Shown one piece after another: positions 1 through 64,000 of a DNA stretch of 64,000 nt. The DNA lies in assembly GCF_900142135.1 (NCBI RefSeq), contig NZ_FQZU01000011.1, positions 60,334 through 124,333 of the forward strand. Direction: 5' to 3'. Origin of the DNA: Desulfatibacillum alkenivorans DSM 16219 (GTDB lineage: Bacteria; Desulfobacterota; Desulfobacteria; Desulfobacterales; Desulfatibacillaceae). The position numbers and the translations under genes were made by a program. The notes under the pieces are model-generated. The model was not told the DNA's origin and did not search any database. It worked only from the letters and a program-made list of their open reading frames with translations. Positions within the stretch are counted from its first letter, which is position 1, and the number at the start of each line of letters is the position of its first letter.

Positions 1-184
1 GCGGAGACTGCGCAAATACCGCGAGGAGAACCTCGCAACCGCATCCGGGTTGAAACGATCTTCAACGCCGTGTAGTGCAGACCCCCGTGTCTGCCTAAAG
101 CTATAAAAAGCTGGATTCTCCCCAAAAGCGCGCGGGAATCACGGCCTTGTAGAAACCGAAATCTGCATTTTCAGGAGTTACGAA

Positions 185-370
185 ATGGAAGAAAAAATTC
201 GTGATCTCAAAGAAAAGCTGAAAGACCTGGAAGCCAAGGTCAAGGAGCGGGAGGCCAGCCTGCCGGCCCACTCGGTCCGGGTCAGCCAGATCATGGAGCT
301 GGAAGCGTTGGAGGAAGAGCGGGACCAGGTCCGCCGGGAGTTGGAGGATTTGCTGGCCGAAAAAACATAA
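185..370 (+). CDS. Small coiled-coil protein, unknown function
   Basis: This encodes 61 residues, almost entirely charged heptad-like sequence (repeated E/K/R with spaced leucines, for example LKEKLKDLEAKVKER), so a soluble alpha-helical coiled coil is expected. The ATG is preceded by CAGGAG about 7 nt upstream. There is no signal peptide, membrane segment or recognisable domain. A strong terminator lies 37 nt after the stop, which supports a real monocistronic unit. Function is unknown; it could be a scaffold or a regulator of a neighbour. Confidence 0.6.
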   Translation: MEEKIRDLKEKLKDLEAKVKEREASLPAHSVRVSQIMELEALEEERDQVRRELEDLLAEKT

Positions 371-406
371 AGAGCCCGCAAATCCCATGAGACTCCCCCA
401 ATAAAA

Positions 407-450
407 AGCCTGCACCTCCAATACAGGAAATGCAGGCTCGAATTTTTTTT
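407..450 (+). terminator. Rho-independent terminator, probably bidirectional
   Basis: AGCCTGCA (407-414) pairs with TGCAGGCT (431-438). An eight-T run follows on the plus strand and a TTTTT tract on the minus strand. It separates the coiled-coil gene from the convergent acyltransferase gene. Confidence 0.8.
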
Positions 451-462
451 AGATGGAAAAGG

Positions 463-1125
463 CTATACCGCTTTTTTCACGCCGCTTTCCTCTTCGCTTT
501 TAAAGTGGATCTCCTCTTTCTGAGATCTCTGCAAGGAAACGCTTTGGTCGGAAAAAAGAGCCTGCCGCTTGCCCTTGATGTTCTTGTAAAAACCTTTGAT
601 TTCCTCCATGTCCTTGTCGATGTCCCCCGTGGGAATGAATTCAGGCCCAAGCCCTCCAACCTTGCGGCCGAAATCCACAAAGCCCATGACAATGGGAACC
701 TTGGCGGTATGGGCAATGTAATAAAAACCGGTTTTCCACCAACGCACCTTGCCCCGGGTTCCTTCCGGCGGAATCACCAGGACCAGCTGGTCGTGCTTGG
801 AAAATTCCGCGGCCGCCCGCTCCACCATGTTGGTGGACCGGCTGCGCACCACGGGGATGCCGCCCAGCCATTTCAGCACCGGCCCCATGGGAAAACGGAA
901 CAAGGAGTCCTTGCCCATCCAGTATATCTTTATGCGGTATTTGAAGGCTATGCACAGGGTTGCCAAAAGGTCCCAGTTGGAGGTGTGAGGCGCTGCAATG
1001 AGCACGTATTTGGGCGATTCCGGGGGATCGCCTTCGGTCTTCCATCCCAAGGCCCACAGGCCGGCCACGGAAATCCAACGAAAAATGGTGCGCAATATGG
1101 GGGTGTCGAACATGGTGTAATGCAT
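463..1125 (-). CDS. PlsC-like 1-acylglycerol-3-phosphate acyltransferase family protein
   Basis: This is a lysophospholipid-type acyltransferase of about 220 residues. The catalytic HX4D box is visible as HTSNWD and the substrate-binding box as PPEGTR, in the usual order and spacing. Family members move an acyl chain from acyl-ACP or acyl-CoA to a glycerophosphate-like acceptor at the inner membrane; the true substrate here is not known. I chose the ATG at 1125 because GGAAAGG lies about 8 nt upstream. The frame is open further up to 1182, but that start lacks a ribosome site. The C-terminal tail after about residue 190 is charged and not conserved. It is probably transcribed alone. Confidence 0.85.
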   Translation of the reverse strand: MHYTMFDTPILRTIFRWISVAGLWALGWKTEGDPPESPKYVLIAAPHTSNWDLLATLCIAFKYRIKIYWMGKDSLFRFPMGPVLKWLGGIPVVRSRSTNMVERAAAEFSKHDQLVLVIPPEGTRGKVRWWKTGFYYIAHTAKVPIVMGFVDFGRKVGGLGPEFIPTGDIDKDMEEIKGFYKNIKGKRQALFSDQSVSLQRSQKEEIHFKSEEESGVKKAV

Positions 1126-1342
1126 GAAATCGCCTTTCCAGTCAAAAGTGCGGCTTTTCAGCCTTTCCCCGCAAAATAGCACACATCCGGCGGATGTCCC
1201 CTTTTTACCTTGAATGTGACATTTCTTTTACATTTGCCCCGCCCTCCCCTGTTGAGACGGGCGCCGCCTCCGATTTTGTGCTAAGGAAGCAAGGCATGAA
1301 ACGCAAAGCCCATAACAAACAGCATGCGGGAGCCTCCCAAGG

Positions 1343-2092
1343 ATGACCGGTCCGGCCATGGAAATAGCCGTTTTGGCGCCCATCGTACTCTTGGCCTATA
1401 CAGCCCAGGCCCTCACCGGGTTCGGCGCTTCGCTCATCGCCGTCACCCTGGGCGCCCACTTCATGGGCGTGGACCGGCTGGTCCCCGTGCTGATCCCCCT
1501 GACCGTGGCGGCCACAGGCGCCATCGCCTGGAAGGAGCGCGCCCACGTTGATCGCAGGCTCCTCATAAAGCGCGTCTATCCCTTTATGGGGATGGGCGTG
1601 ATTGCGGGATTGCTGTTGTACGAAATCCTCAAAAACGCCGCGCCCGAATGGCTCCTGGGACTGATCGTCGTGGGGTTCGCCTCCCGCCAGCTTTGGGTGC
1701 ATGTGCGGGGCAAAGAGGGGGATTTCACCATGTCCCCTCCGGCCTCCTTCCTCCTTTTGATCATGGCTGGAATCGCCCAGGCCTTTTACACCACGGGCGG
1801 CCCGTTCATCACCTACGCCTTCATGGGGGAGCATTTGAACAAGGCGAAGTTCAGGGCCACCCTGTGCACGGTATGGTTCAGCTTTAATTCCTTTTTGGTG
1901 CTAGCATTCCTTTTCAACGGCCGGATAAACTTGAACACTCTTAAAATCACCCTTCCTTTGTTTCTGGCCCTGCCCGGGGCCTTTTTTCTGGGAGATCGCC
2001 TGCATACTTTGGTGAGCGAAAAATCCTTTCAAATTATTACAAGCATTCTCCTGATCCTGTCAGGTTTTCCCCTGGTATTAGGCAGTTGCTGA
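1343..2092 (+). CDS. TauE/SafE-family membrane transporter
   Basis: This 249-residue protein is very hydrophobic, with about seven to eight predicted transmembrane segments. It shows the TauE/SafE pattern: an N-terminal LTGFGASLIAV helix and a second-half repeat with AGIAQAFYTTGGPF. Family members export sulfite, sulfoacetate or other small organic anions. The family is broad, so the substrate is not assigned. A sulfonate link is tempting because xsc lies 10 kb away, but they are not in one operon. GGGAG lies 10 nt before the ATG. An in-frame ATG at 1358 is an alternative start. Confidence 0.85.
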   Translation: MTGPAMEIAVLAPIVLLAYTAQALTGFGASLIAVTLGAHFMGVDRLVPVLIPLTVAATGAIAWKERAHVDRRLLIKRVYPFMGMGVIAGLLLYEILKNAAPEWLLGLIVVGFASRQLWVHVRGKEGDFTMSPPASFLLLIMAGIAQAFYTTGGPFITYAFMGEHLNKAKFRATLCTVWFSFNSFLVLAFLFNGRINLNTLKITLPLFLALPGAFFLGDRLHTLVSEKSFQIITSILLILSGFPLVLGSC

Positions 2093-2435
2093 GCTTCCTT
2101 GCAAAGAGGAATTCTTAGGCAATACCATTAACAGCGAATATTCCCTTTTTTTTCAAAGAAAAATTATCCCAATAACTCAAATTTGAGGGTCCTTTTTTGT
2201 TAGAAAACTAAAATACAGTTGCCGTTTCGGCTCCTGCTTGGTATGCTGCTGTCATTGCATGCCGGTTATGCATTAATCCAGCCTTCATTTGAGAGTTTAG
2301 TATCATGATTATACCTTTCCAAACCTGTTCAATTTCCCAATTCATGCCCTCATCCTACCCGGGCTTGATCAAGACAACTTGCGGGTGTTTCACCAGGCAG
2401 GATTTTAACGTTCCACATGAGGAGGAGTTATGACG
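2093..2435. other. AT-rich intergenic stretch
   Basis: These 343 bases hold no convincing gene. They are notably AT-rich against their surroundings and contain a perfect 12-bp palindrome CTCAAATTTGAG at 2176-2187, followed by a T-run. The palindrome could be an operator or part of a weak terminator for the transporter gene. The promoter of the secreted protein should lie in the second half, but no clear -35/-10 pair was found. Confidence 0.5.
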
Positions 2436-2933
2436 ATGAAGAAAGTTGCTGCATTGTTGTTCGTGATGTTTCTGGTACTGGGCGCTGGCGCCGCAACCGC
2501 AGGCAATTGCGGCGGCGGATGGGGCCACTGGGATAGCGGTAAAATCCATCTTTGCCCGGCATGCTGGGATTACTACATGCCGCCCGACGGAGGCGCCGCC
2601 GGCATCTACCTTGGAATCAACTGGTTCTATATCCAGAATCGCAGCGACAATGAAATCAACTACTACATTGACTTCTACAGCGGCACAGGCGAAATCATCG
2701 GCCGCATCCCCGAAGAGGGATACAGGTCCTTGGGCGGAAACTGCGGCACCCGCGTTTCCCCGACCACGGAACTGGATTTTGAAGTCAATACTTGGTGCAG
2801 CCCGGTCGTCAAGTGGTTTGGTTACGACATTGACGTGACCCCCACCTGCGTCGGCAAAATCCAGTTTTTCGACATCAACGGAATCTTTGTGGGTTCCGAA
2901 ATCGGAGTGGCGTACGACGGTTCTGTCAGGTAA
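2436..2933 (+). CDS. Secreted six-cysteine hypothetical protein
   Basis: This encodes about 165 residues with a classical signal peptide (MKK, then a hydrophobic core, then a GAATAG-like cleavage region near residue 22). I chose the second ATG (2436), not the one at 2430, because GGAGGAG at 2421-2427 is 8 nt from it and only 2 nt from the first. The mature part is rich in Gly, Trp and Tyr and has six cysteines (three in the first 25 mature residues), enough for three disulfides. The likely location is periplasm or cell exterior. I recognise no family. It sits alone between AT-rich DNA and a hairpin plus terminator. Confidence 0.75.
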   Translation: MKKVAALLFVMFLVLGAGAATAGNCGGGWGHWDSGKIHLCPACWDYYMPPDGGAAGIYLGINWFYIQNRSDNEINYYIDFYSGTGEIIGRIPEEGYRSLGGNCGTRVSPTTELDFEVNTWCSPVVKWFGYDIDVTPTCVGKIQFFDINGIFVGSEIGVAYDGSVR

Positions 2934-2961
2934 ATGGCTCATTCATAGCACAACCCTTTCC

Positions 2962-3013
2962 CTCCGGGGCCGCCAAGAGGGTTTCGGGCCTCAATGCCCG
3001 AAGGGCCCCGGAG
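2962..3013. repeat. Long nested inverted repeat downstream of the secreted-protein gene
   Basis: The outer arms CTCCGGGGCC (2962-2971) and GGCCCCGGAG (3004-3013) are perfect. An inner stem TTCGGGC (2983-2989) and GCCCGAA (2996-3002) nests inside them, with an asymmetric bulge. No T-run follows directly, so this is more likely an mRNA 3'-end stabiliser or repeat element than the terminator itself. Confidence 0.6.
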
Positions 3014-3036
3014 AAACCATGCATGGCTTTGCAAGC

Positions 3037-3073
3037 AGGAGGGGTGAAACGCCCGCAAGTTGTTTCCCCCTCC
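3037..3073 (+). terminator. Probable rho-independent terminator
   Basis: AGGAGGGGTGAAAC (3037-3050) pairs imperfectly with GTTTCCCCCTCC (3061-3073 region), and a seven-T run follows. It would end transcription of the secreted-protein gene. Confidence 0.6.
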
Positions 3074-3141
3074 TTTTTTTCCTAATAATTACCTGCAAAA
3101 ATTTTCAACCTATTCCCTAAGCCCGACGCTTCCCAATCGCA

Positions 3142-3171
3142 TTGACACCTTTCTTAGATCCCTTGTATAGT
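3142..3171 (+). promoter_or_regulatory. Sigma-70-type promoter of the amidohydrolase gene
   Basis: TTGACA (3142-3147) and TATAGT (3166-3171) are separated by 18 nt. The predicted start of transcription leaves a leader of about 55 nt before the ATG at 3234. Confidence 0.6.
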
Positions 3172-3233
3172 GAGTCCCACATGGGCCTTGTAATCTCCAT
3201 CCGAAATGCAAACCTTTTTGTAGCGAGCAAACA

Positions 3234-5042
3234 ATGAATCATACTAGTAATGGAACCGCGCCGTCCCCTATCGCCCGCAAGAACCGCCGCACCCCGTATT
3301 TGAAAGCATTGCTGCTCATGACGGCCCTGGCCCTGATATTGTCCTCTGCAGGCTGCTTCTCCGCCAAAAACGCCTCGACCCTGTATTTCGGCGGCGACAT
3401 CCTCACCATGAGCGAAAACGGCCCGGAATCCATAGAAGCCGTGCTGGTGAAAAACGGCAAGATCGCAGCCCTGGGCTCTCAAGAAACAGTCCTGGCCCAA
3501 AAAGAGCCAAATACCGAGCTTGTGGACTTGCAGGGAAACACCCTCATGCCCGGATTCATAGCCGTGCACACCCACCCGGATCTTTCCGCCTACTTATACA
3601 GCTTCACGGACCTGAGCGGCTTCACCAACAATACGCCTGATGAAGTCTGGGCCAAGCTCCGCGACGCAGTCGCCAACGCCGAAAAGGGCGAATGGCTTTT
3701 CTGCAAAGGCTTCGACCCCATGCTGGTCCATGGTCTGAAAGCTCCGACCATCCAGGAACTGGACGCCATGGCGCCGGACAATCCCGTTTTAATCATGGCC
3801 CAAAGCCTTCACTCCGCCTGGGCCAACTCCCCGGCGTTTCAGGAAGTGGGAATCACCCCGGACACGCCCGCGCCCGCCGTGGGCAGCTATTATGAAAAGG
3901 ACGAAAACGGAAAACTCACCGGATTCATCGCCGAGGTCCAGGCTATCGCGCCTTTCGGCAATGCGGCTGTCAAACATTTCAACATCAAACAAAACGTGGT
4001 GGAAGTCTACAAGGAGTATATGAGCCGGGGCATCACCTCCATCACCGCCATGGGCATGTTCGCCAAGGACAAAAAGCCTTTTATGCTCTACGAATATTTA
4101 TCCACGGATCACCCCAAATACCTCCACCGCGCCCTGGACCTGGTCGGCCTGCTCCCCAACAAAACACCCACGGTCCGGCATTTCGTCTACATCAAGCACG
4201 ACACGCCCTTTCTGATCCCGGACCAAGTGGAAAACGGGGACGACTTCTTTAAGGTGGTGGGCGTCAAGCTGTGGTACGACGGCTCGCCGTACACAGGCTC
4301 CATGTACCTGAAAGAGCCCTACCTGGAATCCGACCTGACCCAAAACGGCCTGGGACTGCCCCGCAACCACCGGGGCGAGCCCGTCATCCCAAAGGACGAG
4401 TTCTACAACGCCCTCAAAACCTGGCACGACAAAGGCTGGCAGCTAAGCATCCATTCCCAGGGGGATCAATCCACAAAGGAAGTGCTGGACATGCTCAAGC
4501 AGGCCATGGCCGAAACCGGCAAGCAGGACCATCGCCACCGGATCGAACACGGCGTGCTCCTTCCCCCGGAACTCCTGGGCGAAATGAAGCAAATGAACAT
4601 GGCCCCCAGCTTTCACATCAACCACATCTATTATTATGGAGAAGCCCTTCGGGACGACATCCTGGGCGAGGCCCGCGCGGAAAAAATGCTGCCCGTCCAC
4701 AGCGCCATGGCCGAAGGCCTGACCTGCTCCCTCCATGCGGATGCGCCCATGTACCCGGAGGACCCCCTGAGCCTGCTCCAGACCGCCGTCACAAGGAAAA
4801 CCAAGTCCGGCCAGGTCATCGGCGCCAAGGAGAAAATCACGGTCCTGGAAGGCCTGAAAGCCCTTACCATCGATTCCGCCTGGCAGCTTCACATGGAAGA
4901 CAAAATCGGCAGCATCGAGCCCGGCAAATACGCCGACTTCGTCATCCTGGACGCCAATCCCCTAAAAATCGATCCGGAAAACCTCCGGGACGTCCAGGTC
5001 CTCGCAACCATCGTCAACGGCGTGGAAACCTGGAAAAAGTAA
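3234..5042 (+). CDS. YtcJ-like amidohydrolase (amidohydrolase 3 family), lipoprotein
   Basis: This is a 602-residue metal-dependent hydrolase. An N-terminal hydrophobic stretch ends in the lipobox LSSAGC near residue 40, so the protein should be lipid-anchored outside the cytoplasmic membrane. The metal-binding HTHPD follows MPGFIAV near residue 110. Later histidines (SIHSQGD, HRIEHG) and a C-terminal Asp region (LHADAP) complete the amidohydrolase pattern, and the composite beta-sandwich closes with GKYADFVILD. Family members hydrolyse amides of diverse nitrogen compounds; the substrate is unknown. Export of a YtcJ-type enzyme is less common than the cytoplasmic form. It appears monocistronic, with repeat DNA downstream. 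Confidence 0.88.
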   Translation: MNHTSNGTAPSPIARKNRRTPYLKALLLMTALALILSSAGCFSAKNASTLYFGGDILTMSENGPESIEAVLVKNGKIAALGSQETVLAQKEPNTELVDLQGNTLMPGFIAVHTHPDLSAYLYSFTDLSGFTNNTPDEVWAKLRDAVANAEKGEWLFCKGFDPMLVHGLKAPTIQELDAMAPDNPVLIMAQSLHSAWANSPAFQEVGITPDTPAPAVGSYYEKDENGKLTGFIAEVQAIAPFGNAAVKHFNIKQNVVEVYKEYMSRGITSITAMGMFAKDKKPFMLYEYLSTDHPKYLHRALDLVGLLPNKTPTVRHFVYIKHDTPFLIPDQVENGDDFFKVVGVKLWYDGSPYTGSMYLKEPYLESDLTQNGLGLPRNHRGEPVIPKDEFYNALKTWHDKGWQLSIHSQGDQSTKEVLDMLKQAMAETGKQDHRHRIEHGVLLPPELLGEMKQMNMAPSFHINHIYYYGEALRDDILGEARAEKMLPVHSAMAEGLTCSLHADAPMYPEDPLSLLQTAVTRKTKSGQVIGAKEKITVLEGLKALTIDSAWQLHMEDKIGSIEPGKYADFVILDANPLKIDPENLRDVQVLATIVNGVETWKK

Positions 5043-5062
5043 AGTACTACAAATAAACTGAG

Positions 5063-5282
5063 TTTGTTGGGTTTCGCATCGGGAAAACCGCCTTTTGTTG
5101 CATCCTCATAGACGATGCAATAGGGCAGCCCGACAAAGCCTTAGGAGCTCTACCCAACGTACTGTCTTTATGCAAAAGTGTAGGTTGGGTAGAGCGTGAA
5201 AGAGGCACTTTGAAAGCCCAGGACCTGGGTCTTGAAGGATCGCTTTATACTGGCTTTTTTGTTCCCGCGAAACCCAACAAAA
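5063..5282. repeat. Family B repeat element (MITE-like), 220 bp
   Basis: The ends are inverted copies of TTTGTTGGGTTTCGC (5063-5077) and GCGAAACCCAACAAA (5267-5281). Inside, GCTCTACCCAAC (5147-5158) and GTTGGGTAGAGC (5184-5195) form a perfect 12-bp stem. No coding capacity is evident and no target-site duplication was found. Confidence 0.7.
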
Positions 5283-5424
5283 AATCGCCGAATCCGCCGC
5301 ATAAAACCCGCCTTGCACGGGCTCAATCGTCAAACGCGGATTTGATCCCATTTCATGCGCATGCTTGGCCTCGGATAGTCAGGCGGCTCAGGACTAATGA
5401 AAAGCCGTACCCGATGAGAGGCGC

Positions 5425-5470
5425 CAGGCAAAGCTGTATCCTGCCGGGGCGCGTTAGCGCAGAAGGTGCG
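5425..5470 (+). repeat. Family D repeat, copy 1
   Basis: About 45 bp containing GGCGCGTTAGCGCAGAAGG, with the palindrome GCGCGTTAGCGC inside. A diverged copy lies at 26050-26092 in the opposite orientation. Both are in intergenic DNA beside other repeats. Confidence 0.55.
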
Positions 5471-5800
5471 ACCTAATGAGTTGATAGAAACCAAGCACTT
5501 CCAACCGACGGACGCCCTGTCCAAAACCGTGGGCGGCCCTGGCAGAGCAGTACCCTTCCAGGGCGCGGCAGCGTATGTAGTTCATCCCATAGGGCTTTGG
5601 AATCCATGGAGTCTGGGCGAATGGATAGCGCATCCAAAACCACTCAAAATCAAGTTTTCAACCAACTCCTTTCGCCCGCCTTCCACCCCAAATTTCCGCG
5701 ATCTTCTCGGCCCGCACCTTGTGTTCTTCGAACCCAGGCAACAAACCGCCGTTGCCTGGGCCGCCCCAAAGGGATGGAAAGCCTATCACATCTTCGACGC

Positions 5801-5832
5801 TCGTTCCCATGCTCCAGCGTGGGAATGCATAC
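5801..5832 (+). repeat. Family A palindromic repeat, copy A1
   Basis: A hairpin unit of the form TCGTTCCCATGC, short loop, GTGGGAATGCATAC. The same unit recurs near 11781, 12082, 19392 and 50147, always between genes. Confidence 0.75.
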
Positions 5833-5894
5833 AAAACTATTTGAAATCAATGAATTTCAAAACGTTGATCCCCCATTCGAAAATATAAAGAAGA

Positions 5895-5954
5895 ACGCTG
5901 GGTCCCGGCTTGCGGCCGATCCTAAAAAGCAGGATCGTCCTTGCCGGGATGACG
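5895..5954 (-). repeat. Family C repeat, copy C1
   Basis: On the minus strand it reads CGTCATCCCGG at one end and GGGACCCAGCGT at the other, with inner self-complementary GATCCT/AGGATC. It is related to copies at 6057, 22533, 22722 and 26121. Confidence 0.7.
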
Positions 5955-6056
5955 ATTTTTGCGGTGAACGAAAGTGCACAGGGCGCTTGCAGCCCTTTTA
6001 TAAGGATGCCGGGGGACGGCCTCTCCCCTACTTTGTCTGATAAAGCCGCCGCTCTC

Positions 6057-6154
6057 CGTCATCCCCGTGGAGGGAAGCGGCGGGATGATTGCGGTTGTTT
6101 TTGCAATCATCGTGACGCAATTCCGGAAACGGGGACCCAGCGTCTTTCCGGAGT
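6057..6154 (+). repeat. Family C repeat, copy C2
   Basis: It starts with CGTCATCCCCGTGG and ends with CGGGGACCCAGCGTCTT. The inner part holds GATGATTGC and GCAATCATC, which can pair. About 98 bp, the longest copy with clear ends. Confidence 0.7.
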
Positions 6155-6328
6155 AGCGGCGGGGCGCAGACTAAATGCCAGAAAAAGAATGATCAAATTA
6201 CTTGAATGATAGCAACTATGTATAAAATGCACTCTGCGCGTTCTTATGGTGCAGCAAGCAGCGCCCCTATACTGCCCCAAACGACAAACATAAAAACAAC
6301 AAAATGACAAAACGGAAACATTTTTTGG

Positions 6329-6377
6329 TTGACAACTGACCCACGGGTCATTTAGGGTGTGACTGACCGGTCAGTCA
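6329..6377 (+). promoter_or_regulatory. Promoter with two palindromic TetR-type operators
   Basis: TTGACA lies at 6329-6334. It is overlapped and followed by TGACCC-AC-GGGTCA (6337-6350) and a perfect 18-bp palindrome TGACTGACCGGTCAGTCA (6360-6377). The -10 is weak (about 6352-6357). Both palindromes share the TGAC half-site, as expected for a TetR dimer. They sit 75-115 nt before the TetR gene, so autorepression of the whole operon is the natural reading. Confidence 0.7.
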
Positions 6378-6451
6378 TGGGTCTTTGGACGAACAATTCA
6401 AAGGGAGGGTGCGCGGACGTCATTCAATATCTTTATTGTCCGCAATAACAT

Positions 6452-7120
6452 ATGCCGAAATCCACCTTCAATAATCTGCCGTTGGAAAAAAGGGAGCGCA
6501 TCCTCAGGGTGGCCGCGGAACTTTTTGCGCAAACAGGCTACACCAAGACCGACGTGGCTCTCATCGCCCGGGAAGCCGGGGTGGCCAAGGGGTCCATGTA
6601 CAACTATTTCGAGTCCAAGGATGATATTTATGTGCATGTTTGCGCACGGGCTTTGGAGCAGTCCCGGACGGCGGTGTACGGCGGCATTGACAAGTCCTGG
6701 GACATCTACAGGCAGATCGATCATATCTTCCGCAAAGGCTCGGCCTTCGCCGTGGAAAGCCCGGAATTCGTGCTCCTTTATTTGAATGTATCCTCCGTGG
6801 GCATGGAGCGGTTCGCCGAGGCCCTCACCCGGGAGGTGGAGCACTACACGGCCAATCATCTTAGAAATCTTATCCGCAAAGGCATGGAAGCGGGAATCGT
6901 CAGGCCGGACATCAACGCCAGCATGACGGCGTTCTTCATCAACAGCATGTACATCGTGCTCCTGCTTTCTTTTGTGTCGCGGCATTTTCAAATTCGTTTG
7001 CTGGAATATCTGGAAATAGAAGGGGACATGGAGGAGTTGGACCGGGAGGCCATCCTGGATCAACTGGTCGGGATGATCGAGTCCATGCTCAAACCGGCGG
7101 CGCCCCTGAACGACAATTAG
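6452..7120 (+). CDS. TetR-family transcriptional regulator
   Basis: This is a 222-residue TetR repressor. The N-terminal helix-turn-helix covers residues 10-55 (RERILRVAAELFAQTGY, then AREAGVAKGSMYNYFESKDD), which is textbook for the family. The C-terminal ligand-binding half is all-helical and unassigned. It is the first gene of an operon whose next gene begins 13 nt downstream, and its promoter carries two TGAC-based palindromes, so it probably represses its own operon until a small acid or CoA-ester ligand binds. The ligand is unknown. Confidence 0.92.
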   Translation: MPKSTFNNLPLEKRERILRVAAELFAQTGYTKTDVALIAREAGVAKGSMYNYFESKDDIYVHVCARALEQSRTAVYGGIDKSWDIYRQIDHIFRKGSAFAVESPEFVLLYLNVSSVGMERFAEALTREVEHYTANHLRNLIRKGMEAGIVRPDINASMTAFFINSMYIVLLLSFVSRHFQIRLLEYLEIEGDMEELDREAILDQLVGMIESMLKPAAPLNDN

Positions 7121-7133
7121 ACGAGGTGAAACC

Positions 7134-7970
7134 ATGTACGATGATTTAAAAGGACAAGTCGCCCTGATAACCGGCGCGGGCAAAACCACGGGAATCGGCT
7201 ACGCCATTGCGGAAAAAATGGCCGCTTGCGGCGCTGATGTGGTGATTACGGATCTGGGCGGCCCCGGCCCCCGCGAATCCGAGCAGGCGCCCCCCACCAC
7301 CGACGAGATGAACGAGACGGCCGCCGGCCTGGCCGCCAAATACGGCGTCAAGGTGATCGCCGTGGAAATGGACGTCACCGACACCGAATCCGTGAACAAA
7401 ATGGCGGAAGTGGTCAAAACGGAATTCGGCAGGATGGACGCCTTGTTCAACAACGCAGGCGCCTCCTTCGGCGTGCCCAGCACGATCCACGACTACGACG
7501 AAGGCGCGTGGCTCAGGACCATCGACGTGAACCTCCACGGCGTGTACCGGGTGTCCAAGGCCCTGGCCCCCCTGCTGCGTGAAAACAAGGGCCGCATCGT
7601 CAACGTGGCCTCCCGGGCCGGCAAGTTCCCCGCCCTCTTCAACGGCGCCTATTCCGTGGCCAAGGCGGGGGTGATCATGCTTTCCAAGGTCATGGCCAAG
7701 GAGCTGGGCGGCGAAGGCGTGCGCGTAAACGCCATCTGCCCCGGCCAGATCATGACCGACCTGCAAAGGTGGCGCCTCAACCTGGAAGCCCAGGTGTTCC
7801 AGACCACCTTTGAAGACCGGAAGGCCGAAATGTGCAAGACCATCCCCCTGGGATACATCGCCGAGCCTGAGGAAGTGGCCTCCCTGGCGGTTTATCTGGT
7901 TTCCAAGGAATCTTCCTACCTGACCGGCCAGGCCATCAACGTCACGGGCGGCCAGTTGATGGAACTGTAA
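7134..7970 (+). CDS. Short-chain dehydrogenase/reductase (FabG-like)
   Basis: This is a 278-residue classical SDR. The cofactor loop near residue 14 is the modified TGAGKTTGIGYAI. NNAG appears near residue 105 and the catalytic Tyr/Lys as YSVAKAG near residue 178. The C-terminal LTGQAINVTGGQLM is the usual 'GxxxxVDGG'-type end. It would oxidise or reduce a hydroxy/keto group with NAD(P)(H). The extended cofactor loop and a 15-residue insertion after beta-2 (PPTTDEMNETAAG) resemble SDRs acting on bulky acyl-CoA or terpenoid substrates. It is second in the TetR operon, before the ThDP enzyme. Confidence 0.88.
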   Translation: MYDDLKGQVALITGAGKTTGIGYAIAEKMAACGADVVITDLGGPGPRESEQAPPTTDEMNETAAGLAAKYGVKVIAVEMDVTDTESVNKMAEVVKTEFGRMDALFNNAGASFGVPSTIHDYDEGAWLRTIDVNLHGVYRVSKALAPLLRENKGRIVNVASRAGKFPALFNGAYSVAKAGVIMLSKVMAKELGGEGVRVNAICPGQIMTDLQRWRLNLEAQVFQTTFEDRKAEMCKTIPLGYIAEPEEVASLAVYLVSKESSYLTGQAINVTGGQLMEL

Positions 7971-8041
7971 ATAATCATTCGGGCTTAAACAAAGCCCTGA
8001 CCTTTTTCCATTAAGCAACTTTTACAAAGGAGTAAAATATC

Positions 8042-9748
8042 ATGGAATGCCAAGCAGAATGCAAAATGGGCGCACAACTGGCAGCCGAAGCCCTGGTCGA
8101 CCTGGGCGTGGAAGTCATCTTCACCCTGAGCGGCGGTCATATCACCCCCATCTACCAGTTTCTGGAAAACACCGACATCAAGCTCATGGACACCCGTCAT
8201 GAGCAGGCCGCGGTCTTCATGGCCGAAGCCTACGGCCGCATGACCCGCAAACCCGGCGTGGCCATGGTGACGGCGGGCCCCGGCTTCACCAACGCCCTGA
8301 CCCCCATCGCCAATGCGCGCCTTTCCAACACGCCCCTGGTTCTCATCTCCGGCGTGGTGGGCATCGAGTCCGTGGACAAGCTGGACCTCCAGGACATGCG
8401 CCAGGCGCCGGTCATCGAGCCCATGGTGAAAAAAGCCCTGGTCTGCCATCATCCTGAAAGGGTGTACGAGTACATCGACATGGCCATGCGCATCGCCTCC
8501 ACCGGCAGGCCCGGCCCCGTGTACCTGGAACTCCCTGTGGACATGCTGAACTGCAAGCCCGAAGCCGCCAAGGTAAAACGCCTGGCCACCCAGGTGGAAT
8601 GCCGTCCCGCGGATTTGTCCAAGGCCCCGGCCATCCTGGAAATGATCGAGCAGGCCAACACCCCCATGATCATTGCAGGCTCCGGCGCATGGTATTCCGA
8701 CGCCGGCGAAGAGCTGCAAAAATTCGTGGAAATGACCAACATCCCCGTCTTCACCGCCACCCAGGGCCGCGGCGTCATCTCCGACGAGCACCCCCTGTGC
8801 TTTGAAGGCTCCCTGGCCATCCGCCCGGGCGCCGCCATGATGGCCAGCTTCAGCACCGACCTGCTCATCATGCTGGGCAGCCGCTTCAGCCTGTATTACA
8901 TCTTCGGCGACGTTTTCCCGCCCACCTGCAAGATCGTCCAGGTGGACATCGAGCCCCAGGAACTGGGCCACAATAAGACCGTGGACCTGCCCGTAACCAG
9001 CGACATCAAGCCCCTGCTGGCTGAAATGATCCGTCTGGTGGAGGAAAAAGGCAATGGCGCCGCCATGCAGGAAAAATACGCCGGATGGGTCAAGACCCTC
9101 GAACAAGCCCAGATCGACGGCCGCGTGGAAGCCAACGCCCAGTGGGAAAGCCCGGAAGCCCCCATCCATCCCATGCGCCTGGCTCGCGAAGTGGACAACT
9201 TCATGAACCTGGAATCCGACATCGTATGCGCCGACGGCGGCGACACCTCCGTGTGGATGGGCATGACCCGCACCGTGCGCAAGGGCGGAACCTACCTGGA
9301 CTCCGGCCTGTACGGATGCCTGGGCGTGGGCATTCCTTACGCCAATGCCGCCAAGTTCCACAATCCCGACAGCCGCGTTTGCCTGATCACCGGCGACGGC
9401 TCCACGGGCTTTAACTTCATGGAATTCGAAACCTCCATCCGCAAGGGCCTGCCCATCGTCGTGGTCATCTCCAACGACCTGGGCTGGGGCATGATCCGCC
9501 ACAGCCAGGAACTGCGTCTGGGCCACGCCATTGAAGACGGCACCTGGATCGGCCGCGTGGACTACCACAAGATGATCGAACCCCTGGGCGGCGTGGGCTT
9601 TCTGGTTGAAAAGCCCGAAGACATCCGCCCGGCCCTGGAAGAGGCCTTCAAGACCGGCAAGACCTGCTGCATCAACGTCATGACCGATCCCACGACCATC
9701 AGCCCAGGCAGCACCGCTTTGGCGAACCTGGGGGCGTATTCCGTATAA
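8042..9748 (+). CDS. ThDP-dependent enzyme of the acetolactate synthase / 2-hydroxyacyl-CoA lyase superfamily
   Basis: This 568-residue protein has the three domains of the family. The N-terminal pyrimidine-binding domain carries the ThDP-activating Glu54 in RHEQAAVFMAEAYGR. The central domain follows. The C-terminal pyrophosphate domain has the Mg-binding GDGSTGF near residue 451 and the paired Asn-Asp (ISNDLGWG). The MEFETSIRKGLP segment resembles 2-hydroxyacyl-CoA lyases and oxalyl-CoA decarboxylases at least as much as true acetolactate synthase, and no small regulatory subunit is adjacent. It should make or break a C-C bond next to a carbonyl. AAAGGAG precedes the ATG. Exact substrate unknown; the flanking SDRs and transporter suggest a dedicated catabolic or biosynthetic pathway. 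Confidence 0.85.
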   Translation: MECQAECKMGAQLAAEALVDLGVEVIFTLSGGHITPIYQFLENTDIKLMDTRHEQAAVFMAEAYGRMTRKPGVAMVTAGPGFTNALTPIANARLSNTPLVLISGVVGIESVDKLDLQDMRQAPVIEPMVKKALVCHHPERVYEYIDMAMRIASTGRPGPVYLELPVDMLNCKPEAAKVKRLATQVECRPADLSKAPAILEMIEQANTPMIIAGSGAWYSDAGEELQKFVEMTNIPVFTATQGRGVISDEHPLCFEGSLAIRPGAAMMASFSTDLLIMLGSRFSLYYIFGDVFPPTCKIVQVDIEPQELGHNKTVDLPVTSDIKPLLAEMIRLVEEKGNGAAMQEKYAGWVKTLEQAQIDGRVEANAQWESPEAPIHPMRLAREVDNFMNLESDIVCADGGDTSVWMGMTRTVRKGGTYLDSGLYGCLGVGIPYANAAKFHNPDSRVCLITGDGSTGFNFMEFETSIRKGLPIVVVISNDLGWGMIRHSQELRLGHAIEDGTWIGRVDYHKMIEPLGGVGFLVEKPEDIRPALEEAFKTGKTCCINVMTDPTTISPGSTALANLGAYSV

Positions 9749-9796
9749 AGTGTTATTACAGAGTCTTAAACCCAATAGAAAGAAGGGGGGAAGCGT

Positions 9797-10744
9797 ATGG
9801 ACCCAGCGATTATTGACCAAATACATCTGAATTTCAACCAGAAGAGCCTGTTAGGCATCAACGCGGCCATTGCTCTTATGATGCTGGGCGTGTCCCTGGA
9901 CCTGAAACTGGAAGACTTCAAACGCATTCTGGTTTCGCCCAAGGCGCCGGCTATCGGGTTGTTCGCCCAGTTCATACTGCTTCCGGCCTTCACCTTCGGC
10001 CTCACCATGATCCTGCCCAAGTCCATGCTCATACCGTCCATGGCAATGGGCATGATCCTGGTGGCGTCATGCCCGGGCGGCAATCTGTCCAACATCATTA
10101 CGTACCTGGCAAAGGGCAATTGCGCGGTGTCCATCAGCATGACCGCCATTTCCAGTTGTGCGGCCATCTTCATGACGCCCCTGAACCTTTCCATCTGGGG
10201 CTCCCTGAACCCGCATACCGCGCCGATTTTGCAGGAGGTGCACCTGAGCCCCTCGGATGTGTTCGTGACAATCTTCGTCATCCTGGGCATTCCCATGGCC
10301 ATCGGCATCACCTTGTCCAAGGTGTTTCCCAACCTGGCCAACAAGGTGAGGAAGCCGTTCAAGATCTTCTCCTTGTGCGTCTTCATGCTCATCGTCCTGG
10401 GCGCCCTGCTGGCCAACTGGCAGAACTTCATCAACGTTGTGGGCCTGGTGGCCCTGGCTGTGTTTATCCATAACGCCCTGGCCCTGACCCTGGGTTACAC
10501 AAGCGGACACCTGGCCAAGCTGCCGGTGCGCGATAAACGGGCGGTCGCCATTGAGGTGGGAATCCAGAATTCGGCCCTGGGCCTGCTTCTGGTTTTCAAC
10601 TTCTTCGGCGGCCTGGGCGGCATGGCCATCGTGGTGGCGTGGTGGGGCATCTGGCATATCATAGCCGGGTTGGTGGTCTCCCAGTTTTTTGCACGGCAAA
10701 AGCTTCCGCCCGGGGAAGAAGACGCCGATACATGCACCGTGTAA
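9797..10744 (+). CDS. Bile acid:sodium symporter (BASS) family transporter
   Basis: This is a 315-residue polytopic protein with about nine to ten transmembrane helices. The conserved family cores are visible: the ASCPGGNLSNIITYLAKGN segment near residue 94 and EVGIQNSALG near residue 252, the two crossover regions that bind sodium and substrate. Members move organic anions such as bile acids, keto acids or pantoate with Na+. Its position between a ThDP enzyme and an SDR suggests it imports the operon's carboxylate substrate. A GGGGGG-rich ribosome site lies just before the ATG. Confidence 0.9.
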   Translation: MDPAIIDQIHLNFNQKSLLGINAAIALMMLGVSLDLKLEDFKRILVSPKAPAIGLFAQFILLPAFTFGLTMILPKSMLIPSMAMGMILVASCPGGNLSNIITYLAKGNCAVSISMTAISSCAAIFMTPLNLSIWGSLNPHTAPILQEVHLSPSDVFVTIFVILGIPMAIGITLSKVFPNLANKVRKPFKIFSLCVFMLIVLGALLANWQNFINVVGLVALAVFIHNALALTLGYTSGHLAKLPVRDKRAVAIEVGIQNSALGLLLVFNFFGGLGGMAIVVAWWGIWHIIAGLVVSQFFARQKLPPGEEDADTCTV

Positions 10745-10783
10745 GCCGAAATCAAGAAAGGCTGACCGCATAAGAAGGTTGCT

Positions 10784-11593
10784 ATGAGAGACTTCAAAAA
10801 CAAAGTAGTGGTGGTGACGGGCGCGGCCGGCGGCCTGGGTAAAGCCATTTGCCGGAGATTCGCCAAGGCCGGCGCCCAAATAGCGGCGACGGACATGATC
10901 CCGGACCAGGTGGAGCTTCTGGAAAAGGAACTCAAAGACGCGGGAGTCCCCTGCAAAGGATACGTCCTGGACGTCACGGACGAAGACGCCTGCTGGAAGG
11001 TCATGGAATCCGTCGTCAAAGACATGGGCCGCATAGACGTTCTGGTCAACAACGCGGGCATAACCCACCGCAGCGCATTTCAGGAAACCCGGACGGCCGT
11101 GTACCGCAAAGTCATGGACGTGAACTTTTTCGGGTCCCTGTACTGCACCAAGGCGGCCATCGACCAACTGATAAAGAATAAAGGCGCCATCACGGTCATC
11201 AGCTCCGTGGCCGGGGTTTCCCCCCTGCTGGGGCGCACGGGATACTCGGCCAGCAAGCACGCGCTGCACGGCCTGTTTGGGTCCCTCAGATCCGAGATGA
11301 GCGACAAAGGCGTGGACGTGACCATCGTCTGCCCGGGATTCACCAAAACGAATATTGACAAGGCAGCCCTGGATTTTGACGGCAAGCCGACGAAGAACCC
11401 CCAATCCACGGTTGGGAAAATCGCCACGCCCCAGGAAACCGCCCAGGAAGTCTTTTTCGCCACGGCGAAACAAAAGCCCCTGGCCGTCCTCTCCATGGTG
11501 GGCAAGTTGTCGTGGATCATCCACAGGCTGCACCCGCCCCTGTTCGAGCGCATCATGACCAATTCGGTCAAGCACGAACTGGAGCATGATTGA
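10784..11593 (+). CDS. Short-chain dehydrogenase/reductase, second of the operon
   Basis: This 269-residue SDR has TGAAGGLGKAI (cofactor loop), NNAG near residue 88, a Ser in ISSVAGVSP, and the catalytic YSASKHAL. The C-terminus differs from FabG: after VCPGFTKTNI it has a longer tail with a hydrophobic stretch (LSMVGKLSWIIHRL), as in membrane-associated or lipid-acting SDRs of the DHRS7/SDR34 kind. It is the last gene of the TetR operon, 39 nt after the transporter. Substrate unknown. Confidence 0.87.
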   Translation: MRDFKNKVVVVTGAAGGLGKAICRRFAKAGAQIAATDMIPDQVELLEKELKDAGVPCKGYVLDVTDEDACWKVMESVVKDMGRIDVLVNNAGITHRSAFQETRTAVYRKVMDVNFFGSLYCTKAAIDQLIKNKGAITVISSVAGVSPLLGRTGYSASKHALHGLFGSLRSEMSDKGVDVTIVCPGFTKTNIDKAALDFDGKPTKNPQSTVGKIATPQETAQEVFFATAKQKPLAVLSMVGKLSWIIHRLHPPLFERIMTNSVKHELEHD

Positions 11594-11685
11594 TGCTTTT
11601 GCTCCGCCGCCGTGAATCGCTTATAAATAATCGGCGGCAAGACATTATAGTTGGGCAGCCCTGCGGCGCAGCCAACGAAACGCAG

Positions 11686-11752
11686 GTTGGGTTAAGAAGT
11701 CCGGCGGAAACGCAGCATCCTTGCGATAACGCTTGCGGACTTCGAACCCAAC
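11686..11752. repeat. Inverted-repeat element related to family B
   Basis: GTTGGGTT (11686-11693) and AACCCAAC (11745-11752) enclose AAGTCCG (11697-11703) and CGGACTT (11736-11742), giving one long two-part stem. It reuses the GTTGGGTT core of family B and directly precedes the composite repeat. Confidence 0.6.
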
Positions 11753-11780
11753 ATCAGAGCTGCAAGACGCTCCTTGCCGC

Positions 11781-12112
11781 TCGTTCCCATACTTCGCCTG
11801 GGAATGCATACGAGCGTATGATTCGCCTTGTAAATGACTCTATTAGGCAGAACAGCGCAATTGTTGGGTCTCGTTTGTAGAGAGATGGAATCCGGACTCG
11901 CTTACACAATGAGTTCCAAACGGGCCTTGGAAAGGCTTTACAAACTCTACCCAACCTACGACTTTTCTTAACGCGACGTAGGTTGGGTTGAGCTTGCGAA
12001 ACCCAACAAAATAAGATGGTTGGCCGATCGCTTCCAAACTTTCAAAAAATGGATGCAGCGGCCCGATTAGATGCAAACAACTCGTTCCCATGCTTGGCGT
12101 GGGAATGCATAC
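11781..12112 (+). repeat. Composite A-B-A repeat, copy 1
   Basis: A family A hairpin (11781-11812) is followed by a family B element (ends near 11861 and 12009, inner 16-bp arms at 11945-11960 and 11977-11992) and a second family A hairpin (12082-12112). The same order recurs at 19101-19423. The segment 11925-12081 matches 19235-19391 without gaps and with about five differences by eye. Confidence 0.8.
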
Positions 12113-12167
12113 GGACGCAGCATAAGGCAACGGTTTTTCAACAAGCGTTCCTGCCGACATGCAGGTC

Positions 12168-12265
12168 GGGTCGCGCGAAGCAAAAGCGGCGATAAAGTTG
12201 TCCGGAATGATAACGCAACCCATATTGCGGCGGACAAAGAAAGAATTTCCGCAGAGCGACCCGAC
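12168..12265. repeat. Inverted repeat GTCGGGTCGC
   Basis: GTCGGGTCGC (12168-12177) and GCGACCCGAC (12256-12265) enclose about 78 bp just upstream of xsc. The pattern (GGTCGGGTCGCGCGAAGC) looks like a diverged relative of the family B ends. It may overlap the xsc promoter, which I could not define. Confidence 0.5.
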
Positions 12266-12348
12266 ACGGCTGAAAAAACGCTTGATGCAATAAGAGTTCA
12301 ACAACTTACTTCAAGTTTAGTCTTAAAAAAAACAGGAGGAATTGACAA

Positions 12349-14079
12349 ATGGCCAAAGTAAAAATGACCCCCAGCGAGGCTTTAGTGGAAACCCTTGTGG
12401 CTGAAGGCGTGGAAAACATCTTCGGCATCGTGGGCTCCGCTTACATGGACGCCCTGGACCTCTTTCCCACGGCAGGCATCCGCTTCATCTCCGTGGCTCA
12501 CGAACAAGCCGCCTGCCATGCTGCAGACGGCCTTGCCCGCGTGACCGGCAAGCCCCAGGCCTGCATCGCCCAGAACGGCCCCGGCGCCGCCAACTTCGTG
12601 TCCGCCATGACCGCCGCTTATTGGGCTCACTCCCCCGTGGTCGCCATCACCCCCGAAGCCGGCACCTTAGGCATCGGAACCGGAGGATTCCAGGAACTGG
12701 ACCAGATGCCCATGTTCCATGAGCAGACTGTGTACCAGGTCCGCGTAAACGCCGCCCAGCGCATGGCGGAACTCTCCCGCCGGGCCTTCTACATGGCCAA
12801 GACTTACAACGGCCCAACCCAGTTGAACATCCCCCGGGACCTGTTCTACGGCGTGTGCGAAGACGAAATTTACACCACCCCGGACATCACTTACGGCTCC
12901 GGCCCCAGGCAGTCCCTGGAAGAAGCCGCCAAGCTCCTGGCCGAAGCCAAATACCCCGTGATCCTGGCCGGCGGCGGCGTGTCCCAGGCGGACGCCATTG
13001 CAGAACTCAAGGCGCTGGCCGAATACCTGACCGCGCCTGTCGTCAATTCCTATCTGCATAACGACACCTTCCCGTCCGCCCACAAGCTGTCCGTGGGCCC
13101 CATCGGCTACTGCGGCTCCAAGGCGGCCATGCGCACCATCGCCAAGGCGGACGTGGTCCTGGCCCTGGGCTCCCGTCTCGGGCCCTTCGGCACCCTGCCC
13201 CAGTACGACATGACCTACTGGCCGGAAAACGCCAAGATCATCCAGGTGGACGTGAATCCCGCCGTGCTGGGTCTTTCCAAGAGAGTGGAACTGGCCGTCC
13301 TGGCTGACTGCCGCGAATTCGCCAAGGAAGTGTTCACCCTGGTCAAGGCCGCCAAGCCCGGCCTGGAAGAAGACAAGGCCCGCCTGGAAGACGTGGCCAA
13401 GGAAAAGAAAATCTGGGACGACGAACTGGAAAAATGGTCCAGCTCCACCAACAAGCTCATGCATCCCCGCCGCTTCCTGTGGGAGCTCTCCAGGGCCGTG
13501 CCCGAGGGATCCATTGTGGCCACGGACATCGGAAACAACTCGTCCATGTGCAACTCCTACTTCAAGTTCAACGGCGCGCGCCAGCACATCTCCGCGCTGT
13601 CCTGGGGCAACTGCGGCTTCGCCTACGGCGCGGCCATGGGCGCCAAACTGGGCTGCCCGGACAAAGCCGTCTTCGCCTTCCAGGGCGACGGCGCCTACGG
13701 CATCAGCGGCATCGCCGAAGTCATGACCGCCGTGCGCGAGAATATTCCCATCATCGCCATCGTGGCCAACAACTACGAATGGGGCGCTGAAAAGAAAAAC
13801 CAGATCGACTACTACGATAACCGCTTCATCGGCGCCAACCTGAGGACCAACCCCAACTACGCCCAACTGGCCGAAGACATGGGCGGCAAGGGATACCGGG
13901 TGGAAAATTACGACGAAGTGGGCGACGTGGTCAAAGACGCCGTGGCTTCCGAAAAGCCCTGCGTCATCGAAGGCGTCATCCAGGGCGGCGAAGAAGTTCT
14001 GGCCGAGCCTTTCCGCCGGGACGCCCTTAAGAAAGCGTACCGCATGCTTCCCAAGTACGAGCACCTGAACGTAAAATAG
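12349..14079 (+). CDS. xsc: Sulfoacetaldehyde acetyltransferase
   Basis: This 576-residue ThDP enzyme would convert sulfoacetaldehyde plus phosphate to acetyl phosphate and sulfite, the desulfonation step of taurine, isethionate and related C2-sulfonate breakdown. Glu52 (AHEQAACHAADG) activates ThDP and GDGAYG near residue 446 binds Mg-ThDP. Features that point to Xsc and not acetolactate synthase are NGPGAANFV, GGFQELDQM, the NNYEWGAEKKN segment and the C-terminal EPFRRDALKK. AGGAGGA (12334-12340) precedes the ATG and a strong terminator follows, so it is likely monocistronic. No phosphotransacetylase or taurine aminotransferase gene lies beside it. In a sulfate reducer the sulfite released could serve directly as electron acceptor. 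Confidence 0.87.
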   Translation: MAKVKMTPSEALVETLVAEGVENIFGIVGSAYMDALDLFPTAGIRFISVAHEQAACHAADGLARVTGKPQACIAQNGPGAANFVSAMTAAYWAHSPVVAITPEAGTLGIGTGGFQELDQMPMFHEQTVYQVRVNAAQRMAELSRRAFYMAKTYNGPTQLNIPRDLFYGVCEDEIYTTPDITYGSGPRQSLEEAAKLLAEAKYPVILAGGGVSQADAIAELKALAEYLTAPVVNSYLHNDTFPSAHKLSVGPIGYCGSKAAMRTIAKADVVLALGSRLGPFGTLPQYDMTYWPENAKIIQVDVNPAVLGLSKRVELAVLADCREFAKEVFTLVKAAKPGLEEDKARLEDVAKEKKIWDDELEKWSSSTNKLMHPRRFLWELSRAVPEGSIVATDIGNNSSMCNSYFKFNGARQHISALSWGNCGFAYGAAMGAKLGCPDKAVFAFQGDGAYGISGIAEVMTAVRENIPIIAIVANNYEWGAEKKNQIDYYDNRFIGANLRTNPNYAQLAEDMGGKGYRVENYDEVGDVVKDAVASEKPCVIEGVIQGGEEVLAEPFRRDALKKAYRMLPKYEHLNVK

Positions 14080-14110
14080 CCATAACTCGAAACACCCTTC
14101 CTTCTTGGTC

Positions 14111-14147
14111 CGGGGGAAAGTCCACAAGGGCTTTCCCCCGTTTTTAT
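14111..14147 (+). terminator. Rho-independent terminator of xsc
   Basis: CGGGGGAAAG (14111-14120) and CTTTCCCCCG (14131-14140) form a perfect 10-bp stem, followed by TTTTTATT. It overlaps the last codons of the convergent MFS gene. Confidence 0.9.
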
Positions 14148-15367
14148 TGAGATGTCTTATAAAGATTTACGTTGGAGGGCGCCCGATAAAATAAAAAACC
14201 GCCCAAAATGCATATGGGCGTTAAAACAACGCCAGTAACCGCCGCAACCAGGCCAAGCGCGTAGCGCTCCAAAAGAACGCCGTAAACCAGGGCCGCAAGG
14301 GGAATGGAAACGTTTCCCACGGAAGACGCAAAGCCGAAAACCCGCCCCATCATGGCGGTTTCCGTTTTCTGCTGAATCAGGCTGCGAAACCCCGTGGCCG
14401 CGCAAATTACGCAGCACCCCACCCCTGCAAACAAAAACAAATAAGGGGCGGCGGACAAGACGCCCAGATGCAAGGCGAGGCTGACGCCAATCAGAAGCAG
14501 CCCGATCACGGACGCCCCGCCGAATAAAAAGGAAGATTCCCTTCCGGCAATGGACTTCAGCCCCAAAACCAACCCCGCGCAAATGGTCCCCGCCCCAAAG
14601 GCGGCCTGGAGGCGCCCCATGTTTTCAGGCCCGGCGCCATCGATTTGAACCGCAAGAATCGGGATGATGACCTCAATGGAGCCAACCAGAAAGTGAATCA
14701 GCCCCACCATGCCGAGTATCAGTACAAGGCTTCTTTTTCCGAACAGATACTTGCAACCTCCGTGAATATCCCCCAACACGCCTGCCGTGCTTAACCCTTT
14801 CCTGTCGTGGGGCGGCAGCGTGATGAACGCCTCCATCCCCGCCGAAAAAAGATAGGAGCAAGCATTGACCACAAACACAAACAGGTATCCGTTCCAGGCC
14901 ACCGCCAATCCCCCAAGCGCGGGGCCTGCAATCATGGATATCCCGCTGACCAGTTGGGTTCGGGAATTGGCCTGGCTGAGCTTTTCGGGCGGGACGATTT
15001 GCGGGATGATCGCCGGAACGGCAGGATCGAAGAACGCCGTACAAACGGATATGGCGCATTGAGCCGCCAAAAGAAACGGAAAGGATAGAATTTCCAAATA
15101 AAAAGCCGCGCAGAGCACAGCAACGATAAGGCCCCGGGCAAGGTCCGCGCCGATGATAAGCGCCTTCCTGTTAAAGCGATCCACAAATGCTCCGGAGACG
15201 ACGCCCAGGGCCATGCCGGGAAAAATCGAACAAAAAAGAACAAGCCCCATCTGCGCCGCAGAACCGGTGGTTTGCAGCACCAAAAAAGCGACGGCCAGCA
15301 TGTGAAACTTGTCCCCTATCTGGGAGGCCAGCTGTCCAAACAAAAGCAAGCTCAGATTTCTATTCAC
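14144..15367 (-). CDS. MFS exporter (MFS_3 / EntS-like)
   Basis: This 407-residue major-facilitator protein should have twelve transmembrane helices. The N-terminal LLLFGQLASQIGDKFHMLA and the loop GAFVDRFNRK (the motif A region between helices 2 and 3) are typical of the MFS_3 group, which includes EntS-type siderophore exporters and macrolide pumps. The start is GTG at 15367 with AGGACGG about 7 nt upstream. It follows a ribbon-helix-helix-like gene by 29 nt and is probably controlled with it. Substrate unknown. Confidence 0.85.
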   Translation of the reverse strand: MNRNLSLLLFGQLASQIGDKFHMLAVAFLVLQTTGSAAQMGLVLFCSIFPGMALGVVSGAFVDRFNRKALIIGADLARGLIVAVLCAAFYLEILSFPFLLAAQCAISVCTAFFDPAVPAIIPQIVPPEKLSQANSRTQLVSGISMIAGPALGGLAVAWNGYLFVFVVNACSYLFSAGMEAFITLPPHDRKGLSTAGVLGDIHGGCKYLFGKRSLVLILGMVGLIHFLVGSIEVIIPILAVQIDGAGPENMGRLQAAFGAGTICAGLVLGLKSIAGRESSFLFGGASVIGLLLIGVSLALHLGVLSAAPYLFLFAGVGCCVICAATGFRSLIQQKTETAMMGRVFGFASSVGNVSIPLAALVYGVLLERYALGLVAAVTGVVLTPICILGGFLFYRAPSNVNLYKTSQ

Positions 15368-15396
15368 AATGTCCGTCCTGACTAACTCAATTAGGC

Positions 15397-15654
15397 TTAT
15401 TTGTTTTCTTCCACAAGTTTATGGCTGTGGGCGGCGGTCAAATCCAGATCATAGACCTGTTTCATTTGTTCGATTTTCTCCAGCATCTGCTCGCTGAACG
15501 GGGCCTTGCCTTCAAAGGCGTGGAGCACAATTCCCTCGATCAAATCGCCCAGCGACATGTCCAGATACTCGGCCAGGGCCTTCAACACCTTCAGCATGCG
15601 CTTTTCTATGCGCATGCCGGTTTGCACGCGTTCCACTTTTAAGGGCTCCGCCAT
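15397..15654 (-). CDS. Small ribbon-helix-helix-like protein
   Basis: This 85-residue protein has an N-terminal strand-like stretch (VERVQTGMRIEKRM) followed by two helices (LKVLKALAEYLDMSLGDLIEGIVLHAF), the layout of a MetJ/Arc/CopG DNA-binding domain. The rest is a short helical tail. A very strong ribosome site (AAGGAGGAGG) precedes the ATG. An inverted repeat 18-45 bp upstream could be its own operator. It lies 29 nt before the MFS exporter, consistent with a regulator-exporter pair. I infer DNA binding; no homologue is certain. Confidence 0.65.
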   Translation of the reverse strand: MAEPLKVERVQTGMRIEKRMLKVLKALAEYLDMSLGDLIEGIVLHAFEGKAPFSEQMLEKIEQMKQVYDLDLTAAHSHKLVEENK

Positions 15655-15671
15655 ATGTCCTCCTCCTTATG

Positions 15672-15699
15672 TTACCTTGGTACATCAATAACAAGGTAA
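15672..15699. promoter_or_regulatory. Inverted repeat, candidate operator of the RHH/MFS operon
   Basis: TTACCTTG (15672-15679) and CAAGGTAA (15692-15699) are perfect arms separated by 12 bp, directly upstream of the ribosome site of the small RHH-like gene. The placement suits autoregulation. Confidence 0.55.
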
Positions 15700-15776
15700 G
15701 ACACCCTTGTCAAGGCGCAAATCCTACGAACCTCACAATGCAACCCCCAAGCCAGCCGCGCCTGATTTTCCCGCAC

Positions 15777-15805
15777 TTGCGCAAGAGGGCAAAAAGCATT
15801 ATTAT
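15777..15805 (+). promoter_or_regulatory. Probable menF promoter
   Basis: TTGCGC (15777-15782) and TATTAT (15800-15805) with a 17-nt spacer. This gives a leader of about 130 nt to the menF ATG. Confidence 0.45.
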
Positions 15806-15942
15806 AGTTTGGTTATGCAAGGCCCTTGGCGTCTGAAAAAGCGGGCGCAGGGGCCTTTTGCGCCTTTGCCGATCGGCGGGGCGGAATCATTGAAATCATT
15901 CATCCTTTGGGATGAAGAAGAAAAAATATTGGTTGCCGTAAC

Positions 15943-17322
15943 ATGCTGTCATACGATTTGATGACATTGTTGGATAAAAGCGCCGTGGAGCCGAGCATGG
16001 CTCTGGACGAAAACGGTCCCGGCCTGACGCGTTGGACATACTCCTGGCAGGCGTCGGAGCCCGTGCCCGTGCTGCAATGGCTTACCGGCTTCAAAACCGC
16101 CGAACAATTCTATTTTTCCGGCAAGAGCGGAGGCTATGAAGCGGCCGGCCTGGGCCAGGCCATGGTCATATCCGGCGATTCCCAGGAAAAAGCTGCGGCC
16201 GCGCTTTCCAGCCTGTGGGCGAGGCATCCCCAGGCCATGGCCTTTGGGGGGACCGCCTTTGAGCCGGACCAAAAACTGTCTCTGGAATGGACGGATTTCG
16301 GCCCGCTCCGGTTCACCATCCCCGTGGTGGAGTTGCGCCGAAACGGCTCAACCATGGAACTGGCTTTCAACCATTTCAGCGATCAGAATTTGACCGGGGC
16401 GGAAGCCAAGGCCGCATTGCAGGATAAAATCCGGGATCTGGAAGCAACCAGAACTAAGTCGGAGCACTCAGAAGAAACGTGGTGCTCCCGGGAGCAAATT
16501 CCCTCCCGCAAGGGCTGGAATGCCATGATCCTGAACGCCCTGGATAAGATCAAAAGCGGCGTCATCAATAAGGTGGTTTTATCCCGTAAAATGATCCTCA
16601 CCGCCCGGGAATCCTGGGACGCCGCGCCCATCCTTGCCCGCTTGGCGGAAGTCAAGGACGACTCATTCGTCTTTTTCTACAAAATCGCCGCGGACAAGGC
16701 CTTTTTCGGCCGCACCCCGGAGCGTTTGCTCAAGCTGGAAGGCCGGTCCATCAGCGTGGACGCCATTGCAGGCACCCGGCCCCGAGGGCGCGACGCGGGC
16801 GAGGACCTGGAATTTGAAAAGGAATTGCTGGACTCCCCCAAGGAGATGGAGGAGCACAGGATCGTCTCCCGGTACGTAGAGGAGCAGATGGACAAAATCG
16901 CCAGGGGCCTGCAAACCGAGCCCCGGGAATCCATCCTTAAATTGGGCGCCCTCCAGCATATTTTCACCCAGCATTGCGGCGAGTTGCGCAACGGGCACAA
17001 TGTTTTGGACACCCTGGCCTGCTTTCATCCCACGCCGGCCGTGGGGGGCCATCCGGCCCGGGAGGCGCGCAGCCTGATCCTGGAATGGGAGCCCCACCGC
17101 CGCGGCTGGTACGCAGGCCCCATCGGCTGGATGACCGGAGAAGGCGCCGAGTTCGCCGTGGGCATCCGATCCGCCCTGGCCGAGGGAAACCGGTTGCACG
17201 TTTTCGCCGGGGCGGGCATTGTGGAGGAATCGGACCCGGATTCCGAATGGTTGGAGACCGAAAACAAAATGCAGACCATCACCCGGGCCTCCGGCCTTTC
17301 GCCCCAAAAGGGAGAGTGCTGA
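15943..17322 (+). CDS. menF: Isochorismate synthase
   Basis: This 459-residue chorismate-utilising enzyme isomerises chorismate to isochorismate, the entry step to menaquinone. The C-terminal catalytic half shows NKVVLSRKM, DAIAGTRPRGRD, FTQHCGELRN, HPTPAVGGHP, GWYAGPIGW and AGAGIVEESDPDSEW, the MenF/EntC series. The length and the menD gene starting on the next base favour MenF over a pathway-specific siderophore enzyme. The N-terminal third is poorly conserved. No ideal ribosome site precedes the ATG at 15943, and the ATG at 15961 is an alternative. Confidence 0.92.
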   Translation: MLSYDLMTLLDKSAVEPSMALDENGPGLTRWTYSWQASEPVPVLQWLTGFKTAEQFYFSGKSGGYEAAGLGQAMVISGDSQEKAAAALSSLWARHPQAMAFGGTAFEPDQKLSLEWTDFGPLRFTIPVVELRRNGSTMELAFNHFSDQNLTGAEAKAALQDKIRDLEATRTKSEHSEETWCSREQIPSRKGWNAMILNALDKIKSGVINKVVLSRKMILTARESWDAAPILARLAEVKDDSFVFFYKIAADKAFFGRTPERLLKLEGRSISVDAIAGTRPRGRDAGEDLEFEKELLDSPKEMEEHRIVSRYVEEQMDKIARGLQTEPRESILKLGALQHIFTQHCGELRNGHNVLDTLACFHPTPAVGGHPAREARSLILEWEPHRRGWYAGPIGWMTGEGAEFAVGIRSALAEGNRLHVFAGAGIVEESDPDSEWLETENKMQTITRASGLSPQKGEC

Positions 17323-19044
17323 ATGGCGCTATTACGCCGGAACATGAACGTGTTGTGGTCGTCCGTGCTGGTGGAGGAGCTGCGCCGCAACGGGCTGGAC
17401 GCCTTTTTCGTCTCTCCCGGCAATCGAAACGCCCCCCTGGTTTCCGCCCTGGCTTATAATGACTCGGTTCGAAAATTTTCCTGCATGGACGAACGGGGCG
17501 CCGCCTACCGCGCTTTGGGATACGCCAAGGCCACCGGCAAGCCCGGCGTGCTGACGTGCACCTCGGGCACGGCTCTGGCCAATTACCACCCGGCTGTCAT
17601 CGAGGCCTTTCGCGACGAGCTGCCCCTGATGGTTATAAGCGCGGACCGCCCGCCGGAACTCACCGGCAGCGACGCAAACCAGACCATCTACCAGGAAAAC
17701 CTGTACGGCGCCTTTTGCCTGGAAAGCCTGAACCTACCCTGCCCCGATCCGGACTATCCCCTGGACGCCTTGGCCGCCAAGATCTGCCACATCGCCCAGA
17801 AAAAAAACGGGCCGGTGCATATCAACATCCGGTTTCGAGACCCCCTGATTCCCATGGAAGCGCCGTCCGGCCCGGTTCCCCAAGCCGTGCTGGACGCGGC
17901 CGAACAATATTTTAAAAATGGCGCCCCGGCCGCGTTTTATCCCTTGGTGCAGGCCTCCTGCCCGGATTTGTCCGCCGTGGAAAGCATCCTGAAAAAGGCC
18001 CAACGCGGCCTGCTGGTCATTGGGCGTTTGGAAAACAACGATGACCGGCAAGGCGCCGCGGCCTTGGCGCCCATGCTGGGTTGGCCTGTCTTTTGCGACA
18101 TCGCCTCCTCCTTAAAGGGCGCGGTGGGGGATCGTGAAATTTTTTCCCTGGACCACCCCAAGGCCCTGGCTTTGGTGAACGATTACGCACCGGACGTCAT
18201 TCTGCAATTGGGCTCAGGCCTGGTTTCCAAGCATTATTACGCGGCGATTCTAAAAGGCGGCGCAAAATACATCATCCAGGTTTGCCCCCGGCGTGAGCAT
18301 CGAGACCCGTCCTTTAAGGTCAACATCAAAATCAAGGCGGGCGTGGGAGATTTTTTCAATTCCCTGGACGACATAACAAACCTTTTGCAGGATGCGGAGG
18401 CGGCCGAGTCCCTGGTGCAGGCTGCGGAGCAGGTACGAACGGATCTGACAGCCGCAACGCCCCGGGACGCGCTCAGCTTTCCCTTGATCGCCGGCATTAT
18501 CAATCAAAACATCCCGGGGGACGAGGCTCTTTTTCCCGGCAACTCCAACGCCATCCGGGCTTTTGACATGGCCTGGCCGGCGTCTGCTCAGGGCGTGCAG
18601 GTTGTGACCAACCGGGGCGTGAGCGGGATTGAGGGAAACTTGGCGACCAGCCTGGGATTCGCCGAAGGCTCGGGTAAACGGGTTACGGCCGTAATCGGCG
18701 ACGTATCCATGCTGCACGACCTCAACTCCCTGGCCATGGTAAGTCAAAGCCAGGCAAGCGTGATCCTCATCATCGTCAACAACCGGGGCGGCCGGATTTT
18801 CGAGCGTCTGCCCATCCGGGATTTCCCAGAGATCGCTGATCCCATGATGACCACGCCCCATGGCTTTGATTTTTCCCGCGCCGCGGCCATGTTTTCGCTG
18901 CCTTACGCCAAGGCCGAAACGCCGGACAAACTGAAAAAGGCCTACAAGGAGGCCCTCAGTGAGGGCGGCAGCCGGGTTATCGAAGTCATGCTCGACCCGG
19001 AAAAAGACCTGGAAGTATTCACCGCCAGGAAGAGCATTAGGTAA
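17323..19044 (+). CDS. menD: 2-succinyl-5-enolpyruvyl-6-hydroxy-3-cyclohexene-1-carboxylate synthase
   Basis: This 573-residue ThDP enzyme joins isochorismate with the succinyl semialdehyde unit from 2-oxoglutarate. The N-terminus has ELRRNGLDAFFVSPGNRNAPL, as in other MenD proteins, and the conserved TSGTALANYHPAVIEA and SADRPPEL segments. The ThDP/Mg site is GDVSMLHDLNSL near residue 465, with NNRGGRIFERLP after it. It begins on the base after the menF stop, so translation is probably coupled. Repeat DNA follows. Confidence 0.95.
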   Translation: MALLRRNMNVLWSSVLVEELRRNGLDAFFVSPGNRNAPLVSALAYNDSVRKFSCMDERGAAYRALGYAKATGKPGVLTCTSGTALANYHPAVIEAFRDELPLMVISADRPPELTGSDANQTIYQENLYGAFCLESLNLPCPDPDYPLDALAAKICHIAQKKNGPVHINIRFRDPLIPMEAPSGPVPQAVLDAAEQYFKNGAPAAFYPLVQASCPDLSAVESILKKAQRGLLVIGRLENNDDRQGAAALAPMLGWPVFCDIASSLKGAVGDREIFSLDHPKALALVNDYAPDVILQLGSGLVSKHYYAAILKGGAKYIIQVCPRREHRDPSFKVNIKIKAGVGDFFNSLDDITNLLQDAEAAESLVQAAEQVRTDLTAATPRDALSFPLIAGIINQNIPGDEALFPGNSNAIRAFDMAWPASAQGVQVVTNRGVSGIEGNLATSLGFAEGSGKRVTAVIGDVSMLHDLNSLAMVSQSQASVILIIVNNRGGRIFERLPIRDFPEIADPMMTTPHGFDFSRAAAMFSLPYAKAETPDKLKKAYKEALSEGGSRVIEVMLDPEKDLEVFTARKSIR

Positions 19045-19100
19045 AGGGCATGGGGTCAAATCTACGTTTGACGTTTGAGCCTGTGCAAAGCCGTTTTTGG

Positions 19101-19423
19101 GTTCCCCGTGGGAATGCCTGCGGGCGCTTGATTCGCCTTATAATTGACTCTATTAGGCAGAATAGCGCAATCGTTGGGTTTCGTGCATAAATAATTGGGT
19201 TCAGGACTCGCTTAAACAATGAGTTCCGCACCGCCCTTGGAAAGGCTTTACAAACTCTACCCAACCTACGACTTTTCTTAACGCGACGTAGGTTGGGTTG
19301 AGCTTGCGAAACCCAACAAAATATTATGGTTGGCCGATCGCTTCCAAACTTTCAAGAAATGGATGCGGCGGCCCGATTTGATGCAAACAACGCGTTCCCA
19401 CGGTCCCCGTGGGAACGCATACG
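19101..19423 (+). repeat. Composite A-B-A repeat, copy 2
   Basis: A degenerate family A hairpin (19101-19122), a family B element (ends CGTTGGGTTTCG near 19172 and GCGAAACCCAAC at 19306-19317), then a family A hairpin with perfect GCGTTCCCACGG/CCGTGGGAACGC arms (19392-19423). After it the unit's starting sequence partly recurs, suggesting an ancestral tandem arrangement. It fills the gap between menD and menB. Confidence 0.8.
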
Positions 19424-19526
19424 AACGTTTGATACACCGTATGAATGACCTTTAATAACGCAGTTCCAAAAAATATAAAAGATACGCTTCCACGAAAGGC
19501 ATGGGAGCAAAACAAGGGAGGACAAC

Positions 19527-20417
19527 GTGGTTTCCGAAATATTCAACCCCGACTTATGGGACGAGGTTCCTGGTTTCGGCTTCAAGGACATTACCTATCA
19601 TCGCGCCAAGGATCAGGGTACGGTGCGCATTGCCTTCAACCGCCCCGAGGTGAGAAACGCGTTCCGCCCCGGCACCGTGGACGAGTTATTCTCGGCCCTG
19701 GATCACGCCCGCATGACCACGGACGTGGGCGTGGTGCTATTGACCGGGAACGGCCCCTCGCCCAAGGACGGAGGCTGGGCCTTTTGCTCGGGCGGAGACC
19801 AGCGGATTCGCGGCAAGGACGGCTATAAATACGAAGGCGCCGAAGGCATCGACCCCGGCCGTTTGGGCCGTTTGCACATCCTGGAATGCCAAAGGCTCAT
19901 CCGCTTCATGCCCAAGATCGTGGTGGCCGTGGTTCCGGGCTGGGCCGCGGGCGGCGGACACAGCTTGCACGTGGTGTGCGATTTGACCATCGCGTCCAAG
20001 GAGCACGCCGTGTTCAAGCAGACAGATCCTGACGTGGCCAGCTTTGACTCGGGCTACGGCTCGGCTTATCTCGCCAGGCAGGTGGGCCAGAAGCGCGCCA
20101 GGGAGATCTTTTTCCTGGGCCTGGACTACTCTGCACAGGAAGCCTTTGAAATGGGCGCGGTCAACAAGGTGGTTCCTCACGCGGAACTGGAGGACGTAGC
20201 CCTGGAATGGGCGAAAATCATGAACGCCAAGTCGCCCACGGCCATGCGCATGCTCAAGTTCGGGTTCAACCTGCCGGACGACGGCCTGGTGGGCCAGCAG
20301 TTGTTCGCCGGGGAGGCTACTCGTCTGGCCTACGGCACGGACGAAGCCGCCGAAGGCCGGGACGCCTTTGTGGAAAAACGGCCCAAGGATTTTTCCAAGT
20401 TCCCCTGGCATTATTAA
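19527..20417 (+). CDS. menB: 1,4-dihydroxy-2-naphthoyl-CoA synthase
   Basis: This 296-residue crotonase-fold enzyme closes the second ring of o-succinylbenzoyl-CoA. The oxyanion-hole residues lie in WAFCSGGDQRIRG and PGWAAGGGHSL. The segment QTDPDVASFDSGYGSAYLA carries Asp after QT, as in the Mycobacterium-type enzyme, where the E. coli-type enzyme has Gly and needs bicarbonate. I therefore predict a bicarbonate-independent form. The start is GTG at 19527, chosen for GGGAGG 6 nt upstream. It is separated from menD by the composite repeat, so it probably has its own promoter. Confidence 0.94.
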   Translation: MVSEIFNPDLWDEVPGFGFKDITYHRAKDQGTVRIAFNRPEVRNAFRPGTVDELFSALDHARMTTDVGVVLLTGNGPSPKDGGWAFCSGGDQRIRGKDGYKYEGAEGIDPGRLGRLHILECQRLIRFMPKIVVAVVPGWAAGGGHSLHVVCDLTIASKEHAVFKQTDPDVASFDSGYGSAYLARQVGQKRAREIFFLGLDYSAQEAFEMGAVNKVVPHAELEDVALEWAKIMNAKSPTAMRMLKFGFNLPDDGLVGQQLFAGEATRLAYGTDEAAEGRDAFVEKRPKDFSKFPWHY

Positions 20418-20440
20418 CGGTCATGATTGTAATGATTTTG

Positions 20441-20512
20441 GGGGACATGAACTTATCTCTGCAAAAAAGATAAGACCGCCAAACAGGCGCGTGAGATAAG
20501 TATCGCGTCCCC
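20441..20512. repeat. Competing inverted repeats between menB and menA
   Basis: ACTTATCTC (20451-20459) can pair with GAGATAAGT (20493-20501), extended by GGGGAC (20441-20446) and GTCCCC (20507-20512). The same left arm can instead pair with AGATAAG (20468-20474), leaving CGCC/GGCG (20477-20489) as a small hairpin. It may be a REP-type element or a regulatory RNA switch. Confidence 0.5.
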
Positions 20513-20581
20513 GCAAAATCAACGCTGAAATCATCTAAGAAACTGCAACTCTGCATTAACGATTATAGAAAAAATTTTGTT

Positions 20582-21460
20582 ATGAACGATCAAACAAAAC
20601 ACTGGATCATGGCAATCAGGCCCCGGACCCTTCCGGCCGGGGCGGCGCCGGTCATTCTCGGCCTGGGCCTGGCCTGGGAGCAAGGCCTGTGCTGGTGGGC
20701 CGCCGCGGCCGCCTTGGCCTGCTGCATTTTCATGCAGATCGGCGCAAACCTGGTGAACGACTACTTCGACTACGCCCACGGCGTGGATGACAAAGACCGC
20801 CTGGGACCGGACCGGGTGACCCAGCAGGGACTGATTCCGCCCGGACAGGTCAAGGCCGCGTTCATCGCGTGTTTCGCCGCCGCCTTTCTGCTGGGAGTCG
20901 CCCTGGCCGTGCGCGGAGGATTGCCCATCGTCATCATCGGCCTGGCCTCCATTGCCTTCGCCTATTTATATACCGGCGGCCCCAAGCCTTTGTCCTACCT
21001 GGGCCTTGGCGAGGCCCTGGCCTTTCTATTTTTCGGACCCGTTGCCGTGGGCGGAACCTATTATCTTCAAACCTTGGAGATTTCCAAGACCGTCATCGTC
21101 GCCGGCATGGGGCCGGGCTTTTTGGCCGCCATGCTCATGTCGGTGAACAATCTGCGGGACATAGCCTCGGACACCCGCACGGGCAAACGCACCGTGGCCG
21201 TCATGCTGGGAGAGCGCCGCGCCCGGATTTTCTCCCTGAGCCTGCTTCTTTTTTCGTGGCTCATGCCTTTGATCTACCTGGGAGAGCATCCGGCAAAACT
21301 CATCGTGATTGCGGCGCCTTTGTCCGCTCAGCTTTTTAAAGACCACTGGCGGGCTATTTCCAATGCGCCTTTGGACAAAAAAATGAACTTGGTTTTGGCC
21401 GCCACAGGCCAATACGCCTTTGTATACTCTTTGCTTTTCGCCATAGGAGTCGCCGTTTGA
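20582..21460 (+). CDS. menA: 1,4-dihydroxy-2-naphthoate polyprenyltransferase
   Basis: This 292-residue integral membrane prenyltransferase of the UbiA superfamily attaches the isoprenoid tail to DHNA. The first Asp-rich motif is NDYFDYAHGVD near residue 60. The second is RDIASDTRTGKRT near residue 197, the MenA-type 'NNxRDxxxDxxxGKxT' (NNLRDIASDTRTGKRT). About eight to nine transmembrane helices are expected. Its stop overlaps the menC start, so both are translated from one mRNA. Confidence 0.94.
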   Translation: MNDQTKHWIMAIRPRTLPAGAAPVILGLGLAWEQGLCWWAAAAALACCIFMQIGANLVNDYFDYAHGVDDKDRLGPDRVTQQGLIPPGQVKAAFIACFAAAFLLGVALAVRGGLPIVIIGLASIAFAYLYTGGPKPLSYLGLGEALAFLFFGPVAVGGTYYLQTLEISKTVIVAGMGPGFLAAMLMSVNNLRDIASDTRTGKRTVAVMLGERRARIFSLSLLLFSWLMPLIYLGEHPAKLIVIAAPLSAQLFKDHWRAISNAPLDKKMNLVLAATGQYAFVYSLLFAIGVAV

Positions 21461-22491
21461 ATCTTCGCGACATGCAGCTTTTTCATTATTCTATTCCGTT
21501 CGCCGCCCCCATACGCGTGGGAGGGCGGACATTGGACAAGCGGGAAGGACTGCAAGTTGCAATTTCCGACGACCAAGGCCGTACAGGCTGGGGCGAGGCG
21601 GCCCCCCTGCCCGGCCTGGATTCCATTTCCCTGGACCAGTGCCAGGGGGAATTGCGCCCGATCAGGAAAGCCCTTGCAGGCCAGACCTTGAATTGGAATT
21701 CCTTTTCCTTGACCGCTCCCATGTTGGGCCTTTTGCCTGGAATCATGGGACTTAGCGCTATTTCCGCCTTTGGCCTGGAAAGCGCCCTGGCCTGGCTCGG
21801 CTTATGCTCCGGGCTATGGAGTATTACAGCCGCTGATGAGTTAAAAATAGCCGTCAACGGCTTGTTCGTCCCTTCGCCCGATCCCGGCAGGCTTCCGGCT
21901 CAGGCAAAACAACTCAAGGCCTCGGGATTTTCCACGGTAAAAATAAAAATCGGCCGCATGGATCCCAGGGAGGAAATCCGCCGAATCCTGGAATTGAACT
22001 CCCTTTTCGACCATAAATTGACCCTGCGGCTGGACGCCAACCGAACTTTGGATCCGGCCCAATATCAGGCTTATTACAAGGCCCTAAAGCATCTGAATGT
22101 TGAGTACGTGGAAGAGCCGCTACGGCCGGAGTTCGGCTTTTTTGAGGCCGCCCAAATCCCCTGGCCCCTGGCTTTGGACGAGTCCCTGGAATCTTATGCA
22201 ATTCCGGATGATCCATTTCCTGAATCCCTGGGCGCGGTCATCCTCAAGCCGGGATCGTTCCAGGGGGTGCACGGCATGGCCCAGGCCATGGAGCGGTTCA
22301 ACAAGCAAGGGATCAAAACCGTGCTAAGCTCCTCGTTCAATGGCGCAACGGGGATGTCCATGCTGGGGCTGCTGGCGCATCATTACGCGCCGGAAACCGC
22401 CCACGGCCTGGATACCTTGAAGTATTTTTCAAAACAGATGTTTTTTCACAGGATGCATATAGTGGATGGCCGTATGCAAATCCCTGTTTAA
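21457..22491 (+). CDS. menC: o-Succinylbenzoate synthase
   Basis: This 344-residue enolase-superfamily enzyme dehydrates SHCHC to o-succinylbenzoate. The barrel carries the general-acid/base Lys in VKIKIGR, the metal ligands in LRLDANRT, YVEEPL and LALDES, and the second Lys in VILKPGS, all in the correct order. The annotated start is TTG at 21457, overlapping the menA stop as TTGA. ATG at 21469 is an alternative four codons in. Repeat DNA of family C follows before menE. Confidence 0.92.
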   Translation: MNLRDMQLFHYSIPFAAPIRVGGRTLDKREGLQVAISDDQGRTGWGEAAPLPGLDSISLDQCQGELRPIRKALAGQTLNWNSFSLTAPMLGLLPGIMGLSAISAFGLESALAWLGLCSGLWSITAADELKIAVNGLFVPSPDPGRLPAQAKQLKASGFSTVKIKIGRMDPREEIRRILELNSLFDHKLTLRLDANRTLDPAQYQAYYKALKHLNVEYVEEPLRPEFGFFEAAQIPWPLALDESLESYAIPDDPFPESLGAVILKPGSFQGVHGMAQAMERFNKQGIKTVLSSSFNGATGMSMLGLLAHHYAPETAHGLDTLKYFSKQMFFHRMHIVDGRMQIPV

Positions 22492-22532
22492 ACAAAAGGA
22501 ATGCCATGGGCCGCTCCTGTAAACGACCTGGA

Positions 22533-22622
22533 AAAACACTGGGGCCCCGTTTCCGCACTGGAATCATGATGATTACAAAACCGCCGCAATCTCCATGCCC
22601 CAGGGCTGCATGGGGATGACGG
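22533..22622 (-). repeat. Family C repeat, copy C4 (diverged)
   Basis: Minus-strand copy. It shares CCCCGTTTCCG, ATGATGATT, CCGCCGCAATC and GGGGATGACGG with the reverse complement of copy C2 at 6057-6154. It lies in the menC-menE gap. Confidence 0.6.
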
Positions 22623-22721
22623 ATGACTGGGGTGTCATCAGCCAAAGGAGCTTGGATGCTTTCTCGCAACCTGGCAACCGAGCGACAAGCGCCCTTTGCT
22701 CTTTGTTTAACCCCAAAAGAT

Positions 22722-22783
22722 CGTCATCCCCGCAAGAGCGATCCGCGTTTTGAGATCGCTCGCAAGCGGGGACCCAGCGTCTT
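22722..22783 (+). repeat. Family C repeat, copy C3
   Basis: CGTCATCCCCGCAAGAGCGA at the start and GCGGGGACCCAGCGTCTT at the end. The inner parts GAGCGATC and GATCGCTC pair, so the unit folds into one long hairpin. It is the cleanest family C copy and lies 60 nt before the menE ATG. Confidence 0.75.
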
Positions 22784-22844
22784 AAGGGGGCGGCGGGAGC
22801 TGCGATTGCCGCCCATTTTGACTTGGCTTTATCAAGGAACGAAT

Positions 22845-24275
22845 ATGCCCCTGCCCTTTATCGACCATCACAACCGGCTGAACCTTAAGGCCTTGTTTGA
22901 CGCCTATGGCGGCGCCCCCGCCTTGATTTCAAAGTCCCAAGCCCTCAGCTTTAATTTGGTTAAAGCCGGCCTGCAACGGGTTATCTTCAACCTCGAAAAC
23001 CTGGGCGTCAAGCAGGGGCAATTGCTGTGCATCCACGCGCCCAACTCCCTGGATCATATTTACCTGTTTCTGGCTTCCTGGGTCATGGGCTTTACCTACG
23101 CGGCCCTGGATCCCAAAGGGCCTTTGGGAAAAATTCCGGCGGGCCTCAAACCGGATGTGGTGGTATCGCCAGGCGATGCCGCGCCTTGGCCATGCCCCGT
23201 GATTTCGCCCCATGAACTGCACGCTCCGGCGCCCGCAGCGCCCCCTCCTTTAAGCGCCATCCCCCTGGACCGGGAATGCTCCGTCATTTTCACCTCGGGC
23301 AGCACAGGCGCCCCCAAGGGCGTGGTTCACACCGCCGGGAATTTTTATTACAGTGCCCTGGGTTCCGTGGAATTTTTCGGCCTGGATCACAACGACTCCT
23401 GGCTGGTGAGCCTGCCTTTATTTCACGTGGGCGGCATGCTGATTTTCATCCGCACCATGCTCTGCGGCGGAATCGCCCTGATGCACGACAATCCGGGAGA
23501 TCTGGCCCCGGCGGTTTTACAAAGCAGGCCCACGATCCTTTCCGTGGTGCCCGCCCAATTGCAACGGCTCATGGACGATCCAAAAACCATAAAGGCCCTG
23601 GCAGCCTGCAAGGCCGTTTTGCTGGGAGGCGCGCCGTGCCCCGCTCCGCTTATTGAAAAGGCCTTGGACGCCGATATCCCCGTCCTGCCCACCTACGGCT
23701 CCACCGAGGCCTGCGCCATGGTCACGGCGGTGAGGCCCGGATCCCAGCGGCATGTGCATTTTACGGCCGGCAAGGTTTTGCCATACCGAAAAGTTTCTCT
23801 TGCTGATGACGGAACCATTGCCATCGGCGGCGAGACCCTGTTCAAGCATTACATCGTGGACGGCAAGCCGGAGCATGTTCTGATGGACGGCGAATTCCGC
23901 ACTGCGGATTTGGGGGAATGGGACCCGGACGGCAACCTGAAAATCACAGGCAGGCGGGATCTTGTTTTCATCTCGGGCGGCGAGAACATCAACCCGGCTG
24001 AAATCGAAAAGGCCCTGACGGAAACCGGCCTGGTTCTGGAAGCCGTGGCGGTTCCCGTGGATGACGATGTTTTCGGCCAGGTTCCCTGGGCCTTCGCCAT
24101 GACCGAAAAGGAATTGGATCAGGAGCAAATCAAGGCGGCTTTGAAAAAAATCCTGCCGTCCTACAAAATTCCCAAAAAAATCCTGCCCCTGGCCCCCGGC
24201 ATGGGGCGAAAAGGGGTCAAACGGGACCGCAAGGCCCTGCAAAAAATCGCGGCGGACACGGCGAAAAAACCATGA
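22845..24275 (+). CDS. menE: o-Succinylbenzoate-CoA ligase
   Basis: This 476-residue acyl-adenylate enzyme activates o-succinylbenzoate with ATP and CoA. The P-loop is FTSGSTGAPKG near residue 147. YGSTEACAM near 285 and GRRDLVFISGGENINP near 368 are the A5 and A8-type motifs, and the C-terminal GRKGVKRDRK carries the catalytic Lys. The frame is open from 22623, but that part is family C repeat DNA. ATG at 22845 has AAGGA 6 nt upstream and gives the normal length. It overlaps menH by four bases. Confidence 0.92.
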   Translation: MPLPFIDHHNRLNLKALFDAYGGAPALISKSQALSFNLVKAGLQRVIFNLENLGVKQGQLLCIHAPNSLDHIYLFLASWVMGFTYAALDPKGPLGKIPAGLKPDVVVSPGDAAPWPCPVISPHELHAPAPAAPPPLSAIPLDRECSVIFTSGSTGAPKGVVHTAGNFYYSALGSVEFFGLDHNDSWLVSLPLFHVGGMLIFIRTMLCGGIALMHDNPGDLAPAVLQSRPTILSVVPAQLQRLMDDPKTIKALAACKAVLLGGAPCPAPLIEKALDADIPVLPTYGSTEACAMVTAVRPGSQRHVHFTAGKVLPYRKVSLADDGTIAIGGETLFKHYIVDGKPEHVLMDGEFRTADLGEWDPDGNLKITGRRDLVFISGGENINPAEIEKALTETGLVLEAVAVPVDDDVFGQVPWAFAMTEKELDQEQIKAALKKILPSYKIPKKILPLAPGMGRKGVKRDRKALQKIAADTAKKP

Positions 24276-25075
24276 AACTCCACGCCCAAACATACGGCGA
24301 CCCGCAAAATCCGCCCCTGGTCATGCTTCACGGATTCATGGGCCGGGGCCAATCCTTTGCGCCCCTGATCCCCTTGCTGAAGCCGCACTTCTTCCTGACA
24401 ACCCTGGACCTGCCCGGCCACGGCCGTTCCTTATTTTCCCAAACGCCCCAGTCCCTTTGGCCGAAAAGATTTGAAGACGCGGGCAGGCTGGTCCTAAAAT
24501 CCCTTGATGAAATAGAGATAAAATCCTTTTTCCTCTACGGCTATTCCATGGGCGGCCGGATCGCCCAGCAAGTCTGCCTTTTGGCGCCCGATCGCGTCCG
24601 CCGTTTGATTCTGGAATCCGCAGGCCTGGGAATTCCCGGCCTTGAAGAACGAAAAGTCCGCAAGCAAAAGGACGACGCCCTGCTGGCCAACATAAAGACC
24701 GCCGGGGATTTCCGCAGATTCCTGGACAAATGGCATCGCCTGCCCCTTTTTTGCACCCTATGGGACTCTCCGCTTCTGCCCGGCCTCACGGCCTCCAAAC
24801 AAAAAAATAACGTGACGGATCTTGCCCGGGCCCTTAAAGTCCTGGGCGTGGGAAATCACCCGTGGTTCGGGCCGGACCTGGCGAAACTTGACGTTCCCAT
24901 AACCTATATCTACGGTGAAAAGGACGCCAGGTACTCCCAGGAGGCGCAAAAAGCCATTGAAATAATTCCAAGACTAAACCCGGCCCCGTTCCCCGGCGCC
25001 TCCCACAACGTCCATATTCAGTTTCCGGCCCAAGCGGCCGAAACCATAATCAAGGCCTCAGGCCTGACTCCATAG
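24272..25075 (+). CDS. menH: SHCHC synthase (alpha/beta hydrolase fold)
   Basis: This 267-residue alpha/beta-fold lyase removes pyruvate from SEPHCHC to give SHCHC. LHGFMGRGQSFAPL near residue 20 supplies the oxyanion region, GYSMGGRIA carries the nucleophilic Ser near residue 91, and the C-terminal GASHNVHIQFP carries the His. The start overlaps the menE stop as ATGA. MenH is the last men gene here; the DHNA-CoA thioesterase and the menaquinone methyltransferase are not in the window. Confidence 0.88.
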   Translation: MKLHAQTYGDPQNPPLVMLHGFMGRGQSFAPLIPLLKPHFFLTTLDLPGHGRSLFSQTPQSLWPKRFEDAGRLVLKSLDEIEIKSFFLYGYSMGGRIAQQVCLLAPDRVRRLILESAGLGIPGLEERKVRKQKDDALLANIKTAGDFRRFLDKWHRLPLFCTLWDSPLLPGLTASKQKNNVTDLARALKVLGVGNHPWFGPDLAKLDVPITYIYGEKDARYSQEAQKAIEIIPRLNPAPFPGASHNVHIQFPAQAAETIIKASGLTP

Positions 25076-25129
25076 GCCCGCTCCATTCGCCCTTTCGGCC
25101 CGGAATCGGCGGGGCTTATCCGAAAACGC

Positions 25130-25157
25130 TTGCCAATTTCCGGGAAAGTGGTACTAT
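25130..25157 (+). promoter_or_regulatory. Promoter of the HD-domain gene
   Basis: TTGCCA (25130-25135) and TACTAT (25152-25157) with a 16-nt spacer, about 35 nt before the chosen ATG at 25196. A protein start at 25130 would fall inside this promoter, which supports the shorter gene. Confidence 0.5.
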
Positions 25158-25195
25158 TTTTCACAAACTCGCGACCCATCCCCCTTCGGAGAGAT

Positions 25196-25945
25196 ATGGA
25201 CGATCTGTACGCAAGAATAAGGCAGCGCGCCCGGGAAATCGGAAGCAAATATCCGGAACAGACTTTTTATTCGGATCACGCGGATTTAATGACTCTTTCC
25301 CGGAAATCCCTTGAAGACAGCCCAATCCTGACCAAATTGCATAATTTCGTGGCCAGCGTGGTGGACGACGATCTGGGCCACGGCCTGGATCATTGCGTCA
25401 AGGTGACCATCGACGCTGGCATTTTGTTCCTGATTTACGCGGACCAAGAAAACATGCGGGAAATGGAAAGGGAGCGCGGCCTGCTGCTGGTGCAGGCGGC
25501 CGGGCTTTTGCACGATATCTCCCGCAAGGAAAAGCGCCACGCCCACGCAGGCGCCCTGGCCGCGGCGGAAATCCTGGAGGATTTTCCGTTCTCCCAGAAC
25601 GAGATCGACGCCATCTCCCTGGCCATCCGAAACCACGAGGCCTTTCATCCGCCGGACCCGTGCGCCAGCGACATGGGCCAGGCCATCTCGGACTGCCTTT
25701 ACGACGCCGACAAATTCCGCTGGGGGCCGGACAACTTCACGGATACGGTGTGGTATATGGTGTCCTTTTTCAAGTCTTCGGTATCCATGTTTTTGGACCG
25801 CTACGAGGAAGGCATCAAGGGCATCATTAAAATCAAGGAGACCTTCCGGACCGACACCGGCCAGCAATACGGACCCGAGTTCGTGGACGCCGGCCTGGAA
25901 ATCGGCGAGGAAATCCGCCAGATGCTAAGGGATGAGTTCCTGTAG
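25196..25945 (+). CDS. HD-domain metal-dependent hydrolase
   Basis: This 249-residue protein has an HD domain: GHGLDHCVKV near residue 60, AGLLHDISRKEKRHAHAG near residue 102 (the His-Asp pair and following His), IRNHEAFH near residue 145 and the closing Asp in YDADKFRWGP near residue 170. HD proteins are phosphohydrolases acting on nucleotides, cyclic dinucleotides or other phosphoesters; the substrate is not predicted. It lies after the men operon but has its own promoter. Confidence 0.85.
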   Translation: MDDLYARIRQRAREIGSKYPEQTFYSDHADLMTLSRKSLEDSPILTKLHNFVASVVDDDLGHGLDHCVKVTIDAGILFLIYADQENMREMERERGLLLVQAAGLLHDISRKEKRHAHAGALAAAEILEDFPFSQNEIDAISLAIRNHEAFHPPDPCASDMGQAISDCLYDADKFRWGPDNFTDTVWYMVSFFKSSVSMFLDRYEEGIKGIIKIKETFRTDTGQQYGPEFVDAGLEIGEEIRQMLRDEFL

Positions 25946-26049
25946 TGAACGTATTCAACCCCATGGTTGGCGACGATAAATAAAAGTCCTCGACAGACTT
26001 TTTTCGGCCGCCCGCCTCGAATGGTCTTAACTTTCTACACAGGGCCGCC

Positions 26050-26092
26050 CCTTCTGCGCTGACGCGCCCAGGCAAGATACTGCTTTGCCTGG
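26050..26092 (-). repeat. Family D repeat, copy 2
   Basis: Reverse-complement relative of 5425-5470, sharing GGGCGCGTCAGCGCAGAAGG with one substitution in the palindrome. It is followed within 30 bp by a family C copy. Confidence 0.55.
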
Positions 26093-26120
26093 GTTACCCA
26101 TCATCTGCGGCGGCAATGCC

Positions 26121-26185
26121 CGTCATCCCGGCAAGGGGCGATCTTCTTTTGAAGACCGGCCCGCGAGCCGGGATCCAGCGTCATT
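26121..26185 (+). repeat. Family C repeat, copy C5
   Basis: It starts CGTCATCCCGGCAAG and ends GAGCCGGGATCCAGCGTCATT, with the inner pair ATCTTC/GAAGA forming a hairpin. It lies between the HD gene and the convergent acyl-CoA dehydrogenase gene. Confidence 0.7.
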
Positions 26186-26248
26186 AGGAACTTGCCTTGG
26201 AGTATAATTACCTGTTTGAACGCAGCTTGGCGTCAAATGCCTTCCGCA

Positions 26249-27391
26249 CTACAACCCCAAACTGCGGCTCACCACAATTTTCATAACCTCGTTGGTTCCT
26301 GCGAAGATGGGAAACACCCGGATGTCCCGGAACATTCTGGCAAGGGGGCAGGATTCGGCGGTGGCATCCAATCCCACCAGATCCAGGCACCGGTCCGCCG
26401 TGCGTTTGGCCATGTCCGTGGCCCAATATTTGGCCATGCAGGTTTCCGCGTTCACGTCCTCTCCGGCCATATGACCGGCAATGAGCTTATCCAAAAAGAT
26501 GCGGCCCAGCCTGGCTTCGGTCGCCATTTCCACCAGGGCGAACTGCACGGCCTGGAATTTGGAGCGGGGCTTGCCTTCGGACTTGTTTTCCTTGCAGTAG
26601 TTTGTGGTCCATTCCAGAACGAATTCCGCCCTGGTCACGGCGTTCAGGGCCACCAGCAAACGCTCCTGCTGGAGCTTGACCATGAGCTTGGGAAATCCCG
26701 AGCCTTTCTCCCCCAAACGGTTGGACAGGGGAATGCGGCAATCCCGGAAAAACAGCTCGGCCGTATCCTGGCTGCTGGCGCCCATCTTCTTCATGGCCTG
26801 GCCTTTTTCAAACCCGGGCGTTCCTTCGTCCACCAGAAACAGGGAAACCGCCCTATGCCGGTTGGATTCGTCCGGGTCGATCGCCGCGACCACGGCCACG
26901 TCGCACAAAAGCCCATTGGAGATAAAGGTCTTGGTTCCGTTCAGAACCACGTGATCCCCGTCGTCCACTGCGGTCATGGTCATGGAGGCCAAATCGCTGC
27001 CCGCGTCCGGCTCGGACATGGCCACGGCCGTAATGCACTCCCCGGACACGCACCCGGGCAGGTATTTTTGCCTTTGGGCGTCATTGCCGAAAGAGGCGAT
27101 GTACGGCGTTACAATGTCGCTGTGCAAAAAGGCGTCCAGGCCGTATTGATTGGTGCGCACCAGTTCTTCCAGGGCGATGACGGAATAGAGAAAATCCCCT
27201 CCCAGGCCGCCGTATTTCTTATCCGCCCAGGTGCATAAAAAGCCTTCGGCCCCCATCTTTTTCCAGATTTCCCGGGGGGTGACGCCGTCCTTTTCCCATT
27301 GATCCACATGGGGGACGACTTCTTCTTTGCAGAACTCCCGCAGCCTTTGCCGAAAGGCCTTGTGCTCGGCCGTGTAATTCAAAATGTCCAT
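26249..27391 (-). CDS. Acyl-CoA dehydrogenase
   Basis: This 380-residue flavoprotein introduces a trans-2 double bond into an acyl-CoA and passes electrons to ETF. The FAD/substrate signatures are AVAMSEPDAGSDLASM near residue 128 and the C-terminal FPIFAGTNEVMK. The base position of medium-chain enzymes (Glu in YEGT) is Ala here (FAGT), as in the long-chain and isovaleryl types, where a Glu in helix G acts. The candidate is in AEFVLEWT. It is the second gene of a two-gene operon with an esterase 19 nt upstream. Chain-length preference is inferred only. Confidence 0.9.
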   Translation of the reverse strand: MDILNYTAEHKAFRQRLREFCKEEVVPHVDQWEKDGVTPREIWKKMGAEGFLCTWADKKYGGLGGDFLYSVIALEELVRTNQYGLDAFLHSDIVTPYIASFGNDAQRQKYLPGCVSGECITAVAMSEPDAGSDLASMTMTAVDDGDHVVLNGTKTFISNGLLCDVAVVAAIDPDESNRHRAVSLFLVDEGTPGFEKGQAMKKMGASSQDTAELFFRDCRIPLSNRLGEKGSGFPKLMVKLQQERLLVALNAVTRAEFVLEWTTNYCKENKSEGKPRSKFQAVQFALVEMATEARLGRIFLDKLIAGHMAGEDVNAETCMAKYWATDMAKRTADRCLDLVGLDATAESCPLARMFRDIRVFPIFAGTNEVMKIVVSRSLGL

Positions 27392-27410
27392 ACAAAACCC
27401 ATATCTGTGA

Positions 27411-28406
27411 CTACTTTAACTCGTCCTTTAAAAACAAACCCAAATGATTTACCGCCTGCCTTGATTCCGGGCAGATCACGCCAAAGGATTGAAACACGTG
27501 CCACATGTTTTTCCACACTTCCAGCTTTACCTTGACCCCGGCCTTTTTCGCTCGATCCGCCAACCGGGTGGAGTCGCTCAACAAGACCTCGTCGTCTCCC
27601 GCCTGGATGAACAAAGGCGGCAGGCCGCTTAAATCCATGTTCAAGGGACTGGCCAATTCCGGCCGCTGGTCCTTGGGGCCCAAATACCACGTCATATGCT
27701 TGCCTATGTCCTCGCCGTCAAACAAAGGATCGGCCTCACTGCGGGATTTTAAAGACTCCCCGTCAAAATTTACGGCGTCCGTCATGGGGGAAATCATAAT
27801 CGCAGCCTTTGGCATGGGCAGATTTTTTTCCTTGATGCTGAGCAAAGTCATGAGGACAAGGCATCCGCCGGCGGAATCCCCGCCCAGGGCGATGTTTTCC
27901 GGCTTATACCCCTGATCCAGAAGCCATAGGTAGGAATCCAGGCAATCCACATTGGCGGTGGGATATTTGAACTCCGGCGCCAAGCGGTATTCCGGGACCA
28001 GCACGGGCATGCCCGAAGCCTTGGACAGCGCGGCCGCAAGATTACGATGCGTGGAAGCGGAGCCGCAAAAAAATCCCCCGCCGTGAAAGTACAGCAGCGC
28101 GTTTGTGGAATTCTCCGGCGTTTTCCGCGCCCGGACCCATTCGGCCTTCAGCCCGGCCACACTGGCTTCCTCCACCCTGGTCCCCCACGGAAGCGTCGCC
28201 ATCTTGCTCAGATTTTCCACGGCGTCCCGGGTGACGTCCACCGGGGTGTCCGGCGTAAACCGGGGCGCCAGATAATAAACCACGGAAAGGCGCGCCAGAC
28301 GGCTGCCCAGGGAAGGCTTGAATAGAGTCGTGTTGACAGCGATGTATGCGGAAATAAGTAGAATGACGACGACCAGCAACCGAACCCAACGCTTTTTTTG
28401 CGCCAT
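27411..28406 (-). CDS. Membrane-anchored HSL-family esterase/lipase
   Basis: This is a 331-residue alpha/beta hydrolase. Residues 8-25 form one transmembrane anchor. The hormone-sensitive-lipase signatures are clear: HGGGF (oxyanion hole) near residue 106, GDSAGG (nucleophile Ser) near residue 183, an Asp in AGDDEVL near 277 and the His in MWHVFQ near 306. It should hydrolyse short or medium acyl esters on the periplasmic or membrane face. GGGGGG-GAG lies about 10 nt before the ATG. It is followed 19 nt later by the acyl-CoA dehydrogenase, so fatty-acid release and oxidation may be linked. Confidence 0.88.
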   Translation of the reverse strand: MAQKKRWVRLLVVVILLISAYIAVNTTLFKPSLGSRLARLSVVYYLAPRFTPDTPVDVTRDAVENLSKMATLPWGTRVEEASVAGLKAEWVRARKTPENSTNALLYFHGGGFFCGSASTHRNLAAALSKASGMPVLVPEYRLAPEFKYPTANVDCLDSYLWLLDQGYKPENIALGGDSAGGCLVLMTLLSIKEKNLPMPKAAIMISPMTDAVNFDGESLKSRSEADPLFDGEDIGKHMTWYLGPKDQRPELASPLNMDLSGLPPLFIQAGDDEVLLSDSTRLADRAKKAGVKVKLEVWKNMWHVFQSFGVICPESRQAVNHLGLFLKDELK

Positions 28407-28445
28407 AGGCCTAAACTCCCCCCAATTGGTTTATAGTCGCCGGTT

Positions 28446-28451
28446 ATTATA
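28446..28451 (-). promoter_or_regulatory. -10 box for the esterase operon
   Basis: A perfect minus-strand TATAAT lies 40 nt before the esterase ATG. The -35 region is poor (TTTCCT at the 17-nt spacing), so an activator may be involved. Confidence 0.4.
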
Positions 28452-28481
28452 CACGATTTCTACAAAGAAGGAAACTGCGGC

Positions 28482-28559
28482 ATGAAATTCTACGAGGAAA
28501 AGGGTCGCTTGCCCGGCGCCGGGATCGATAGATTTAACCGGCGCCAAAGGCAAGGGTAA
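28482..28559 (+). CDS. Possible 25-residue small ORF
   Basis: An ATG with AAGGA nine nt upstream opens a 25-codon frame (starts MKFYEEKGRLPG, ends RRQRQG) in the gap between two minus-strand operons. It is basic, has no membrane segment and no recognised family. Chance occurrence, or the remnant of a truncated gene, is quite possible. Confidence 0.2.
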   Translation: MKFYEEKGRLPGAGIDRFNRRQRQG

Positions 28560-28566
28560 GCAATTT

Positions 28567-29898
28567 TTACTTTTCAGGCATGGAAATCACCCGGGGCGGC
28601 GCCTTGATAAAATCCTGCTTCAGGCTGTAAGTGTAAGCGCCCTGATCCGGAATCAACAACACGTCCCCCGGCTGAATGTCTTGCCCCCAGTAAGACAGGC
28701 CCCACAAATCGTGGGGCGTGCACAAGGAGCCCATGATCTCGCAGGCCTTTTCCTCCAAAGCCGGCCGGCTCAGGTTCAGCACCGGAGCGTAATCCATTTC
28801 GTAGCGCTCCCAGCCGACGGCGTTGGTTCCGGCGTCGGTGATGACCAGGCCGCCGTCCTTTTTGTCCACCACATTCAGCAACAAATGCATGGCGCCGTTG
28901 CACAGCCACCTGCCCGGCTCCATGCATACGCGGCAGGGAACCGTGGAGAAAATGTGGGTCTCCACCGCCTGATAGAGGGATTGTGCAAAAACCTCCAGGC
29001 TTTGGGCCGGCGCGTAATAATGCTCCAAAGGCCGGTCCACGTCCAGGCCCGCCAGTTTCATCACCTGCCCGGCCTGGGTGACCGGATAGACCTGCCATTC
29101 CCCGGCCTGGGGCCAGTATCCGCCGCCGATGTCCAAAAATTTCAAAGCCCCCAGCATTTCCGGGGACCATTGCCCGACTTCCCTGCCGATGGCCGCAATG
29201 GTCCTGACCTGCTGGGACGGATCCAGGTTCCAGCTTGTATGGAACTGAAGCCCCTGGATTTCCAAACCCGGGCATTCCTGAGCCTTTTTCCAGGCTGCTC
29301 CCAGATTAGCCAGGGCTACGCCGAATTTTTTCCACGGGCTGGAAGGCGGCGTAATGCGAAGGCCAACCCGCACCTTTTTTCCGGCCTGCAACGCCAACCG
29401 GTTCAGGCGCTCCATCTCGCCCAGGCTGTCCATGAGGACTTTCACCCTGCCGGAATTCTCCACGGCAAGGAAAAGCTCCTTGTCCGTCTTGCCCGGACCG
29501 CTGAAGATGACGTCCTCCGCCCCCAAGGCCAGGGCTCTTTCCACTTCCACCCCGCTGGAGACGTCCAGCCCGAATCCCTGATTGACCAAAATCCGGGAAA
29601 CCTCGGGGTGATTGTTGCTTTTCATGGCGTAATAGCAGGCGAAATCCGGAAAACACGCCGCAAACGCGTTTTTGAACATGGCTGCATGTTTTTTCAGATT
29701 GGCGTGATCCAACACATAAAGGGGCTCCTGATGGACCTCAGCCAAATCCAGGAACACCTCCTTCTTGTTGAAAAAACGCTCCACATAGGCCTTGACCATG
29801 GCTCCGGGCAGACGTCCGTCCTTATGCCGAAGCATGGCCTCCACCCGGGATAATGCGTCCCGGAAAGCCGCCTGAGATGGCGTAAAATCAAAGGTCAT
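28567..29898 (-). CDS. PLP-dependent decarboxylase, fold type III (DAP/ornithine decarboxylase-like)
   Basis: This 443-residue protein has the alanine-racemase-type barrel. The PLP Lys is in YYAMKSNNHPE near residue 91. [14 protein letters not shown] and FSGPGKTDKEL follow, then HTSWN, the phosphate-binding LDIGGGYW, EPGRWLCNG, and a beta-domain with SLCTPHDLWG and PDQGAYTYS, which supply the second-subunit Cys/Asp/Tyr. This is the diaminopimelate/ornithine/carboxynorspermidine decarboxylase family, but the spacing fits no single one clearly. The ATG at 29898 overlaps the ATP-grasp stop as ATGA. It is the last gene of the four-gene SpeD-like operon. Predicted role: decarboxylation of an amino-acid-like pathway intermediate. 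Confidence 0.85.
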   Translation of the reverse strand: MTFDFTPSQAAFRDALSRVEAMLRHKDGRLPGAMVKAYVERFFNKKEVFLDLAEVHQEPLYVLDHANLKKHAAMFKNAFAACFPDFACYYAMKSNNHPEVSRILVNQGFGLDVSSGVEVERALALGAEDVIFSGPGKTDKELFLAVENSGRVKVLMDSLGEMERLNRLALQAGKKVRVGLRITPPSSPWKKFGVALANLGAAWKKAQECPGLEIQGLQFHTSWNLDPSQQVRTIAAIGREVGQWSPEMLGALKFLDIGGGYWPQAGEWQVYPVTQAGQVMKLAGLDVDRPLEHYYAPAQSLEVFAQSLYQAVETHIFSTVPCRVCMEPGRWLCNGAMHLLLNVVDKKDGGLVITDAGTNAVGWERYEMDYAPVLNLSRPALEEKACEIMGSLCTPHDLWGLSYWGQDIQPGDVLLIPDQGAYTYSLKQDFIKAPPRVISMPEK

Positions 29899-31142
29899 GG
29901 GCGTTTTATCCTTATTTCGGCCAAGCTCGTCAGAACCCTGTTTTGAAGAGCGACGTCCCTGCCCGCATCCGGTCTGTAAATGACATTCGCCAAAATCCAG
30001 GAGTCGTAATCCCGGGGCGGCAGTTTGATGGAATCCCCGACCCGCCTGAGGGGCTCGAAGCACAGCACCCGCTTATCCGTTAACAGGCCTCCCGGTTCGA
30101 GGCGCTCCAACTCGCCGTCATGGGGGGCGAAAATGCGCATTCCCACGTGGGGCTTGAGGGGCTTCTGCTTCCAATGAATAGGAACTTTGGCCGCAAAATC
30201 CATGGCAAGGGCCATGGTGTCCGGCCCGCCTGCGTTTCGCAACAGCAAGGGCAGGCAGTCCCCTCCGGGCCTGGGCGCCATTTCCAGGAGCCATGGACCG
30301 TTTTCGTTCAGTATAAAGTCCACCATGCAGATGCAGGCTTTCACCCCTGCAGCCCGCGCCGCCTCGGCGAACAGGCCTTCCAGGGCCGCCGTCTCCTTGG
30401 GGGAAAACAGGCCGTCTTTCAACTCATAAGCCTGGGTGATTCCGAAATGTCCGGAATTCAGCCCATGCTTGGCGGTAAGCCGAAGAATCCGGGCCTGTCC
30501 CCCGACAACCAGAAAATCCGCGCTAAACTCCCGGCCCAGGGCGATTTCCTCCATAAGCATGGGCCAGGCCCCTTGCGGGTCCTTGCCTTGCCGGGCGAAA
30601 AACGACTCCGCCGCGGCCGCGGTCTTGGCCCAGTCCGCCCTGGAGTCCATCTTGAACACCAAAGAGCTGCCTGAGCCATCCACGGGCTTTACCACCCAGG
30701 GAGGATTATGCTCCGCCATGAAGGCCAGGGCCTGATCCGGACTTTCCGCCAGGCAGAAGCCCGGCGTGGGAAGGCCGGCGGCCGCCCACAGGCTTTTTGC
30801 CTGGAATTTATTCCGGCAATTGGCCACGGCCCGGGAAGATGGAAAGTCCAGGTCCAGCTCTTCCGCCAGTTCCGCCGCCAAGACCAGGGATTCGCAGTCG
30901 TAGCAGACGATTCCCGCAAGCTCCATGCGGCTGGCCTTGAGATGCTTTTCCAGAGCCTTCCGGGCTTCTTCCAGGTTCAAAGGGCAAAGAACCTCCTCGT
31001 CCGACATGGGGGGAGGTTCGGCCGCATTTTTGCGAACCTGAGGATCCGTTAAAAACAAGCCCTTGCCGGGCCTGATCCGCCGAATTCTGTCCACATAATC
31101 CGGGGTCGTCCCAACAACCAGCACCCGTGCATTATCAGACAC
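29895..31142 (-). CDS. ATP-grasp carboxylate-amine ligase
   Basis: This 415-residue protein has an N-terminal Rossmann-like preATP-grasp domain (ARVLVVGTTPDYV) and an ATP-grasp core: PWVVKPVDGSGSSLVF near residue 145, MEEIALGREFSADF near 190, and the Mg-binding WLLEMAPRPGGDCLP near 275. Enzymes of this fold join a carboxylate to an amine through an acyl phosphate. The start is GTG at 31142, overlapping the upstream stop by eight bases (GTGTCTGA); no ATG is available. The open frame extends to 31427, but only as a shadow of the GNAT gene. It probably forms an amide or peptide bond in the pathway of this operon; substrates unknown. Confidence 0.85.
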   Translation of the reverse strand: MSDNARVLVVGTTPDYVDRIRRIRPGKGLFLTDPQVRKNAAEPPPMSDEEVLCPLNLEEARKALEKHLKASRMELAGIVCYDCESLVLAAELAEELDLDFPSSRAVANCRNKFQAKSLWAAAGLPTPGFCLAESPDQALAFMAEHNPPWVVKPVDGSGSSLVFKMDSRADWAKTAAAAESFFARQGKDPQGAWPMLMEEIALGREFSADFLVVGGQARILRLTAKHGLNSGHFGITQAYELKDGLFSPKETAALEGLFAEAARAAGVKACICMVDFILNENGPWLLEMAPRPGGDCLPLLLRNAGGPDTMALAMDFAAKVPIHWKQKPLKPHVGMRIFAPHDGELERLEPGGLLTDKRVLCFEPLRRVGDSIKLPPRDYDSWILANVIYRPDAGRDVALQNRVLTSLAEIRIKRP

Positions 31143-32109
31143 GGAGTGCAAGCTCCGCTTCCCGGACTGCCGGGTAGACCACGCCAGGCTGCTCTTGCAG
31201 GCGGATCTCCATAAGGGGCCGGGGTATGAGGCGCATGCGCTCTTTCCAGTTAAAATTCCCGCACAAGAAGTCGACACAATCCAGCTTTTCCGCGCAAGCC
31301 CTTTCCAAATGATGAAAATTGATGAGTTTGGCCACTCCGGGAAAATCCCGGTCCACGCCGCCCGCCAAAACCGAGTAATAGCCCTTGTACACCGCGCCCA
31401 CGTCCACGGCGGCCGTCCTGCCTTCAATCAATGCGGCCGTAATCCGCAGCATGCCCTTGTCCCGAAGCCAGGCCAGAAGGTCCTCAAATCCCTTTAAAAA
31501 GCGGGGATCATAAAAATAGGACTCCGGGCCGAAAGCCTCTATATTCATGCGAAACAAAAACTGGGCGTCGTCCATGCAATCAAAACGATATTCCACGCCC
31601 CGGCTTTCCAGCCGCGACGTCTCGGCCATGAGCTTCTTCAAGGTCTTGCGGGGAAAGCTGTTCAGGTATTCCTGAAAATTATAGGAATGCCTTCCGGGGA
31701 AAAACAAATACCCGACCTCATCCTCCTCCGCCCCCGGATACCCGAAAGACTGCTTCATGGGATCCAGATACCGCAAATGCGCGGCGCCCGGCACGGCTTC
31801 CAGCATGGCCTCCAGAGTCCCCCGATCCCTGGCGGGAAAAACGTTGCCTTCCAGCCAGGTCTTGCCCTTCCAGGTTTCTCCGGGGAAAACGGTCCAGGTC
31901 CGGGCTTCCTCCACCCAGCTGAGGGGCAGAAAACCCTCGGCCTCGCCCAAAGCCCCTTCAGCCTTCACGCCGATCACAGGCCGCCGAAAGGCCCTGTGAA
32001 AATGCATCCGGGTCTCCCACAGGTCAAACACGTTCACAGGGGCGGGCATGAGGGCCGCCCACATTCGGGCGATCTCCTCCTGATCGTTTATCAGGGATAT
32101 TTTGGTCAT
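31135..32109 (-). CDS. GNAT/FemAB-like acyltransferase
   Basis: This 324-residue protein has a C-terminal GNAT-like domain of the BioF2/FemAB kind: NSFPRKTLKKLMAE near residue 150, FRMNIEAFGPESYF near 187, ALIEGRTAAVDVGAVYKGYY near 226, and VDRDFPGVAKLINFHHLERA near 253. Related enzymes transfer acyl or aminoacyl groups to an amine, some from aminoacyl-tRNA. The N-terminal half looks like a divergent copy of the same fold, as in FemAB tandem-GNAT proteins. It starts 3 nt after the SpeD-like gene and overlaps the ATP-grasp gene, so it is part of the same pathway. Confidence 0.75.
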   Translation of the reverse strand: MTKISLINDQEEIARMWAALMPAPVNVFDLWETRMHFHRAFRRPVIGVKAEGALGEAEGFLPLSWVEEARTWTVFPGETWKGKTWLEGNVFPARDRGTLEAMLEAVPGAAHLRYLDPMKQSFGYPGAEEDEVGYLFFPGRHSYNFQEYLNSFPRKTLKKLMAETSRLESRGVEYRFDCMDDAQFLFRMNIEAFGPESYFYDPRFLKGFEDLLAWLRDKGMLRITAALIEGRTAAVDVGAVYKGYYSVLAGGVDRDFPGVAKLINFHHLERACAEKLDCVDFLCGNFNWKERMRLIPRPLMEIRLQEQPGVVYPAVREAELALRV

Positions 32110-32112
32110 TCC

Positions 32113-32751
32113 CTATCTCCTCATGGAAACCTGGAGGCTGCTGTCCTCGCCTTTGAAATAATTCACGGCGAACTGCCGGACCAAATACGGGTTGTACGCC
32201 TTGCAGCTGAACACGTCCAAATACACCGCGTTGCTGGCGTTGGCGAAATGAGCTGAAATCAAAGAGGTTTCGATCAATTGCACCATGGAGAAACCGGCCA
32301 CCTTTTCGTCCTCGCCGAAATGCACCACCTGGGTCTCGCCGAAACGCTTCATCTCGATGAGATCGCACAACTCCACCACAAAGCGCTTGATGGCGTCCGC
32401 GTCCCGGATCAGGTCCGGATCGCAACCATAGAGGTCCACGGCAGAAGCCAGGCCCCAGCAGGCATTGTTTTCCACCTGCTCCTTCACGGCCTCGCCTTCC
32501 ATCAGGGAGTTCACCACAAAAGGCCCGGACGGAGCGTCGGCGTATCCGCCCTCTTCATACTCCGTGTAATCGTCCGCATAATCCGCATCCTCATCCGCCG
32601 CCCTTGTTTTGTGCAGCCCCTTGGAGAACTTCAAGGAGCGCCGGTTGCGGCTCATTCTTTCGTCGTCGAAATCCATTTCCGCTGCAGGAAAAACTTCGCG
32701 GGCGCCAAGGCCCTTGCCCCCGTTGGAGCGCTTTTTCTTTTTCGTCATCAT
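32113..32751 (-). CDS. SpeD-like (S-adenosylmethionine decarboxylase fold) protein with N-terminal extension
   Basis: This is a 212-residue protein. Residues 1-95 are charged, low-complexity and probably disordered (KKKKR start, then acidic DEDADYADDYTEYEE). Residues 97-212 match the pyruvoyl-dependent AdoMet decarboxylase fold: VDLYGCD, then VAGFSMVQLIETSLISAHF, then YLDVFSCKAYNPYL. In Thermotoga SpeD the autocleavage serine follows Glu (ESH) and a helper Ser sits in VSG. Here these read ETS and VAG, so the nucleophile is Thr or a Ser shifted by one. His and Cys (SAHF, FSC) are kept. It heads a four-gene operon with GNAT, ATP-grasp and PLP-decarboxylase genes. It may be a divergent pyruvoyl enzyme or a non-catalytic partner. 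GAGGA precedes the ATG. Confidence 0.7.
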   Translation of the reverse strand: MMTKKKKRSNGGKGLGAREVFPAAEMDFDDERMSRNRRSLKFSKGLHKTRAADEDADYADDYTEYEEGGYADAPSGPFVVNSLMEGEAVKEQVENNACWGLASAVDLYGCDPDLIRDADAIKRFVVELCDLIEMKRFGETQVVHFGEDEKVAGFSMVQLIETSLISAHFANASNAVYLDVFSCKAYNPYLVRQFAVNYFKGEDSSLQVSMRR

Positions 32752-32782
32752 GTGAGTGTCCTCAAATTAAGAATAAGGTGGA

Positions 32783-32794
32783 AACAACGTTGTT
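32783..32794. promoter_or_regulatory. Perfect 12-bp palindrome upstream of the SpeD-like operon
   Basis: AACAACGTTGTT, flanked by GGA and CC, lies about 32 bp before the ATG of the SpeD-like gene. Size and position suit an operator for a dimeric regulator. No regulator gene is adjacent on the same strand. Confidence 0.45.
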
Positions 32795-33234
32795 CCCCAA
32801 TGCCTGCCCCATGAGCAAGGGGCGTGCCAGAGACGAAAAAAATCTTGCAATCCTTCCCATTTTAAGAAATTGATTTCCTAAATTACCGACCCCAACCCGG
32901 CCGCAAAGGCGATTTAAAATTAAAACATCATAAAATCAAAAGATTATAAAAAAGGATCTCCGGTCGGTTTTTTGGTTGAAATGCAAAAGACGCCTCAAAG
33001 GATAATTGGAGCTCAAAGCATTTCCAGGGAAAAAGCCCTAAAAAAGGAATTGAATTGCTTGTTTTTAAGCAGTTATAAGAAACAACTTTCCTATTCTTGA
33101 AATAGCGCGGCAATTCTTTGGGTTTCGCCCATAATTTGGTTGACTTCGGAAAACTATTTCCGATATAAGGCCGTTTAGACATCGCGTCCCCTTGAAATCG
33201 TCTTTCCCCGCCCCTTGTTCGCGTCTATTTTGGA

Positions 33235-33249
33235 CGCCCGCAGCGGGCG
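33235..33249. repeat. Short GC hairpin CGCCCGC-A-GCGGGCG
   Basis: Seven-bp arms around one base, within a GGACGCCCGCAGCGGGCGCC block 50 bp before the sigma-54 activator gene. It is single-copy in this window, but the form is typical of dispersed palindromic repeats. Confidence 0.4.
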
Positions 33250-33299
33250 CCCCTACACCGCGTAAGGGCCGGCATCGGCCCCGGATATTTGGAAACGCC

Positions 33300-34709
33300 A
33301 TGCTCTTAAAAGTCGCCTTGTGCATCGACAACCCCGGCCTGTTGGCCAAGCTGAAAAAATCCCTGGAAAGCCTGGACATCAACCTGGAAGCCTACGGCCC
33401 GGGCCGGTTCACCTGGCAAAAGGTCATCAGAAGCTGCGCCGACATAGTGGTCATCAACGAAAGCCTGCTGCCCCGCCCTATTGAAACCAGCATCGCCGCC
33501 CTGAACGACCTGCCCGAAAACCCGGCGACCATCATCCTGCACATGCACGAGTCCTCCGAAGACCAGGCCGGGCTGGTGGCCGCAGGCGCGGACGCTGCGC
33601 TCCATGCAGGCCTGCCGCCCCGCAGCATTGTTCAGGCCATCGAGGGCGTCATGGAGTCCCGCCTGCAATACATTGTGCGGACCGCCCCGCCCACCCGGCC
33701 CGACTACCGGCCCAGGCTGGAGGATTTCCGCTCCAACAGCCAGTCCATGCAGGCCATGCTCCAGGAGGTGAGGCAGGTTATTTCCAGCAACGCCCAGCTG
33801 CTCATCACGGGCGAGACGGGCGTGGGCAAGGAGCGCCTGGCCCGGGCCATCCACTTTGAAAGCCCCCGGGCCTCGGGGCCTTTTGTGACCGTGAACATGG
33901 CCGCCCTGCCCGAGCAATTGCTGGAAAGCGAGTTGTTCGGCCATATCCAGGGGGCCTTCACCGGCGCGGTGCGCTCCCGCAGGGGCGCCTTTGAAATGGC
34001 CCACCGGGGAACCATATTCCTGGACGAAATCGGCGAAATGCCCATCCATCTCCAGGCCAAGCTCTTAAGGGTGCTGCAGGATTTCGAGGTCAAGCCCCTG
34101 GGGGGAGAAAAGGCCATGTGGGTGGACGTGCGGGTGATCGCCGCCACCAACCGGGACCTGGAGGAGGATGTGCGGACCAAGGCTTTCCGCGGGGATCTTT
34201 TTTACCGCCTGAGCGTCATCACCATCACCATTCCCGCCTTGAAGGAGCGCAGGGAGGATATCGCCCATCTCGCCAGGGATTTCATCACCAACCAGCACGC
34301 CCGGCACGGCAAGGACGTGGAAAGCATCTCCCGGGAGGCCATGGAGGCCCTGACGCGCTACGACTGGCCCGGCAACGTGCGGGAGTTGTTCAACGTTCTG
34401 GAACGGGCCATCATCCTGTGTCCGGACCAGGAAATCACCCTCCGCGACCTGCCCCACATTTTTCAAAGCAATGTGAGAACCGAACACGCGGTTCAGGATG
34501 CAGCCCCCGAGTCCTGGAAGGGAAAAACCCTTAAGGAAGTGACGGACCAGGCCCTAAGCCGGGTGGAAAAGCTGTATCTGGAATCGGTTTTGGAGGAAAC
34601 CGCCGGGAAGATCGGCCCGGCCGCGGACATCGCCGGCATCACCACCCGCTCCCTTTACAACAAAATGCAAAAATACGATCTGGACAAACGGGATTTTAAA
34701 CAGATTTAA
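33300..34709 (+). CDS. Sigma-54-dependent transcriptional activator with degenerate receiver domain
   Basis: This 469-residue protein has three domains. Residues 1-120 look like a receiver domain, but the phospho-acceptor position reads VINESLLP where VLLDxxMP is expected, so aspartyl phosphorylation is unlikely. Residues 140-375 are the AAA+ domain: Walker A GETGVGKE, the sigma-54 contact loop GAFTGAV, Walker B GTIFLDEIGEM, and the DWPGNVREL sensor 2. The C-terminus is a Fis-type helix-turn-helix (AADIAGITTRSLYNKMQKY). ATG at 33300 was chosen; the upstream open frame is repeat and leader. No partner kinase is adjacent and the target genes are unknown. Confidence 0.9.
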   Translation: MLLKVALCIDNPGLLAKLKKSLESLDINLEAYGPGRFTWQKVIRSCADIVVINESLLPRPIETSIAALNDLPENPATIILHMHESSEDQAGLVAAGADAALHAGLPPRSIVQAIEGVMESRLQYIVRTAPPTRPDYRPRLEDFRSNSQSMQAMLQEVRQVISSNAQLLITGETGVGKERLARAIHFESPRASGPFVTVNMAALPEQLLESELFGHIQGAFTGAVRSRRGAFEMAHRGTIFLDEIGEMPIHLQAKLLRVLQDFEVKPLGGEKAMWVDVRVIAATNRDLEEDVRTKAFRGDLFYRLSVITITIPALKERREDIAHLARDFITNQHARHGKDVESISREAMEALTRYDWPGNVRELFNVLERAIILCPDQEITLRDLPHIFQSNVRTEHAVQDAAPESWKGKTLKEVTDQALSRVEKLYLESVLEETAGKIGPAADIAGITTRSLYNKMQKYDLDKRDFKQI

Positions 34710-34720
34710 CGGATAGCCCC

Positions 34721-35425
34721 TCAATCCAACCCCTTGGTCAGGGCCTGGATTTCCTTCGCGTTCAGGCGGCGCCATTTGCCCGAGGGCAGGCCGCCCAGAC
34801 GGATGGTGGACATGCGCACCCGGTGAAGCCGTCTGACCTTGTTCTTGGTCAGCTCCACCATTTTGCGAATCTGCCGGTTGCGCCCTTCCTTCAAGACAAT
34901 GGTGAAGGACTTGGGGCCCGTGCGTTTAACCTTGGCGGGCCGGGTTTTTTTGCCTTCCAGCATCATGCCCCGCCGCATGGCGTCCAGGGCCTGGTCCGGC
35001 ACGTCCTTGACGGTTTCCACCTCGTATTCTTTTTCGTGGTCGAACGAAGGATGGGAAAGGCGGTGGTGAATCCGGCCGTCGTCGGTGAGTAAAAGCAGCC
35101 CCGTGGAGTTGTTGTCCAAACGGCCTATGGGGAACAGGCGCTGGGGCAGGTCGATGAGATCCAGGACGATTTTCCGGCCGGGCTGTTTGCACGTCGTCAA
35201 ATACCCGGCCGGTTTGTTGAGCATGATATAGGTCCGGCTTTCCTTGGGCTCCACCTTTTTGCCGTTGACCGCAATCTCGTCCTGGTCCGGGTCGATTTTC
35301 ACGCCCATCTGGGTGACGATTTCGCCGTTGACGGCCACCTTGCCCTGGGAGATCAACTCCTCGGCATGCCGCCGGGAGCAGACCCCGGCGTGGGCCAGAT
35401 ATTTTTGAAGCCTTTCCAAAGCCAT
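34721..35425 (-). CDS. rluB: RsuA/RluB-family pseudouridine synthase
   Basis: This 234-residue rRNA pseudouridine synthase has an N-terminal S4 RNA-binding domain (LQKYLAHAGVCSRRHAEELI), the catalytic Asp in GRLDNNSTGLLLLTDDG near residue 102, and KEYEVE and EGRNRQIRKM motifs. The length and S4 domain fit RluB (23S rRNA position 2605), though RluE/RluF-type enzymes are related. It begins 3 nt after the argJ stop, so the two are probably cotranscribed. Confidence 0.87.
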   Translation of the reverse strand: MALERLQKYLAHAGVCSRRHAEELISQGKVAVNGEIVTQMGVKIDPDQDEIAVNGKKVEPKESRTYIMLNKPAGYLTTCKQPGRKIVLDLIDLPQRLFPIGRLDNNSTGLLLLTDDGRIHHRLSHPSFDHEKEYEVETVKDVPDQALDAMRRGMMLEGKKTRPAKVKRTGPKSFTIVLKEGRNRQIRKMVELTKNKVRRLHRVRMSTIRLGGLPSGKWRRLNAKEIQALTKGLD

Positions 35426-35428
35426 GGA

Positions 35429-36616
35429 TCAGGAACGGTAGTCCGCGTTGATTTTTATGTAATCGTAAGACAGGTCGCAGGTAAGCACGCTGGCCTGGCC
35501 CTTGCCTATTTTCAAGTCGATCTTTACGGTGAACTCGGGCAGTTTCATGACCTCGGTGGCCATGGCCTCCGCCTCCATGTCCAGGCCCATGCCGTCCTTG
35601 ACCATCTGCACGCCGTCAAAAAAGATGTCCACCACGTAAGGATCCAAGGGAACCCCGGCCCGGCCCGCGGCGGCCAAAAGCCTGCCCCAGTTGGCGTCCT
35701 CGCCGAAAAAGGCGGTCTTGACCAAGGGAGAATGGGCGATGACGTCCGCAATCCGCCGGGCGTCCTGGTCGGAATCCGCGCCCTGGATGTCGATGGTCAC
35801 CACCTTGTTCACGCCTTCGCCGTCCTTGACCAGCATGTGCGCCAGATCCAGGCAGACCTTGTCCACGGCCTGCTGAAACAGGTCCATGCACCGGTTGGCC
35901 GCCACCTGGGACAGCCCGCTGGCCATGAGCAGCACCGTGTCGTTGGTGCTGGTGTCTCCGTCGATGGTGATGCGGTTGAACGAGGCGTCCACCGCCGGCC
36001 GAAGCACCCGCTTGAGGGTGTTGGGATTGGCCTGGATGTCCGTGCAGATAAAGCACAGCATGGTGGCCATGTCCGGCCGGATCATGCCCGCGCCTTTGGC
36101 CACGCCCACCACGTTGAAGGTCTGGCCTTCAAAATCCGCCTCCACCGCCGAAACCTTGGGAACGTTGTCCGTGGTCATGATTGCCTCGGCGAAAGACTCG
36201 AAGCCCTCCGGGGACAAGCTGTCCACAAGCCGGGGAAAGGCGTTCCGGATTTTTTCCACGTCCAGGATCTTGCCGATCACGCCCGTGGAAGCCACAAGCA
36301 CGTCTTCGGCGTCCACGCCCAGATTTCCGCTTGCCAGACGCGTGGTTTCCACGGCGTCGTCCACGCCTCGTTTGCCGGTGCAGCAATTGGCGCACCCGCT
36401 ATTTGCAACTACAGCGCGGCACACGCCGGAGCTGATGTTCTTTTTATCCAATAATACAGGGGCGGCCTGGACCTTGTTCCTGGTGAACACCCCGGCCACG
36501 GAGGCCGGGACCGAACAAAAAATCATACCCAGGTCGGGTTTCCCGTTTTTCTTGAGTCCGCACGCCGTTCCGGCCGCGGAAAAGCCCTGACAGGACGCTT
36601 TTTCCAACGTCTTCAT
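35429..36616 (-). CDS. argJ: Bifunctional glutamate N-acetyltransferase / amino-acid acetyltransferase
   Basis: This 395-residue ArgJ transfers the acetyl group from N-acetylornithine to glutamate, and in the bifunctional form also uses acetyl-CoA, for arginine synthesis. It is made as a precursor that cuts itself before the Thr in KGAGMIRPDMATML. VANSGCANCCTG, TTDNVPK, DGDTSTNDT and EDANWGR are conserved family blocks. ATG at 36616 was chosen for AAGGGAC about 10 nt upstream; the frame is open to 36673. It is transcribed divergently from the UbiA-family gene. Confidence 0.93.
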   Translation of the reverse strand: MKTLEKASCQGFSAAGTACGLKKNGKPDLGMIFCSVPASVAGVFTRNKVQAAPVLLDKKNISSGVCRAVVANSGCANCCTGKRGVDDAVETTRLASGNLGVDAEDVLVASTGVIGKILDVEKIRNAFPRLVDSLSPEGFESFAEAIMTTDNVPKVSAVEADFEGQTFNVVGVAKGAGMIRPDMATMLCFICTDIQANPNTLKRVLRPAVDASFNRITIDGDTSTNDTVLLMASGLSQVAANRCMDLFQQAVDKVCLDLAHMLVKDGEGVNKVVTIDIQGADSDQDARRIADVIAHSPLVKTAFFGEDANWGRLLAAAGRAGVPLDPYVVDIFFDGVQMVKDGMGLDMEAEAMATEVMKLPEFTVKIDLKIGKGQASVLTCDLSYDYIKINADYRS

Positions 36617-36734
36617 GATTGTGTCCCTTTGGTTTGATTGTCTATCAGGCATTGCAATGAAAAGTAAAATCATTTACCATGCCCCAAGCCATCTGACAAG
36701 AATAACCACCCACTGGAACAGATTCTTAATAATA

Positions 36735-37700
36735 ATGCAACCGGAAAAAACGACCTCTATTCAGGTTTCCCATCTCCGTCCGGGCGCCGGGGGGGAGGAG
36801 CCCTTGTTCACGGAAGCGCGCAACCCGGCCATGGACATGCTTCGGGCCATGCGCCCCCATCAGTGGGTGAAGAATTTTTTGGTCTTTGTACCTGTTTTCA
36901 CGGGACATCAGGTCTCCCTGCTCCACCTGTCGTCCGGGCTGGCGGCATTTCTCTGCCTGAGCCTGTGCGCATCGGCCCTGTACCTGATCAACGACGTCCT
37001 GGACCTGGAAGCCGACAAAATCCACCCCCATAAAAAGAACAGGCCCTTCGCCTCGGGCGCCCTGCCTCCCCAATTCGGGCTGGCCGCCGCCCCCCTGCTG
37101 GCATTGGCGGCCATGGGCTGCGCATTGTGGATGCCCGTCTATTTGGCTGGAACCTTGATCGTTTATTTGGTTCTGGGCCTCAATTACTCCTTGTGGATTA
37201 AAAAAATCGCCTTTCTGGACGTCCTGGTCCTGGCGGTCATGTATACCTTGAGGATTGTTGCGGGAGGCGCCGCGGCCGGTATCCCCATCTCCCTGTGGCT
37301 GCTGATTTTTTCCGTCCTGTTCTTCACCAGCCTGGCCATGGCCAAACGCTACGTGGAAGCGGCCGCCCTGCCCGGGAGAAACCGGTCCAGGGCCAAGGGC
37401 CGGGGTTACGGGGTCGGGGACGAAAAAATCCTGGGCGCCCTGGGCGCCGCCTTCGGCATAGCCTCCATTGCGGTTTTGTGCTTTTACGCAGGAAGCCGAA
37501 AGGCGGCGGAATTATACCGTTCGCCCTCCTTATTATGGGCCGGATGCGCCCTGCTTCTCCTGTGGCTGGGATTGCTTTGGAGCAAGGCCCGAAAAGGCGC
37601 CTTGTCCGACGATCCCATTGTCTTCGCCTTAAAAAACAAGGCCTCCCTGGCCCTGCTTTGCGCCGTGGGCGCGGTTTTCATTGCTGCGGGGTGGATATGA
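36735..37700 (+). CDS. UbiA-family prenyltransferase, decaprenyl-phosphate phosphoribosyltransferase-like
   Basis: This is a UbiA-superfamily membrane protein of about 321 residues. RAMRPHQWVKNFLVFVPVF near the N-terminus, the Asp-rich LINDVLDLEADKIHP followed by KKNRPFASG, and the mid-protein MYTLRIVAGG plus MAKRY are close to mycobacterial Rv3806c, which makes decaprenylphosphoryl-5-phosphoribose. About eight transmembrane segments are expected. Pairing with a DprE1-like oxidase (ATGA overlap downstream) strongly supports this over quinone biosynthesis. The start is uncertain: ATG 36735 has no clear ribosome site and ATG 36657 or 36831 are alternatives. Confidence 0.8.
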   Translation: MQPEKTTSIQVSHLRPGAGGEEPLFTEARNPAMDMLRAMRPHQWVKNFLVFVPVFTGHQVSLLHLSSGLAAFLCLSLCASALYLINDVLDLEADKIHPHKKNRPFASGALPPQFGLAAAPLLALAAMGCALWMPVYLAGTLIVYLVLGLNYSLWIKKIAFLDVLVLAVMYTLRIVAGGAAAGIPISLWLLIFSVLFFTSLAMAKRYVEAAALPGRNRSRAKGRGYGVGDEKILGALGAAFGIASIAVLCFYAGSRKAAELYRSPSLLWAGCALLLLWLGLLWSKARKGALSDDPIVFALKNKASLALLCAVGAVFIAAGWI

Positions 37701-39034
37701 CGGCCTGCCAATATCCGTCATGGGGCCGCCTGGACTTCGGCCCGCAACACGGGGAGCGCATTCCTGCAGAGAACTTCTCCCTGGACGCCCTGGCGTCTTC
37801 GCCGCCCTATTTGCCGTACGGAAACGGACGCTCCTACGGAGATTCCTGCCTCAACACCCAGGGCGCGCTTCTGGATTGCCGGGGCCTGAGCAAAATCCTG
37901 GACTTTGACGAGAAAACCGGCGTCATCAAATGCCAGGCCGGCGTGTTGCTTTCCCAAATCCTGGACCACGCCCTGCCCAAAGGATGGATTTTGCCCGTCA
38001 CCCCCGGAACCCGGTTCGTCACCATAGGCGGATGCATCGCCAACGACGTGCACGGCAAGAATCACCACCAGGCCGGGACATTCGGGCGCCATGCGCTTTG
38101 CTTTGAGCTAAAGCGCTCCAACGGCGAAACGTTGCTGTGCTCTCCAGAGGAAAACCCGGACCTTTTCCGGGCGACCATAGGCGGCCTGGGCCTGACCGGG
38201 CTGATTTCCTGGGCGGAAATCCAGCTTTCCCCCTGCCAAAACCCGGTCATCCATCAGGAAACCCTCAAATTTTCCGGCCTGGACGGTTTTTTCGACCTGT
38301 CCGAGGAGTCTGACGCAAACCATGAGTTCACCGTCGCCTGGGTGGATTGCCTGGCCCGGGGCAAATCCCTGGGCAGGGGCCATTTCATCCGGGGAAACTA
38401 TTCCCCGGCCACGCCCGGCAAAAGCGCGGGACCGCGCACCATCCAAATGCCGTTTGACCCGCCCTTCTCCCTGGTGAACAAGCTCAGCCTCAGGGCCTTC
38501 AACAGCCTGTACTACAACAGGCAGGCGGCCCCAAAAAAATCCCGCATTGTCCCATGCCGGACCTTTTTCTATCCTTTGGACGCCATTGAACACTGGAACC
38601 GGCTCTACGGCAAAAAAGGCTTTTACCAATATCAATGCGTGATCCCCCCCGAAAGCAGCCGGGAAGGCGTGCGGGAAATTCTGGACAGGATCGCCGCCGC
38701 CGGGATAGGATCTTTTCTGGCGGTTTTAAAGAGATTCGGAAACATTACGTCTCCTGGGCTTCTGTCCTTTCCCAGGCCGGGCGTAACTCTGGCATTGGAT
38801 TTTCCCAACCAGGGCCCTAAAACCCTGGCATTGTTTAATAAATTGGATCAGGTCGCCGCGCAGGCGGGCGGAGCCCTGTATCCCGCAAAAGACGCCCGTA
38901 TGAGCCCGAAGATGTTCCGTTTGTCATTCCCCGCCCTTGAAAAATTCCTCCCCCATGTGGACCCGGCTTTCAGCTCCTGTTTCTGGCGCCGGCAAATCAT
39001 GGGCGCCGGGAATAAGATTTGCGATTTTAGATAA
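37697..39034 (+). CDS. DprE1-like FAD-dependent oxidase (decaprenylphosphoryl-ribose 2-epimerase subunit type)
   Basis: This 445-residue protein of the VAO/FAD_binding_4 family would oxidise C2 of a polyprenyl-phosphoryl ribose. GNGRSYGDS near residue 40, TPGTRFVTIGGCIANDVHGK near 100 followed by NHHQAG, WNRLYGKKGFYQYQ near 308 and PAKDARMSP near 400 track M. tuberculosis DprE1 closely, including the active-site His and the Lys of the AKD motif. The Cys attacked by benzothiazinones (Cys387 in Mtb) is Ala here (LALDFP). ATG at 37697 overlaps the UbiA stop. The partner reductase DprE2 is not found nearby. Confidence 0.85.
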   Translation: MTACQYPSWGRLDFGPQHGERIPAENFSLDALASSPPYLPYGNGRSYGDSCLNTQGALLDCRGLSKILDFDEKTGVIKCQAGVLLSQILDHALPKGWILPVTPGTRFVTIGGCIANDVHGKNHHQAGTFGRHALCFELKRSNGETLLCSPEENPDLFRATIGGLGLTGLISWAEIQLSPCQNPVIHQETLKFSGLDGFFDLSEESDANHEFTVAWVDCLARGKSLGRGHFIRGNYSPATPGKSAGPRTIQMPFDPPFSLVNKLSLRAFNSLYYNRQAAPKKSRIVPCRTFFYPLDAIEHWNRLYGKKGFYQYQCVIPPESSREGVREILDRIAAAGIGSFLAVLKRFGNITSPGLLSFPRPGVTLALDFPNQGPKTLALFNKLDQVAAQAGGALYPAKDARMSPKMFRLSFPALEKFLPHVDPAFSSCFWRRQIMGAGNKICDFR

Positions 39035-39060
39035 AATAATCAATAGATTGGAGGCGATTC

Positions 39061-39513
39061 ATGACCAAGAAGGCGCCAATGCCCACCTTGCGGCTTTGTG
39101 ACATCGGAGAACGCATCGGATTGATCATCGTTTGGAAGTCAGGGGTGGTCTACTCGAACCAGACAGGCGGGCTGGCATGCTTTCTTTCCAAGCAGGAAGG
39201 CGTTTTTGTGCCCATTGGAGAAGGCCTGCTTAACCAGGACGAACTCCTTTGGGAGCATTTTACCGGGTCCAAATGGTTCGGCGCCTGCATGGACGGCATC
39301 GACGAAGAAACCGCCGACTACATTGACGAAGTGCTGGAGCAAAACATCGAGACTTCCTGCGTGAAGGTGGATAGAAGCCGTCTTGGAAAATCCCACGAAG
39401 CCTGGATTTACGTTAAGATTATGGACGACCCCAATTCTGAGGAACGAAGAATCATCAAAGGATTTGACGGCTGCCGGGCGATTTTAACCTGGGATAACAG
39501 CGAGCTGCCTTGA
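39061..39513 (+). CDS. DUF6210-like hypothetical protein
   Basis: This 150-residue soluble protein has IIVWKSGVVYSNQTGG near residue 22, EGVFVPIG near 50, and a C-terminal EAWIYVKIMDD and FDGCRAILTWDNSELP. These resemble what I remember of DUF6210 proteins; no function is known for that family. It follows the DprE1-like gene by 26 nt with GGAGG before the ATG, so it may share its transcript, although a metabolic link is not obvious. Confidence 0.6.
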   Translation: MTKKAPMPTLRLCDIGERIGLIIVWKSGVVYSNQTGGLACFLSKQEGVFVPIGEGLLNQDELLWEHFTGSKWFGACMDGIDEETADYIDEVLEQNIETSCVKVDRSRLGKSHEAWIYVKIMDDPNSEERRIIKGFDGCRAILTWDNSELP

Positions 39514-39541
39514 ATTTCAAAAGCACCCTCTCCAAATTCGC

Positions 39542-42500
39542 TCACGCCGGTCCCGCCGCAAGCGCCTCTTGAATGGTCTGCGCAAGAACCTGCCGATCCA
39601 CGGGTTTTTGAAGAAGTTTGACCGCCTCAAGCCCTGTTTCCTTCTGAAAAACGCCTGAATCCGCGCATCCGGTGCATAAAATGACGGGGATTTCAGGCCG
39701 GACGGCCAGGATCTTTTGCGCCAGGAGATCGCCGTTAAGGCCGGGCATGATCATGTCGGTTATGACTAAATCAAAGGAATCCGGATTGTTGGCGAAAAGA
39801 TCCAATGCGGCCTGGCTGGATTCCTCCGCATGAACCAAATACCCGAGTTTCTCCAACGAGCGCTTGGTCATCCTGAGAGTCTGGGGCTCGTCATCCACGA
39901 CTAAAATCCGCTCTTCTTCCCCTTTGGGAGCCTCCTTTGCCTCAGGCTTCGCCTTTTCATCACTGGCGCCCGGAGCAGCGGGCAGATACACCTCAAACAG
40001 GGCGCCCTGGTTCCGTTGGCTCCGCACGCAAATCTCCCCTTTGTGGCTTTTCACAATGCTGTGCACCATGGCCAGCCCCATTCCGGTCCCCTCCCCCACG
40101 TCCTTTGTGGTGAAATAAGGCTCGAAGATCCTTTCCATCACCGCCTTGGACATCCCCGGCCCGGTGTCGGAGACGGACAACTTTTGATAATGCCCTTCAG
40201 GCAGATTGGAAGCGAGAGCGCCGCCGTCTCCGTTTAAGCTCACCTTTTCCAGGCTGATGGTCATGACGCCGCCCATGTTCTTCATGGCCTGATAGGCGTT
40301 GGTGCACAGGTTCATCACCATCTGATGAAGCTGGGAGGAATTGCCGAAAACCCCGCTGCCGGCGTCGGGAAGCGTCGCTTTAACCTCAATGGTGGAGGGG
40401 ATGGAGCCTTTTAACAGGCTGAGCGACTCCTTTACCACGGCGCTCAGATCCACTAACGAAGGTGCCTCGGACGACCTTCTGCCAAAGGTGAGGATTTGGG
40501 AAACCAGTTCTTTGGCCCTGACGGCCGCTCGCAGGATTTCGTCCAGAACCTCCGTGGTGGACTCCCGGCCTTTATGCTCTTCCATGAGCATCTGGGTGTA
40601 GCCTATGATGGGGTGCAAAATATTGTTGAAATCATGGGCGATGCCGCCGGCCAGGGTGCCGATGGCTTCCATCTTTCTGGCCTGCAGCAACTGGGCTTCC
40701 AGTTCGCTTTTTTCCCTTTCCGCTTTTTTTCGCGCCCGGATGTCCCGCGTGGCGCCTCGAACTCCAACAGGCTGCCCCTCGTCATTCAATATCCAGTTGG
40801 AGGTGACCTCCACATCGATAATGTCCCCGCTTTTGGTGTATTGCTGCAATTCAAGGGTCGCCGGGTGCCCGTTGAAAGCCCGGTCGGAAGCCAGCTCTCG
40901 CGCAATGGAGCGCTGAACCTTGGCCCAGGATTCCGGGGTGAGGTATTGGTCCAGGGTCATTTTCATGACCTCGTCCACGGTGAAGCCGCTCATCCTTTCC
41001 ACTGAGGGGCTTATATAGGTAAAAGCTCCGCCCAGAGTCATGGTCCATATAATGTCCGTGGAATTCTCCGCCAGCAGGCGAAACCGGATTTCGCTGTCGC
41101 GCAGAGCTTCCTCCGCCTTTTTCCTGTCTTCAATGTTGCGAATCGTCCCCGCAGTGCCCGTGGGCTTCCCCTCTTCGTCAAACAAAAAGGCGGCGGTAAT
41201 GGAAGCCCGCACAATAGATCCGTCCTTGTCAATAAACTCGGCTTCGTAATCATTGATCCTTCCATGGCTGACCATGGCTTCGAGCCGGTCGTTTCTTTCA
41301 TCCGGACTGACGGTCAGGGAGCGGATGTTTCTGCCGATCAACTCCTCCCGGGTGTACTGGGTTACATAGCGAATGGAAGGGCTGACCTCGCGGATGATGC
41401 CGTCCAGGTCGGCCTCGAAATACACGTCCTGGATGTTTTCATACACCCTCCTGTATTTCTCCTCACTCTCCCTTAAGGCCTTTTCCGCAACGATCTGAGC
41501 CTCCACATCCCTGGAAATGCCCACCAGTCCCACGGGATTCCTATCATCGTCATACAAGAAACCCGCCTTGATTTCCGTATGAATAGGCGTACCGTCCTTG
41601 CGAATCAACTGGATGATGACATTACGCCTCACATCGATGTCGGGAAACTGCCGGTTCTCCTCAAAGCCGCTCAATAACTCTTGCTGCACCAGGCCAAGGC
41701 CTTCCTCCGTCATGATTCCATACGCGGACGTCCCTATCACTTCGGCCGGTTCAAACCCCAAAAGCCCTTTCACCGACGGGCTGGAGTACACGAACCTCAT
41801 ATCCATATCCAGCACCCAGACATTGTCCGAGATGTTCTCCGCCAACAGCCTGTAGCGCCTTTCGCTTTCCTCCAACTGATCCCGAACCACAAGGGCTTCC
41901 GCAACCTGATTTCCAAGCTGCCAGGTCATGAACATGACCACGCCCATAAACGAAAACTCGATGATGTAAATAAAATCGTACAAGCCGAGCCGGACCGCGG
42001 AATCGTTGGCGATGCCTATAAAAAACACCATGAACGAAGCGACCATGGCCAGCCCCTTGCGCAGGCTGCGATGCCGCGTATACCACAAGGTCACCCAACA
42101 GAAATAAGCGATAAAAAGCACCCGAATCAAATAGCGGAAAGCGCCAAAAGAACTCAAGGAGAACTCGTAAAAGGTTACGGGCCCAAACCATGGCATATGA
42201 ACTTTCTGCAGGACCGGGGCCTGCTCCAGCCAGAACAACCCTCCGGGGGCGAAAACCCCGATGATAAAAGCAATGGAAAAATAGGCCGTGAAAAAATAGA
42301 CCGGGCGTTTGTCCGGGTGGCCCGTGTATGCATGAAGATACCAGACCAGGGCCAAACCGCTGGGGGCGAGAATGAGCATTCGCAGCTTGAGCCAGTATGT
42401 CGCCTGCTCGGGATAGCTCGCATTATACACATTGATGGAAATGATGTCGTACAGGACCATCAGAAGGCACACAACGGCGAAGTACAGGTATTCCTTTCGC

Positions 42501-42592
42501 ACACTTTGCCTGACGTACACCAGGGCGTGAAAAATGGCCGAGCCCATGGTCAGGGCTGCTGCAATCGCAATAGGCATGGACAAAGGAGACAT
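39542..42592 (-). CDS. Membrane hybrid histidine kinase (7TM-PAS-PAS-PAS-HisKA-HATPase-receiver)
   Basis: This is a 1016-residue sensor. About seven transmembrane segments fill residues 1-230. Three PAS domains follow (ESERRYRLLAENISDNVW near 240, ESEEKYRRVYENIQD near 370, DSEIRFRLLAENSTD near 500). The HisKA box GGIAHDFNNIL places the phospho-His near residue 650. The HATPase has GPGMSKAVMERIFEPYFTT and GTGMGLAMVH. The C-terminal receiver (ILVVDDEPQT) has its Asp in VITDMIMPG near 945. No DNA-binding output is present, so signal must pass to a separate protein. It is divergent from phoB and not obviously part of the phosphate system. Signal unknown. Confidence 0.92.
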   Translation of the reverse strand: MSPLSMPIAIAAALTMGSAIFHALVYVRQSVRKEYLYFAVVCLLMVLYDIISINVYNASYPEQATYWLKLRMLILAPSGLALVWYLHAYTGHPDKRPVYFFTAYFSIAFIIGVFAPGGLFWLEQAPVLQKVHMPWFGPVTFYEFSLSSFGAFRYLIRVLFIAYFCWVTLWYTRHRSLRKGLAMVASFMVFFIGIANDSAVRLGLYDFIYIIEFSFMGVVMFMTWQLGNQVAEALVVRDQLEESERRYRLLAENISDNVWVLDMDMRFVYSSPSVKGLLGFEPAEVIGTSAYGIMTEEGLGLVQQELLSGFEENRQFPDIDVRRNVIIQLIRKDGTPIHTEIKAGFLYDDDRNPVGLVGISRDVEAQIVAEKALRESEEKYRRVYENIQDVYFEADLDGIIREVSPSIRYVTQYTREELIGRNIRSLTVSPDERNDRLEAMVSHGRINDYEAEFIDKDGSIVRASITAAFLFDEEGKPTGTAGTIRNIEDRKKAEEALRDSEIRFRLLAENSTDIIWTMTLGGAFTYISPSVERMSGFTVDEVMKMTLDQYLTPESWAKVQRSIARELASDRAFNGHPATLELQQYTKSGDIIDVEVTSNWILNDEGQPVGVRGATRDIRARKKAEREKSELEAQLLQARKMEAIGTLAGGIAHDFNNILHPIIGYTQMLMEEHKGRESTTEVLDEILRAAVRAKELVSQILTFGRRSSEAPSLVDLSAVVKESLSLLKGSIPSTIEVKATLPDAGSGVFGNSSQLHQMVMNLCTNAYQAMKNMGGVMTISLEKVSLNGDGGALASNLPEGHYQKLSVSDTGPGMSKAVMERIFEPYFTTKDVGEGTGMGLAMVHSIVKSHKGEICVRSQRNQGALFEVYLPAAPGASDEKAKPEAKEAPKGEEERILVVDDEPQTLRMTKRSLEKLGYLVHAEESSQAALDLFANNPDSFDLVITDMIMPGLNGDLLAQKILAVRPEIPVILCTGCADSGVFQKETGLEAVKLLQKPVDRQVLAQTIQEALAAGPA

Positions 42593-42808
42593 TAAACAAA
42601 ACCTTGTTGCAGCACAATCATGCGCATTTTAAAAAGCATCCAAGGTAAAAACAACTCAAAGAAAGGCCCACCCTCAGAGCCCGCCTTGCTAAACCTGCAC
42701 ATCGATATCATAAATGATTTGCCGTACAGACTACCACATTATTTGATCTCCATCAAGAAAACTGCTATTTTCGGTCCAATGGAAAACCCAACCAAACCTT
42801 TATCAAAT

Positions 42809-42837
42809 CCTAACAAAGGCCTAACTTTCGCGTTACA
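42809..42837 (+). promoter_or_regulatory. PHO box upstream of phoB
   Basis: Three seven-base repeats spaced 11 bp apart: CCTAACA (42809-42815), CCTAACT (42820-42826) and CGTTACA (42831-42837). A weaker CTTTATC sits at 42798. The same repeat type precedes pstS. This fits PhoB autoregulation. Confidence 0.65.
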
Positions 42838-42880
42838 TAAATCGGAGGCTGTTTTTATAACCACTTCAAGGTGAGACGCT

Positions 42881-43567
42881 ATGCCAAAAACAAGTATACT
42901 GATTGTAGACGACGAAGAAGACATTTTGGAACTCCTCAAGTTCAACCTGGAACGGGAAGGTTTCAAAATTTTCTGCGCCGATTCCGGCGAAAAGGCCTTG
43001 GAAGCCGTCAAAAACTTTTCCCCGGACCTGGTCCTCCTGGACCTTATGCTGCCGGGAATCGACGGCCTGGAAGTCGCCAGAGTTCTGAAATCCAAGCCCA
43101 ACACATCGGCGATCCCTATCATCATGCTCACCGCCAAGGGAGATGAGTCCGACGTGGTCAGGGGGTTGGAACTTGGCGCCGACGACTATGTCACCAAACC
43201 TTTTTCCCCCAGAGTCATCACTGCCAGGGTCCGGGCCGTCATGCGCAGAAACGCCGCGGAGCCTGACGATGGAATACAGGCCCGGGAAGTGCACGGAATC
43301 AGCATCCATCCCGGACGCAGAGAGGTGGCGGTCAATGGAAAGCAAATCAAGCTGACCATGTCTGAATTCGACATCCTCCATTACCTGGCGCAAAGGCCCG
43401 GCTGGGTTTTCACCCGCTCCCAGATCGTTTCCGCCGTTCGCGGCGAAGGCTTCGCCGTCACCGACCGGTCCGTGGACGTGCAGATCGTCGGCTTGCGGAA
43501 AAAGCTGGGAGCCTCCGGAAAATTCATCGAAACCGTGCGCGGTGTAGGCTACCGCCTGAAAGAATAA
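42881..43567 (+). CDS. phoB: Phosphate regulon response regulator
   Basis: This 228-residue OmpR/PhoB-type regulator has a receiver (acidic pair at Asp10/11, phospho-Asp54 in VLLDLMLPG, Lys in VTKPFS) and a C-terminal winged helix (RREVAVNGKQIKLTMSEFDI, then RSVDVQIVGLRKKLG). It is followed 4 nt later by a PhoR-type kinase and then by pstS, which identifies it as PhoB and not another OmpR paralogue. It should bind the direct repeats in its own promoter and before pstS when phosphate is scarce. Confidence 0.93.
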   Translation: MPKTSILIVDDEEDILELLKFNLEREGFKIFCADSGEKALEAVKNFSPDLVLLDLMLPGIDGLEVARVLKSKPNTSAIPIIMLTAKGDESDVVRGLELGADDYVTKPFSPRVITARVRAVMRRNAAEPDDGIQAREVHGISIHPGRREVAVNGKQIKLTMSEFDILHYLAQRPGWVFTRSQIVSAVRGEGFAVTDRSVDVQIVGLRKKLGASGKFIETVRGVGYRLKE

Positions 43568-43571
43568 CAAC

Positions 43572-45341
43572 ATGGAAAAAAAACGCCGGCTGTTCCTGCA
43601 ATTATTCCCCACGTATCTGCTTGTCATCCTCATCTCCATTGTGGCCGTGGCCTGGTACGCTTCCAGCGCCATGAGCAAATTCTACCTGAGCAACATGGAG
43701 CAGGATCTGATGGCCAGAGCTCAGTTCGTCGAACCCCAAATAGTCCAACTATTGGACCCTTTGGATCTTGCAGCCCTTGATAACCTGTGCAAAAGCGTGG
43801 GCAGGCGCACCCAAACCCGGATCACCGTCATACTGCCAACGGGCCAAGTGGTGGGCGACTCTAACGAAGACCCCAAAAACATGGACAATCATGTGGACCG
43901 CCCGGAAGTGCTCGGGGCGTCAGCAGGCAAGGCTACGTCCTCCATCCGATTCAGCCGCACCCTGGATGAAAAAATGATGTACATGGCTGTTCCCACCAAA
44001 AAAGGACGCAATACAATCGCAATCATCCGGACGGCCGTCTCGGTCAACTCCCTGGACGAAGCGGTGTCTGACATCCGGGGAAAAATCGCAGCAGGCGGGC
44101 TTATCATCGCCTTTTTCGCCGCGATCATCGCCTTGCTCGCCGCCCGCCGCATTACCCGCCCCATTGAACAGATGAAAAAATGGTCCGAATCCATCTCCCG
44201 GGGCGATTTCAATTTCAGCCCGCCCGAGGCGAAATCCGAAGAAATCGAATCCCTTTCCAAGGCCATGAACCAAATGGCCAAAGACCTAAAAGGCCGCATT
44301 GACTTCATAACCCGGCAAAAAAATCAAATGGAGGCCGTCCTGGCCAGCATGGTGGAAGGCGTGATCGCCCTGGACACCGGGCAGCGCATCATCAGCATGA
44401 ATCAGGCCGCCGGACGCATGCTCGCCTGCGACCCTAAAACGGCCGCAGGAAAAACCATCCAGGAAACGGTCCGCAACACCGATTTCCATGATTTTGTGCT
44501 CATGGCCTTCAAAAGCGAAAGCCCCGTGGAAGAGGAACTGGTGCTTTCCGGAAAGCATGAGCGGTATTTCAAGGTCAGGGGCATGACCCTGAGGGACGCC
44601 CAGGCCCAACGCATGGGCGCCCTGGTGGTTCTTAACGACATGACCCAGGTGACCAAACTGGAAAACATGCGCCGGGATTTTGTGGCTAACGTGTCCCACG
44701 AGATCAAAACCCCCATTACGGCCATCAAGGGATTCGTGGAAACCCTCCTGGACGGCGCACTGGATGATAAGGAAAATGCCAAACGCTTCCTGGAAATCAT
44801 TTCGCGCCATACGGACAGGCTTAAAGCCATCGTGGAGGATCTGCTGGAGCTTTCCCGCATCGAACAGGCGGGAGGCCGAGAACTCCCCCTGGAAAAAGCC
44901 AGCGTCAAGGAAGCCCTGGAAACCGCCGTGCAAGTCTGCGAGGCCCGGGCCATTTCCGAAAACATCACCGTGGAAATGGAATGCCCCGACGACCTGACAG
45001 CAAGCTTCGACCCCACCATGATCGAACAGGCCGTGGTCAACCTCCTGGATAACGCCGTCAAGTTCAGCGAGGAGCACGGCGTGGTCCGGGTGGGCGCCAA
45101 AGCCGAAGGAGGCGAAGTCCTCATCTGGGTGGAAGACGAAGGCCCCGGCATTTCGGAAGAACACCTCCCCCGCCTTTTTGAAAGGTTCTACCGGGTGGAC
45201 AAGGCCCGCAGCCGCAATCTGGGAGGAACAGGACTGGGCCTGGCCATTGTCAAACACATCATGGCGGCCCACGGCGGCCATGTTTCCGTGAAAAGCGAAA
45301 AAGGACAAGGCGCCGCCTTCACCCTGCACCTCAACCCCTGA
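43572..45341 (+). CDS. phoR: Phosphate regulon sensor histidine kinase
   Basis: This 589-residue kinase has a first transmembrane helix at about residues 14-32, a periplasmic region of about 140 residues, a second helix near 175-198, HAMP (RRITRPIEQMKKWS), PAS (near 255-365), HisKA with His376 in ANVSHEIKTPITAIKGF, and HATPase (LLDNAVKF, EDEGPGIS, GGTGLGLAIVKH). The sizeable periplasmic domain is larger than in E. coli PhoR and resembles the Bacillus/delta type. A terminator follows, so phoBR forms its own transcript. Confidence 0.93.
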   Translation: MEKKRRLFLQLFPTYLLVILISIVAVAWYASSAMSKFYLSNMEQDLMARAQFVEPQIVQLLDPLDLAALDNLCKSVGRRTQTRITVILPTGQVVGDSNEDPKNMDNHVDRPEVLGASAGKATSSIRFSRTLDEKMMYMAVPTKKGRNTIAIIRTAVSVNSLDEAVSDIRGKIAAGGLIIAFFAAIIALLAARRITRPIEQMKKWSESISRGDFNFSPPEAKSEEIESLSKAMNQMAKDLKGRIDFITRQKNQMEAVLASMVEGVIALDTGQRIISMNQAAGRMLACDPKTAAGKTIQETVRNTDFHDFVLMAFKSESPVEEELVLSGKHERYFKVRGMTLRDAQAQRMGALVVLNDMTQVTKLENMRRDFVANVSHEIKTPITAIKGFVETLLDGALDDKENAKRFLEIISRHTDRLKAIVEDLLELSRIEQAGGRELPLEKASVKEALETAVQVCEARAISENITVEMECPDDLTASFDPTMIEQAVVNLLDNAVKFSEEHGVVRVGAKAEGGEVLIWVEDEGPGISEEHLPRLFERFYRVDKARSRNLGGTGLGLAIVKHIMAAHGGHVSVKSEKGQGAAFTLHLNP

Positions 45342-45380
45342 TTGCACCTTACGACATACCCAGCTTGGTTTGCTGAATGG

Positions 45381-45410
45381 AAAACCCCGGCCTCGCCGGG
45401 GTTGTTTGGT
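45381..45410 (+). terminator. Terminator after phoR
   Basis: AACCCCGGC (45383-45391) and GCCGGGGTT (45395-45403) form a 9-bp stem with a 3-nt loop, followed by GTTTGGTT. The U-tract is modest. Confidence 0.65.
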
Positions 45411-45535
45411 TCAGGCGGCGCCAGTTTTTCCTCCCGACTTTTTTCCCGCTAACAAAGGCCCGGAGGCGCCAAAGGAAAATACAGTTCAACTTATTGAAAT
45501 TATATATAAATATCCATTTTTTTAATTAATGCAAT

Positions 45536-45579
45536 GCTAATACAACCCTAACACAACCTTAACAAACGGCCCGTATATT
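45536..45579 (+). promoter_or_regulatory. PHO box and -10 box of pstS
   Basis: GCTAATA (45536-45542), CCTAACA (45547-45553) and CTTAACA (45558-45564) recur every 11 bp, with CAAC as both spacers. TATATT (45574-45579) follows at the distance where PhoB replaces a -35 box. The leader to the pstS ATG is about 80 nt. Confidence 0.75.
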
Positions 45580-45664
45580 TCGCTTGCTTTGGAACGGTGA
45601 CACGCCAAAACTTTATTTGGCTTGTAAACTCATCCATCAAAAACACCCAAACGGAGGAACACAG

Positions 45665-46483
45665 ATGAAAAGGTTTAAGCTGGTCGCAATTCTGGTCGCC
45701 GCGCTGCTGTGCGTTGCACCCATGTCCGCCCTCGCGGGCAAACTCGTAATTAAGGGCTCCACCACTGTGCTGCCCATCGCTCAGAAAGTGGGCGAAGCTT
45801 TCATGAAACAAAACCCGGATGTCGAGTTGTCCATCTCCGGCGGCGGTTCCGGCAACGGCATCAAGGCCATCATCGACGGCACCACCGACATTGCCGACGC
45901 TTCCCGCTTCATCAAGGATAAAGAAGTCAAGCTGGCCATTGAAAAAGGCTCCTACCCCGTGCCTTTCCGCGTGGCTTACGACTGCATCGTGCCCATCGTG
46001 CATCCCAGCAACACGGTGAAGGATCTCTCCCTGGACCAGCTCAAAGGCATCTACAAGGGCGATATCAAAAACTGGAAGGAAGTTGGCGGACCTGACCTGA
46101 AAATCGTGGTCGTCTCCCGCGACACCTCCTCCGGCACCTATGAAGTGTGGGAAAGCAAAGTCATGAACAAAGAGCGCGTGGCGCCCTCCGCTCTGATCCA
46201 GGCTTCCAACGGCGCCGTGGCCCAGGCCGTGGCCGGCAACAAGTACGCCATCGGCTACATTGGACTTGGCTACCTGAACAGCGAAGTCAAGGCGGTCTCC
46301 GCCAACGGCGTTGTGGGCTCCAAGGAAACCACTCTGAACGGCTCCTTCCCCATCAGCCGTCCCCTGTTCATGTTCACCCAGGGTTGGCCTGAAGGCGACA
46401 CCGTGAACTTCCTGAACTTCGTGCTGCACCCGGAAAAGGGCCAGAAGCTGGTCGAAGAAGCCGGGTATGTGCCCCTGTACTAA
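45665..46483 (+). CDS. pstS: Phosphate ABC transporter, periplasmic binding protein
   Basis: This 272-residue protein has a signal peptide (MKRFKLVAILVAALLC, cleavage after ALA near residue 24). The mature protein starts with KLVIKGSTTVLPIA, and the phosphate-binding loops are visible as SGGGSGNGIKAI and SRDTSSGTYE. ATG at 45665 was chosen for GGAGGAA just upstream; the frame is open to 45584 inside the promoter. It is the first gene of pstSCAB-phoU and is separated from pstC by a 15-bp hairpin that may raise its relative expression. Confidence 0.95.
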   Translation: MKRFKLVAILVAALLCVAPMSALAGKLVIKGSTTVLPIAQKVGEAFMKQNPDVELSISGGGSGNGIKAIIDGTTDIADASRFIKDKEVKLAIEKGSYPVPFRVAYDCIVPIVHPSNTVKDLSLDQLKGIYKGDIKNWKEVGGPDLKIVVVSRDTSSGTYEVWESKVMNKERVAPSALIQASNGAVAQAVAGNKYAIGYIGLGYLNSEVKAVSANGVVGSKETTLNGSFPISRPLFMFTQGWPEGDTVNFLNFVLHPEKGQKLVEEAGYVPLY

Positions 46484-46530
46484 GGGAGCCATGTAGTCAG
46501 GACACACATAGTCACCACTACTGAAAATCA

Positions 46531-46600
46531 GTCTGGCCCGCGCCACCCATTGCGTCGCTGCAGCCCCCCATTTTAGCACGAACATTGGCGCGGGCCGGAC
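46531..46600 (+). promoter_or_regulatory. Intercistronic hairpin between pstS and pstC
   Basis: GTCTGGCCCGCGCCA (46531-46545) pairs with TGGCGCGGGCCGGAC (46586-46600), 14 of 15 Watson-Crick plus one wobble, around a 40-nt loop. A weak TTGTTT follows. It likely protects pstS mRNA or partly terminates, leaving less pstCAB. Confidence 0.65.
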
Positions 46601-46620
46601 TTGTTTAAAAAAAGGCTCAG

Positions 46621-47523
46621 ATGAACATGGCATTTTTAAACAGCCGCACACGAGAAAAAATAATTAAGAACATGTTTTTCGGCATAGCCCTGGCCTGCAT
46701 CATCACGTTGGGGCTGATTACGTTGTTCCTGTTCATGGAAGGCGTCCCGATATTTGATCTGGTGTCGGTCAAGGATTTTGTCTTCGGCATGTATTGGTAT
46801 CCCACGTCCGATCCTCCGGATTTTGGAATTTTCCCCCTCATTGTAGGCTCTGTTTTCGTCACCATCCTGTCGGCGACCATCTCCATCCCCCTGGGAGTCA
46901 TGAGCGCCTTGTATCTTGCAGAAATCGCAAAGCCAAAAATGCGTGAAATAGTAAAACCCATTGTCGAGCTGATCGCCTCCCTGCCGTCGGTCGTCATCGG
47001 CTTTTTCGGCATGGTCATCGTGGCGCCATTTTTACAGGAAGTGTTCGACATCCCCACGGGGCTAAACATGTTCAACGCCGCCCTGATGCTGGCTTTTATG
47101 TCCATCCCCACCATATGCAGCATCTCGGAAGACGCCATTTACAGCGTGCCCAACGCCCTGCGCGAGGCCTCCCTGGGTTTGGGCGCCACCAAGCTGGAAA
47201 CCATTGTCAGGGTGATTTTGCCGGCTTCCATTTCCGGCGTCAGCACGGCCGTGATCCTGGGCATGTCCCGCGCTATCGGCGAAACCATGGTGGTCTTGAT
47301 GGTCGCCGGCGGCGCCGCGGCATTGCCCCAGTCCTTGTTCGATCCCGTCAGGCCCTTGCCCGCGAGCATTGCGGCGGAAATGGCCGAAGCTCCCTTTCGG
47401 GGAGATCATTACCACGCTCTGTTCGCGACCGGCGTGGTGCTTTTCATCTTTACGTTTTTCTTCAACATTATAGCAGACATGATCGCCCACAAATATAAGC
47501 AAACCGGCGACGCTACGCTGTAA
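46621..47523 (+). CDS. pstC: Phosphate ABC transporter permease PstC
   Basis: This 300-residue inner-membrane permease has about six transmembrane helices. The ABC-permease EAA loop reads [21 protein letters not shown] near residue 178. VELIASLPSVVIGFFG and SRAIGETMVVLMVAGG are typical of PstC. It pairs with PstA, whose gene starts 19 nt later. Confidence 0.93.
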   Translation: MNMAFLNSRTREKIIKNMFFGIALACIITLGLITLFLFMEGVPIFDLVSVKDFVFGMYWYPTSDPPDFGIFPLIVGSVFVTILSATISIPLGVMSALYLAEIAKPKMREIVKPIVELIASLPSVVIGFFGMVIVAPFLQEVFDIPTGLNMFNAALMLAFMSIPTICSISEDAIYSVPNALREASLGLGATKLETIVRVILPASISGVSTAVILGMSRAIGETMVVLMVAGGAAALPQSLFDPVRPLPASIAAEMAEAPFRGDHYHALFATGVVLFIFTFFFNIIADMIAHKYKQTGDATL

Positions 47524-47542
47524 GGAGGCGTCAGAAAAGGGA

Positions 47543-48481
47543 ATGATGTTGAATTTGCAAACAGAATCCATAAGCCTGAAGCAACAGAACGGCCAATTCG
47601 GAAAAAATGGCGCGCCTCAGGGAACGCCTAAAAGCCGGCGGCGGTTGTATCAAAGCATCGTCTTTAACTTTTTGAGGGCGGCTGCGCTGATCAACGGCGC
47701 CGCTCTGGCCATCATCCTATGGTTTATGCTCGCCAGAGGATGGCGCGCCATCAACTGGGAGTTTTTAACCACAGCGCCTTACGATTCCATGACCAAAGGC
47801 GGAATCCTGCCTTGCATCGTGGGGACCCTGTGCCTGGGCATAGGCGCCATGATCGTGGCTTTTCCCATTGGCGTGGCTTCCGCCATTTACCTGAACGAGT
47901 ACGCCCGCCCCGGCAAGGTTCTCAGGGTTATCCGCCTGGGCATCAACAACCTGGCCGGCGTGCCTTCCGTTGTCTTCGGACTCTTCGGCCTGGCTTTTTT
48001 CGTCATCTACCTGGAGATGGGAGTCAGCCTGCTGGCAGGCGCCCTGACCCTGGCCGCCATGTCCTTGCCGGTCATCATCGGCGCTTCGGAAGAAGCCCTG
48101 AAATCCGTGCCCGACACCTACCGGGAGGCCTCCCTGGGCCTTGGCGCCACCAAGTGGCAGACCATCTACCGGGTTGTGCTGCCCGCCGCCCTTCCGGGCA
48201 TCCTGACGGGCGGCATCCTGGGCCTGAGCCGCGCCGCAGGGGAACTGGCGCCCGTCATGTTCACGGCCGCCGTGTTCTTTGCGCCCCATCTGCCTTCGTC
48301 CCCTTTCAGCGAAGTCATGACCCTTCCGTACCACATCTATGTGCTGGCCACGGCGGGAACGGAAATCGAAGCCACCAGGCCCCTGCAGTACGGCTCCGCC
48401 CTGGTGTTGATCGCGCTTGTTCTTGGAATGAACCTTGCCGCCATTATTTACCGGGCGCGTCTTAGAAATCGTCTTTCGTGA
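47543..48481 (+). CDS. pstA: Phosphate ABC transporter permease PstA
   Basis: This 312-residue permease has about six transmembrane helices. The EAA loop is [21 protein letters not shown] near residue 190, and [20 protein letters not shown] and [17 protein letters not shown] are PstA features. The N-terminal 30 residues are polar and may start downstream of the annotated ATG at 47543. It overlaps or nearly touches pstB. Confidence 0.93.
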
Positions 48482-48492
48482 GAGAATTGAAA

Positions 48493-49254
48493 ATGACCGA
48501 ACCCATGAAAGTTTCATCAAAAAACCTGGACTTCTTTTACGGACCCTCCCAGGCGCTTTACGATGTGAACCTGGACTTTGAGCAAAACAAGGTGACGGCC
48601 CTCATCGGACCCTCGGGATGCGGAAAAAGCACCTTTCTGCGCTGCATCAACAGGATGAACGACCTCATTCCCATCGCCCGCGTGCAAGGGAACCTGCGCA
48701 TTGACGACGTGGACATATACAGCCCGGAAGTGGACGTGGTGGACTTGAGAAGCCGGGTGGGCATGGTTTTTCAAAAGCCCAACCCCTTCCCCAAGACCAT
48801 CTTCGAAAACGTGGCTTACGGCCTCCGCGTCAAAGGCATTAAAAACAAGGCTTACATCGCCTCTCAAGTGGAAAAAAGCCTGGAATCCGCCGCCCTCTTG
48901 GATGAGGTCAAGGACAGGCTGCACGACTCCGCCCTGGGACTTTCCGGCGGCCAGCAGCAACGCTTGTGCATCGCCCGCGCCCTGGCCGTGGAGCCGGAAG
49001 TCCTGCTCATGGACGAACCCGCCTCCGCCCTGGACCCCGTGGCCACCCAGAAGATCGAAGAACTGATCTTGCAGCTTAAGACCACCTATACTATCATCAT
49101 CGTAACCCATAACATGCAGCAGGCGGCCCGGGTTTCCGACGTTACGGCCTTTTTCTTCATGGGCAAGCTCATTGAGGCCGATGCGACCGAAACCCTGTTC
49201 ACCAAGCCGCGCAAGCAGCAGACTTCGGACTACATTACCGGCCGTTTCGGCTGA
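48493..49254 (+). CDS. pstB: Phosphate ABC transporter ATPase
   Basis: This 253-residue ATPase has Walker [10 protein letters not shown] near residue 35, the Q-loop [14 protein letters not shown], the signature [15 protein letters not shown], Walker [12 protein letters not shown] and the switch His in [13 protein letters not shown]. The C-terminal [10 protein letters not shown] is specific to PstB. ATG at 48493 gives the usual length; GTG at 48478, overlapping the pstA stop as GTGA, is an alternative start. Confidence 0.95.
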
Positions 49255-49274
49255 TTGAAAAGGAGATTCCCTTC

Positions 49275-49970
49275 ATGGGCAGACCTATTCATACGGAATT
49301 GGACAACATCAAAAAGCTCATTTTAAGCCTGGGAGCCATGGTGGAGGAACGGGTCCGCCAGGCTACCAAAGCCTTGACCAACCGGGACCTGGAACTGGCT
49401 AAAAAGGTCATCGAGTCCGACATCGAAATCGATGAGGCCGAGGTGGAGGTGGAGGAGGAGTGCCTCAAGATCATCGCTCTCCACCAACCCGTGGCCGTGG
49501 ACCTGCGCTTTCTGGCCTGCGTGCTCAAAATCAATAACGATCTGGAGCGCATCGGAGACCAGGCCGTCAACATCGCCCAACGGGTGATCACCATCATGAA
49601 GGCCCCGCCCCTGGACCTGGGCTTCGAGTTCGGCCCCATGTCCCACAAGACCCAGGCCATGCTGAAAAACAGCCTGGACGCCCTGGTGGCCTTCGACGTG
49701 GACCTGGCCTACAAGGTGTGCATGGCCGATGATGAAGTGGACGAAATCAAGCGTAACATCTACGACATCATCAAGCAGGCCATCAAAACCCATCCGGAAA
49801 ACGCCGGAGTATTGATCAATATTCTCCTGGCTTCCCGGCATCTGGAGAGGATCGCCGACCATTCCACCAATATTGCGGAAGAGGTGATCTACCTGATTGA
49901 AGGGGAAATCCACCGCCACAAGATATACGAAAGACGGCACGAAAAGGTGGTTGAGGAGCAGGTGAAATAG
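49275..49970 (+). CDS. phoU: Phosphate transport regulator PhoU
   Basis: This 231-residue all-helical protein is made of two PhoU repeats. The metal-binding E(D)xxxD signatures are visible around DLELAKKVIESDIEIDEAEV and LERIGDQAVNIAQR in the first half, and VDLAYKVCMADDEVDEIK and LERIADHSTNIAEEVIY in the second. It connects the Pst transporter to PhoR and prevents kinase activity when phosphate is plentiful. GGAGA precedes the ATG. It is the last gene of the pst operon. Confidence 0.95.
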   Translation: MGRPIHTELDNIKKLILSLGAMVEERVRQATKALTNRDLELAKKVIESDIEIDEAEVEVEEECLKIIALHQPVAVDLRFLACVLKINNDLERIGDQAVNIAQRVITIMKAPPLDLGFEFGPMSHKTQAMLKNSLDALVAFDVDLAYKVCMADDEVDEIKRNIYDIIKQAIKTHPENAGVLINILLASRHLERIADHSTNIAEEVIYLIEGEIHRHKIYERRHEKVVEEQVK

Positions 49971-50015
49971 TTAGGTTATCAAGGATTTTTAGAAAGCAGA
50001 GTCCCATTCCCTCGT

Positions 50016-50066
50016 TATAACAAAAGCGCCGTGCAGTTCCAAAGCCTGCACGGCGCTTTTGTTATA
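50016..50066. terminator. Perfect 21-bp hairpin, bidirectional terminator
   Basis: The arms 50016-50036 and 50046-50066 are fully complementary around a 9-nt loop, with a GCGCCGTGCAG core and AAAA/TTTT flanks. It separates phoU from the convergent aromatic operon and can act on both strands. Confidence 0.85.
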
Positions 50067-50104
50067 CAACAAGAAAGGATATCAGCCAGAATTTGTTTGA
50101 TTTC

Positions 50105-50177
50105 GCAAGCTCTACCCAACCTGCGTCGATCCATGCAAGCTGCAACTCGTTCCCATGCTTTGCGTGGGAATGCATAC
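50105..50177 (+). repeat. Family B half-element fused to family A hairpin (A6)
   Basis: GCAAGCTCTACCCAACCTGCG (split here as GCAAGCTC and TACCCAACCTGCG) is half of a family B stem; its partner arm is missing. A complete family A hairpin follows at 50147-50177. A family B end (TTGTTGGGTTTCGCAAGCTC) also lies at 50278-50297, touching the aroB stop codon. Confidence 0.65.
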
Positions 50178-50277
50178 TATAACAGCCTGAAATTAAGCCT
50201 CTTACAATAATGCAAAACAAAAATTATCCTGTTCGCCCCTTGAAGCCCGCTCCATAAAACAACGCCCAAGGCGCTCA

Positions 50278-50297
50278 TTGTTGGGTTTCGCAAGCTC
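50278..50297 (-). repeat. Family B terminal sequence abutting aroB
   Basis: On the minus strand GAGCTTGCGAAACCCAACAA begins within the aroB stop codon and runs outward. The same 20-mer-like end bounds the elements at 12009 and 19317. It suggests insertion exactly at the gene end, or that the stop codon was supplied by the repeat. Confidence 0.55.
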
Positions 50298-51318
50298 ACC
50301 CCAAATTTTTCTCAAGATCCTGGATGGAAATCGTTTCCACCACGGCCTCGCCCAGAGCCTTCAGCAACACAAACTGGATGGCGTCGCCCAGCTTTTTCTT
50401 GTCTTTGGCCAAAGCGTCCAGGGCTTTGGCGGGATCCACGTCGATTTGCAGGGGAAGGCCAAGGTCTTTGAGCAGCTTTTTAATGCGTTCGCTGTCCGAT
50501 GCCTTGAGCAGTCCCCGATCCATGGACAAGGTGCAGGCCATGACCATGCCCGCGCTTACGGCCTTGCCGTGGGAAACGCCCGCGGTTTTTTCCAGGGCGT
50601 GGCCGAAGGTATGGCCGAAGTTCAATATTTTCCGAATCCCGGTTTCCTTTTCGTCCTGATTGACCACGTCCGCCTTGATGGCGATGGAGTCGTAAATCAG
50701 GTGTGCCATGAACTCCGGGTCCAAAGAAAGGGCCTTGGCCTTGTTATCCTCCAAAAAGGTAAAGTGGGACTCGTCCCGGATGGCGCCGTGCTTGACGATT
50801 TCCGCGAACCCGTTGGTCAACTCGTCCTGGGGCAGGCTTTTTAAAACCTGGGGATCGCACAGCACAAAAGATGGCTGGTTGAACACGCCCACCATGTTTT
50901 TATATCCTTTATAGTTTACCCCGTTTTTGCCGCCCACGCTGGCGTCCACCTGGGCCAGGAGCGTGGTGGGGCAAAACCCGAAGTCCACACCGCGCAAATA
51001 GGTGGAGGCTACGAATCCCGCGACGTCGCACACAATGCCGCCGCCGATTCCCGCGATAAAGCAGGACCGGTCCAGGCCCAGGTCCATCAGCTCGCCCATG
51101 AGCTGCGCCACGGCGTCCAGGGTCTTGTTCCCCTCCCCTTCTCCGATTTCCAAAACCGGGCAGGCGGGAAACAGGTTTCCGTAAAGATCGTTGACCGTGG
51201 AGTCCGTAATGATGACGGTCCTGCCCTTGGGCAGGTGGAGGCCCAGGTTTTTCAGGGCCTCCCCCACCATGATGCGCGAGTTTCCGGTCTTGCCTGATAT
51301 TTTCAGTTCTCTGACCAT
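50296..51318 (-). CDS. aroB: 3-Dehydroquinate synthase
   Basis: This 340-residue NAD-dependent enzyme converts DAHP to 3-dehydroquinate. GIGGGIVCDVAGFVASTYLR near residue 95, PTTLLAQVDASVGGKNGVN near 122, and the Zn-binding NFGHTFGHALE near 235 are diagnostic. ATG at 51318 was chosen because GGAAGAAG lies just before it; ATG at 51333 lacks a ribosome site. It starts 31 nt after trpA and is the last gene of the aromatic operon. Its stop codon coincides with a repeat end. Confidence 0.93.
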   Translation of the reverse strand: MVRELKISGKTGNSRIMVGEALKNLGLHLPKGRTVIITDSTVNDLYGNLFPACPVLEIGEGEGNKTLDAVAQLMGELMDLGLDRSCFIAGIGGGIVCDVAGFVASTYLRGVDFGFCPTTLLAQVDASVGGKNGVNYKGYKNMVGVFNQPSFVLCDPQVLKSLPQDELTNGFAEIVKHGAIRDESHFTFLEDNKAKALSLDPEFMAHLIYDSIAIKADVVNQDEKETGIRKILNFGHTFGHALEKTAGVSHGKAVSAGMVMACTLSMDRGLLKASDSERIKKLLKDLGLPLQIDVDPAKALDALAKDKKKLGDAIQFVLLKALGEAVVETISIQDLEKNLG

Positions 51319-51349
51319 TTTATCTTCTTCCATGAAATAAACAGCGTCC

Positions 51350-52147
51350 CTATCCCTTGGTCGCCGCTTTGAGCGATTCGGTGTATTCCTTAACCATCGA
51401 ATGCAGGCCCCGGTTTTCCAGGTTCTCCTCAATCAACCTTTCAAAGGCCGAACCCACAACCACGCCGTCGGACACCGCGGCCACCGCCTTCACGTGATCC
51501 GGCGTGGAAATGCCGAAGCCCACGCAAACCGGCAAATCCGTCACCGCCTTCAAGGGCGCAATCACGTCCGCAACCTTGGAACTGTTCAGCCCCTGGCTGC
51601 CCGTAACGCCGGTCATGGAAACCAGATAGATGAACCCGGACGCCTCGTCCGCAATCTGCTTCATGCGGTCCTGCCCGGTGGTGGGCGCAACCAGCCTTAT
51701 GAAGTCAAAATCGTCTCCGTCCCATAAAGAAGTCAGCTCCGCGGACTCCTCCGGCGGCAGATCCACAATCAGCACGCCGTCCGCGCCAACTGCCAGGGCG
51801 TCTTCGTAAAAGCGCTTGCCGCCGTAAGCAAAAATCGGGTTGTAATATCCGAACAGGACAATGGGTATCTGCGTAAATCCCCGGACGATCTTCACCATTT
51901 CCAAAACCTTGGGCAGGCTCATGCCCGAGGATAAGGCCCTTTGCGAGGAGCGTTGGATCACAGGCCCGTCCGCCGTGGGGTCGGAAAAGGGGATGCCGAG
52001 CTCCAGCACGTCCATGCCGCCTTCGCACATGGCTTTGACGATTTCCACGGACTTGCCGAAATCCGGATCCCCGGCCGTCACAAAGCCCACCAAAGCCTTT
52101 TCGTTCTTTGCCTTTAACGCTTCAAAGCTATCCTTGATGCAGCTCAT
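51350..52147 (-). CDS. trpA: Tryptophan synthase alpha subunit
   Basis: This 265-residue TIM barrel cleaves indole-3-glycerol phosphate. The catalytic Glu is in [14 protein letters not shown] and the catalytic Asp in the [11 protein letters not shown] region. Phosphate-binding GFGIS near residue 210 and [10 protein letters not shown] near 235 complete the pattern. It starts 2 nt after the trpB stop, as is usual for the tunnel-forming pair. Confidence 0.95.
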
Positions 52148-52149
52148 GA

Positions 52150-53352
52150 TTAAGCCCCTTTTCTTTCCATGTGTTTGAGTACGGTTTCCAGATCCTTGTC
52201 GCCCCTGCCCGAAAGATTGACCAAAATCACGTCGTCTTTTGGCCTGCGTGCGGCCTCTTTCATGGCCCAGGCCACGGCGTGGGAGCTTTCCAACGCAGGC
52301 AAAATGCCCTCGGCCCGGGACAGGGTGTGGAAGGCGTTCAGGGCTTCGTCGTCCTTGATGGAGACATAGCGCGCCCTGCCCTCTTCCTTCAGCAACGCAT
52401 GCTCAGGGCCGACGCCGGGATAGTCCAGCCCCGCGGAAACCGAGTGCGCTTCCTGAATCTGGCCGTCCCGGGTCTGGAGGACGTAAGATTTGGAGCCGTG
52501 CAGCACGCCGATCTCTCCCGCGCCCAGGGAGGCCGAATGCTTGCCCGACTCAATGCCGATCCCGGCCGCTTCCACGCCCACCATTTCCACGTCCTTGTCC
52601 CCTACGAAGGAGTAGAACAGGCCCATGGCGTTGCTGCCGCCGCCCACGCACGCAACCAGCGTGTCGGGCAGCCTGCCTTCGGCTTCCATGATCTGGCGCT
52701 TGGCTTCGTCGCCGATTACCCGCTGGAAGTCCCGCACCATGGCCGGATACGGATGAGGCCCGGCCACGGAGCCGATGACGTAAAAGGTGTCTTCCACGGC
52801 GCCGACCCAATAGCGCATGGCTTCGTTCATGGCGTCCTTTAGAGTGCCGGCGCCCGAAGAAACCGGAACCACTTCCGCGCCCAAAAGCTCCATGCGTTTG
52901 ACGTTGGGCTCCTGGCGGGAGATGTCCTCCACGCCCATGAACACCTTGCATTCCATACCGAAATAAGCCGCCGCCGTGGCCGTGGCGACCCCGTGCTGGC
53001 CTGCCCCGGTTTCGGCGATGACCTTGGTTTTGCTCATGTGGTGGGCCAAAAGCGCCTGCCCCATGGTGTTGTTGATTTTATGGGCACCCGTGTGGGCCAG
53101 GTCTTCCCGCTTCAAGTAAATCTTGGCGCCGCCTATCTTGGCGGTCAGTCCCCGGGCGAAAAACAAAGGCGTGGGCCTGCCCACGTAATTGGTAAAAAGG
53201 GCTTGCAGATCGTCCTGGAACTCCTGGTTCTGTTGGGCCTTGGCGTAAGCCTCGGTAAGCTCCAGGATGGCGGGCATAAGGGTTTCGGCGATGTACCTGC
53301 CGCCGAACGCGCCAAAGTGGCCTCTTTCGTCGGGCGTATTCAAAATATTCAT
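52150..53352 (-). CDS. trpB: Tryptophan synthase beta subunit
   Basis: This 400-residue PLP enzyme joins indole and serine. The PLP Lys is in [16 protein letters not shown] near residue 90, the catalytic Glu in ETGAGQHG, and the phosphate site in [10 protein letters not shown] near 235. It is TrpB1-type, with a length and spacing suited to pair with TrpA. ATG at 53352 overlaps the trpF stop as ATGA and gives the usual [18 protein letters not shown] start. Confidence 0.96.
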
Positions 53353-54005
53353 GAGAATACCTTTCTCGGTTGATAATCGATCCCGGTTTGGGTCGCGTTT
53401 TGTATAAATCGTTTTACCTTGTCCATGTCCTTGACGCCCGGCGAGGCTTCCACGCCGGAACTCACGTCCAATGCGTCGGGCATGGCGTCCAATATGGCCT
53501 GGGAAACGTTCTCCGGATCCAGGCCGCCGGCCAGGGCCAGGGGCATGCGCTCGCTGATTCCCCTGGCCGTGCGCCACGCCCAGGCTTTGGCGTTTCCTCC
53601 GGGGAGCTTTTCCCCGGCGCATTCCACCAGGCAGGCCTTGGCGGAATATTCGGTCATGGCCTTGAAATCAGGCGATCTGTTGGCGAAAAAGGCCTTAATC
53701 ACCCCGATTCCGGCCTTTTCCAGCCGATCAGCCAGTTCCTGGGACTCATGCCCGTGCAACTGAGCCATGGTGATGCCGCATTTTTCGGCCTTGTTCATGA
53801 TGAACTCGTAGGTATCGTTGACGAACACCCCCACCTTGGGCGCTTTTTTCGGCAAAGCCTGGCAGATTTCCAAAGCCAGGTCGTCAATCACGAACCGGGG
53901 GCTGGGGGGATAAAAGACCAGGCCGATAGCGTCGGCGCCAAGTTCAAAGCACTCCGCCGCATGGTCCGGATCGGTAAGCCCGCATATTTTTATTTGCACG
54001 TTCAC
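53349..54005 (-). CDS. trpF: Phosphoribosylanthranilate isomerase
   Basis: This 218-residue TIM barrel carries out the Amadori rearrangement of phosphoribosylanthranilate. The catalytic Cys is in [11 protein letters not shown] and the Asp in [14 protein letters not shown]. The start is GTG at 54005, overlapping the trpC stop as GTGA; a second GTG two codons later is possible. It ends in an ATGA overlap with trpB. Confidence 0.93.
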
Positions 54006-54802
54006 GCCGCCCCCGTAAGCTCTCTGATGGTCGCCGCCGGATCGTCGCTGCGCACCAGGGTTTCGCCGATCAGAAAATTGAAGACCCCTGCATCCGTCAC
54101 TCTTTGAATGTCGGCCCGATCCTTGATCCCGCTTTCGCACACGGCGACCTGATCCGCCGTCATGCGTTTGCGCAGCCGGATGGTGGTTTGTATGTCCGTC
54201 ACAAAAGTCTTGAGGTCCCGGTTATTCACGCCCACCAGCTTGGCGCCCGCTGCTCCGGCCTGATCCAGCTCCTCCTCCGAATGAACCTCCACGAGAGCGT
54301 CCAGACCCAATTCTGTACACAAGGCCAAAGCCCGTTGCATGAAATCCACCGTCAAGGTCCGGGTGATGAGCAGAATGGCGTCCGCGCCCATGACCGCCGC
54401 CTCGTAAATCTGGTACATGGACACAATGAAGTCCTTGCGGATGACGGGCAAAGAGCACGCGGCCCGGGCCGCCTTGAGGTCGTCGGGCGATCCCTGGAAA
54501 AATTTTTCATCAGTCAGGACCGACATGGCCGCCGCGCCGCCTTTTTCGTAGGCTGCGGCCTGAAGCGCCGGATCCAGCCCCTCCCGGATGATTCCCTTGG
54601 AGGGCGAGGCTCTTTTGACTTCCGCGATGATGTTGGCGCCAAAAGGGCCGGGCTGGGACAGGCTTTGCATGAAATTCCGCCGTTGCCGGTCCGCCTTGGC
54701 CATTTCCGCCAGATCCTCTTCCGAAATCCTGGCCCGGCAGGCCTCCACCTCCCGCTTTTTATGCTCCAGGATGACTTTCAGGATATCAGGTTTGTCTCCC
54801 AT
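54002..54802 (-). CDS. trpC: Indole-3-glycerol phosphate synthase
   Basis: This 266-residue TIM barrel closes the indole ring with loss of CO2. IIAEVKRASPSKG near residue 58 holds the catalytic Lys, with IRKDFIVSMYQIYEA, VEVHSEEELD and VGVNNRDLKTF in order, and a closing CESGIK. It is a monofunctional TrpC, since TrpF is separate. The gene lies 10 nt after trpD. Confidence 0.95.
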   Translation of the reverse strand: MGDKPDILKVILEHKKREVEACRARISEEDLAEMAKADRQRRNFMQSLSQPGPFGANIIAEVKRASPSKGIIREGLDPALQAAAYEKGGAAAMSVLTDEKFFQGSPDDLKAARAACSLPVIRKDFIVSMYQIYEAAVMGADAILLITRTLTVDFMQRALALCTELGLDALVEVHSEEELDQAGAAGAKLVGVNNRDLKTFVTDIQTTIRLRKRMTADQVAVCESGIKDRADIQRVTDAGVFNFLIGETLVRSDDPAATIRELTGAA

Positions 54803-54812
54803 TATCCCACTC

Positions 54813-55829
54813 CTAACCGTTTTCCTGGGTGAACTTCACCAGCGCTTCCAGCTTGCCCAGAGCCGCGCCCGACTTGATGGCCTCCCTGGCCTTGGCCATG
54901 CCGTCTTTAAAATCATCAGCCACGCCCGCAGCGACCAAAGCCGCGCCCGCGTTCACGGCCGCCACGTCCTGTTTGGGTCCGGGTGTTCCTTCCAGGATGG
55001 ATTTGGTAATGCCGGCGTTTTCCTGGGCGTCGCCGCCGGCCAGTTCGGAGATGTCGCAGGTCTCTATGTTCAGTTGTTCGGGCAGGATGTCAAAGGTGCG
55101 CACCATGCCGTCGGCAAGCTCCGACACCCGGGTGGGGGCGCAAATGGAAATTTCGTCCAGGCCGTCATGGCCGTGCACCACATAAGCCTTGCGCGCGCCC
55201 AGGAGCTTGAGGGCTTCGGCGAACATTTCGGTCAGCTTGGGATCATACACGCCCAAAAGCTGGCAGTTGGCGCCGGCCGGGTTGGTCAAGGGGCCGAGCA
55301 TGTTGAATATGGAGCGGATGCCCACAGCCTGGCGGGCGGGCATGGCAAAGCGCATGGCGCTGTGATACATGGGCGCAAACAAAAAGCCGATGCCGATTTC
55401 CTCGATGGCCTGCTCCACAACCTCCGGATGGGTGTCCAGCTTAACGCCCAGGGCTTCCAAAACGTCCGCGCTGCCGCACTTGCTGGAAACCGACCGGTTG
55501 CCGTGCTTGGCCACGGTTACGCCGCACCCGGCCACGACAAAGGCGCTGGTGGTGGAGATGTTGAATGTGCTGGCGCCGTCGCCGCCGGTTCCGCAGGTGT
55601 CCACCACCGTGTTGGAGGAAACCTGAATGCGCGTGGCCTTCCTGCGCATGGACCGGGCCGCGCCGGCCAGTTCGGTGAAGGTCTCCCCCTTGGTCGCCAA
55701 AGCCGCCATAAAGGCTGCAATGGCGGGAACTTCCACTTCCCCGCTCATGATGGAGTCCATCATACTGGTCATTTCGTCTTCCGCAAGATCCTGTCCGCTG
55801 ACTATTTTCTTCAACAATTCCGTAAACAT
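54813..55829 (-). CDS. trpD: Anthranilate phosphoribosyltransferase
   Basis: This 338-residue enzyme attaches phosphoribosyl to anthranilate. The PRPP-binding VDTCGTGGDGASTFNIST near residue 76, KHGNRSVSSKCGSADVLEAL near 105, and RSIFNMLGPLTNPA near 165 are diagnostic. It is not fused to trpG, unlike the enterobacterial form. It starts 26 nt after the trpG stop. Confidence 0.95.
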   Translation of the reverse strand: MFTELLKKIVSGQDLAEDEMTSMMDSIMSGEVEVPAIAAFMAALATKGETFTELAGAARSMRRKATRIQVSSNTVVDTCGTGGDGASTFNISTTSAFVVAGCGVTVAKHGNRSVSSKCGSADVLEALGVKLDTHPEVVEQAIEEIGIGFLFAPMYHSAMRFAMPARQAVGIRSIFNMLGPLTNPAGANCQLLGVYDPKLTEMFAEALKLLGARKAYVVHGHDGLDEISICAPTRVSELADGMVRTFDILPEQLNIETCDISELAGGDAQENAGITKSILEGTPGPKQDVAAVNAGAALVAAGVADDFKDGMAKAREAIKSGAALGKLEALVKFTQENG

Positions 55830-55855
55830 GTACTCCCTCCTCCTATATATTCAAT

Positions 55856-56437
55856 TTAGTTTGTAATCTCACCGGTTTTGACCAAAAAGTTCCTGAGCAT
55901 CTTCTTGCCCATAGGGGTCATGATGGACTCGGGATGGAACTGAATGCCTTCCAGGTCGAATTCCTTATGCCGCACGCCCATGATTTCCTCGTCGTCGGAA
56001 CGGGCCGTGATTTCCAGGCAATCCGGAAGGGTGTCCTCCATAATCGCCAAAGAATGATACCGCATGGCCGCAAAGGCCGATTTGATGCCCTCAAACACGC
56101 CCTTGCCGTCGGCCGTCACCTGGGAAGTTTTGCCGTGCATCAGGCGCTTGGCAGGCCCCACAGTGGCGCCGAAGGCGTGACCGATGGACTGATGCCCCAG
56201 GCAAACGCCCAGCAAAGGAATTTTGCCTGCGCACGCCTTGATAAGATCCAGGGATACCCCGGCGCTCTCCGGCCTGCCGGGCCCTGGGGAGATGACCACG
56301 CCCTTGGGGCTCTTTTCCATCAGCCCGTCCACCTCCGCAGCGTCGTTCCGGTATACTTCCACCTCGGCCCCCATCATTTTCAAATATTGGACCAGGTTGT
56401 ATGTAAAGGAATCATAGTTATCTATCATGATTATCAT
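55856..56437 (-). CDS. trpG: Anthranilate synthase glutamine amidotransferase component
   Basis: This 193-residue class I amidotransferase has its nucleophile Cys in LLGVCLGHQSIGHAFG near residue 80 and the His/Glu of the triad in GIQFHPESIMTPMG. IDNYDSFTYNLVQYL opens the protein. It supplies ammonia to TrpE and may also serve folate synthesis as PabA, as in many bacteria with a single copy. It starts 17 nt after the trpE stop. Confidence 0.94.
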   Translation of the reverse strand: MIIMIDNYDSFTYNLVQYLKMMGAEVEVYRNDAAEVDGLMEKSPKGVVISPGPGRPESAGVSLDLIKACAGKIPLLGVCLGHQSIGHAFGATVGPAKRLMHGKTSQVTADGKGVFEGIKSAFAAMRYHSLAIMEDTLPDCLEITARSDDEEIMGVRHKEFDLEGIQFHPESIMTPMGKKMLRNFLVKTGEITN

Positions 56438-56454
56438 GGTTGGCCTCCTCAGGG

Positions 56455-57942
56455 CTATTCAATGCCTTCGCCCGCCGGTTTGCGGATCAGGCTGATGGCC
56501 CTTTCCAGGGCTTTGGATTTGTTCAGGGTTTCCTGGTGCTCGGTCGCGGGGTCCGAATCCGCCACAATGCCCGCACCTGCGCGCACGGTCAGGAGTCCGT
56601 CCTCCACCATGGCCGTGCGGATGGTAATGGCAAGGTCCATGTTGCCGGAGAAGGAAATGTATCCCACGGCCCCGCCGTAAGGCCCCCGGGGCTCTTTTTC
56701 CAGCTCTGCAATAATCTCCATGGCCCTTACCTTGGGAGCGCCGGACAAGGTTCCCGCCGGAAAGCTGGCCTTCAAAAGGTCAAACCCGTCGCATTCGGGC
56801 AGCAGATCGCAGGTGATGTTGGAAACCAGGTGCATGACATGGGAATACCGCTCCACCACCATCAAATCCGTCACCTGGACCGTGCCCACCTGGGCCACAC
56901 GGCCAAGGTCGTTCCGGCCCAAATCCACCAGCATCAAATGCTCGGCGCGCTCCTTCTCGTCCTTTAACAGGTCGTCGGCAAGCTGCCGGTCTTCCTGCTG
57001 GCTCTTGCCCCTGGGACGGGTTCCGGCGATGGGCCGAAGCGTGGCCACGCCGTTTTCCAGCCTCACCATGGTCTCGGGAGAGGAACCGATGAGGGAAACC
57101 TTGTCCAGGTTGAAGAAAAACATATAAGGAGACGGATTGATGTAACGCTGCGCCCGGTACAGGCTGGCCGCGTCCACCGGCGCGGAGCACACATAGGGCT
57201 GGGAAATGACCGCCTGGATGATGTCGCCGGCCTTGATGTATTCCTTGGTCTTGACCACTGCGTTCATGTAATCGGCAGGGTCGTACCTGCCCTCCAGGCT
57301 GCCGCCGTCTACGGTCTCGGGCTGGACGGGCGTGGGCGCAGACAAGGAATCGACCATGCTTTCCAGCCGGGCCATGGCCTTGTCGAACTCCTCGGCCGGG
57401 TCTTCGCCGTTTTCCAGGAACACGTGGGCCACCATGGTCAGGGTGTGCTTCACGTTGTCAAACACGTACAATTCGTCCGTGATCATAAAATGGGCCAAAG
57501 GCTTGTCCGCAGGCGTGTCGTGCGGGATGCGCTCGAAAAACGAGACCATCTCGTAAGCCAGGTATCCCACCATGCCGCCCCAGAACCTGGGCAGGTCGGG
57601 CAGGTTGACCGGGTTGAAAACCTTCATGATGTCCCGCAGCACGGACAACGGATCTCCCTGATGGGGAATGCGCTGGGAGGACTTGTGGCCGCTCACCTCC
57701 ACATCCTGGGCGAAAACCTTTACATGGGCGTGGGCCGAAGTTCCCAAAAAGCTGTACCGGCCCCAACGCTCGCCGCCTTCCACGCTCTCCAGCAAAAAGG
57801 CCGGGTTGGCGTCCGCTTTTTTCAGCAAGACGGAAACCGGGGTTTCGGTGTCAGCCAGGATTTCCATGCACACGGGAATGACGTTGCCCTTTTGCGCCAG
57901 TTGCAGGAATTCATCTTTTTTCGGATAGCATCTAAGTTTCAT
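56455..57942 (-). CDS. trpE: Anthranilate synthase component I
   Basis: This 495-residue chorismate enzyme has the C-terminal chorismate-binding half with PIAGTRPRGKSQQED, LMLVDLGRNDLGRV, FPAGTLSGAPKVRAM, GPYGGAVGYISFSG and RAGAGIVADSDP. The N-terminal regulatory half contains FLLESVEGGERWGRYS, the LLES element that binds feedback Trp in enteric TrpE. Both feedback inhibition and attenuation are therefore likely. It starts 30 nt after the aroF stop. Confidence 0.95.
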   Translation of the reverse strand: MKLRCYPKKDEFLQLAQKGNVIPVCMEILADTETPVSVLLKKADANPAFLLESVEGGERWGRYSFLGTSAHAHVKVFAQDVEVSGHKSSQRIPHQGDPLSVLRDIMKVFNPVNLPDLPRFWGGMVGYLAYEMVSFFERIPHDTPADKPLAHFMITDELYVFDNVKHTLTMVAHVFLENGEDPAEEFDKAMARLESMVDSLSAPTPVQPETVDGGSLEGRYDPADYMNAVVKTKEYIKAGDIIQAVISQPYVCSAPVDAASLYRAQRYINPSPYMFFFNLDKVSLIGSSPETMVRLENGVATLRPIAGTRPRGKSQQEDRQLADDLLKDEKERAEHLMLVDLGRNDLGRVAQVGTVQVTDLMVVERYSHVMHLVSNITCDLLPECDGFDLLKASFPAGTLSGAPKVRAMEIIAELEKEPRGPYGGAVGYISFSGNMDLAITIRTAMVEDGLLTVRAGAGIVADSDPATEHQETLNKSKALERAISLIRKPAGEGIE

Positions 57943-57972
57943 GGCGTTGGCCTCTTTTTCTCCTGTGAAGAA

Positions 57973-58992
57973 CTATATTTCGCCCTGGGTGCGGACAAGG
58001 TCGTGAATGTCAAAAATCTGCTGAGCCAGCTTGCTGAACTGGTGGGGATACAAAGACTGGCCGCCGTCGCTCAGGGCCGCCGCCGGATCGTTGTGCACTT
58101 CGATCATCATGCCGTCCACGCCCATGGCCGCCGAAGCCCTGGCCAAAGGCCCCACCTGGCAACGGTGGCCGCCTGCATGGCTGGGGTCCGTGATCACCGG
58201 CAGGTGGCTTTCCTTGCGGACGACGGTGATGGCGGAAAGGTCCAGGGTGTTGCGGCTGTGCATGGCGAAGGTCCTGATGCCGCGTTCGCACAGGACGATC
58301 TGATCGTTGCCCCGCTCCATGATGTATTCCGCAGCCATCAACCATTCCTCGATGGTGGCGGACATGCCGCGCTTGAGCATAACCGGTTTTTTCGCCAAAC
58401 CGGCCCGGCGAAGCAGGGCGAAGTTCTGCATGTTCCGGGTGCCGATCTGGACCATGTCGGAGTATTCCTCCACCAGGTCGAAGGTTTCGTTATCCATGAC
58501 CTCAGTGACGATCTTCAGGCCGGTTTCCTCGCGGACCGCTGCCAGAATCTTGAGGCCTTCCTCGCCAAGGCCCTGGAAGGAATAGGGAGAGGTGCGGGGT
58601 TTGAAGGCGCCGCCCCGGAACATTTCCGCGCCGGACTCCTTGACGCTTTTGCCGATGGCCATGCACTGCTCCAGGCTTTCCACGGCGCAGGGGCCGGCCA
58701 TGAGCACGGGCCTTCCCTCGCCGATGGCCACGCCGCCCATGCGGACCACCGTGTTTTCCGGCTTGGTTTCCCGGCTCACCAGCTTGTACGGGCGGGTTAC
58801 CGGTATAAGCTCTTTCACGCCCGGCAGGCCCTGAAATCTGGCGGGATCCACGGCGCCTTTGTTATGAAGAATGCCGATGGCCGTCCTGTGTCCGCCGGGG
58901 ATGGGCCTGGCGGTAAATCCGGCGGCCTCAATGCGTTCGATTACATCGTCAATTTGGTCCTGGGTTGCGTTTTGTTTCATGACCAGCAGCAT
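57973..58992 (-). CDS. aroF: DAHP synthase, type I-beta with N-terminal ferredoxin-like domain
   Basis: This 339-residue enzyme condenses phosphoenolpyruvate and erythrose-4-phosphate. Residues 1-70 form the ferredoxin-like regulatory domain of Thermotoga-type enzymes (MLLVMKQNATQDQIDDVIER). The barrel has MAGPCAVES, FRGGAFKPRTSPYSFQG, IGTRNMQNFALL, LKRGMSATIEEW, LCERGIRTF and ITDPSHAGGHR. ATG at 58992 was chosen for GGGAGA upstream. It is the first structural gene behind the Trp leader, so its supply of chorismate precursors is tied to tryptophan status. Confidence 0.94.
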   Translation of the reverse strand: MLLVMKQNATQDQIDDVIERIEAAGFTARPIPGGHRTAIGILHNKGAVDPARFQGLPGVKELIPVTRPYKLVSRETKPENTVVRMGGVAIGEGRPVLMAGPCAVESLEQCMAIGKSVKESGAEMFRGGAFKPRTSPYSFQGLGEEGLKILAAVREETGLKIVTEVMDNETFDLVEEYSDMVQIGTRNMQNFALLRRAGLAKKPVMLKRGMSATIEEWLMAAEYIMERGNDQIVLCERGIRTFAMHSRNTLDLSAITVVRKESHLPVITDPSHAGGHRCQVGPLARASAAMGVDGMMIEVHNDPAAALSDGGQSLYPHQFSKLAQQIFDIHDLVRTQGEI

Positions 58993-59054
58993 GTTTTTGT
59001 CTCCCGAATGTTGTGTTTTTTGTTTCCGCCCTTTGGCGGAGAAAATAGTGCAAC

Positions 59055-59090
59055 GAAAAAAGGCCGCAGGATGATTCCCACGGCCTTTTT
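59055..59090. terminator. Second hairpin in the trp leader, terminator-like
   Basis: AAAAAGGCCG and CGGCCTTTTT arms (59056-59065 and 59081-59090) enclose 15 nt, with T-runs on both strands. It lies between the attenuator and aroF, so full read-through of the operon must pass two hairpins. Confidence 0.6.
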
Positions 59091-59103
59091 CGGAAGTACA
59101 AAA

Positions 59104-59138
59104 TAAAAAAAGGACCGTGGGCTGTGCTCCCACGATCC
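59104..59138 (-). terminator. Attenuator terminator of the aroF-trp operon
   Basis: On the minus strand GGATCGTGGG (59138-59129) pairs with CCCACGGTCC (59121-59112), followed by eight T. The leader segment GTGCGCCCGCG (59191-59181) can pair with CGTGGGAGCAC (59134-59124) in 10 of 11 positions, and would form the competing antiterminator. Confidence 0.75.
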
Positions 59139-59163
59139 TTTTGGCTTTTTATGTCAGCTGTCG

Positions 59164-59256
59164 TCAGCTCCGGCCAAGTACGCGGGCGCACCTCATCCAG
59201 ACCTGCCACCACCAGCAGTTGTTCAAAGTAAAGGAATTGTAGATTGCGTTCTTCAA
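59164..59256 (-). CDS. trpL: Trp leader peptide
   Basis: A 30-codon frame starts with TTG at 59256, with AAAGGA 8 nt upstream (59270-59265), and ends with TGA at 59166-59164. It contains the run CWWWQVW: Trp codons at residues 15, 16, 17 and 20. Four Trp in six codons, a ribosome site, a terminator 26 nt downstream and a competing pairing make a classical attenuation leader. The peptide itself has no other expected role. The gene lies about 170 nt before aroF and is too short for usual gene finders. Confidence 0.75.
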   Translation of the reverse strand: MKNAIYNSFTLNNCWWWQVWMRCARVLGRS

Positions 59257-59296
59257 AGTATTTTTCCTTTCAGGACGTAATTGTCCGTCTTTGGGC

Positions 59297-59326
59297 TTAA
59301 TAAAGGAATTGGCGGCTGAGTGTCAA
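59297..59326 (-). promoter_or_regulatory. Promoter of the aroF-trp operon
   Basis: A consensus TTGACA (59326-59321) and TATTAA (59302-59297) are separated by 18 nt. Transcription would start near 59290, about 35 nt before the leader peptide. Confidence 0.6.
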
Positions 59327-59425
59327 GATCTTTTTTCTTCCTTGACGGAAACCGAATATTTTCAAGGGAGATGAAACAACTTCTCCCGCCCGTCAAATCC
59401 AGCATGAAAGACGGCTTTGCGTTTC

Positions 59426-62002
59426 CTAGTTTTCGGGATTCAGGACGGCGTTGACCACCCGGCCCAGGGCGCTGCGGGTTATGGGCTTATGGAGGATATC
59501 CTTGATGTTGGGAGACTCAGAGGCTTTTCCTGAAATTCCGTCTCCCAGGCCGGAACTTAGGATGAACGGCAGGTCCGGGTTGAGTTCCGCCGCCTTCTTG
59601 GCAAGTTCCACGCCAGTCAGGTTGGGCATGGTGAGGTCGGAAATCACCAGGGCGAATTTTTGGGGGGCGGCTTGAATCAATTCCAGGGCGGTGAGGCTGT
59701 CGCTCACGGCAGTGGGAACGTAATCCAGGTTTTTGAGCATTTGGCTCAGCATGTTGGCGACCGTGCCCTCATCGTCCACCACCAGAACTTCCTGCCCGTT
59801 TCCTTTTGCGGGCTGGCTGGACGAAGCTGCTGCAGCGCTCGGCAGCTTTTCCATGCAGGGCAGATAGACGTTGAAAACCGTACCCGCATCGATTTTGCTT
59901 TCCACGGAAATTCGGCCTCCCAGTTGGTTGAGGATGCCTATGACGGTTGACAGGCCCAGGCCGGTCCCTTCCCCCCTTTTTTTTGTGGTGAAGTAGGGAT
60001 CGAAAATCCTGTCCATGGTTTCCTTGTCCATGCCTTGTCCCGTATCCTGCACTTTCAAATGGAGATAATACATGCCGTTTGCGTCTGATTCCTCCAGGTC
60101 GGGAAAAAGATCCGTGCGTCTTTTCTGCTTCAGGCTGATGGTCAGTTCGCCGCCTTTTTCCTGCATGGCGTAATAGGCGTTGGTGGACAAGTTCATGATG
60201 ATCTGGTGAATCTGGGTGGGGTCCGCCAACACCGGCAGGCAATTGGTCTGGATGTCCTGCTTAATATTGATCGTGGAGGGGATGGAGGCTCGCACGAATT
60301 TGACGGCTTCCTTTAGAATAGCGGCCACATGGACGGGCATTCGCTCGGCGTCGGCCTGCCTGCTGAAGGTCAGAATATGGCCCACCAGGTCCGAGGCCCT
60401 TAGGGCGGCTTCGTATATGGCCTGGGCGCTCTCCCGGTTTCGCGTGTCATCGGGCAGGTTTTCTGCAAGCATCTGGGAAAAGCCCAGAATGGGCGTCAGG
60501 ATGTTGTTGAAATCGTGGGCGATGCCTCCGGCCAGGGTTCCGATGGCTTCCAGTTTTTGCGCCTGTCTTAGCTGCCTTTCCGTGTTGTGCTTATCAGACT
60601 CCAGGACTTTGATTTCCGTGACGTCCTGGACCGTGCCGATGGATTTTGTATGATTTCCATCGGCGTCAAACTCGTGGACGCATTTTGAGTGCACGTATTT
60701 GACTTCTCCGTCGGAAAGCACGTAGCGGTGGGTCATGTCGTACTCGGTGCGGGATTTGACGGACTTGCCGAATTCATTGAGAACGGTCTGCAGGTCTTCC
60801 GGGTGGATCAGACGTTTCACATCATCAAAGTCAAGCGTCAGGTTTTTGGGAATCTTCAGAATATCGGCCAGGCCTTCGGAGTATTCATAGGTCATGGTGG
60901 TGATGTCCTGCTCCCAGTGGCCGACCTTGGCGATCAGCTGGGCCTGGCGATGCAGCCTTTCGCTGCTGTTCAGGGCGTTTAAAGCCTGCCGGACGTTCGT
61001 GACGTTCTCGATAATGCCGTCTACGTATATGTTGTTTTCGTCTTCGATCATGTTCATGGTTACGGAGCCGAAAATAATTGCGCCGTCCTTTTTCCTAAGC
61101 GCGGCTTCCACTCCCACAATAACGCCTTCGGCTTTAATCCGTTTGATGAGTTCGCGTCTTTGCCCGTTGTCTGAAAAAATGTCCGAAACAGGAATTTTCA
61201 GTAATTCCAATTCCGAGTCGTATCCCAGCATGGCGGCGGCGGCTTTGTTGACCATGAGCAGCCTGCCCTGGCCTTCGATGGACGCCCGGAAAATTCCCAC
61301 GGGCAGGTTCTCCATAAGAGTGCGGTACCGGTGATCCATGCTTGCCAGCTTTTTTTCCGTGCGGCTCTTTTCCGTGATGTCCCGGCCCACGGCGATGAAA
61401 ACGTCCTTGCCGTCCCCTTCCCGGGTGAGGGCGCTGAGATGCCAGGCCAGCAGCCTTTCTCCTTGCGAGGTCTTGACGATTTTTTCAAAATAGGCAGGTT
61501 GGGAAGGATCGACGGTCTTGTTAAAAACCTCGTAGGGAAGAAAAGACTCCCCTTTTTGGTCCAGAATGGAAAGCAAGGGGCGCCCTAAAACATCCGCTTC
61601 GGGCTTTCCAATCATCCGGCAGAACGAGGGGCTGGCGAACCGGATTTTCAGGTCCGGGTCCATTTTAAGAATCAACTCGCTCTGGTTTTCCACAATCAGC
61701 CGGTATTTGCTCTCGCTTTCCTTGATCTCATTTGTGGCGATCATGTTCATAAGGGCGTAAAACACAAAAGCCCACCACATGGGAATGAGAGCGCCTTCAA
61801 AGTTTTCGAAGGCCTCCAGGCGTCCTGTTATTCCCGCCCATTTCACGAAGATGCAAAAATAGTAGACGCCCATGAACAGGATCAGCCCGCCTAAAAGCAG
61901 CTTTTGATCCCGCATGAGAGGGCTGTTTTTGCTTTTGCCGATGAGAATGGCCATGGCAAGGCAGCAAAATCCCAGAGAGAAGGCGTCAATTATTGCAATC
62001 AT
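59426..62002 (-). CDS. Membrane hybrid histidine kinase (TM-PAS repeats-HisKA-HATPase-receiver)
   Basis: This is an 858-residue sensor. Two to three transmembrane segments lie in residues 1-95. PAS-like modules follow (ESESKYRLIVENQSELI near 115, MDHRYRTLMENLPVGIF near 225, and a third near 350 with WEQDITTMTYEYSEGL). HisKA GGIAHDFNNILTPILGFSQM puts the phospho-His near residue 495. HATPase has TGQGMDKETMDRIFDPYFTT and GTGLGLSTV. The receiver has VVDDEGTVANM and the Asp in LVISDLTMPN near 787. It overlaps a small membrane protein gene by ATGA. No DNA-binding output is present; signal unknown. Confidence 0.9.
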   Translation of the reverse strand: MIAIIDAFSLGFCCLAMAILIGKSKNSPLMRDQKLLLGGLILFMGVYYFCIFVKWAGITGRLEAFENFEGALIPMWWAFVFYALMNMIATNEIKESESKYRLIVENQSELILKMDPDLKIRFASPSFCRMIGKPEADVLGRPLLSILDQKGESFLPYEVFNKTVDPSQPAYFEKIVKTSQGERLLAWHLSALTREGDGKDVFIAVGRDITEKSRTEKKLASMDHRYRTLMENLPVGIFRASIEGQGRLLMVNKAAAAMLGYDSELELLKIPVSDIFSDNGQRRELIKRIKAEGVIVGVEAALRKKDGAIIFGSVTMNMIEDENNIYVDGIIENVTNVRQALNALNSSERLHRQAQLIAKVGHWEQDITTMTYEYSEGLADILKIPKNLTLDFDDVKRLIHPEDLQTVLNEFGKSVKSRTEYDMTHRYVLSDGEVKYVHSKCVHEFDADGNHTKSIGTVQDVTEIKVLESDKHNTERQLRQAQKLEAIGTLAGGIAHDFNNILTPILGFSQMLAENLPDDTRNRESAQAIYEAALRASDLVGHILTFSRQADAERMPVHVAAILKEAVKFVRASIPSTINIKQDIQTNCLPVLADPTQIHQIIMNLSTNAYYAMQEKGGELTISLKQKRRTDLFPDLEESDANGMYYLHLKVQDTGQGMDKETMDRIFDPYFTTKKRGEGTGLGLSTVIGILNQLGGRISVESKIDAGTVFNVYLPCMEKLPSAAAASSSQPAKGNGQEVLVVDDEGTVANMLSQMLKNLDYVPTAVSDSLTALELIQAAPQKFALVISDLTMPNLTGVELAKKAAELNPDLPFILSSGLGDGISGKASESPNIKDILHKPITRSALGRVVNAVLNPEN

Positions 62003-62283
62003 TGCGATCCTGCGCCTCCCTCGAAATGTTTAAAAAAGCTCCACAACCAGAATGTCAGGAGTACGGCGCTGGTCATATAAAGCAGATGCTCCATCAAATT
62101 AAAGAGGTCGGGAAGCAGGTATCCTTCGCATATTGTGGCTACAGTCGCCGCAAAGAATGCAACAAAACTTAATAATAATGATGTGTTATGCGGGATCTTG
62201 CGGAGCCTCTCATAGGTCGTCAAAAGCCGGATAAGGATAGCCAGGCCAAGAACCAGCATGATGAGTTCATTCTCTTCCAGCAT
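61999..62283 (-). CDS. Small three-helix membrane protein upstream of a hybrid kinase
   Basis: This protein of about 94 residues has three predicted transmembrane segments (IMLVLGLAILIRLL, SLLLSFVAFFAATVATI, LLYMTSAVLLTFWLWSFF). It is not a recognised family. The last four bases overlap the kinase start (ATGA), so the two are translated together and the protein may complete or modulate the kinase's short membrane domain. The start is uncertain: ATG 62283 or 62319. Confidence 0.65.
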   Translation of the reverse strand: MLEENELIMLVLGLAILIRLLTTYERLRKIPHNTSLLLSFVAFFAATVATICEGYLLPDLFNLMEHLLYMTSAVLLTFWLWSFFKHFEGGAGSQ

Positions 62284-62522
62284 ATTTTCAACCCGCCGCC
62301 CGCTAAAACCGCATTGCATTGGTCGCGCAATTATGGTTTTCTACATGAGCGTGTAGACAAAATATGGATTTCTGTTGACATACCGGTTATAGGTCTTTTT
62401 TAGATGAACGTGACGAATATCCCGTATCGGGACGACCCTCAAAACATGCAAAACCCGGACCAAAAAATATGCCTGCACCTGTGCAGTTCCTGAAAAGATC
62501 GCCTGAAGGCGTTACGCTTTCA

Positions 62523-64000
62523 ATGCGCCTGCCATGGCCCCTGTGTTTCGCCTTGGTTTTCATCTGTTTTTGCGGATGCATAAAAGCAGGGCCGGATTAT
62601 CAATCAGGATCTGGCGCTGCCGCCGCGCCCGGCTCATATGTCAACCAAGAGTCATTAAGTCTCGAAAAATCGGAAAAAGCCTCTCATCCCGATTCCTGGT
62701 GGACCGGTTTCAACAACCCCGAATTGGACGCCCTGGTGGAGGAGGCCCTGGCGAACAATCCGGACATCCGGGCCGCGGCTGCCAGGGTTTTGGAGTACCG
62801 GGCCGTTTTGGCCCAGGCCCGGGCCGGGCTTTTTCCTTCGCTTAGCCTGTCCGGCGAGGGTTCCTGGTCGGAGGGGACTTCCACCACGTCCACGCCGGTC
62901 CTCACTTCTCAGGGCATTTCCTATGTAACGCGTCAGAGGGACGTACACTCCACCAGCCTGGATCTGACGGCGGCGGCCAGCTATGAGTTGGACCTGTGGG
63001 GCAGGATAGCCCGGTCCAATGAGGCGGCCCGGGCGGATCTTCTGGCCGTGGAGGAAAACGCCCGGACTGTGGCTCAGACCATAGCCGCGGAAACGGTGAG
63101 CGCTTATCTGGAAATCGAAAACCTGCGCCGCCTTATTGCCGTCACCCAGCAGAGCATCGAGGATTTCAAACGCAACCTTTCCTTTATCCGAAGAAGGTAC
63201 GAAGGCGGCATCGCCTCGGTTTTGGACCTGAGGCAGGCTCGCCGGCTGCTGGCGCAGGCGGAATCGCTGTTGCCTCCCTTGCGGACGGACATGAAGGCCA
63301 GGGCCGCGGCCTTGGCCGTCCTGGCGGGAAAATACCCCAACCTGGAGTTCACCCGGGAAATCCCGGAAGACTATTACAAGGCCCTGCCTCCGGTTCCGCC
63401 GGGCATTCCTTCGGACCTGCTTTTGCGCAGGCCGGACTTGCGCCAGGCCGAGGCCGGGCTTCAGGCCGCCAGCGCCCGCATAGGCGTTGCGAGAGCGGCC
63501 AGGTTTCCAAGCATCAGCCTGACGGGCGCCTTGGGAACTTCCAGCCCGGATCTGGAGGATTTGTTCAGCCCGGAAAACCGATTTTGGAATCTGGCCGCCG
63601 GCTTGCTGGCGCCCATTTACGACGCCGGAGAATTGAAAGCCGCCGAAGAGGCGGCGCGGGCGCGATTCGCCCAGCAGGAGGCCGCTTACGCCAAAACCGT
63701 GCTGAACGCATTCGCCGAAGTGGAAAGCGCCTTGGCGGCCCAGACGGAGCAACGGGAATATCGCGAGCTTCTATTGAAACTGGTGGAAGAATCCGCCGCA
63801 ACCAGGGAAACGGCGCAAAGCCGGTACGAGCAGGGTTTGTCCACCTATCTGGACGTGTTGGACGCCCAGCAGGCCTTGTATTCGGCCCAGCAAACCCTGG
63901 TGAACTCCGAGCTCGCCATTTATCTTAATCGTGTAACCCTATACCGGGCTTTGGGCGGAGGTTGGCCTGCGTCCGAAAAGAATCCAAAGGGAAGCGAGTC
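62523..64000 (+). CDS. TolC/NodT-family outer-membrane efflux lipoprotein (runs off the window)
   Basis: At least 492 residues, with no stop before the end of the window. The N-terminus is a lipoprotein signal (MRLPWPLCFALVFICFCGC), so the mature protein is anchored at Cys19. DSWWTGFNNPELDALVEEAL, SYELDLWGRIARSNEA, RRYEGGIASVLDLRQA, DLLLRRPDLRQAEAGL and RYEQGLSTYLDVLDAQQAL are hallmarks of NodT-type outer-membrane factors of RND efflux systems. The partner membrane-fusion and RND genes presumably follow beyond the edge. ATG at 62523 gives the clean signal peptide; ATG at 62469 is an alternative. It is divergent from the kinase operon. Confidence 0.9.
   Translation, partial: MRLPWPLCFALVFICFCGCIKAGPDYQSGSGAAAAPGSYVNQESLSLEKSEKASHPDSWWTGFNNPELDALVEEALANNPDIRAAAARVLEYRAVLAQARAGLFPSLSLSGEGSWSEGTSTTSTPVLTSQGISYVTRQRDVHSTSLDLTAAASYELDLWGRIARSNEAARADLLAVEENARTVAQTIAAETVSAYLEIENLRRLIAVTQQSIEDFKRNLSFIRRRYEGGIASVLDLRQARRLLAQAESLLPPLRTDMKARAAALAVLAGKYPNLEFTREIPEDYYKALPPVPPGIPSDLLLRRPDLRQAEAGLQAASARIGVARAARFPSISLTGALGTSSPDLEDLFSPENRFWNLAAGLLAPIYDAGELKAAEEAARARFAQQEAAYAKTVLNAFAEVESALAAQTEQREYRELLLKLVEESAATRETAQSRYEQGLSTYLDVLDAQQALYSAQQTLVNSELAIYLNRVTLYRALGGGWPASEKNPKGSE

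Follow-up and report, generated by a model that had tools for sequence, protein, structure and literature searches.

A conserved four-gene operon predicted to make a putrescine-based amide, apparently under sigma-54 control

Four adjoining genes in the window (the whole 64,000-nucleotide stretch of Desulfatibacillum alkenivorans DNA that was analysed) encode a SpeD-like protein, a GNAT protein, an ATP-grasp ligase and a PLP decarboxylase, and they raise the question of what compound such a combination would make. The sequence-only reading had described them as a single operon, and the ORFs in the window bear this out at all three junctions: the SpeD-like and GNAT genes are separated by a 3-nt gap (32110-32112), the GNAT and ATP-grasp genes overlap by 8 nt (31135-31142), and the ATP-grasp and PLP decarboxylase genes share an ATGA overlap (29895-29898). 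The families it had named also agree with the Pfam matches (Table 1). For the PLP decarboxylase a longer ORF with a GTG start is also possible. The answer we favour, with moderate confidence, is that a sigma-54-controlled operon directs the synthesis of a putrescine-based amide, a small pseudo-peptide.

Table 1. Features of the operon and its upstream region (positions in the window)
Feature	Position	Strand	Details
SpeD-like gene	32113-32751	minus	212 aa; PF02675, 2.1e-23
GNAT gene	31135-32109	minus	324 aa; PF13480, 4e-22
ATP-grasp gene	29895-31142	minus	415 aa, GTG start; PF13535, 5.4e-11
PLP decarboxylase gene	28567-29898	minus	443 aa, ATG start; PF02784, 3.1e-27, and PF00278
Sigma-54 promoter-like site TGGCACGCCCCTTGCT	32814..32829	minus	starts 78 nt before the start codon of speDC
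Sigma-54-dependent activator (bEBP), divergent	33192..34709	plus	PF00158, 1.4e-68

The search for the same neighbourhood that had been proposed was carried out by scanning genomes with the SpeD-like protein and keeping the best 80 of at least 554 relatives. All four genes were found in one order and on one strand at 64 of these 80 loci, gene presence being judged by tblastn coverage with intact frames not required; 11 of the remaining loci lie near a contig end and 5 are without some of the genes. Deviations included a locus keeping the GNAT and decarboxylase genes with the ligase absent (L105), one with SpeD and GNAT only (L119) and one with a short decarboxylase (L087); among the contig-end loci, the ligase is broken in L106, and L110 is evidently not the operon, as a speD gene precedes and no GNAT gene occurs in the 518 nt after. 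Intergenic gaps in the relatives are mostly short or overlapping, with L068 (846 nt), L071 and L120 as exceptions. The hosts of the four-gene loci belong to several phyla, so the neighbourhood is not unique to one strain, the case in which the earlier pathway idea was to fail; since the operon is conserved as a unit across phyla, its product is probably no strain-specific oddity.

Profile searches of a whole-genome sample, taken as the same 395 genomes for all four proteins, matched the GNAT protein in 13 genomes, and the ligase and decarboxylase in the identical 13; outside these, nothing matched except a fragment at a contig edge and a single distant ligase. SpeD (E <= 1e-60, the threshold of the 17 genomes counted here; 24 of 395 at E <= 1e-15) occurs in 12 of the 13 three-gene genomes and alone in five others. 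The two samples overlap, as L050 and L064 seem to be contigs of genomes G370 and G193. Stop-free ORFs fusing the ligase to the decarboxylase (932 and 865 aa) are present at L070 and L071; these fusions were left out of the ligase alignments, and alignments A2-A4 drew on 48 sequences each of 71-82 available. Pairwise distances correlate at 0.88 for ligase and decarboxylase, 0.81 for GNAT and ligase and 0.78 for GNAT and decarboxylase, and at 0.54-0.58 for SpeD with the other three; each value was reached by 0 of 999 permutations. The sequence-only reading had called the set a complete small pathway: the order kept across phyla, the three-gene co-occurrence, the correlated divergence and the gene fusion argue for a self-contained unit, and the amide product it had suggested is still to be put conditionally. 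SpeD as an inseparable part was dropped because one genome (G134) carries the GNAT, ligase, decarboxylase and activator genes without SpeD and five genomes have SpeD alone. We infer that the GNAT, ligase and decarboxylase genes form the core and that SpeD is a replaceable feeder.

The operon appears, from its upstream sequence, to be controlled by sigma-54; neither the promoter nor the divergent activator had been noticed before. The promoter-like site matches 12 of 12 positions of the sigma-54 consensus. Of the 52 loci that have an intact activator ORF close by, 32 carry a site agreeing in at least 10 of 12 positions, versus 2 of the 29 others, these two being L077, where an activator is present and runs off the contig, and L091, whose sequence is too short to judge; such sites arose in 0.27% of shuffles that preserved base content alone. 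The activator's true start is likely near 33300. The first 150 residues of the ORF have no Pfam match, and a divergently oriented homologue adjoins 43 of the 64 complete relatives. When neighbours were counted as ORFs of at least 90 aa after greedy overlap removal at the best 80 of at least 554 loci, the largest clusters besides the four genes and two regulators were, named by our reading, DksA/TraR-like (12/80), ABC-transporter ATPase-like (7/80) and EamA-like transporters (5/80). The SpeD-less operon of G134 (L158) likewise has an EamA-like gene in its vicinity.

The SpeD-like protein is, judging from its sequence, very probably a pyruvoyl-dependent L-ornithine decarboxylase (SpeDC) with Ser163 as the predicted pyruvoyl residue. 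Behind a charged N-terminal extension of about 95 residues, Ser163, His168 and Cys183 are present in all 90 sequences and correspond to the Ser63, His68 and Cys83 (T. maritima numbering) that Li et al. 2023 (PMC10407285) assign to self-processing and catalysis in SpeDC. Equally invariant (90/90) are Gln158, Thr162, Phe169 and Tyr177, which by our assignment are the four residues reported there as diagnostic for SpeDC ornithine decarboxylases; the AdoMetDC-type N-domains of SpeD-SpeDC fusions are without this pattern. Over a stretch of 123 residues the protein shares 63% identity with the C-domain of a SpeD-SpeDC fusion from Desulfotignum, and in a tree of 51 chosen sequences (L189_fusN dropped) the SpeD-like sequences group with such C-domains, one from Desulfotignum, where ornithine decarboxylase activity of a fusion C-domain is proven according to the same source (PMC10407285). 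Relatives outside the operon occur in a speD-speDC-speE set (L128) or as speD-speDC fusions adjoining speE, the kind of context in which this activity was proven by Li et al.; two genomes (G400, G401) carry a fusion with both sites intact plus an operon copy. SpeD proper (AdoMetDC) was rejected (TIGR03330, 30 bits against a cut-off of 75.65); the Pro that follows the His in AdoMetDC is Asn in 89 of 90 sequences at the presumed column, and the own genome has no match to the spermidine synthase N-domain (SpeE, the AdoMetDC partner). The earlier "divergent AdoMet-decarboxylase fold" thus stands as to fold family and is corrected to the SpeDC type.

The ATP-grasp protein (PF13535, ATP-grasp_4, 42.8 bits against a cut-off of 27) gave an AlphaFold model with pLDDT 94.4, whose closest structure is the L-amino acid ligase BL00235 (3vot; Z 35.2, rmsd 3.4, 381 aligned), the next row being 3.5 Z lower. 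Its whole-chain fold is shared with BL00235, RizA (4wd3, Z 31.7) and BacD (3wnz, Z 29.8) at 15-20% identity. The model suggests an enzyme of the L-amino acid ligase type, predicted to form an amide; against this, the top solved structure by sequence is 4dim, annotated as phosphoribosylglycinamide synthetase (2.7e-32), which narrowly precedes 3vot (4.8e-30).

The PLP decarboxylase has an alanine-racemase fold and a CTPHD loop. Its best six solved sequences, all within 16 bits, are 7kh2 (N-citrylornithine decarboxylase), 6knh and 6knk (SbnH), 2p3e (DAPDC), 7ru7 and 2j66 (BtrK), of which five (three proteins) belong to the conjugate-decarboxylase group and one is a DAPDC. By sequence it may be closest to enzymes for conjugated amino acids, although the lysA model scores above the FslC model (156 versus 83 bits). 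LysA itself was rejected (TIGR01048, about 155 bits against a cut-off of 297.9), so that of the "ornithine/DAP-type decarboxylase" proposed earlier the PLP fold stands and the DAP part does not; a stronger PF02784 match lies elsewhere in the own genome (G000:C49, 222 versus 95.5 bits). BtrJ is reportedly the ATP-grasp enzyme of butirosin biosynthesis. BtrJ and BtrK likewise combine an ATP-grasp enzyme with an alanine-racemase-fold decarboxylase acting on a ligated amino acid (BtrK: PMC7857480), and BtrK has the CTPxD loop in common with the present decarboxylase; unlike that pair, the four-gene set has no acyl carrier protein and instead includes putrescine-forming and FemX-like partners. Among the nearest solved sequences are also the rhizoferrin (FigC/FslC) and staphyloferrin B (SbnH) enzymes. 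His396 (70/72) aligns with FigC His357 and SbnH Lys347, whose contact with the citryl part was predicted by docking and seen, respectively (PMC7857480). The position of FigC Arg387, predicted there to bind citrate carboxylates and used here as the mark of a citryl-amino-acid decarboxylase, is Leu426 in 72 of 72 sequences, and the four-gene set contains no NIS synthetase.

Taken in order, SpeDC would turn L-ornithine into putrescine by its self-generated pyruvoyl group, a step for which the inference is strong. The ligase might then join an amino acid to putrescine or a putrescine derivative by an amide, most simply by way of a Glu or Asp side-chain carboxylate. This requirement counts against the model, as L-amino acid ligases with solved structures for the most part link alpha-carboxylates. 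The PLP decarboxylase would strip the alpha-carboxylate from the conjugated amino acid to leave an omega-aminoacyl amide, for example 4-aminobutyryl- or beta-alanyl-putrescine; such a compound would be the amide counterpart of homospermidine or spermidine. That ligase and decarboxylase act one after the other on a single conjugate is quite probable; that the products are exactly those named is doubtful. Before or after the ligation, the FemX-like enzyme could place a further aminoacyl group (from aminoacyl-tRNA) or acyl group on a free amine. Each enzyme comes from a known fold family, and we found no description of the set itself in the open-licence literature, just as the sequence-only reading knew of no named pathway. 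The proposal would extend SpeDC beyond polyamine supply into metabolite synthesis and give a compact amide assembly system of four enzymes; described SpeDC enzymes lie in spermidine or homospermidine clusters (PMC10407285, available text), whereas here a ligase, a FemX-like transferase and a conjugate-type decarboxylase adjoin. Tentatively, putrescine-cored pseudo-peptides, as amide analogues of polyamines, might be a new, widespread class of bacterial metabolite. Their assembly would need no ribosome, NRPS or carrier protein but a tRNA-dependent FemX-like enzyme, a conjugate decarboxylase and an ATP-grasp ligase; horizontal transfer would have carried the pathway into many phyla, and induction would depend on sigma-54.

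The AlphaFold model of the GNAT protein (pLDDT 91.7) comprises two GNAT domains and aligns with FemX and Sba18 over residues 1-310; the best fold is 9wqy (Z 18.0, rmsd 3.8, 263 aligned), FemX (4ii9) follows at Z 17.5 (rmsd 4.7, 279 aligned), and CoA-dependent tandem GNATs score below the FemX group (Z 13-14.6). A profile search against PDB sequences returned no relative. Trp288 (82/82) and Lys289 (81/82) form an aromatic-Lys pair near the C-terminus, a putative counterpart of the one in FemXAB-like enzymes, and Lys289 is a candidate equivalent of FemX Lys305. With the natural-product enzymes Sba18 and Sbb17 the protein shares the double-GNAT fold over residues 1-305, at just 14-15% identity and with different partners. 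In PMC12945691 the FemXAB catalytic Lys is FemX Lys305 or DhpH-C Lys329 (after Phe328), and Orf11, DhpH, PacB and VlmA are further aminoacyl-tRNA-dependent natural-product transferases of this kind. The earlier "acyl/aminoacyl transferase" is thereby narrowed to a fold nearest the aminoacyl-tRNA-dependent FemX type: the model predicts a double-GNAT, amide-forming transferase, with even chances that it uses aminoacyl-tRNA. The same resemblance would suit an envelope modification, in which the enzyme attaches putrescine or an aminoacyl derivative to a peptidoglycan precursor, lipid or polysaccharide after ligase and decarboxylase have readied the attached group. The nearest folds include the envelope enzymes FemX, FemA and MprF, PF04339 (FemAB_like) is an additional match for 10 of 48 GNAT members and LPG_synthase_C a weak one for six, and no transporter recurs in more than 7 of the 80 loci; we nevertheless regard this reading as unlikely, since no envelope gene was recognised among the recurring neighbours as we named them and the top folds, Sba18 and Sbb17, act on a small molecule, yet lie within 1 Z of FemX.

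Plain polyamine synthesis, with SpeDC making putrescine, the fourth gene a carboxyspermidine-type decarboxylase and the middle genes incidental, is highly improbable. In its favour, SpeDC belongs to polyamine metabolism, CASDH-CASDC and further fold-III decarboxylases are encoded in the own genome, and some operon genomes are without another fold-III ornithine decarboxylase candidate (in G008 one of just two fold-III matches is the operon's own). A carboxy(nor)spermidine decarboxylase was rejected for the fourth gene (TIGR01047, nspC, 37.7 bits against a cut-off of 409), however, and the real CASDC lies at G000:C8; the GNAT, ligase and decarboxylase genes co-occur in all 13 genomes, and, as six of these have a spermidine synthase N-domain and six others a carboxynorspermidine-type decarboxylase, 12 of 13 carry a separate spermidine marker. 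Plain polyamine synthesis, the second outcome named as fatal to the pathway idea, is thus argued against by these counts and by the missed nspC cut-off. In the SpeD-less G134 a PLP-type ornithine-decarboxylase-like gene (GPTCDSID loop, our reading) adjoins speE, as expected if SpeD merely feeds putrescine; SpeDC putrescine may feed spermidine synthesis as well.

A pathway from agmatine or another amine, the SpeD-like enzyme acting on, for example, arginine, has an equally slight chance: the related SpeDA are arginine decarboxylases (PMC10407285, available text), but the ornithine-diagnostic residues are invariant (90/90) and the grouping is with fusion C-domains, one from the genus with a proven C-domain ornithine decarboxylase. 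Least probable is a siderophore or metal chelator built on putrescine in the manner of rhizoferrin, whose building blocks are citrate and putrescine. The nearest solved decarboxylases would suggest this reading, which is weakened because the predicted citrate-binding Arg is missing, with no NIS synthetase recognised in our reading of the recurring neighbours and control apparently by sigma-54.

None of the four proteins matched a PADLOC defence model at E <= 0.001, and no decarboxylase was found in phage records at E <= 1e-20. Fourteen IMG/VR loci carry SpeD-like genes alone within the stretches covered, and the decarboxylase is present in four plasmid records at 27-29% identity (E <= 1e-20).

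The four minus-strand open reading frames that a sequence-only reading had delineated were borne out by their coordinates, as were the 3-nt gap, the 8-nt overlap and the ATGA overlap that join them. The products belong to the Pfam families AdoMet_dc (the SpeD-like protein), Acetyltransf_6 (a FemX-like GNAT enzyme), ATP-grasp_4 (a ligase) and Orn_Arg_deC (a PLP decarboxylase). The SpeD alignment, run against 84,980 genomes, one per species, gave at least 554 confirmed relatives, the best 80 of which were kept for locus comparison. By tblastn coverage, all four genes were found in the same order and strand at 64 of these 80 loci, and the neighbourhood search called for by the earlier reading thus revealed a set that is not peculiar to one strain; 11 loci are no more than 4.3 kb from where their contig stops, and at five genes are missing despite a sufficient stretch, namely L087 (short decarboxylase), L105 (without ligase), L118 (a SpeD-SpeDC fusion instead of the operon), L119 (without ligase and decarboxylase) and L128 (a speD-speDC-speE set). 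Hosts of the complete loci include Desulfobacterota, Planctomycetota, Krumholzibacteriota, Sumerlaeota, Zixibacteria, Deferribacterota and Nitrospirota. Since Planctomycetota and Krumholzibacteriota each appear at more than one place in the SpeD tree, of which many forks are weak, horizontal spread is suggested. The esterase and acyl-CoA dehydrogenase genes flanking the operon are also present at the same-genus locus L050, and the other scanned loci gave weak matches only (esterase in L076, dehydrogenase in L120). Two operon copies or remnants occur within one genome in the pairs L070/L071 and L074/L106, the L106 ligase being broken. Judged by title or abstract, none of the matches listed from open-licence PMC text describes the gene set.

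Coordinates of features in the window and at related loci (L-handles); speD, speE, DksA/TraR-like, EamA-like, transposase and L180 gene names were read from sequence
Feature	Location	Coordinates	Strand or remark
Four-gene operon	window	28567-32751	minus
SpeDC N-terminal extension	window	32460-32751	charged, probably disordered
Ligase start codon	window	31142	GTG
Decarboxylase start codon	window	29898	ATG
Divergent activator gene	window	33192-34709	plus
AdoMetDC-type speD adjoining speDC, plus speE	L128	1092-2844	
AdoMetDC-type speD adjoining speDC	L110	4087-4892	
Insert (846 nt) separating ligase from decarboxylase	L068	12600-13450	one minus-strand frame resembles REP-associated transposase
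DksA/TraR-like gene	L053	7647-8096	
EamA-like transporter gene	L158 (genome G134)	15405-16298	
EamA-like transporter gene	L090	7110-8003	
metK, SET-like, fold-III PLP decarboxylase (PF02784 match), class III aminotransferase, aldehyde dehydrogenase	L180 (own genome, G000:C22)	6000-14000	one run

Each of the four gene profiles was searched in an even sample of 395 Desulfobacterota genomes, and matches were obtained in 14 for the decarboxylase (E <= 1e-60, including a contig-edge fragment in G046), 14 for the ligase (E <= 1e-30, including a distant ligase in G133 at 5e-34) and 13 for the GNAT (E <= 1e-30), the same 13 genomes being common to all three. SpeD (E <= 1e-60) was found in 17 genomes, comprising 12 of those 13 and five lacking the other three genes (G184, G331, G293, G349 and G387), with weaker matches down to 1e-15 in 7 more. 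The exception, G134, carries GNAT, ligase, decarboxylase and divergent activator without SpeD, and has a PLP-type ornithine decarboxylase (ODC)-like gene adjoining speE. GNAT, ligase and decarboxylase therefore behave as a three-gene core, and SpeD as an exchangeable feeder. G369 has its SpeD on a separate contig, where it adjoins an incomplete second GNAT; contig ends divide the operon of G135. A spermidine synthase N-domain is present in 6 of the 13 operon genomes (G134, G008, G033, G066, G135 and G358), and carboxy(nor)spermidine decarboxylase (CASDC) exceeds its curated cut-off in six others (G000, G370, G059, G131, G132 and G193); G369 matched neither.

For 68 complete four-gene sets, the window's own among them and fusions left aside, pairwise distances correlated at 0.88 for ligase-decarboxylase, 0.81 for GNAT-ligase and 0.78 for GNAT-decarboxylase, and lowest for SpeD with the other three (0.54-0.58), a value that the shortness and conservation of SpeD may depress. 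None of 999 permutations attained any observed value. At L070 and L071, ligase and decarboxylase are encoded in a single frame uninterrupted by stop codons (932 and 865 aa, respectively), in which each part matches over most of its length. Ligation followed by decarboxylation would probably take place on one and the same conjugate.

The SpeD-like protein was rejected as an AdoMetDC, its model score being 30 bits against a cut-off of 75.65. Across 90 SpeD-like sequences, five of them non-operon members (L037, L041, L110, L118 and L128), the processing/catalytic Ser, His and Cys are invariant, as are Gln, Thr, Phe and Tyr at columns assigned here, residues described as diagnostic of the pyruvoyl ODC SpeDC (PMC10407285). 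The presumed column of the Pro that is completely conserved in true AdoMetDC (Li et al., PMC10407285) holds Asn in 89 of the 90. The window protein shares 63% identity with the C-domain of a SpeD-SpeDC fusion from Desulfotignum; for the D. phosphitoxidans fusion, ODC activity was proven to reside in this domain (PMC10407285, Table 4 and text). SpeDC would thus very probably convert ornithine to putrescine. The adjacent speD-speDC pairs of L128 and L110 are possible two-gene forerunners of such fusions, and further non-operon relatives are fusions adjoining speE (name read from sequence). Genomes G400 and G401 each hold an operon copy plus a fusion whose two sites are intact; Desulfobacter latus (G398, L187) keeps the operon SpeDC and has, in the same genome, a fusion whose C-domain lacks the Thr-Ser processing site, a loss already reported for this species. 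The SpeDs carried by operons do not form a strict clade: two of them, L036 and L038, lie outside the 33-row clade, in keeping with SpeD as an exchangeable feeder. Lone SpeDC-like genes (43-62% identical) occur on IMG/VR viral contigs L130-L143, and the N-terminal extension recurs in a Pirellulales homologue (L051/L193), being shorter or absent in most relatives.

The predicted ligase model (pLDDT 94.4) matched the L-amino acid ligase 3vot best (Z 35.2 over 381 residues), followed by RizA (31.7) and a tied group spanning no more than 1 Z unit, namely 4dim (30.3), BacD (29.8) and PurT (29.3); by sequence, 4dim, labelled phosphoribosylglycinamide synthetase, was just ahead of 3vot (2.7e-32 and 4.8e-30). 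The solved sequences nearest to the decarboxylase were N-citrylornithine decarboxylase 7kh2 (146.6 bits), 6knh and 6knk, the last being SbnH (PMC7857480), and then diaminopimelate decarboxylase (DAPDC) 2p3e (132.7 bits) and BtrK (131.5 and 131.3). Its loop CTPHD resembles CTPKD of SbnH and CTPED of BtrK, unlike CETGD of the aligned DAPDC. His396 aligns with FigC His357 and SbnH Lys347, Gln428 with FigC Asn389 and SbnH His379, and Leu426 occupies the position of FigC Arg387, which is predicted to hold the citrate carboxylates (PMC7857480). By inference from the alignment, the loop likeness, the aligned residues and the Arg-to-Leu change favour a conjugated, non-citryl substrate, whereas the higher score with the lysA model than with the FslC model counts against it.

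The GNAT model was confident (pLDDT 91.7), and its eleven best fold matches were all FemX-type enzymes: Sba18/Sbb17 peptide synthases (Z 17.5-18.0), FemX (17.0-17.6) and FemA (16.7), followed by 2hqy, a protein of unknown function (15.0), MprF-type domains (about 14-15) and CoA-dependent tandem GNATs (13-14.6). Among 48 members, 10 matched FemAB_like and 6, weakly, LPG_synthase_C. Trp288-Lys289 resembles Phe328-Lys329 of DhpH-C, a putative positional equivalence, and DhpH-C Lys329 has been called the analogue of Lys305 in FemX (PMC12945691). Aminoacyl transfer by this enzyme is an evenly balanced proposal, and 4-aminobutyryl- or beta-alanyl-putrescine is proposed, with low probability, as the intermediate.

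Upstream of speDC, at a distance of 78 nt from its start, begins a sigma-54 promoter-like site that agrees with the consensus at 12 of 12 positions. The divergently oriented gene codes for a sigma-54 activator, and residues 1-150 of this protein gave no Pfam match at E <= 0.1. Of the 52 loci where an intact activator ORF lies close by, 32 had a site of at least 10/12 within 400 nt, as did 2 of the remaining 29 loci and 0.27% of base-content shuffles. Because of this pattern of site and divergent activator, the operon is probably switched on under some condition. The activator stands beside 43 of the 64 complete loci and a TetR-type gene (name read from sequence) directly upstream on the same strand at 10; 6 have neither, and at 5 the upstream stretch is too short. 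DksA/TraR-like genes lie within 10 kb of the operon at 12 of 80 loci, and EamA-like genes, possibly exporters yet too rare to count as members of the set, lie near it in G134 and at 5 of 80 loci.
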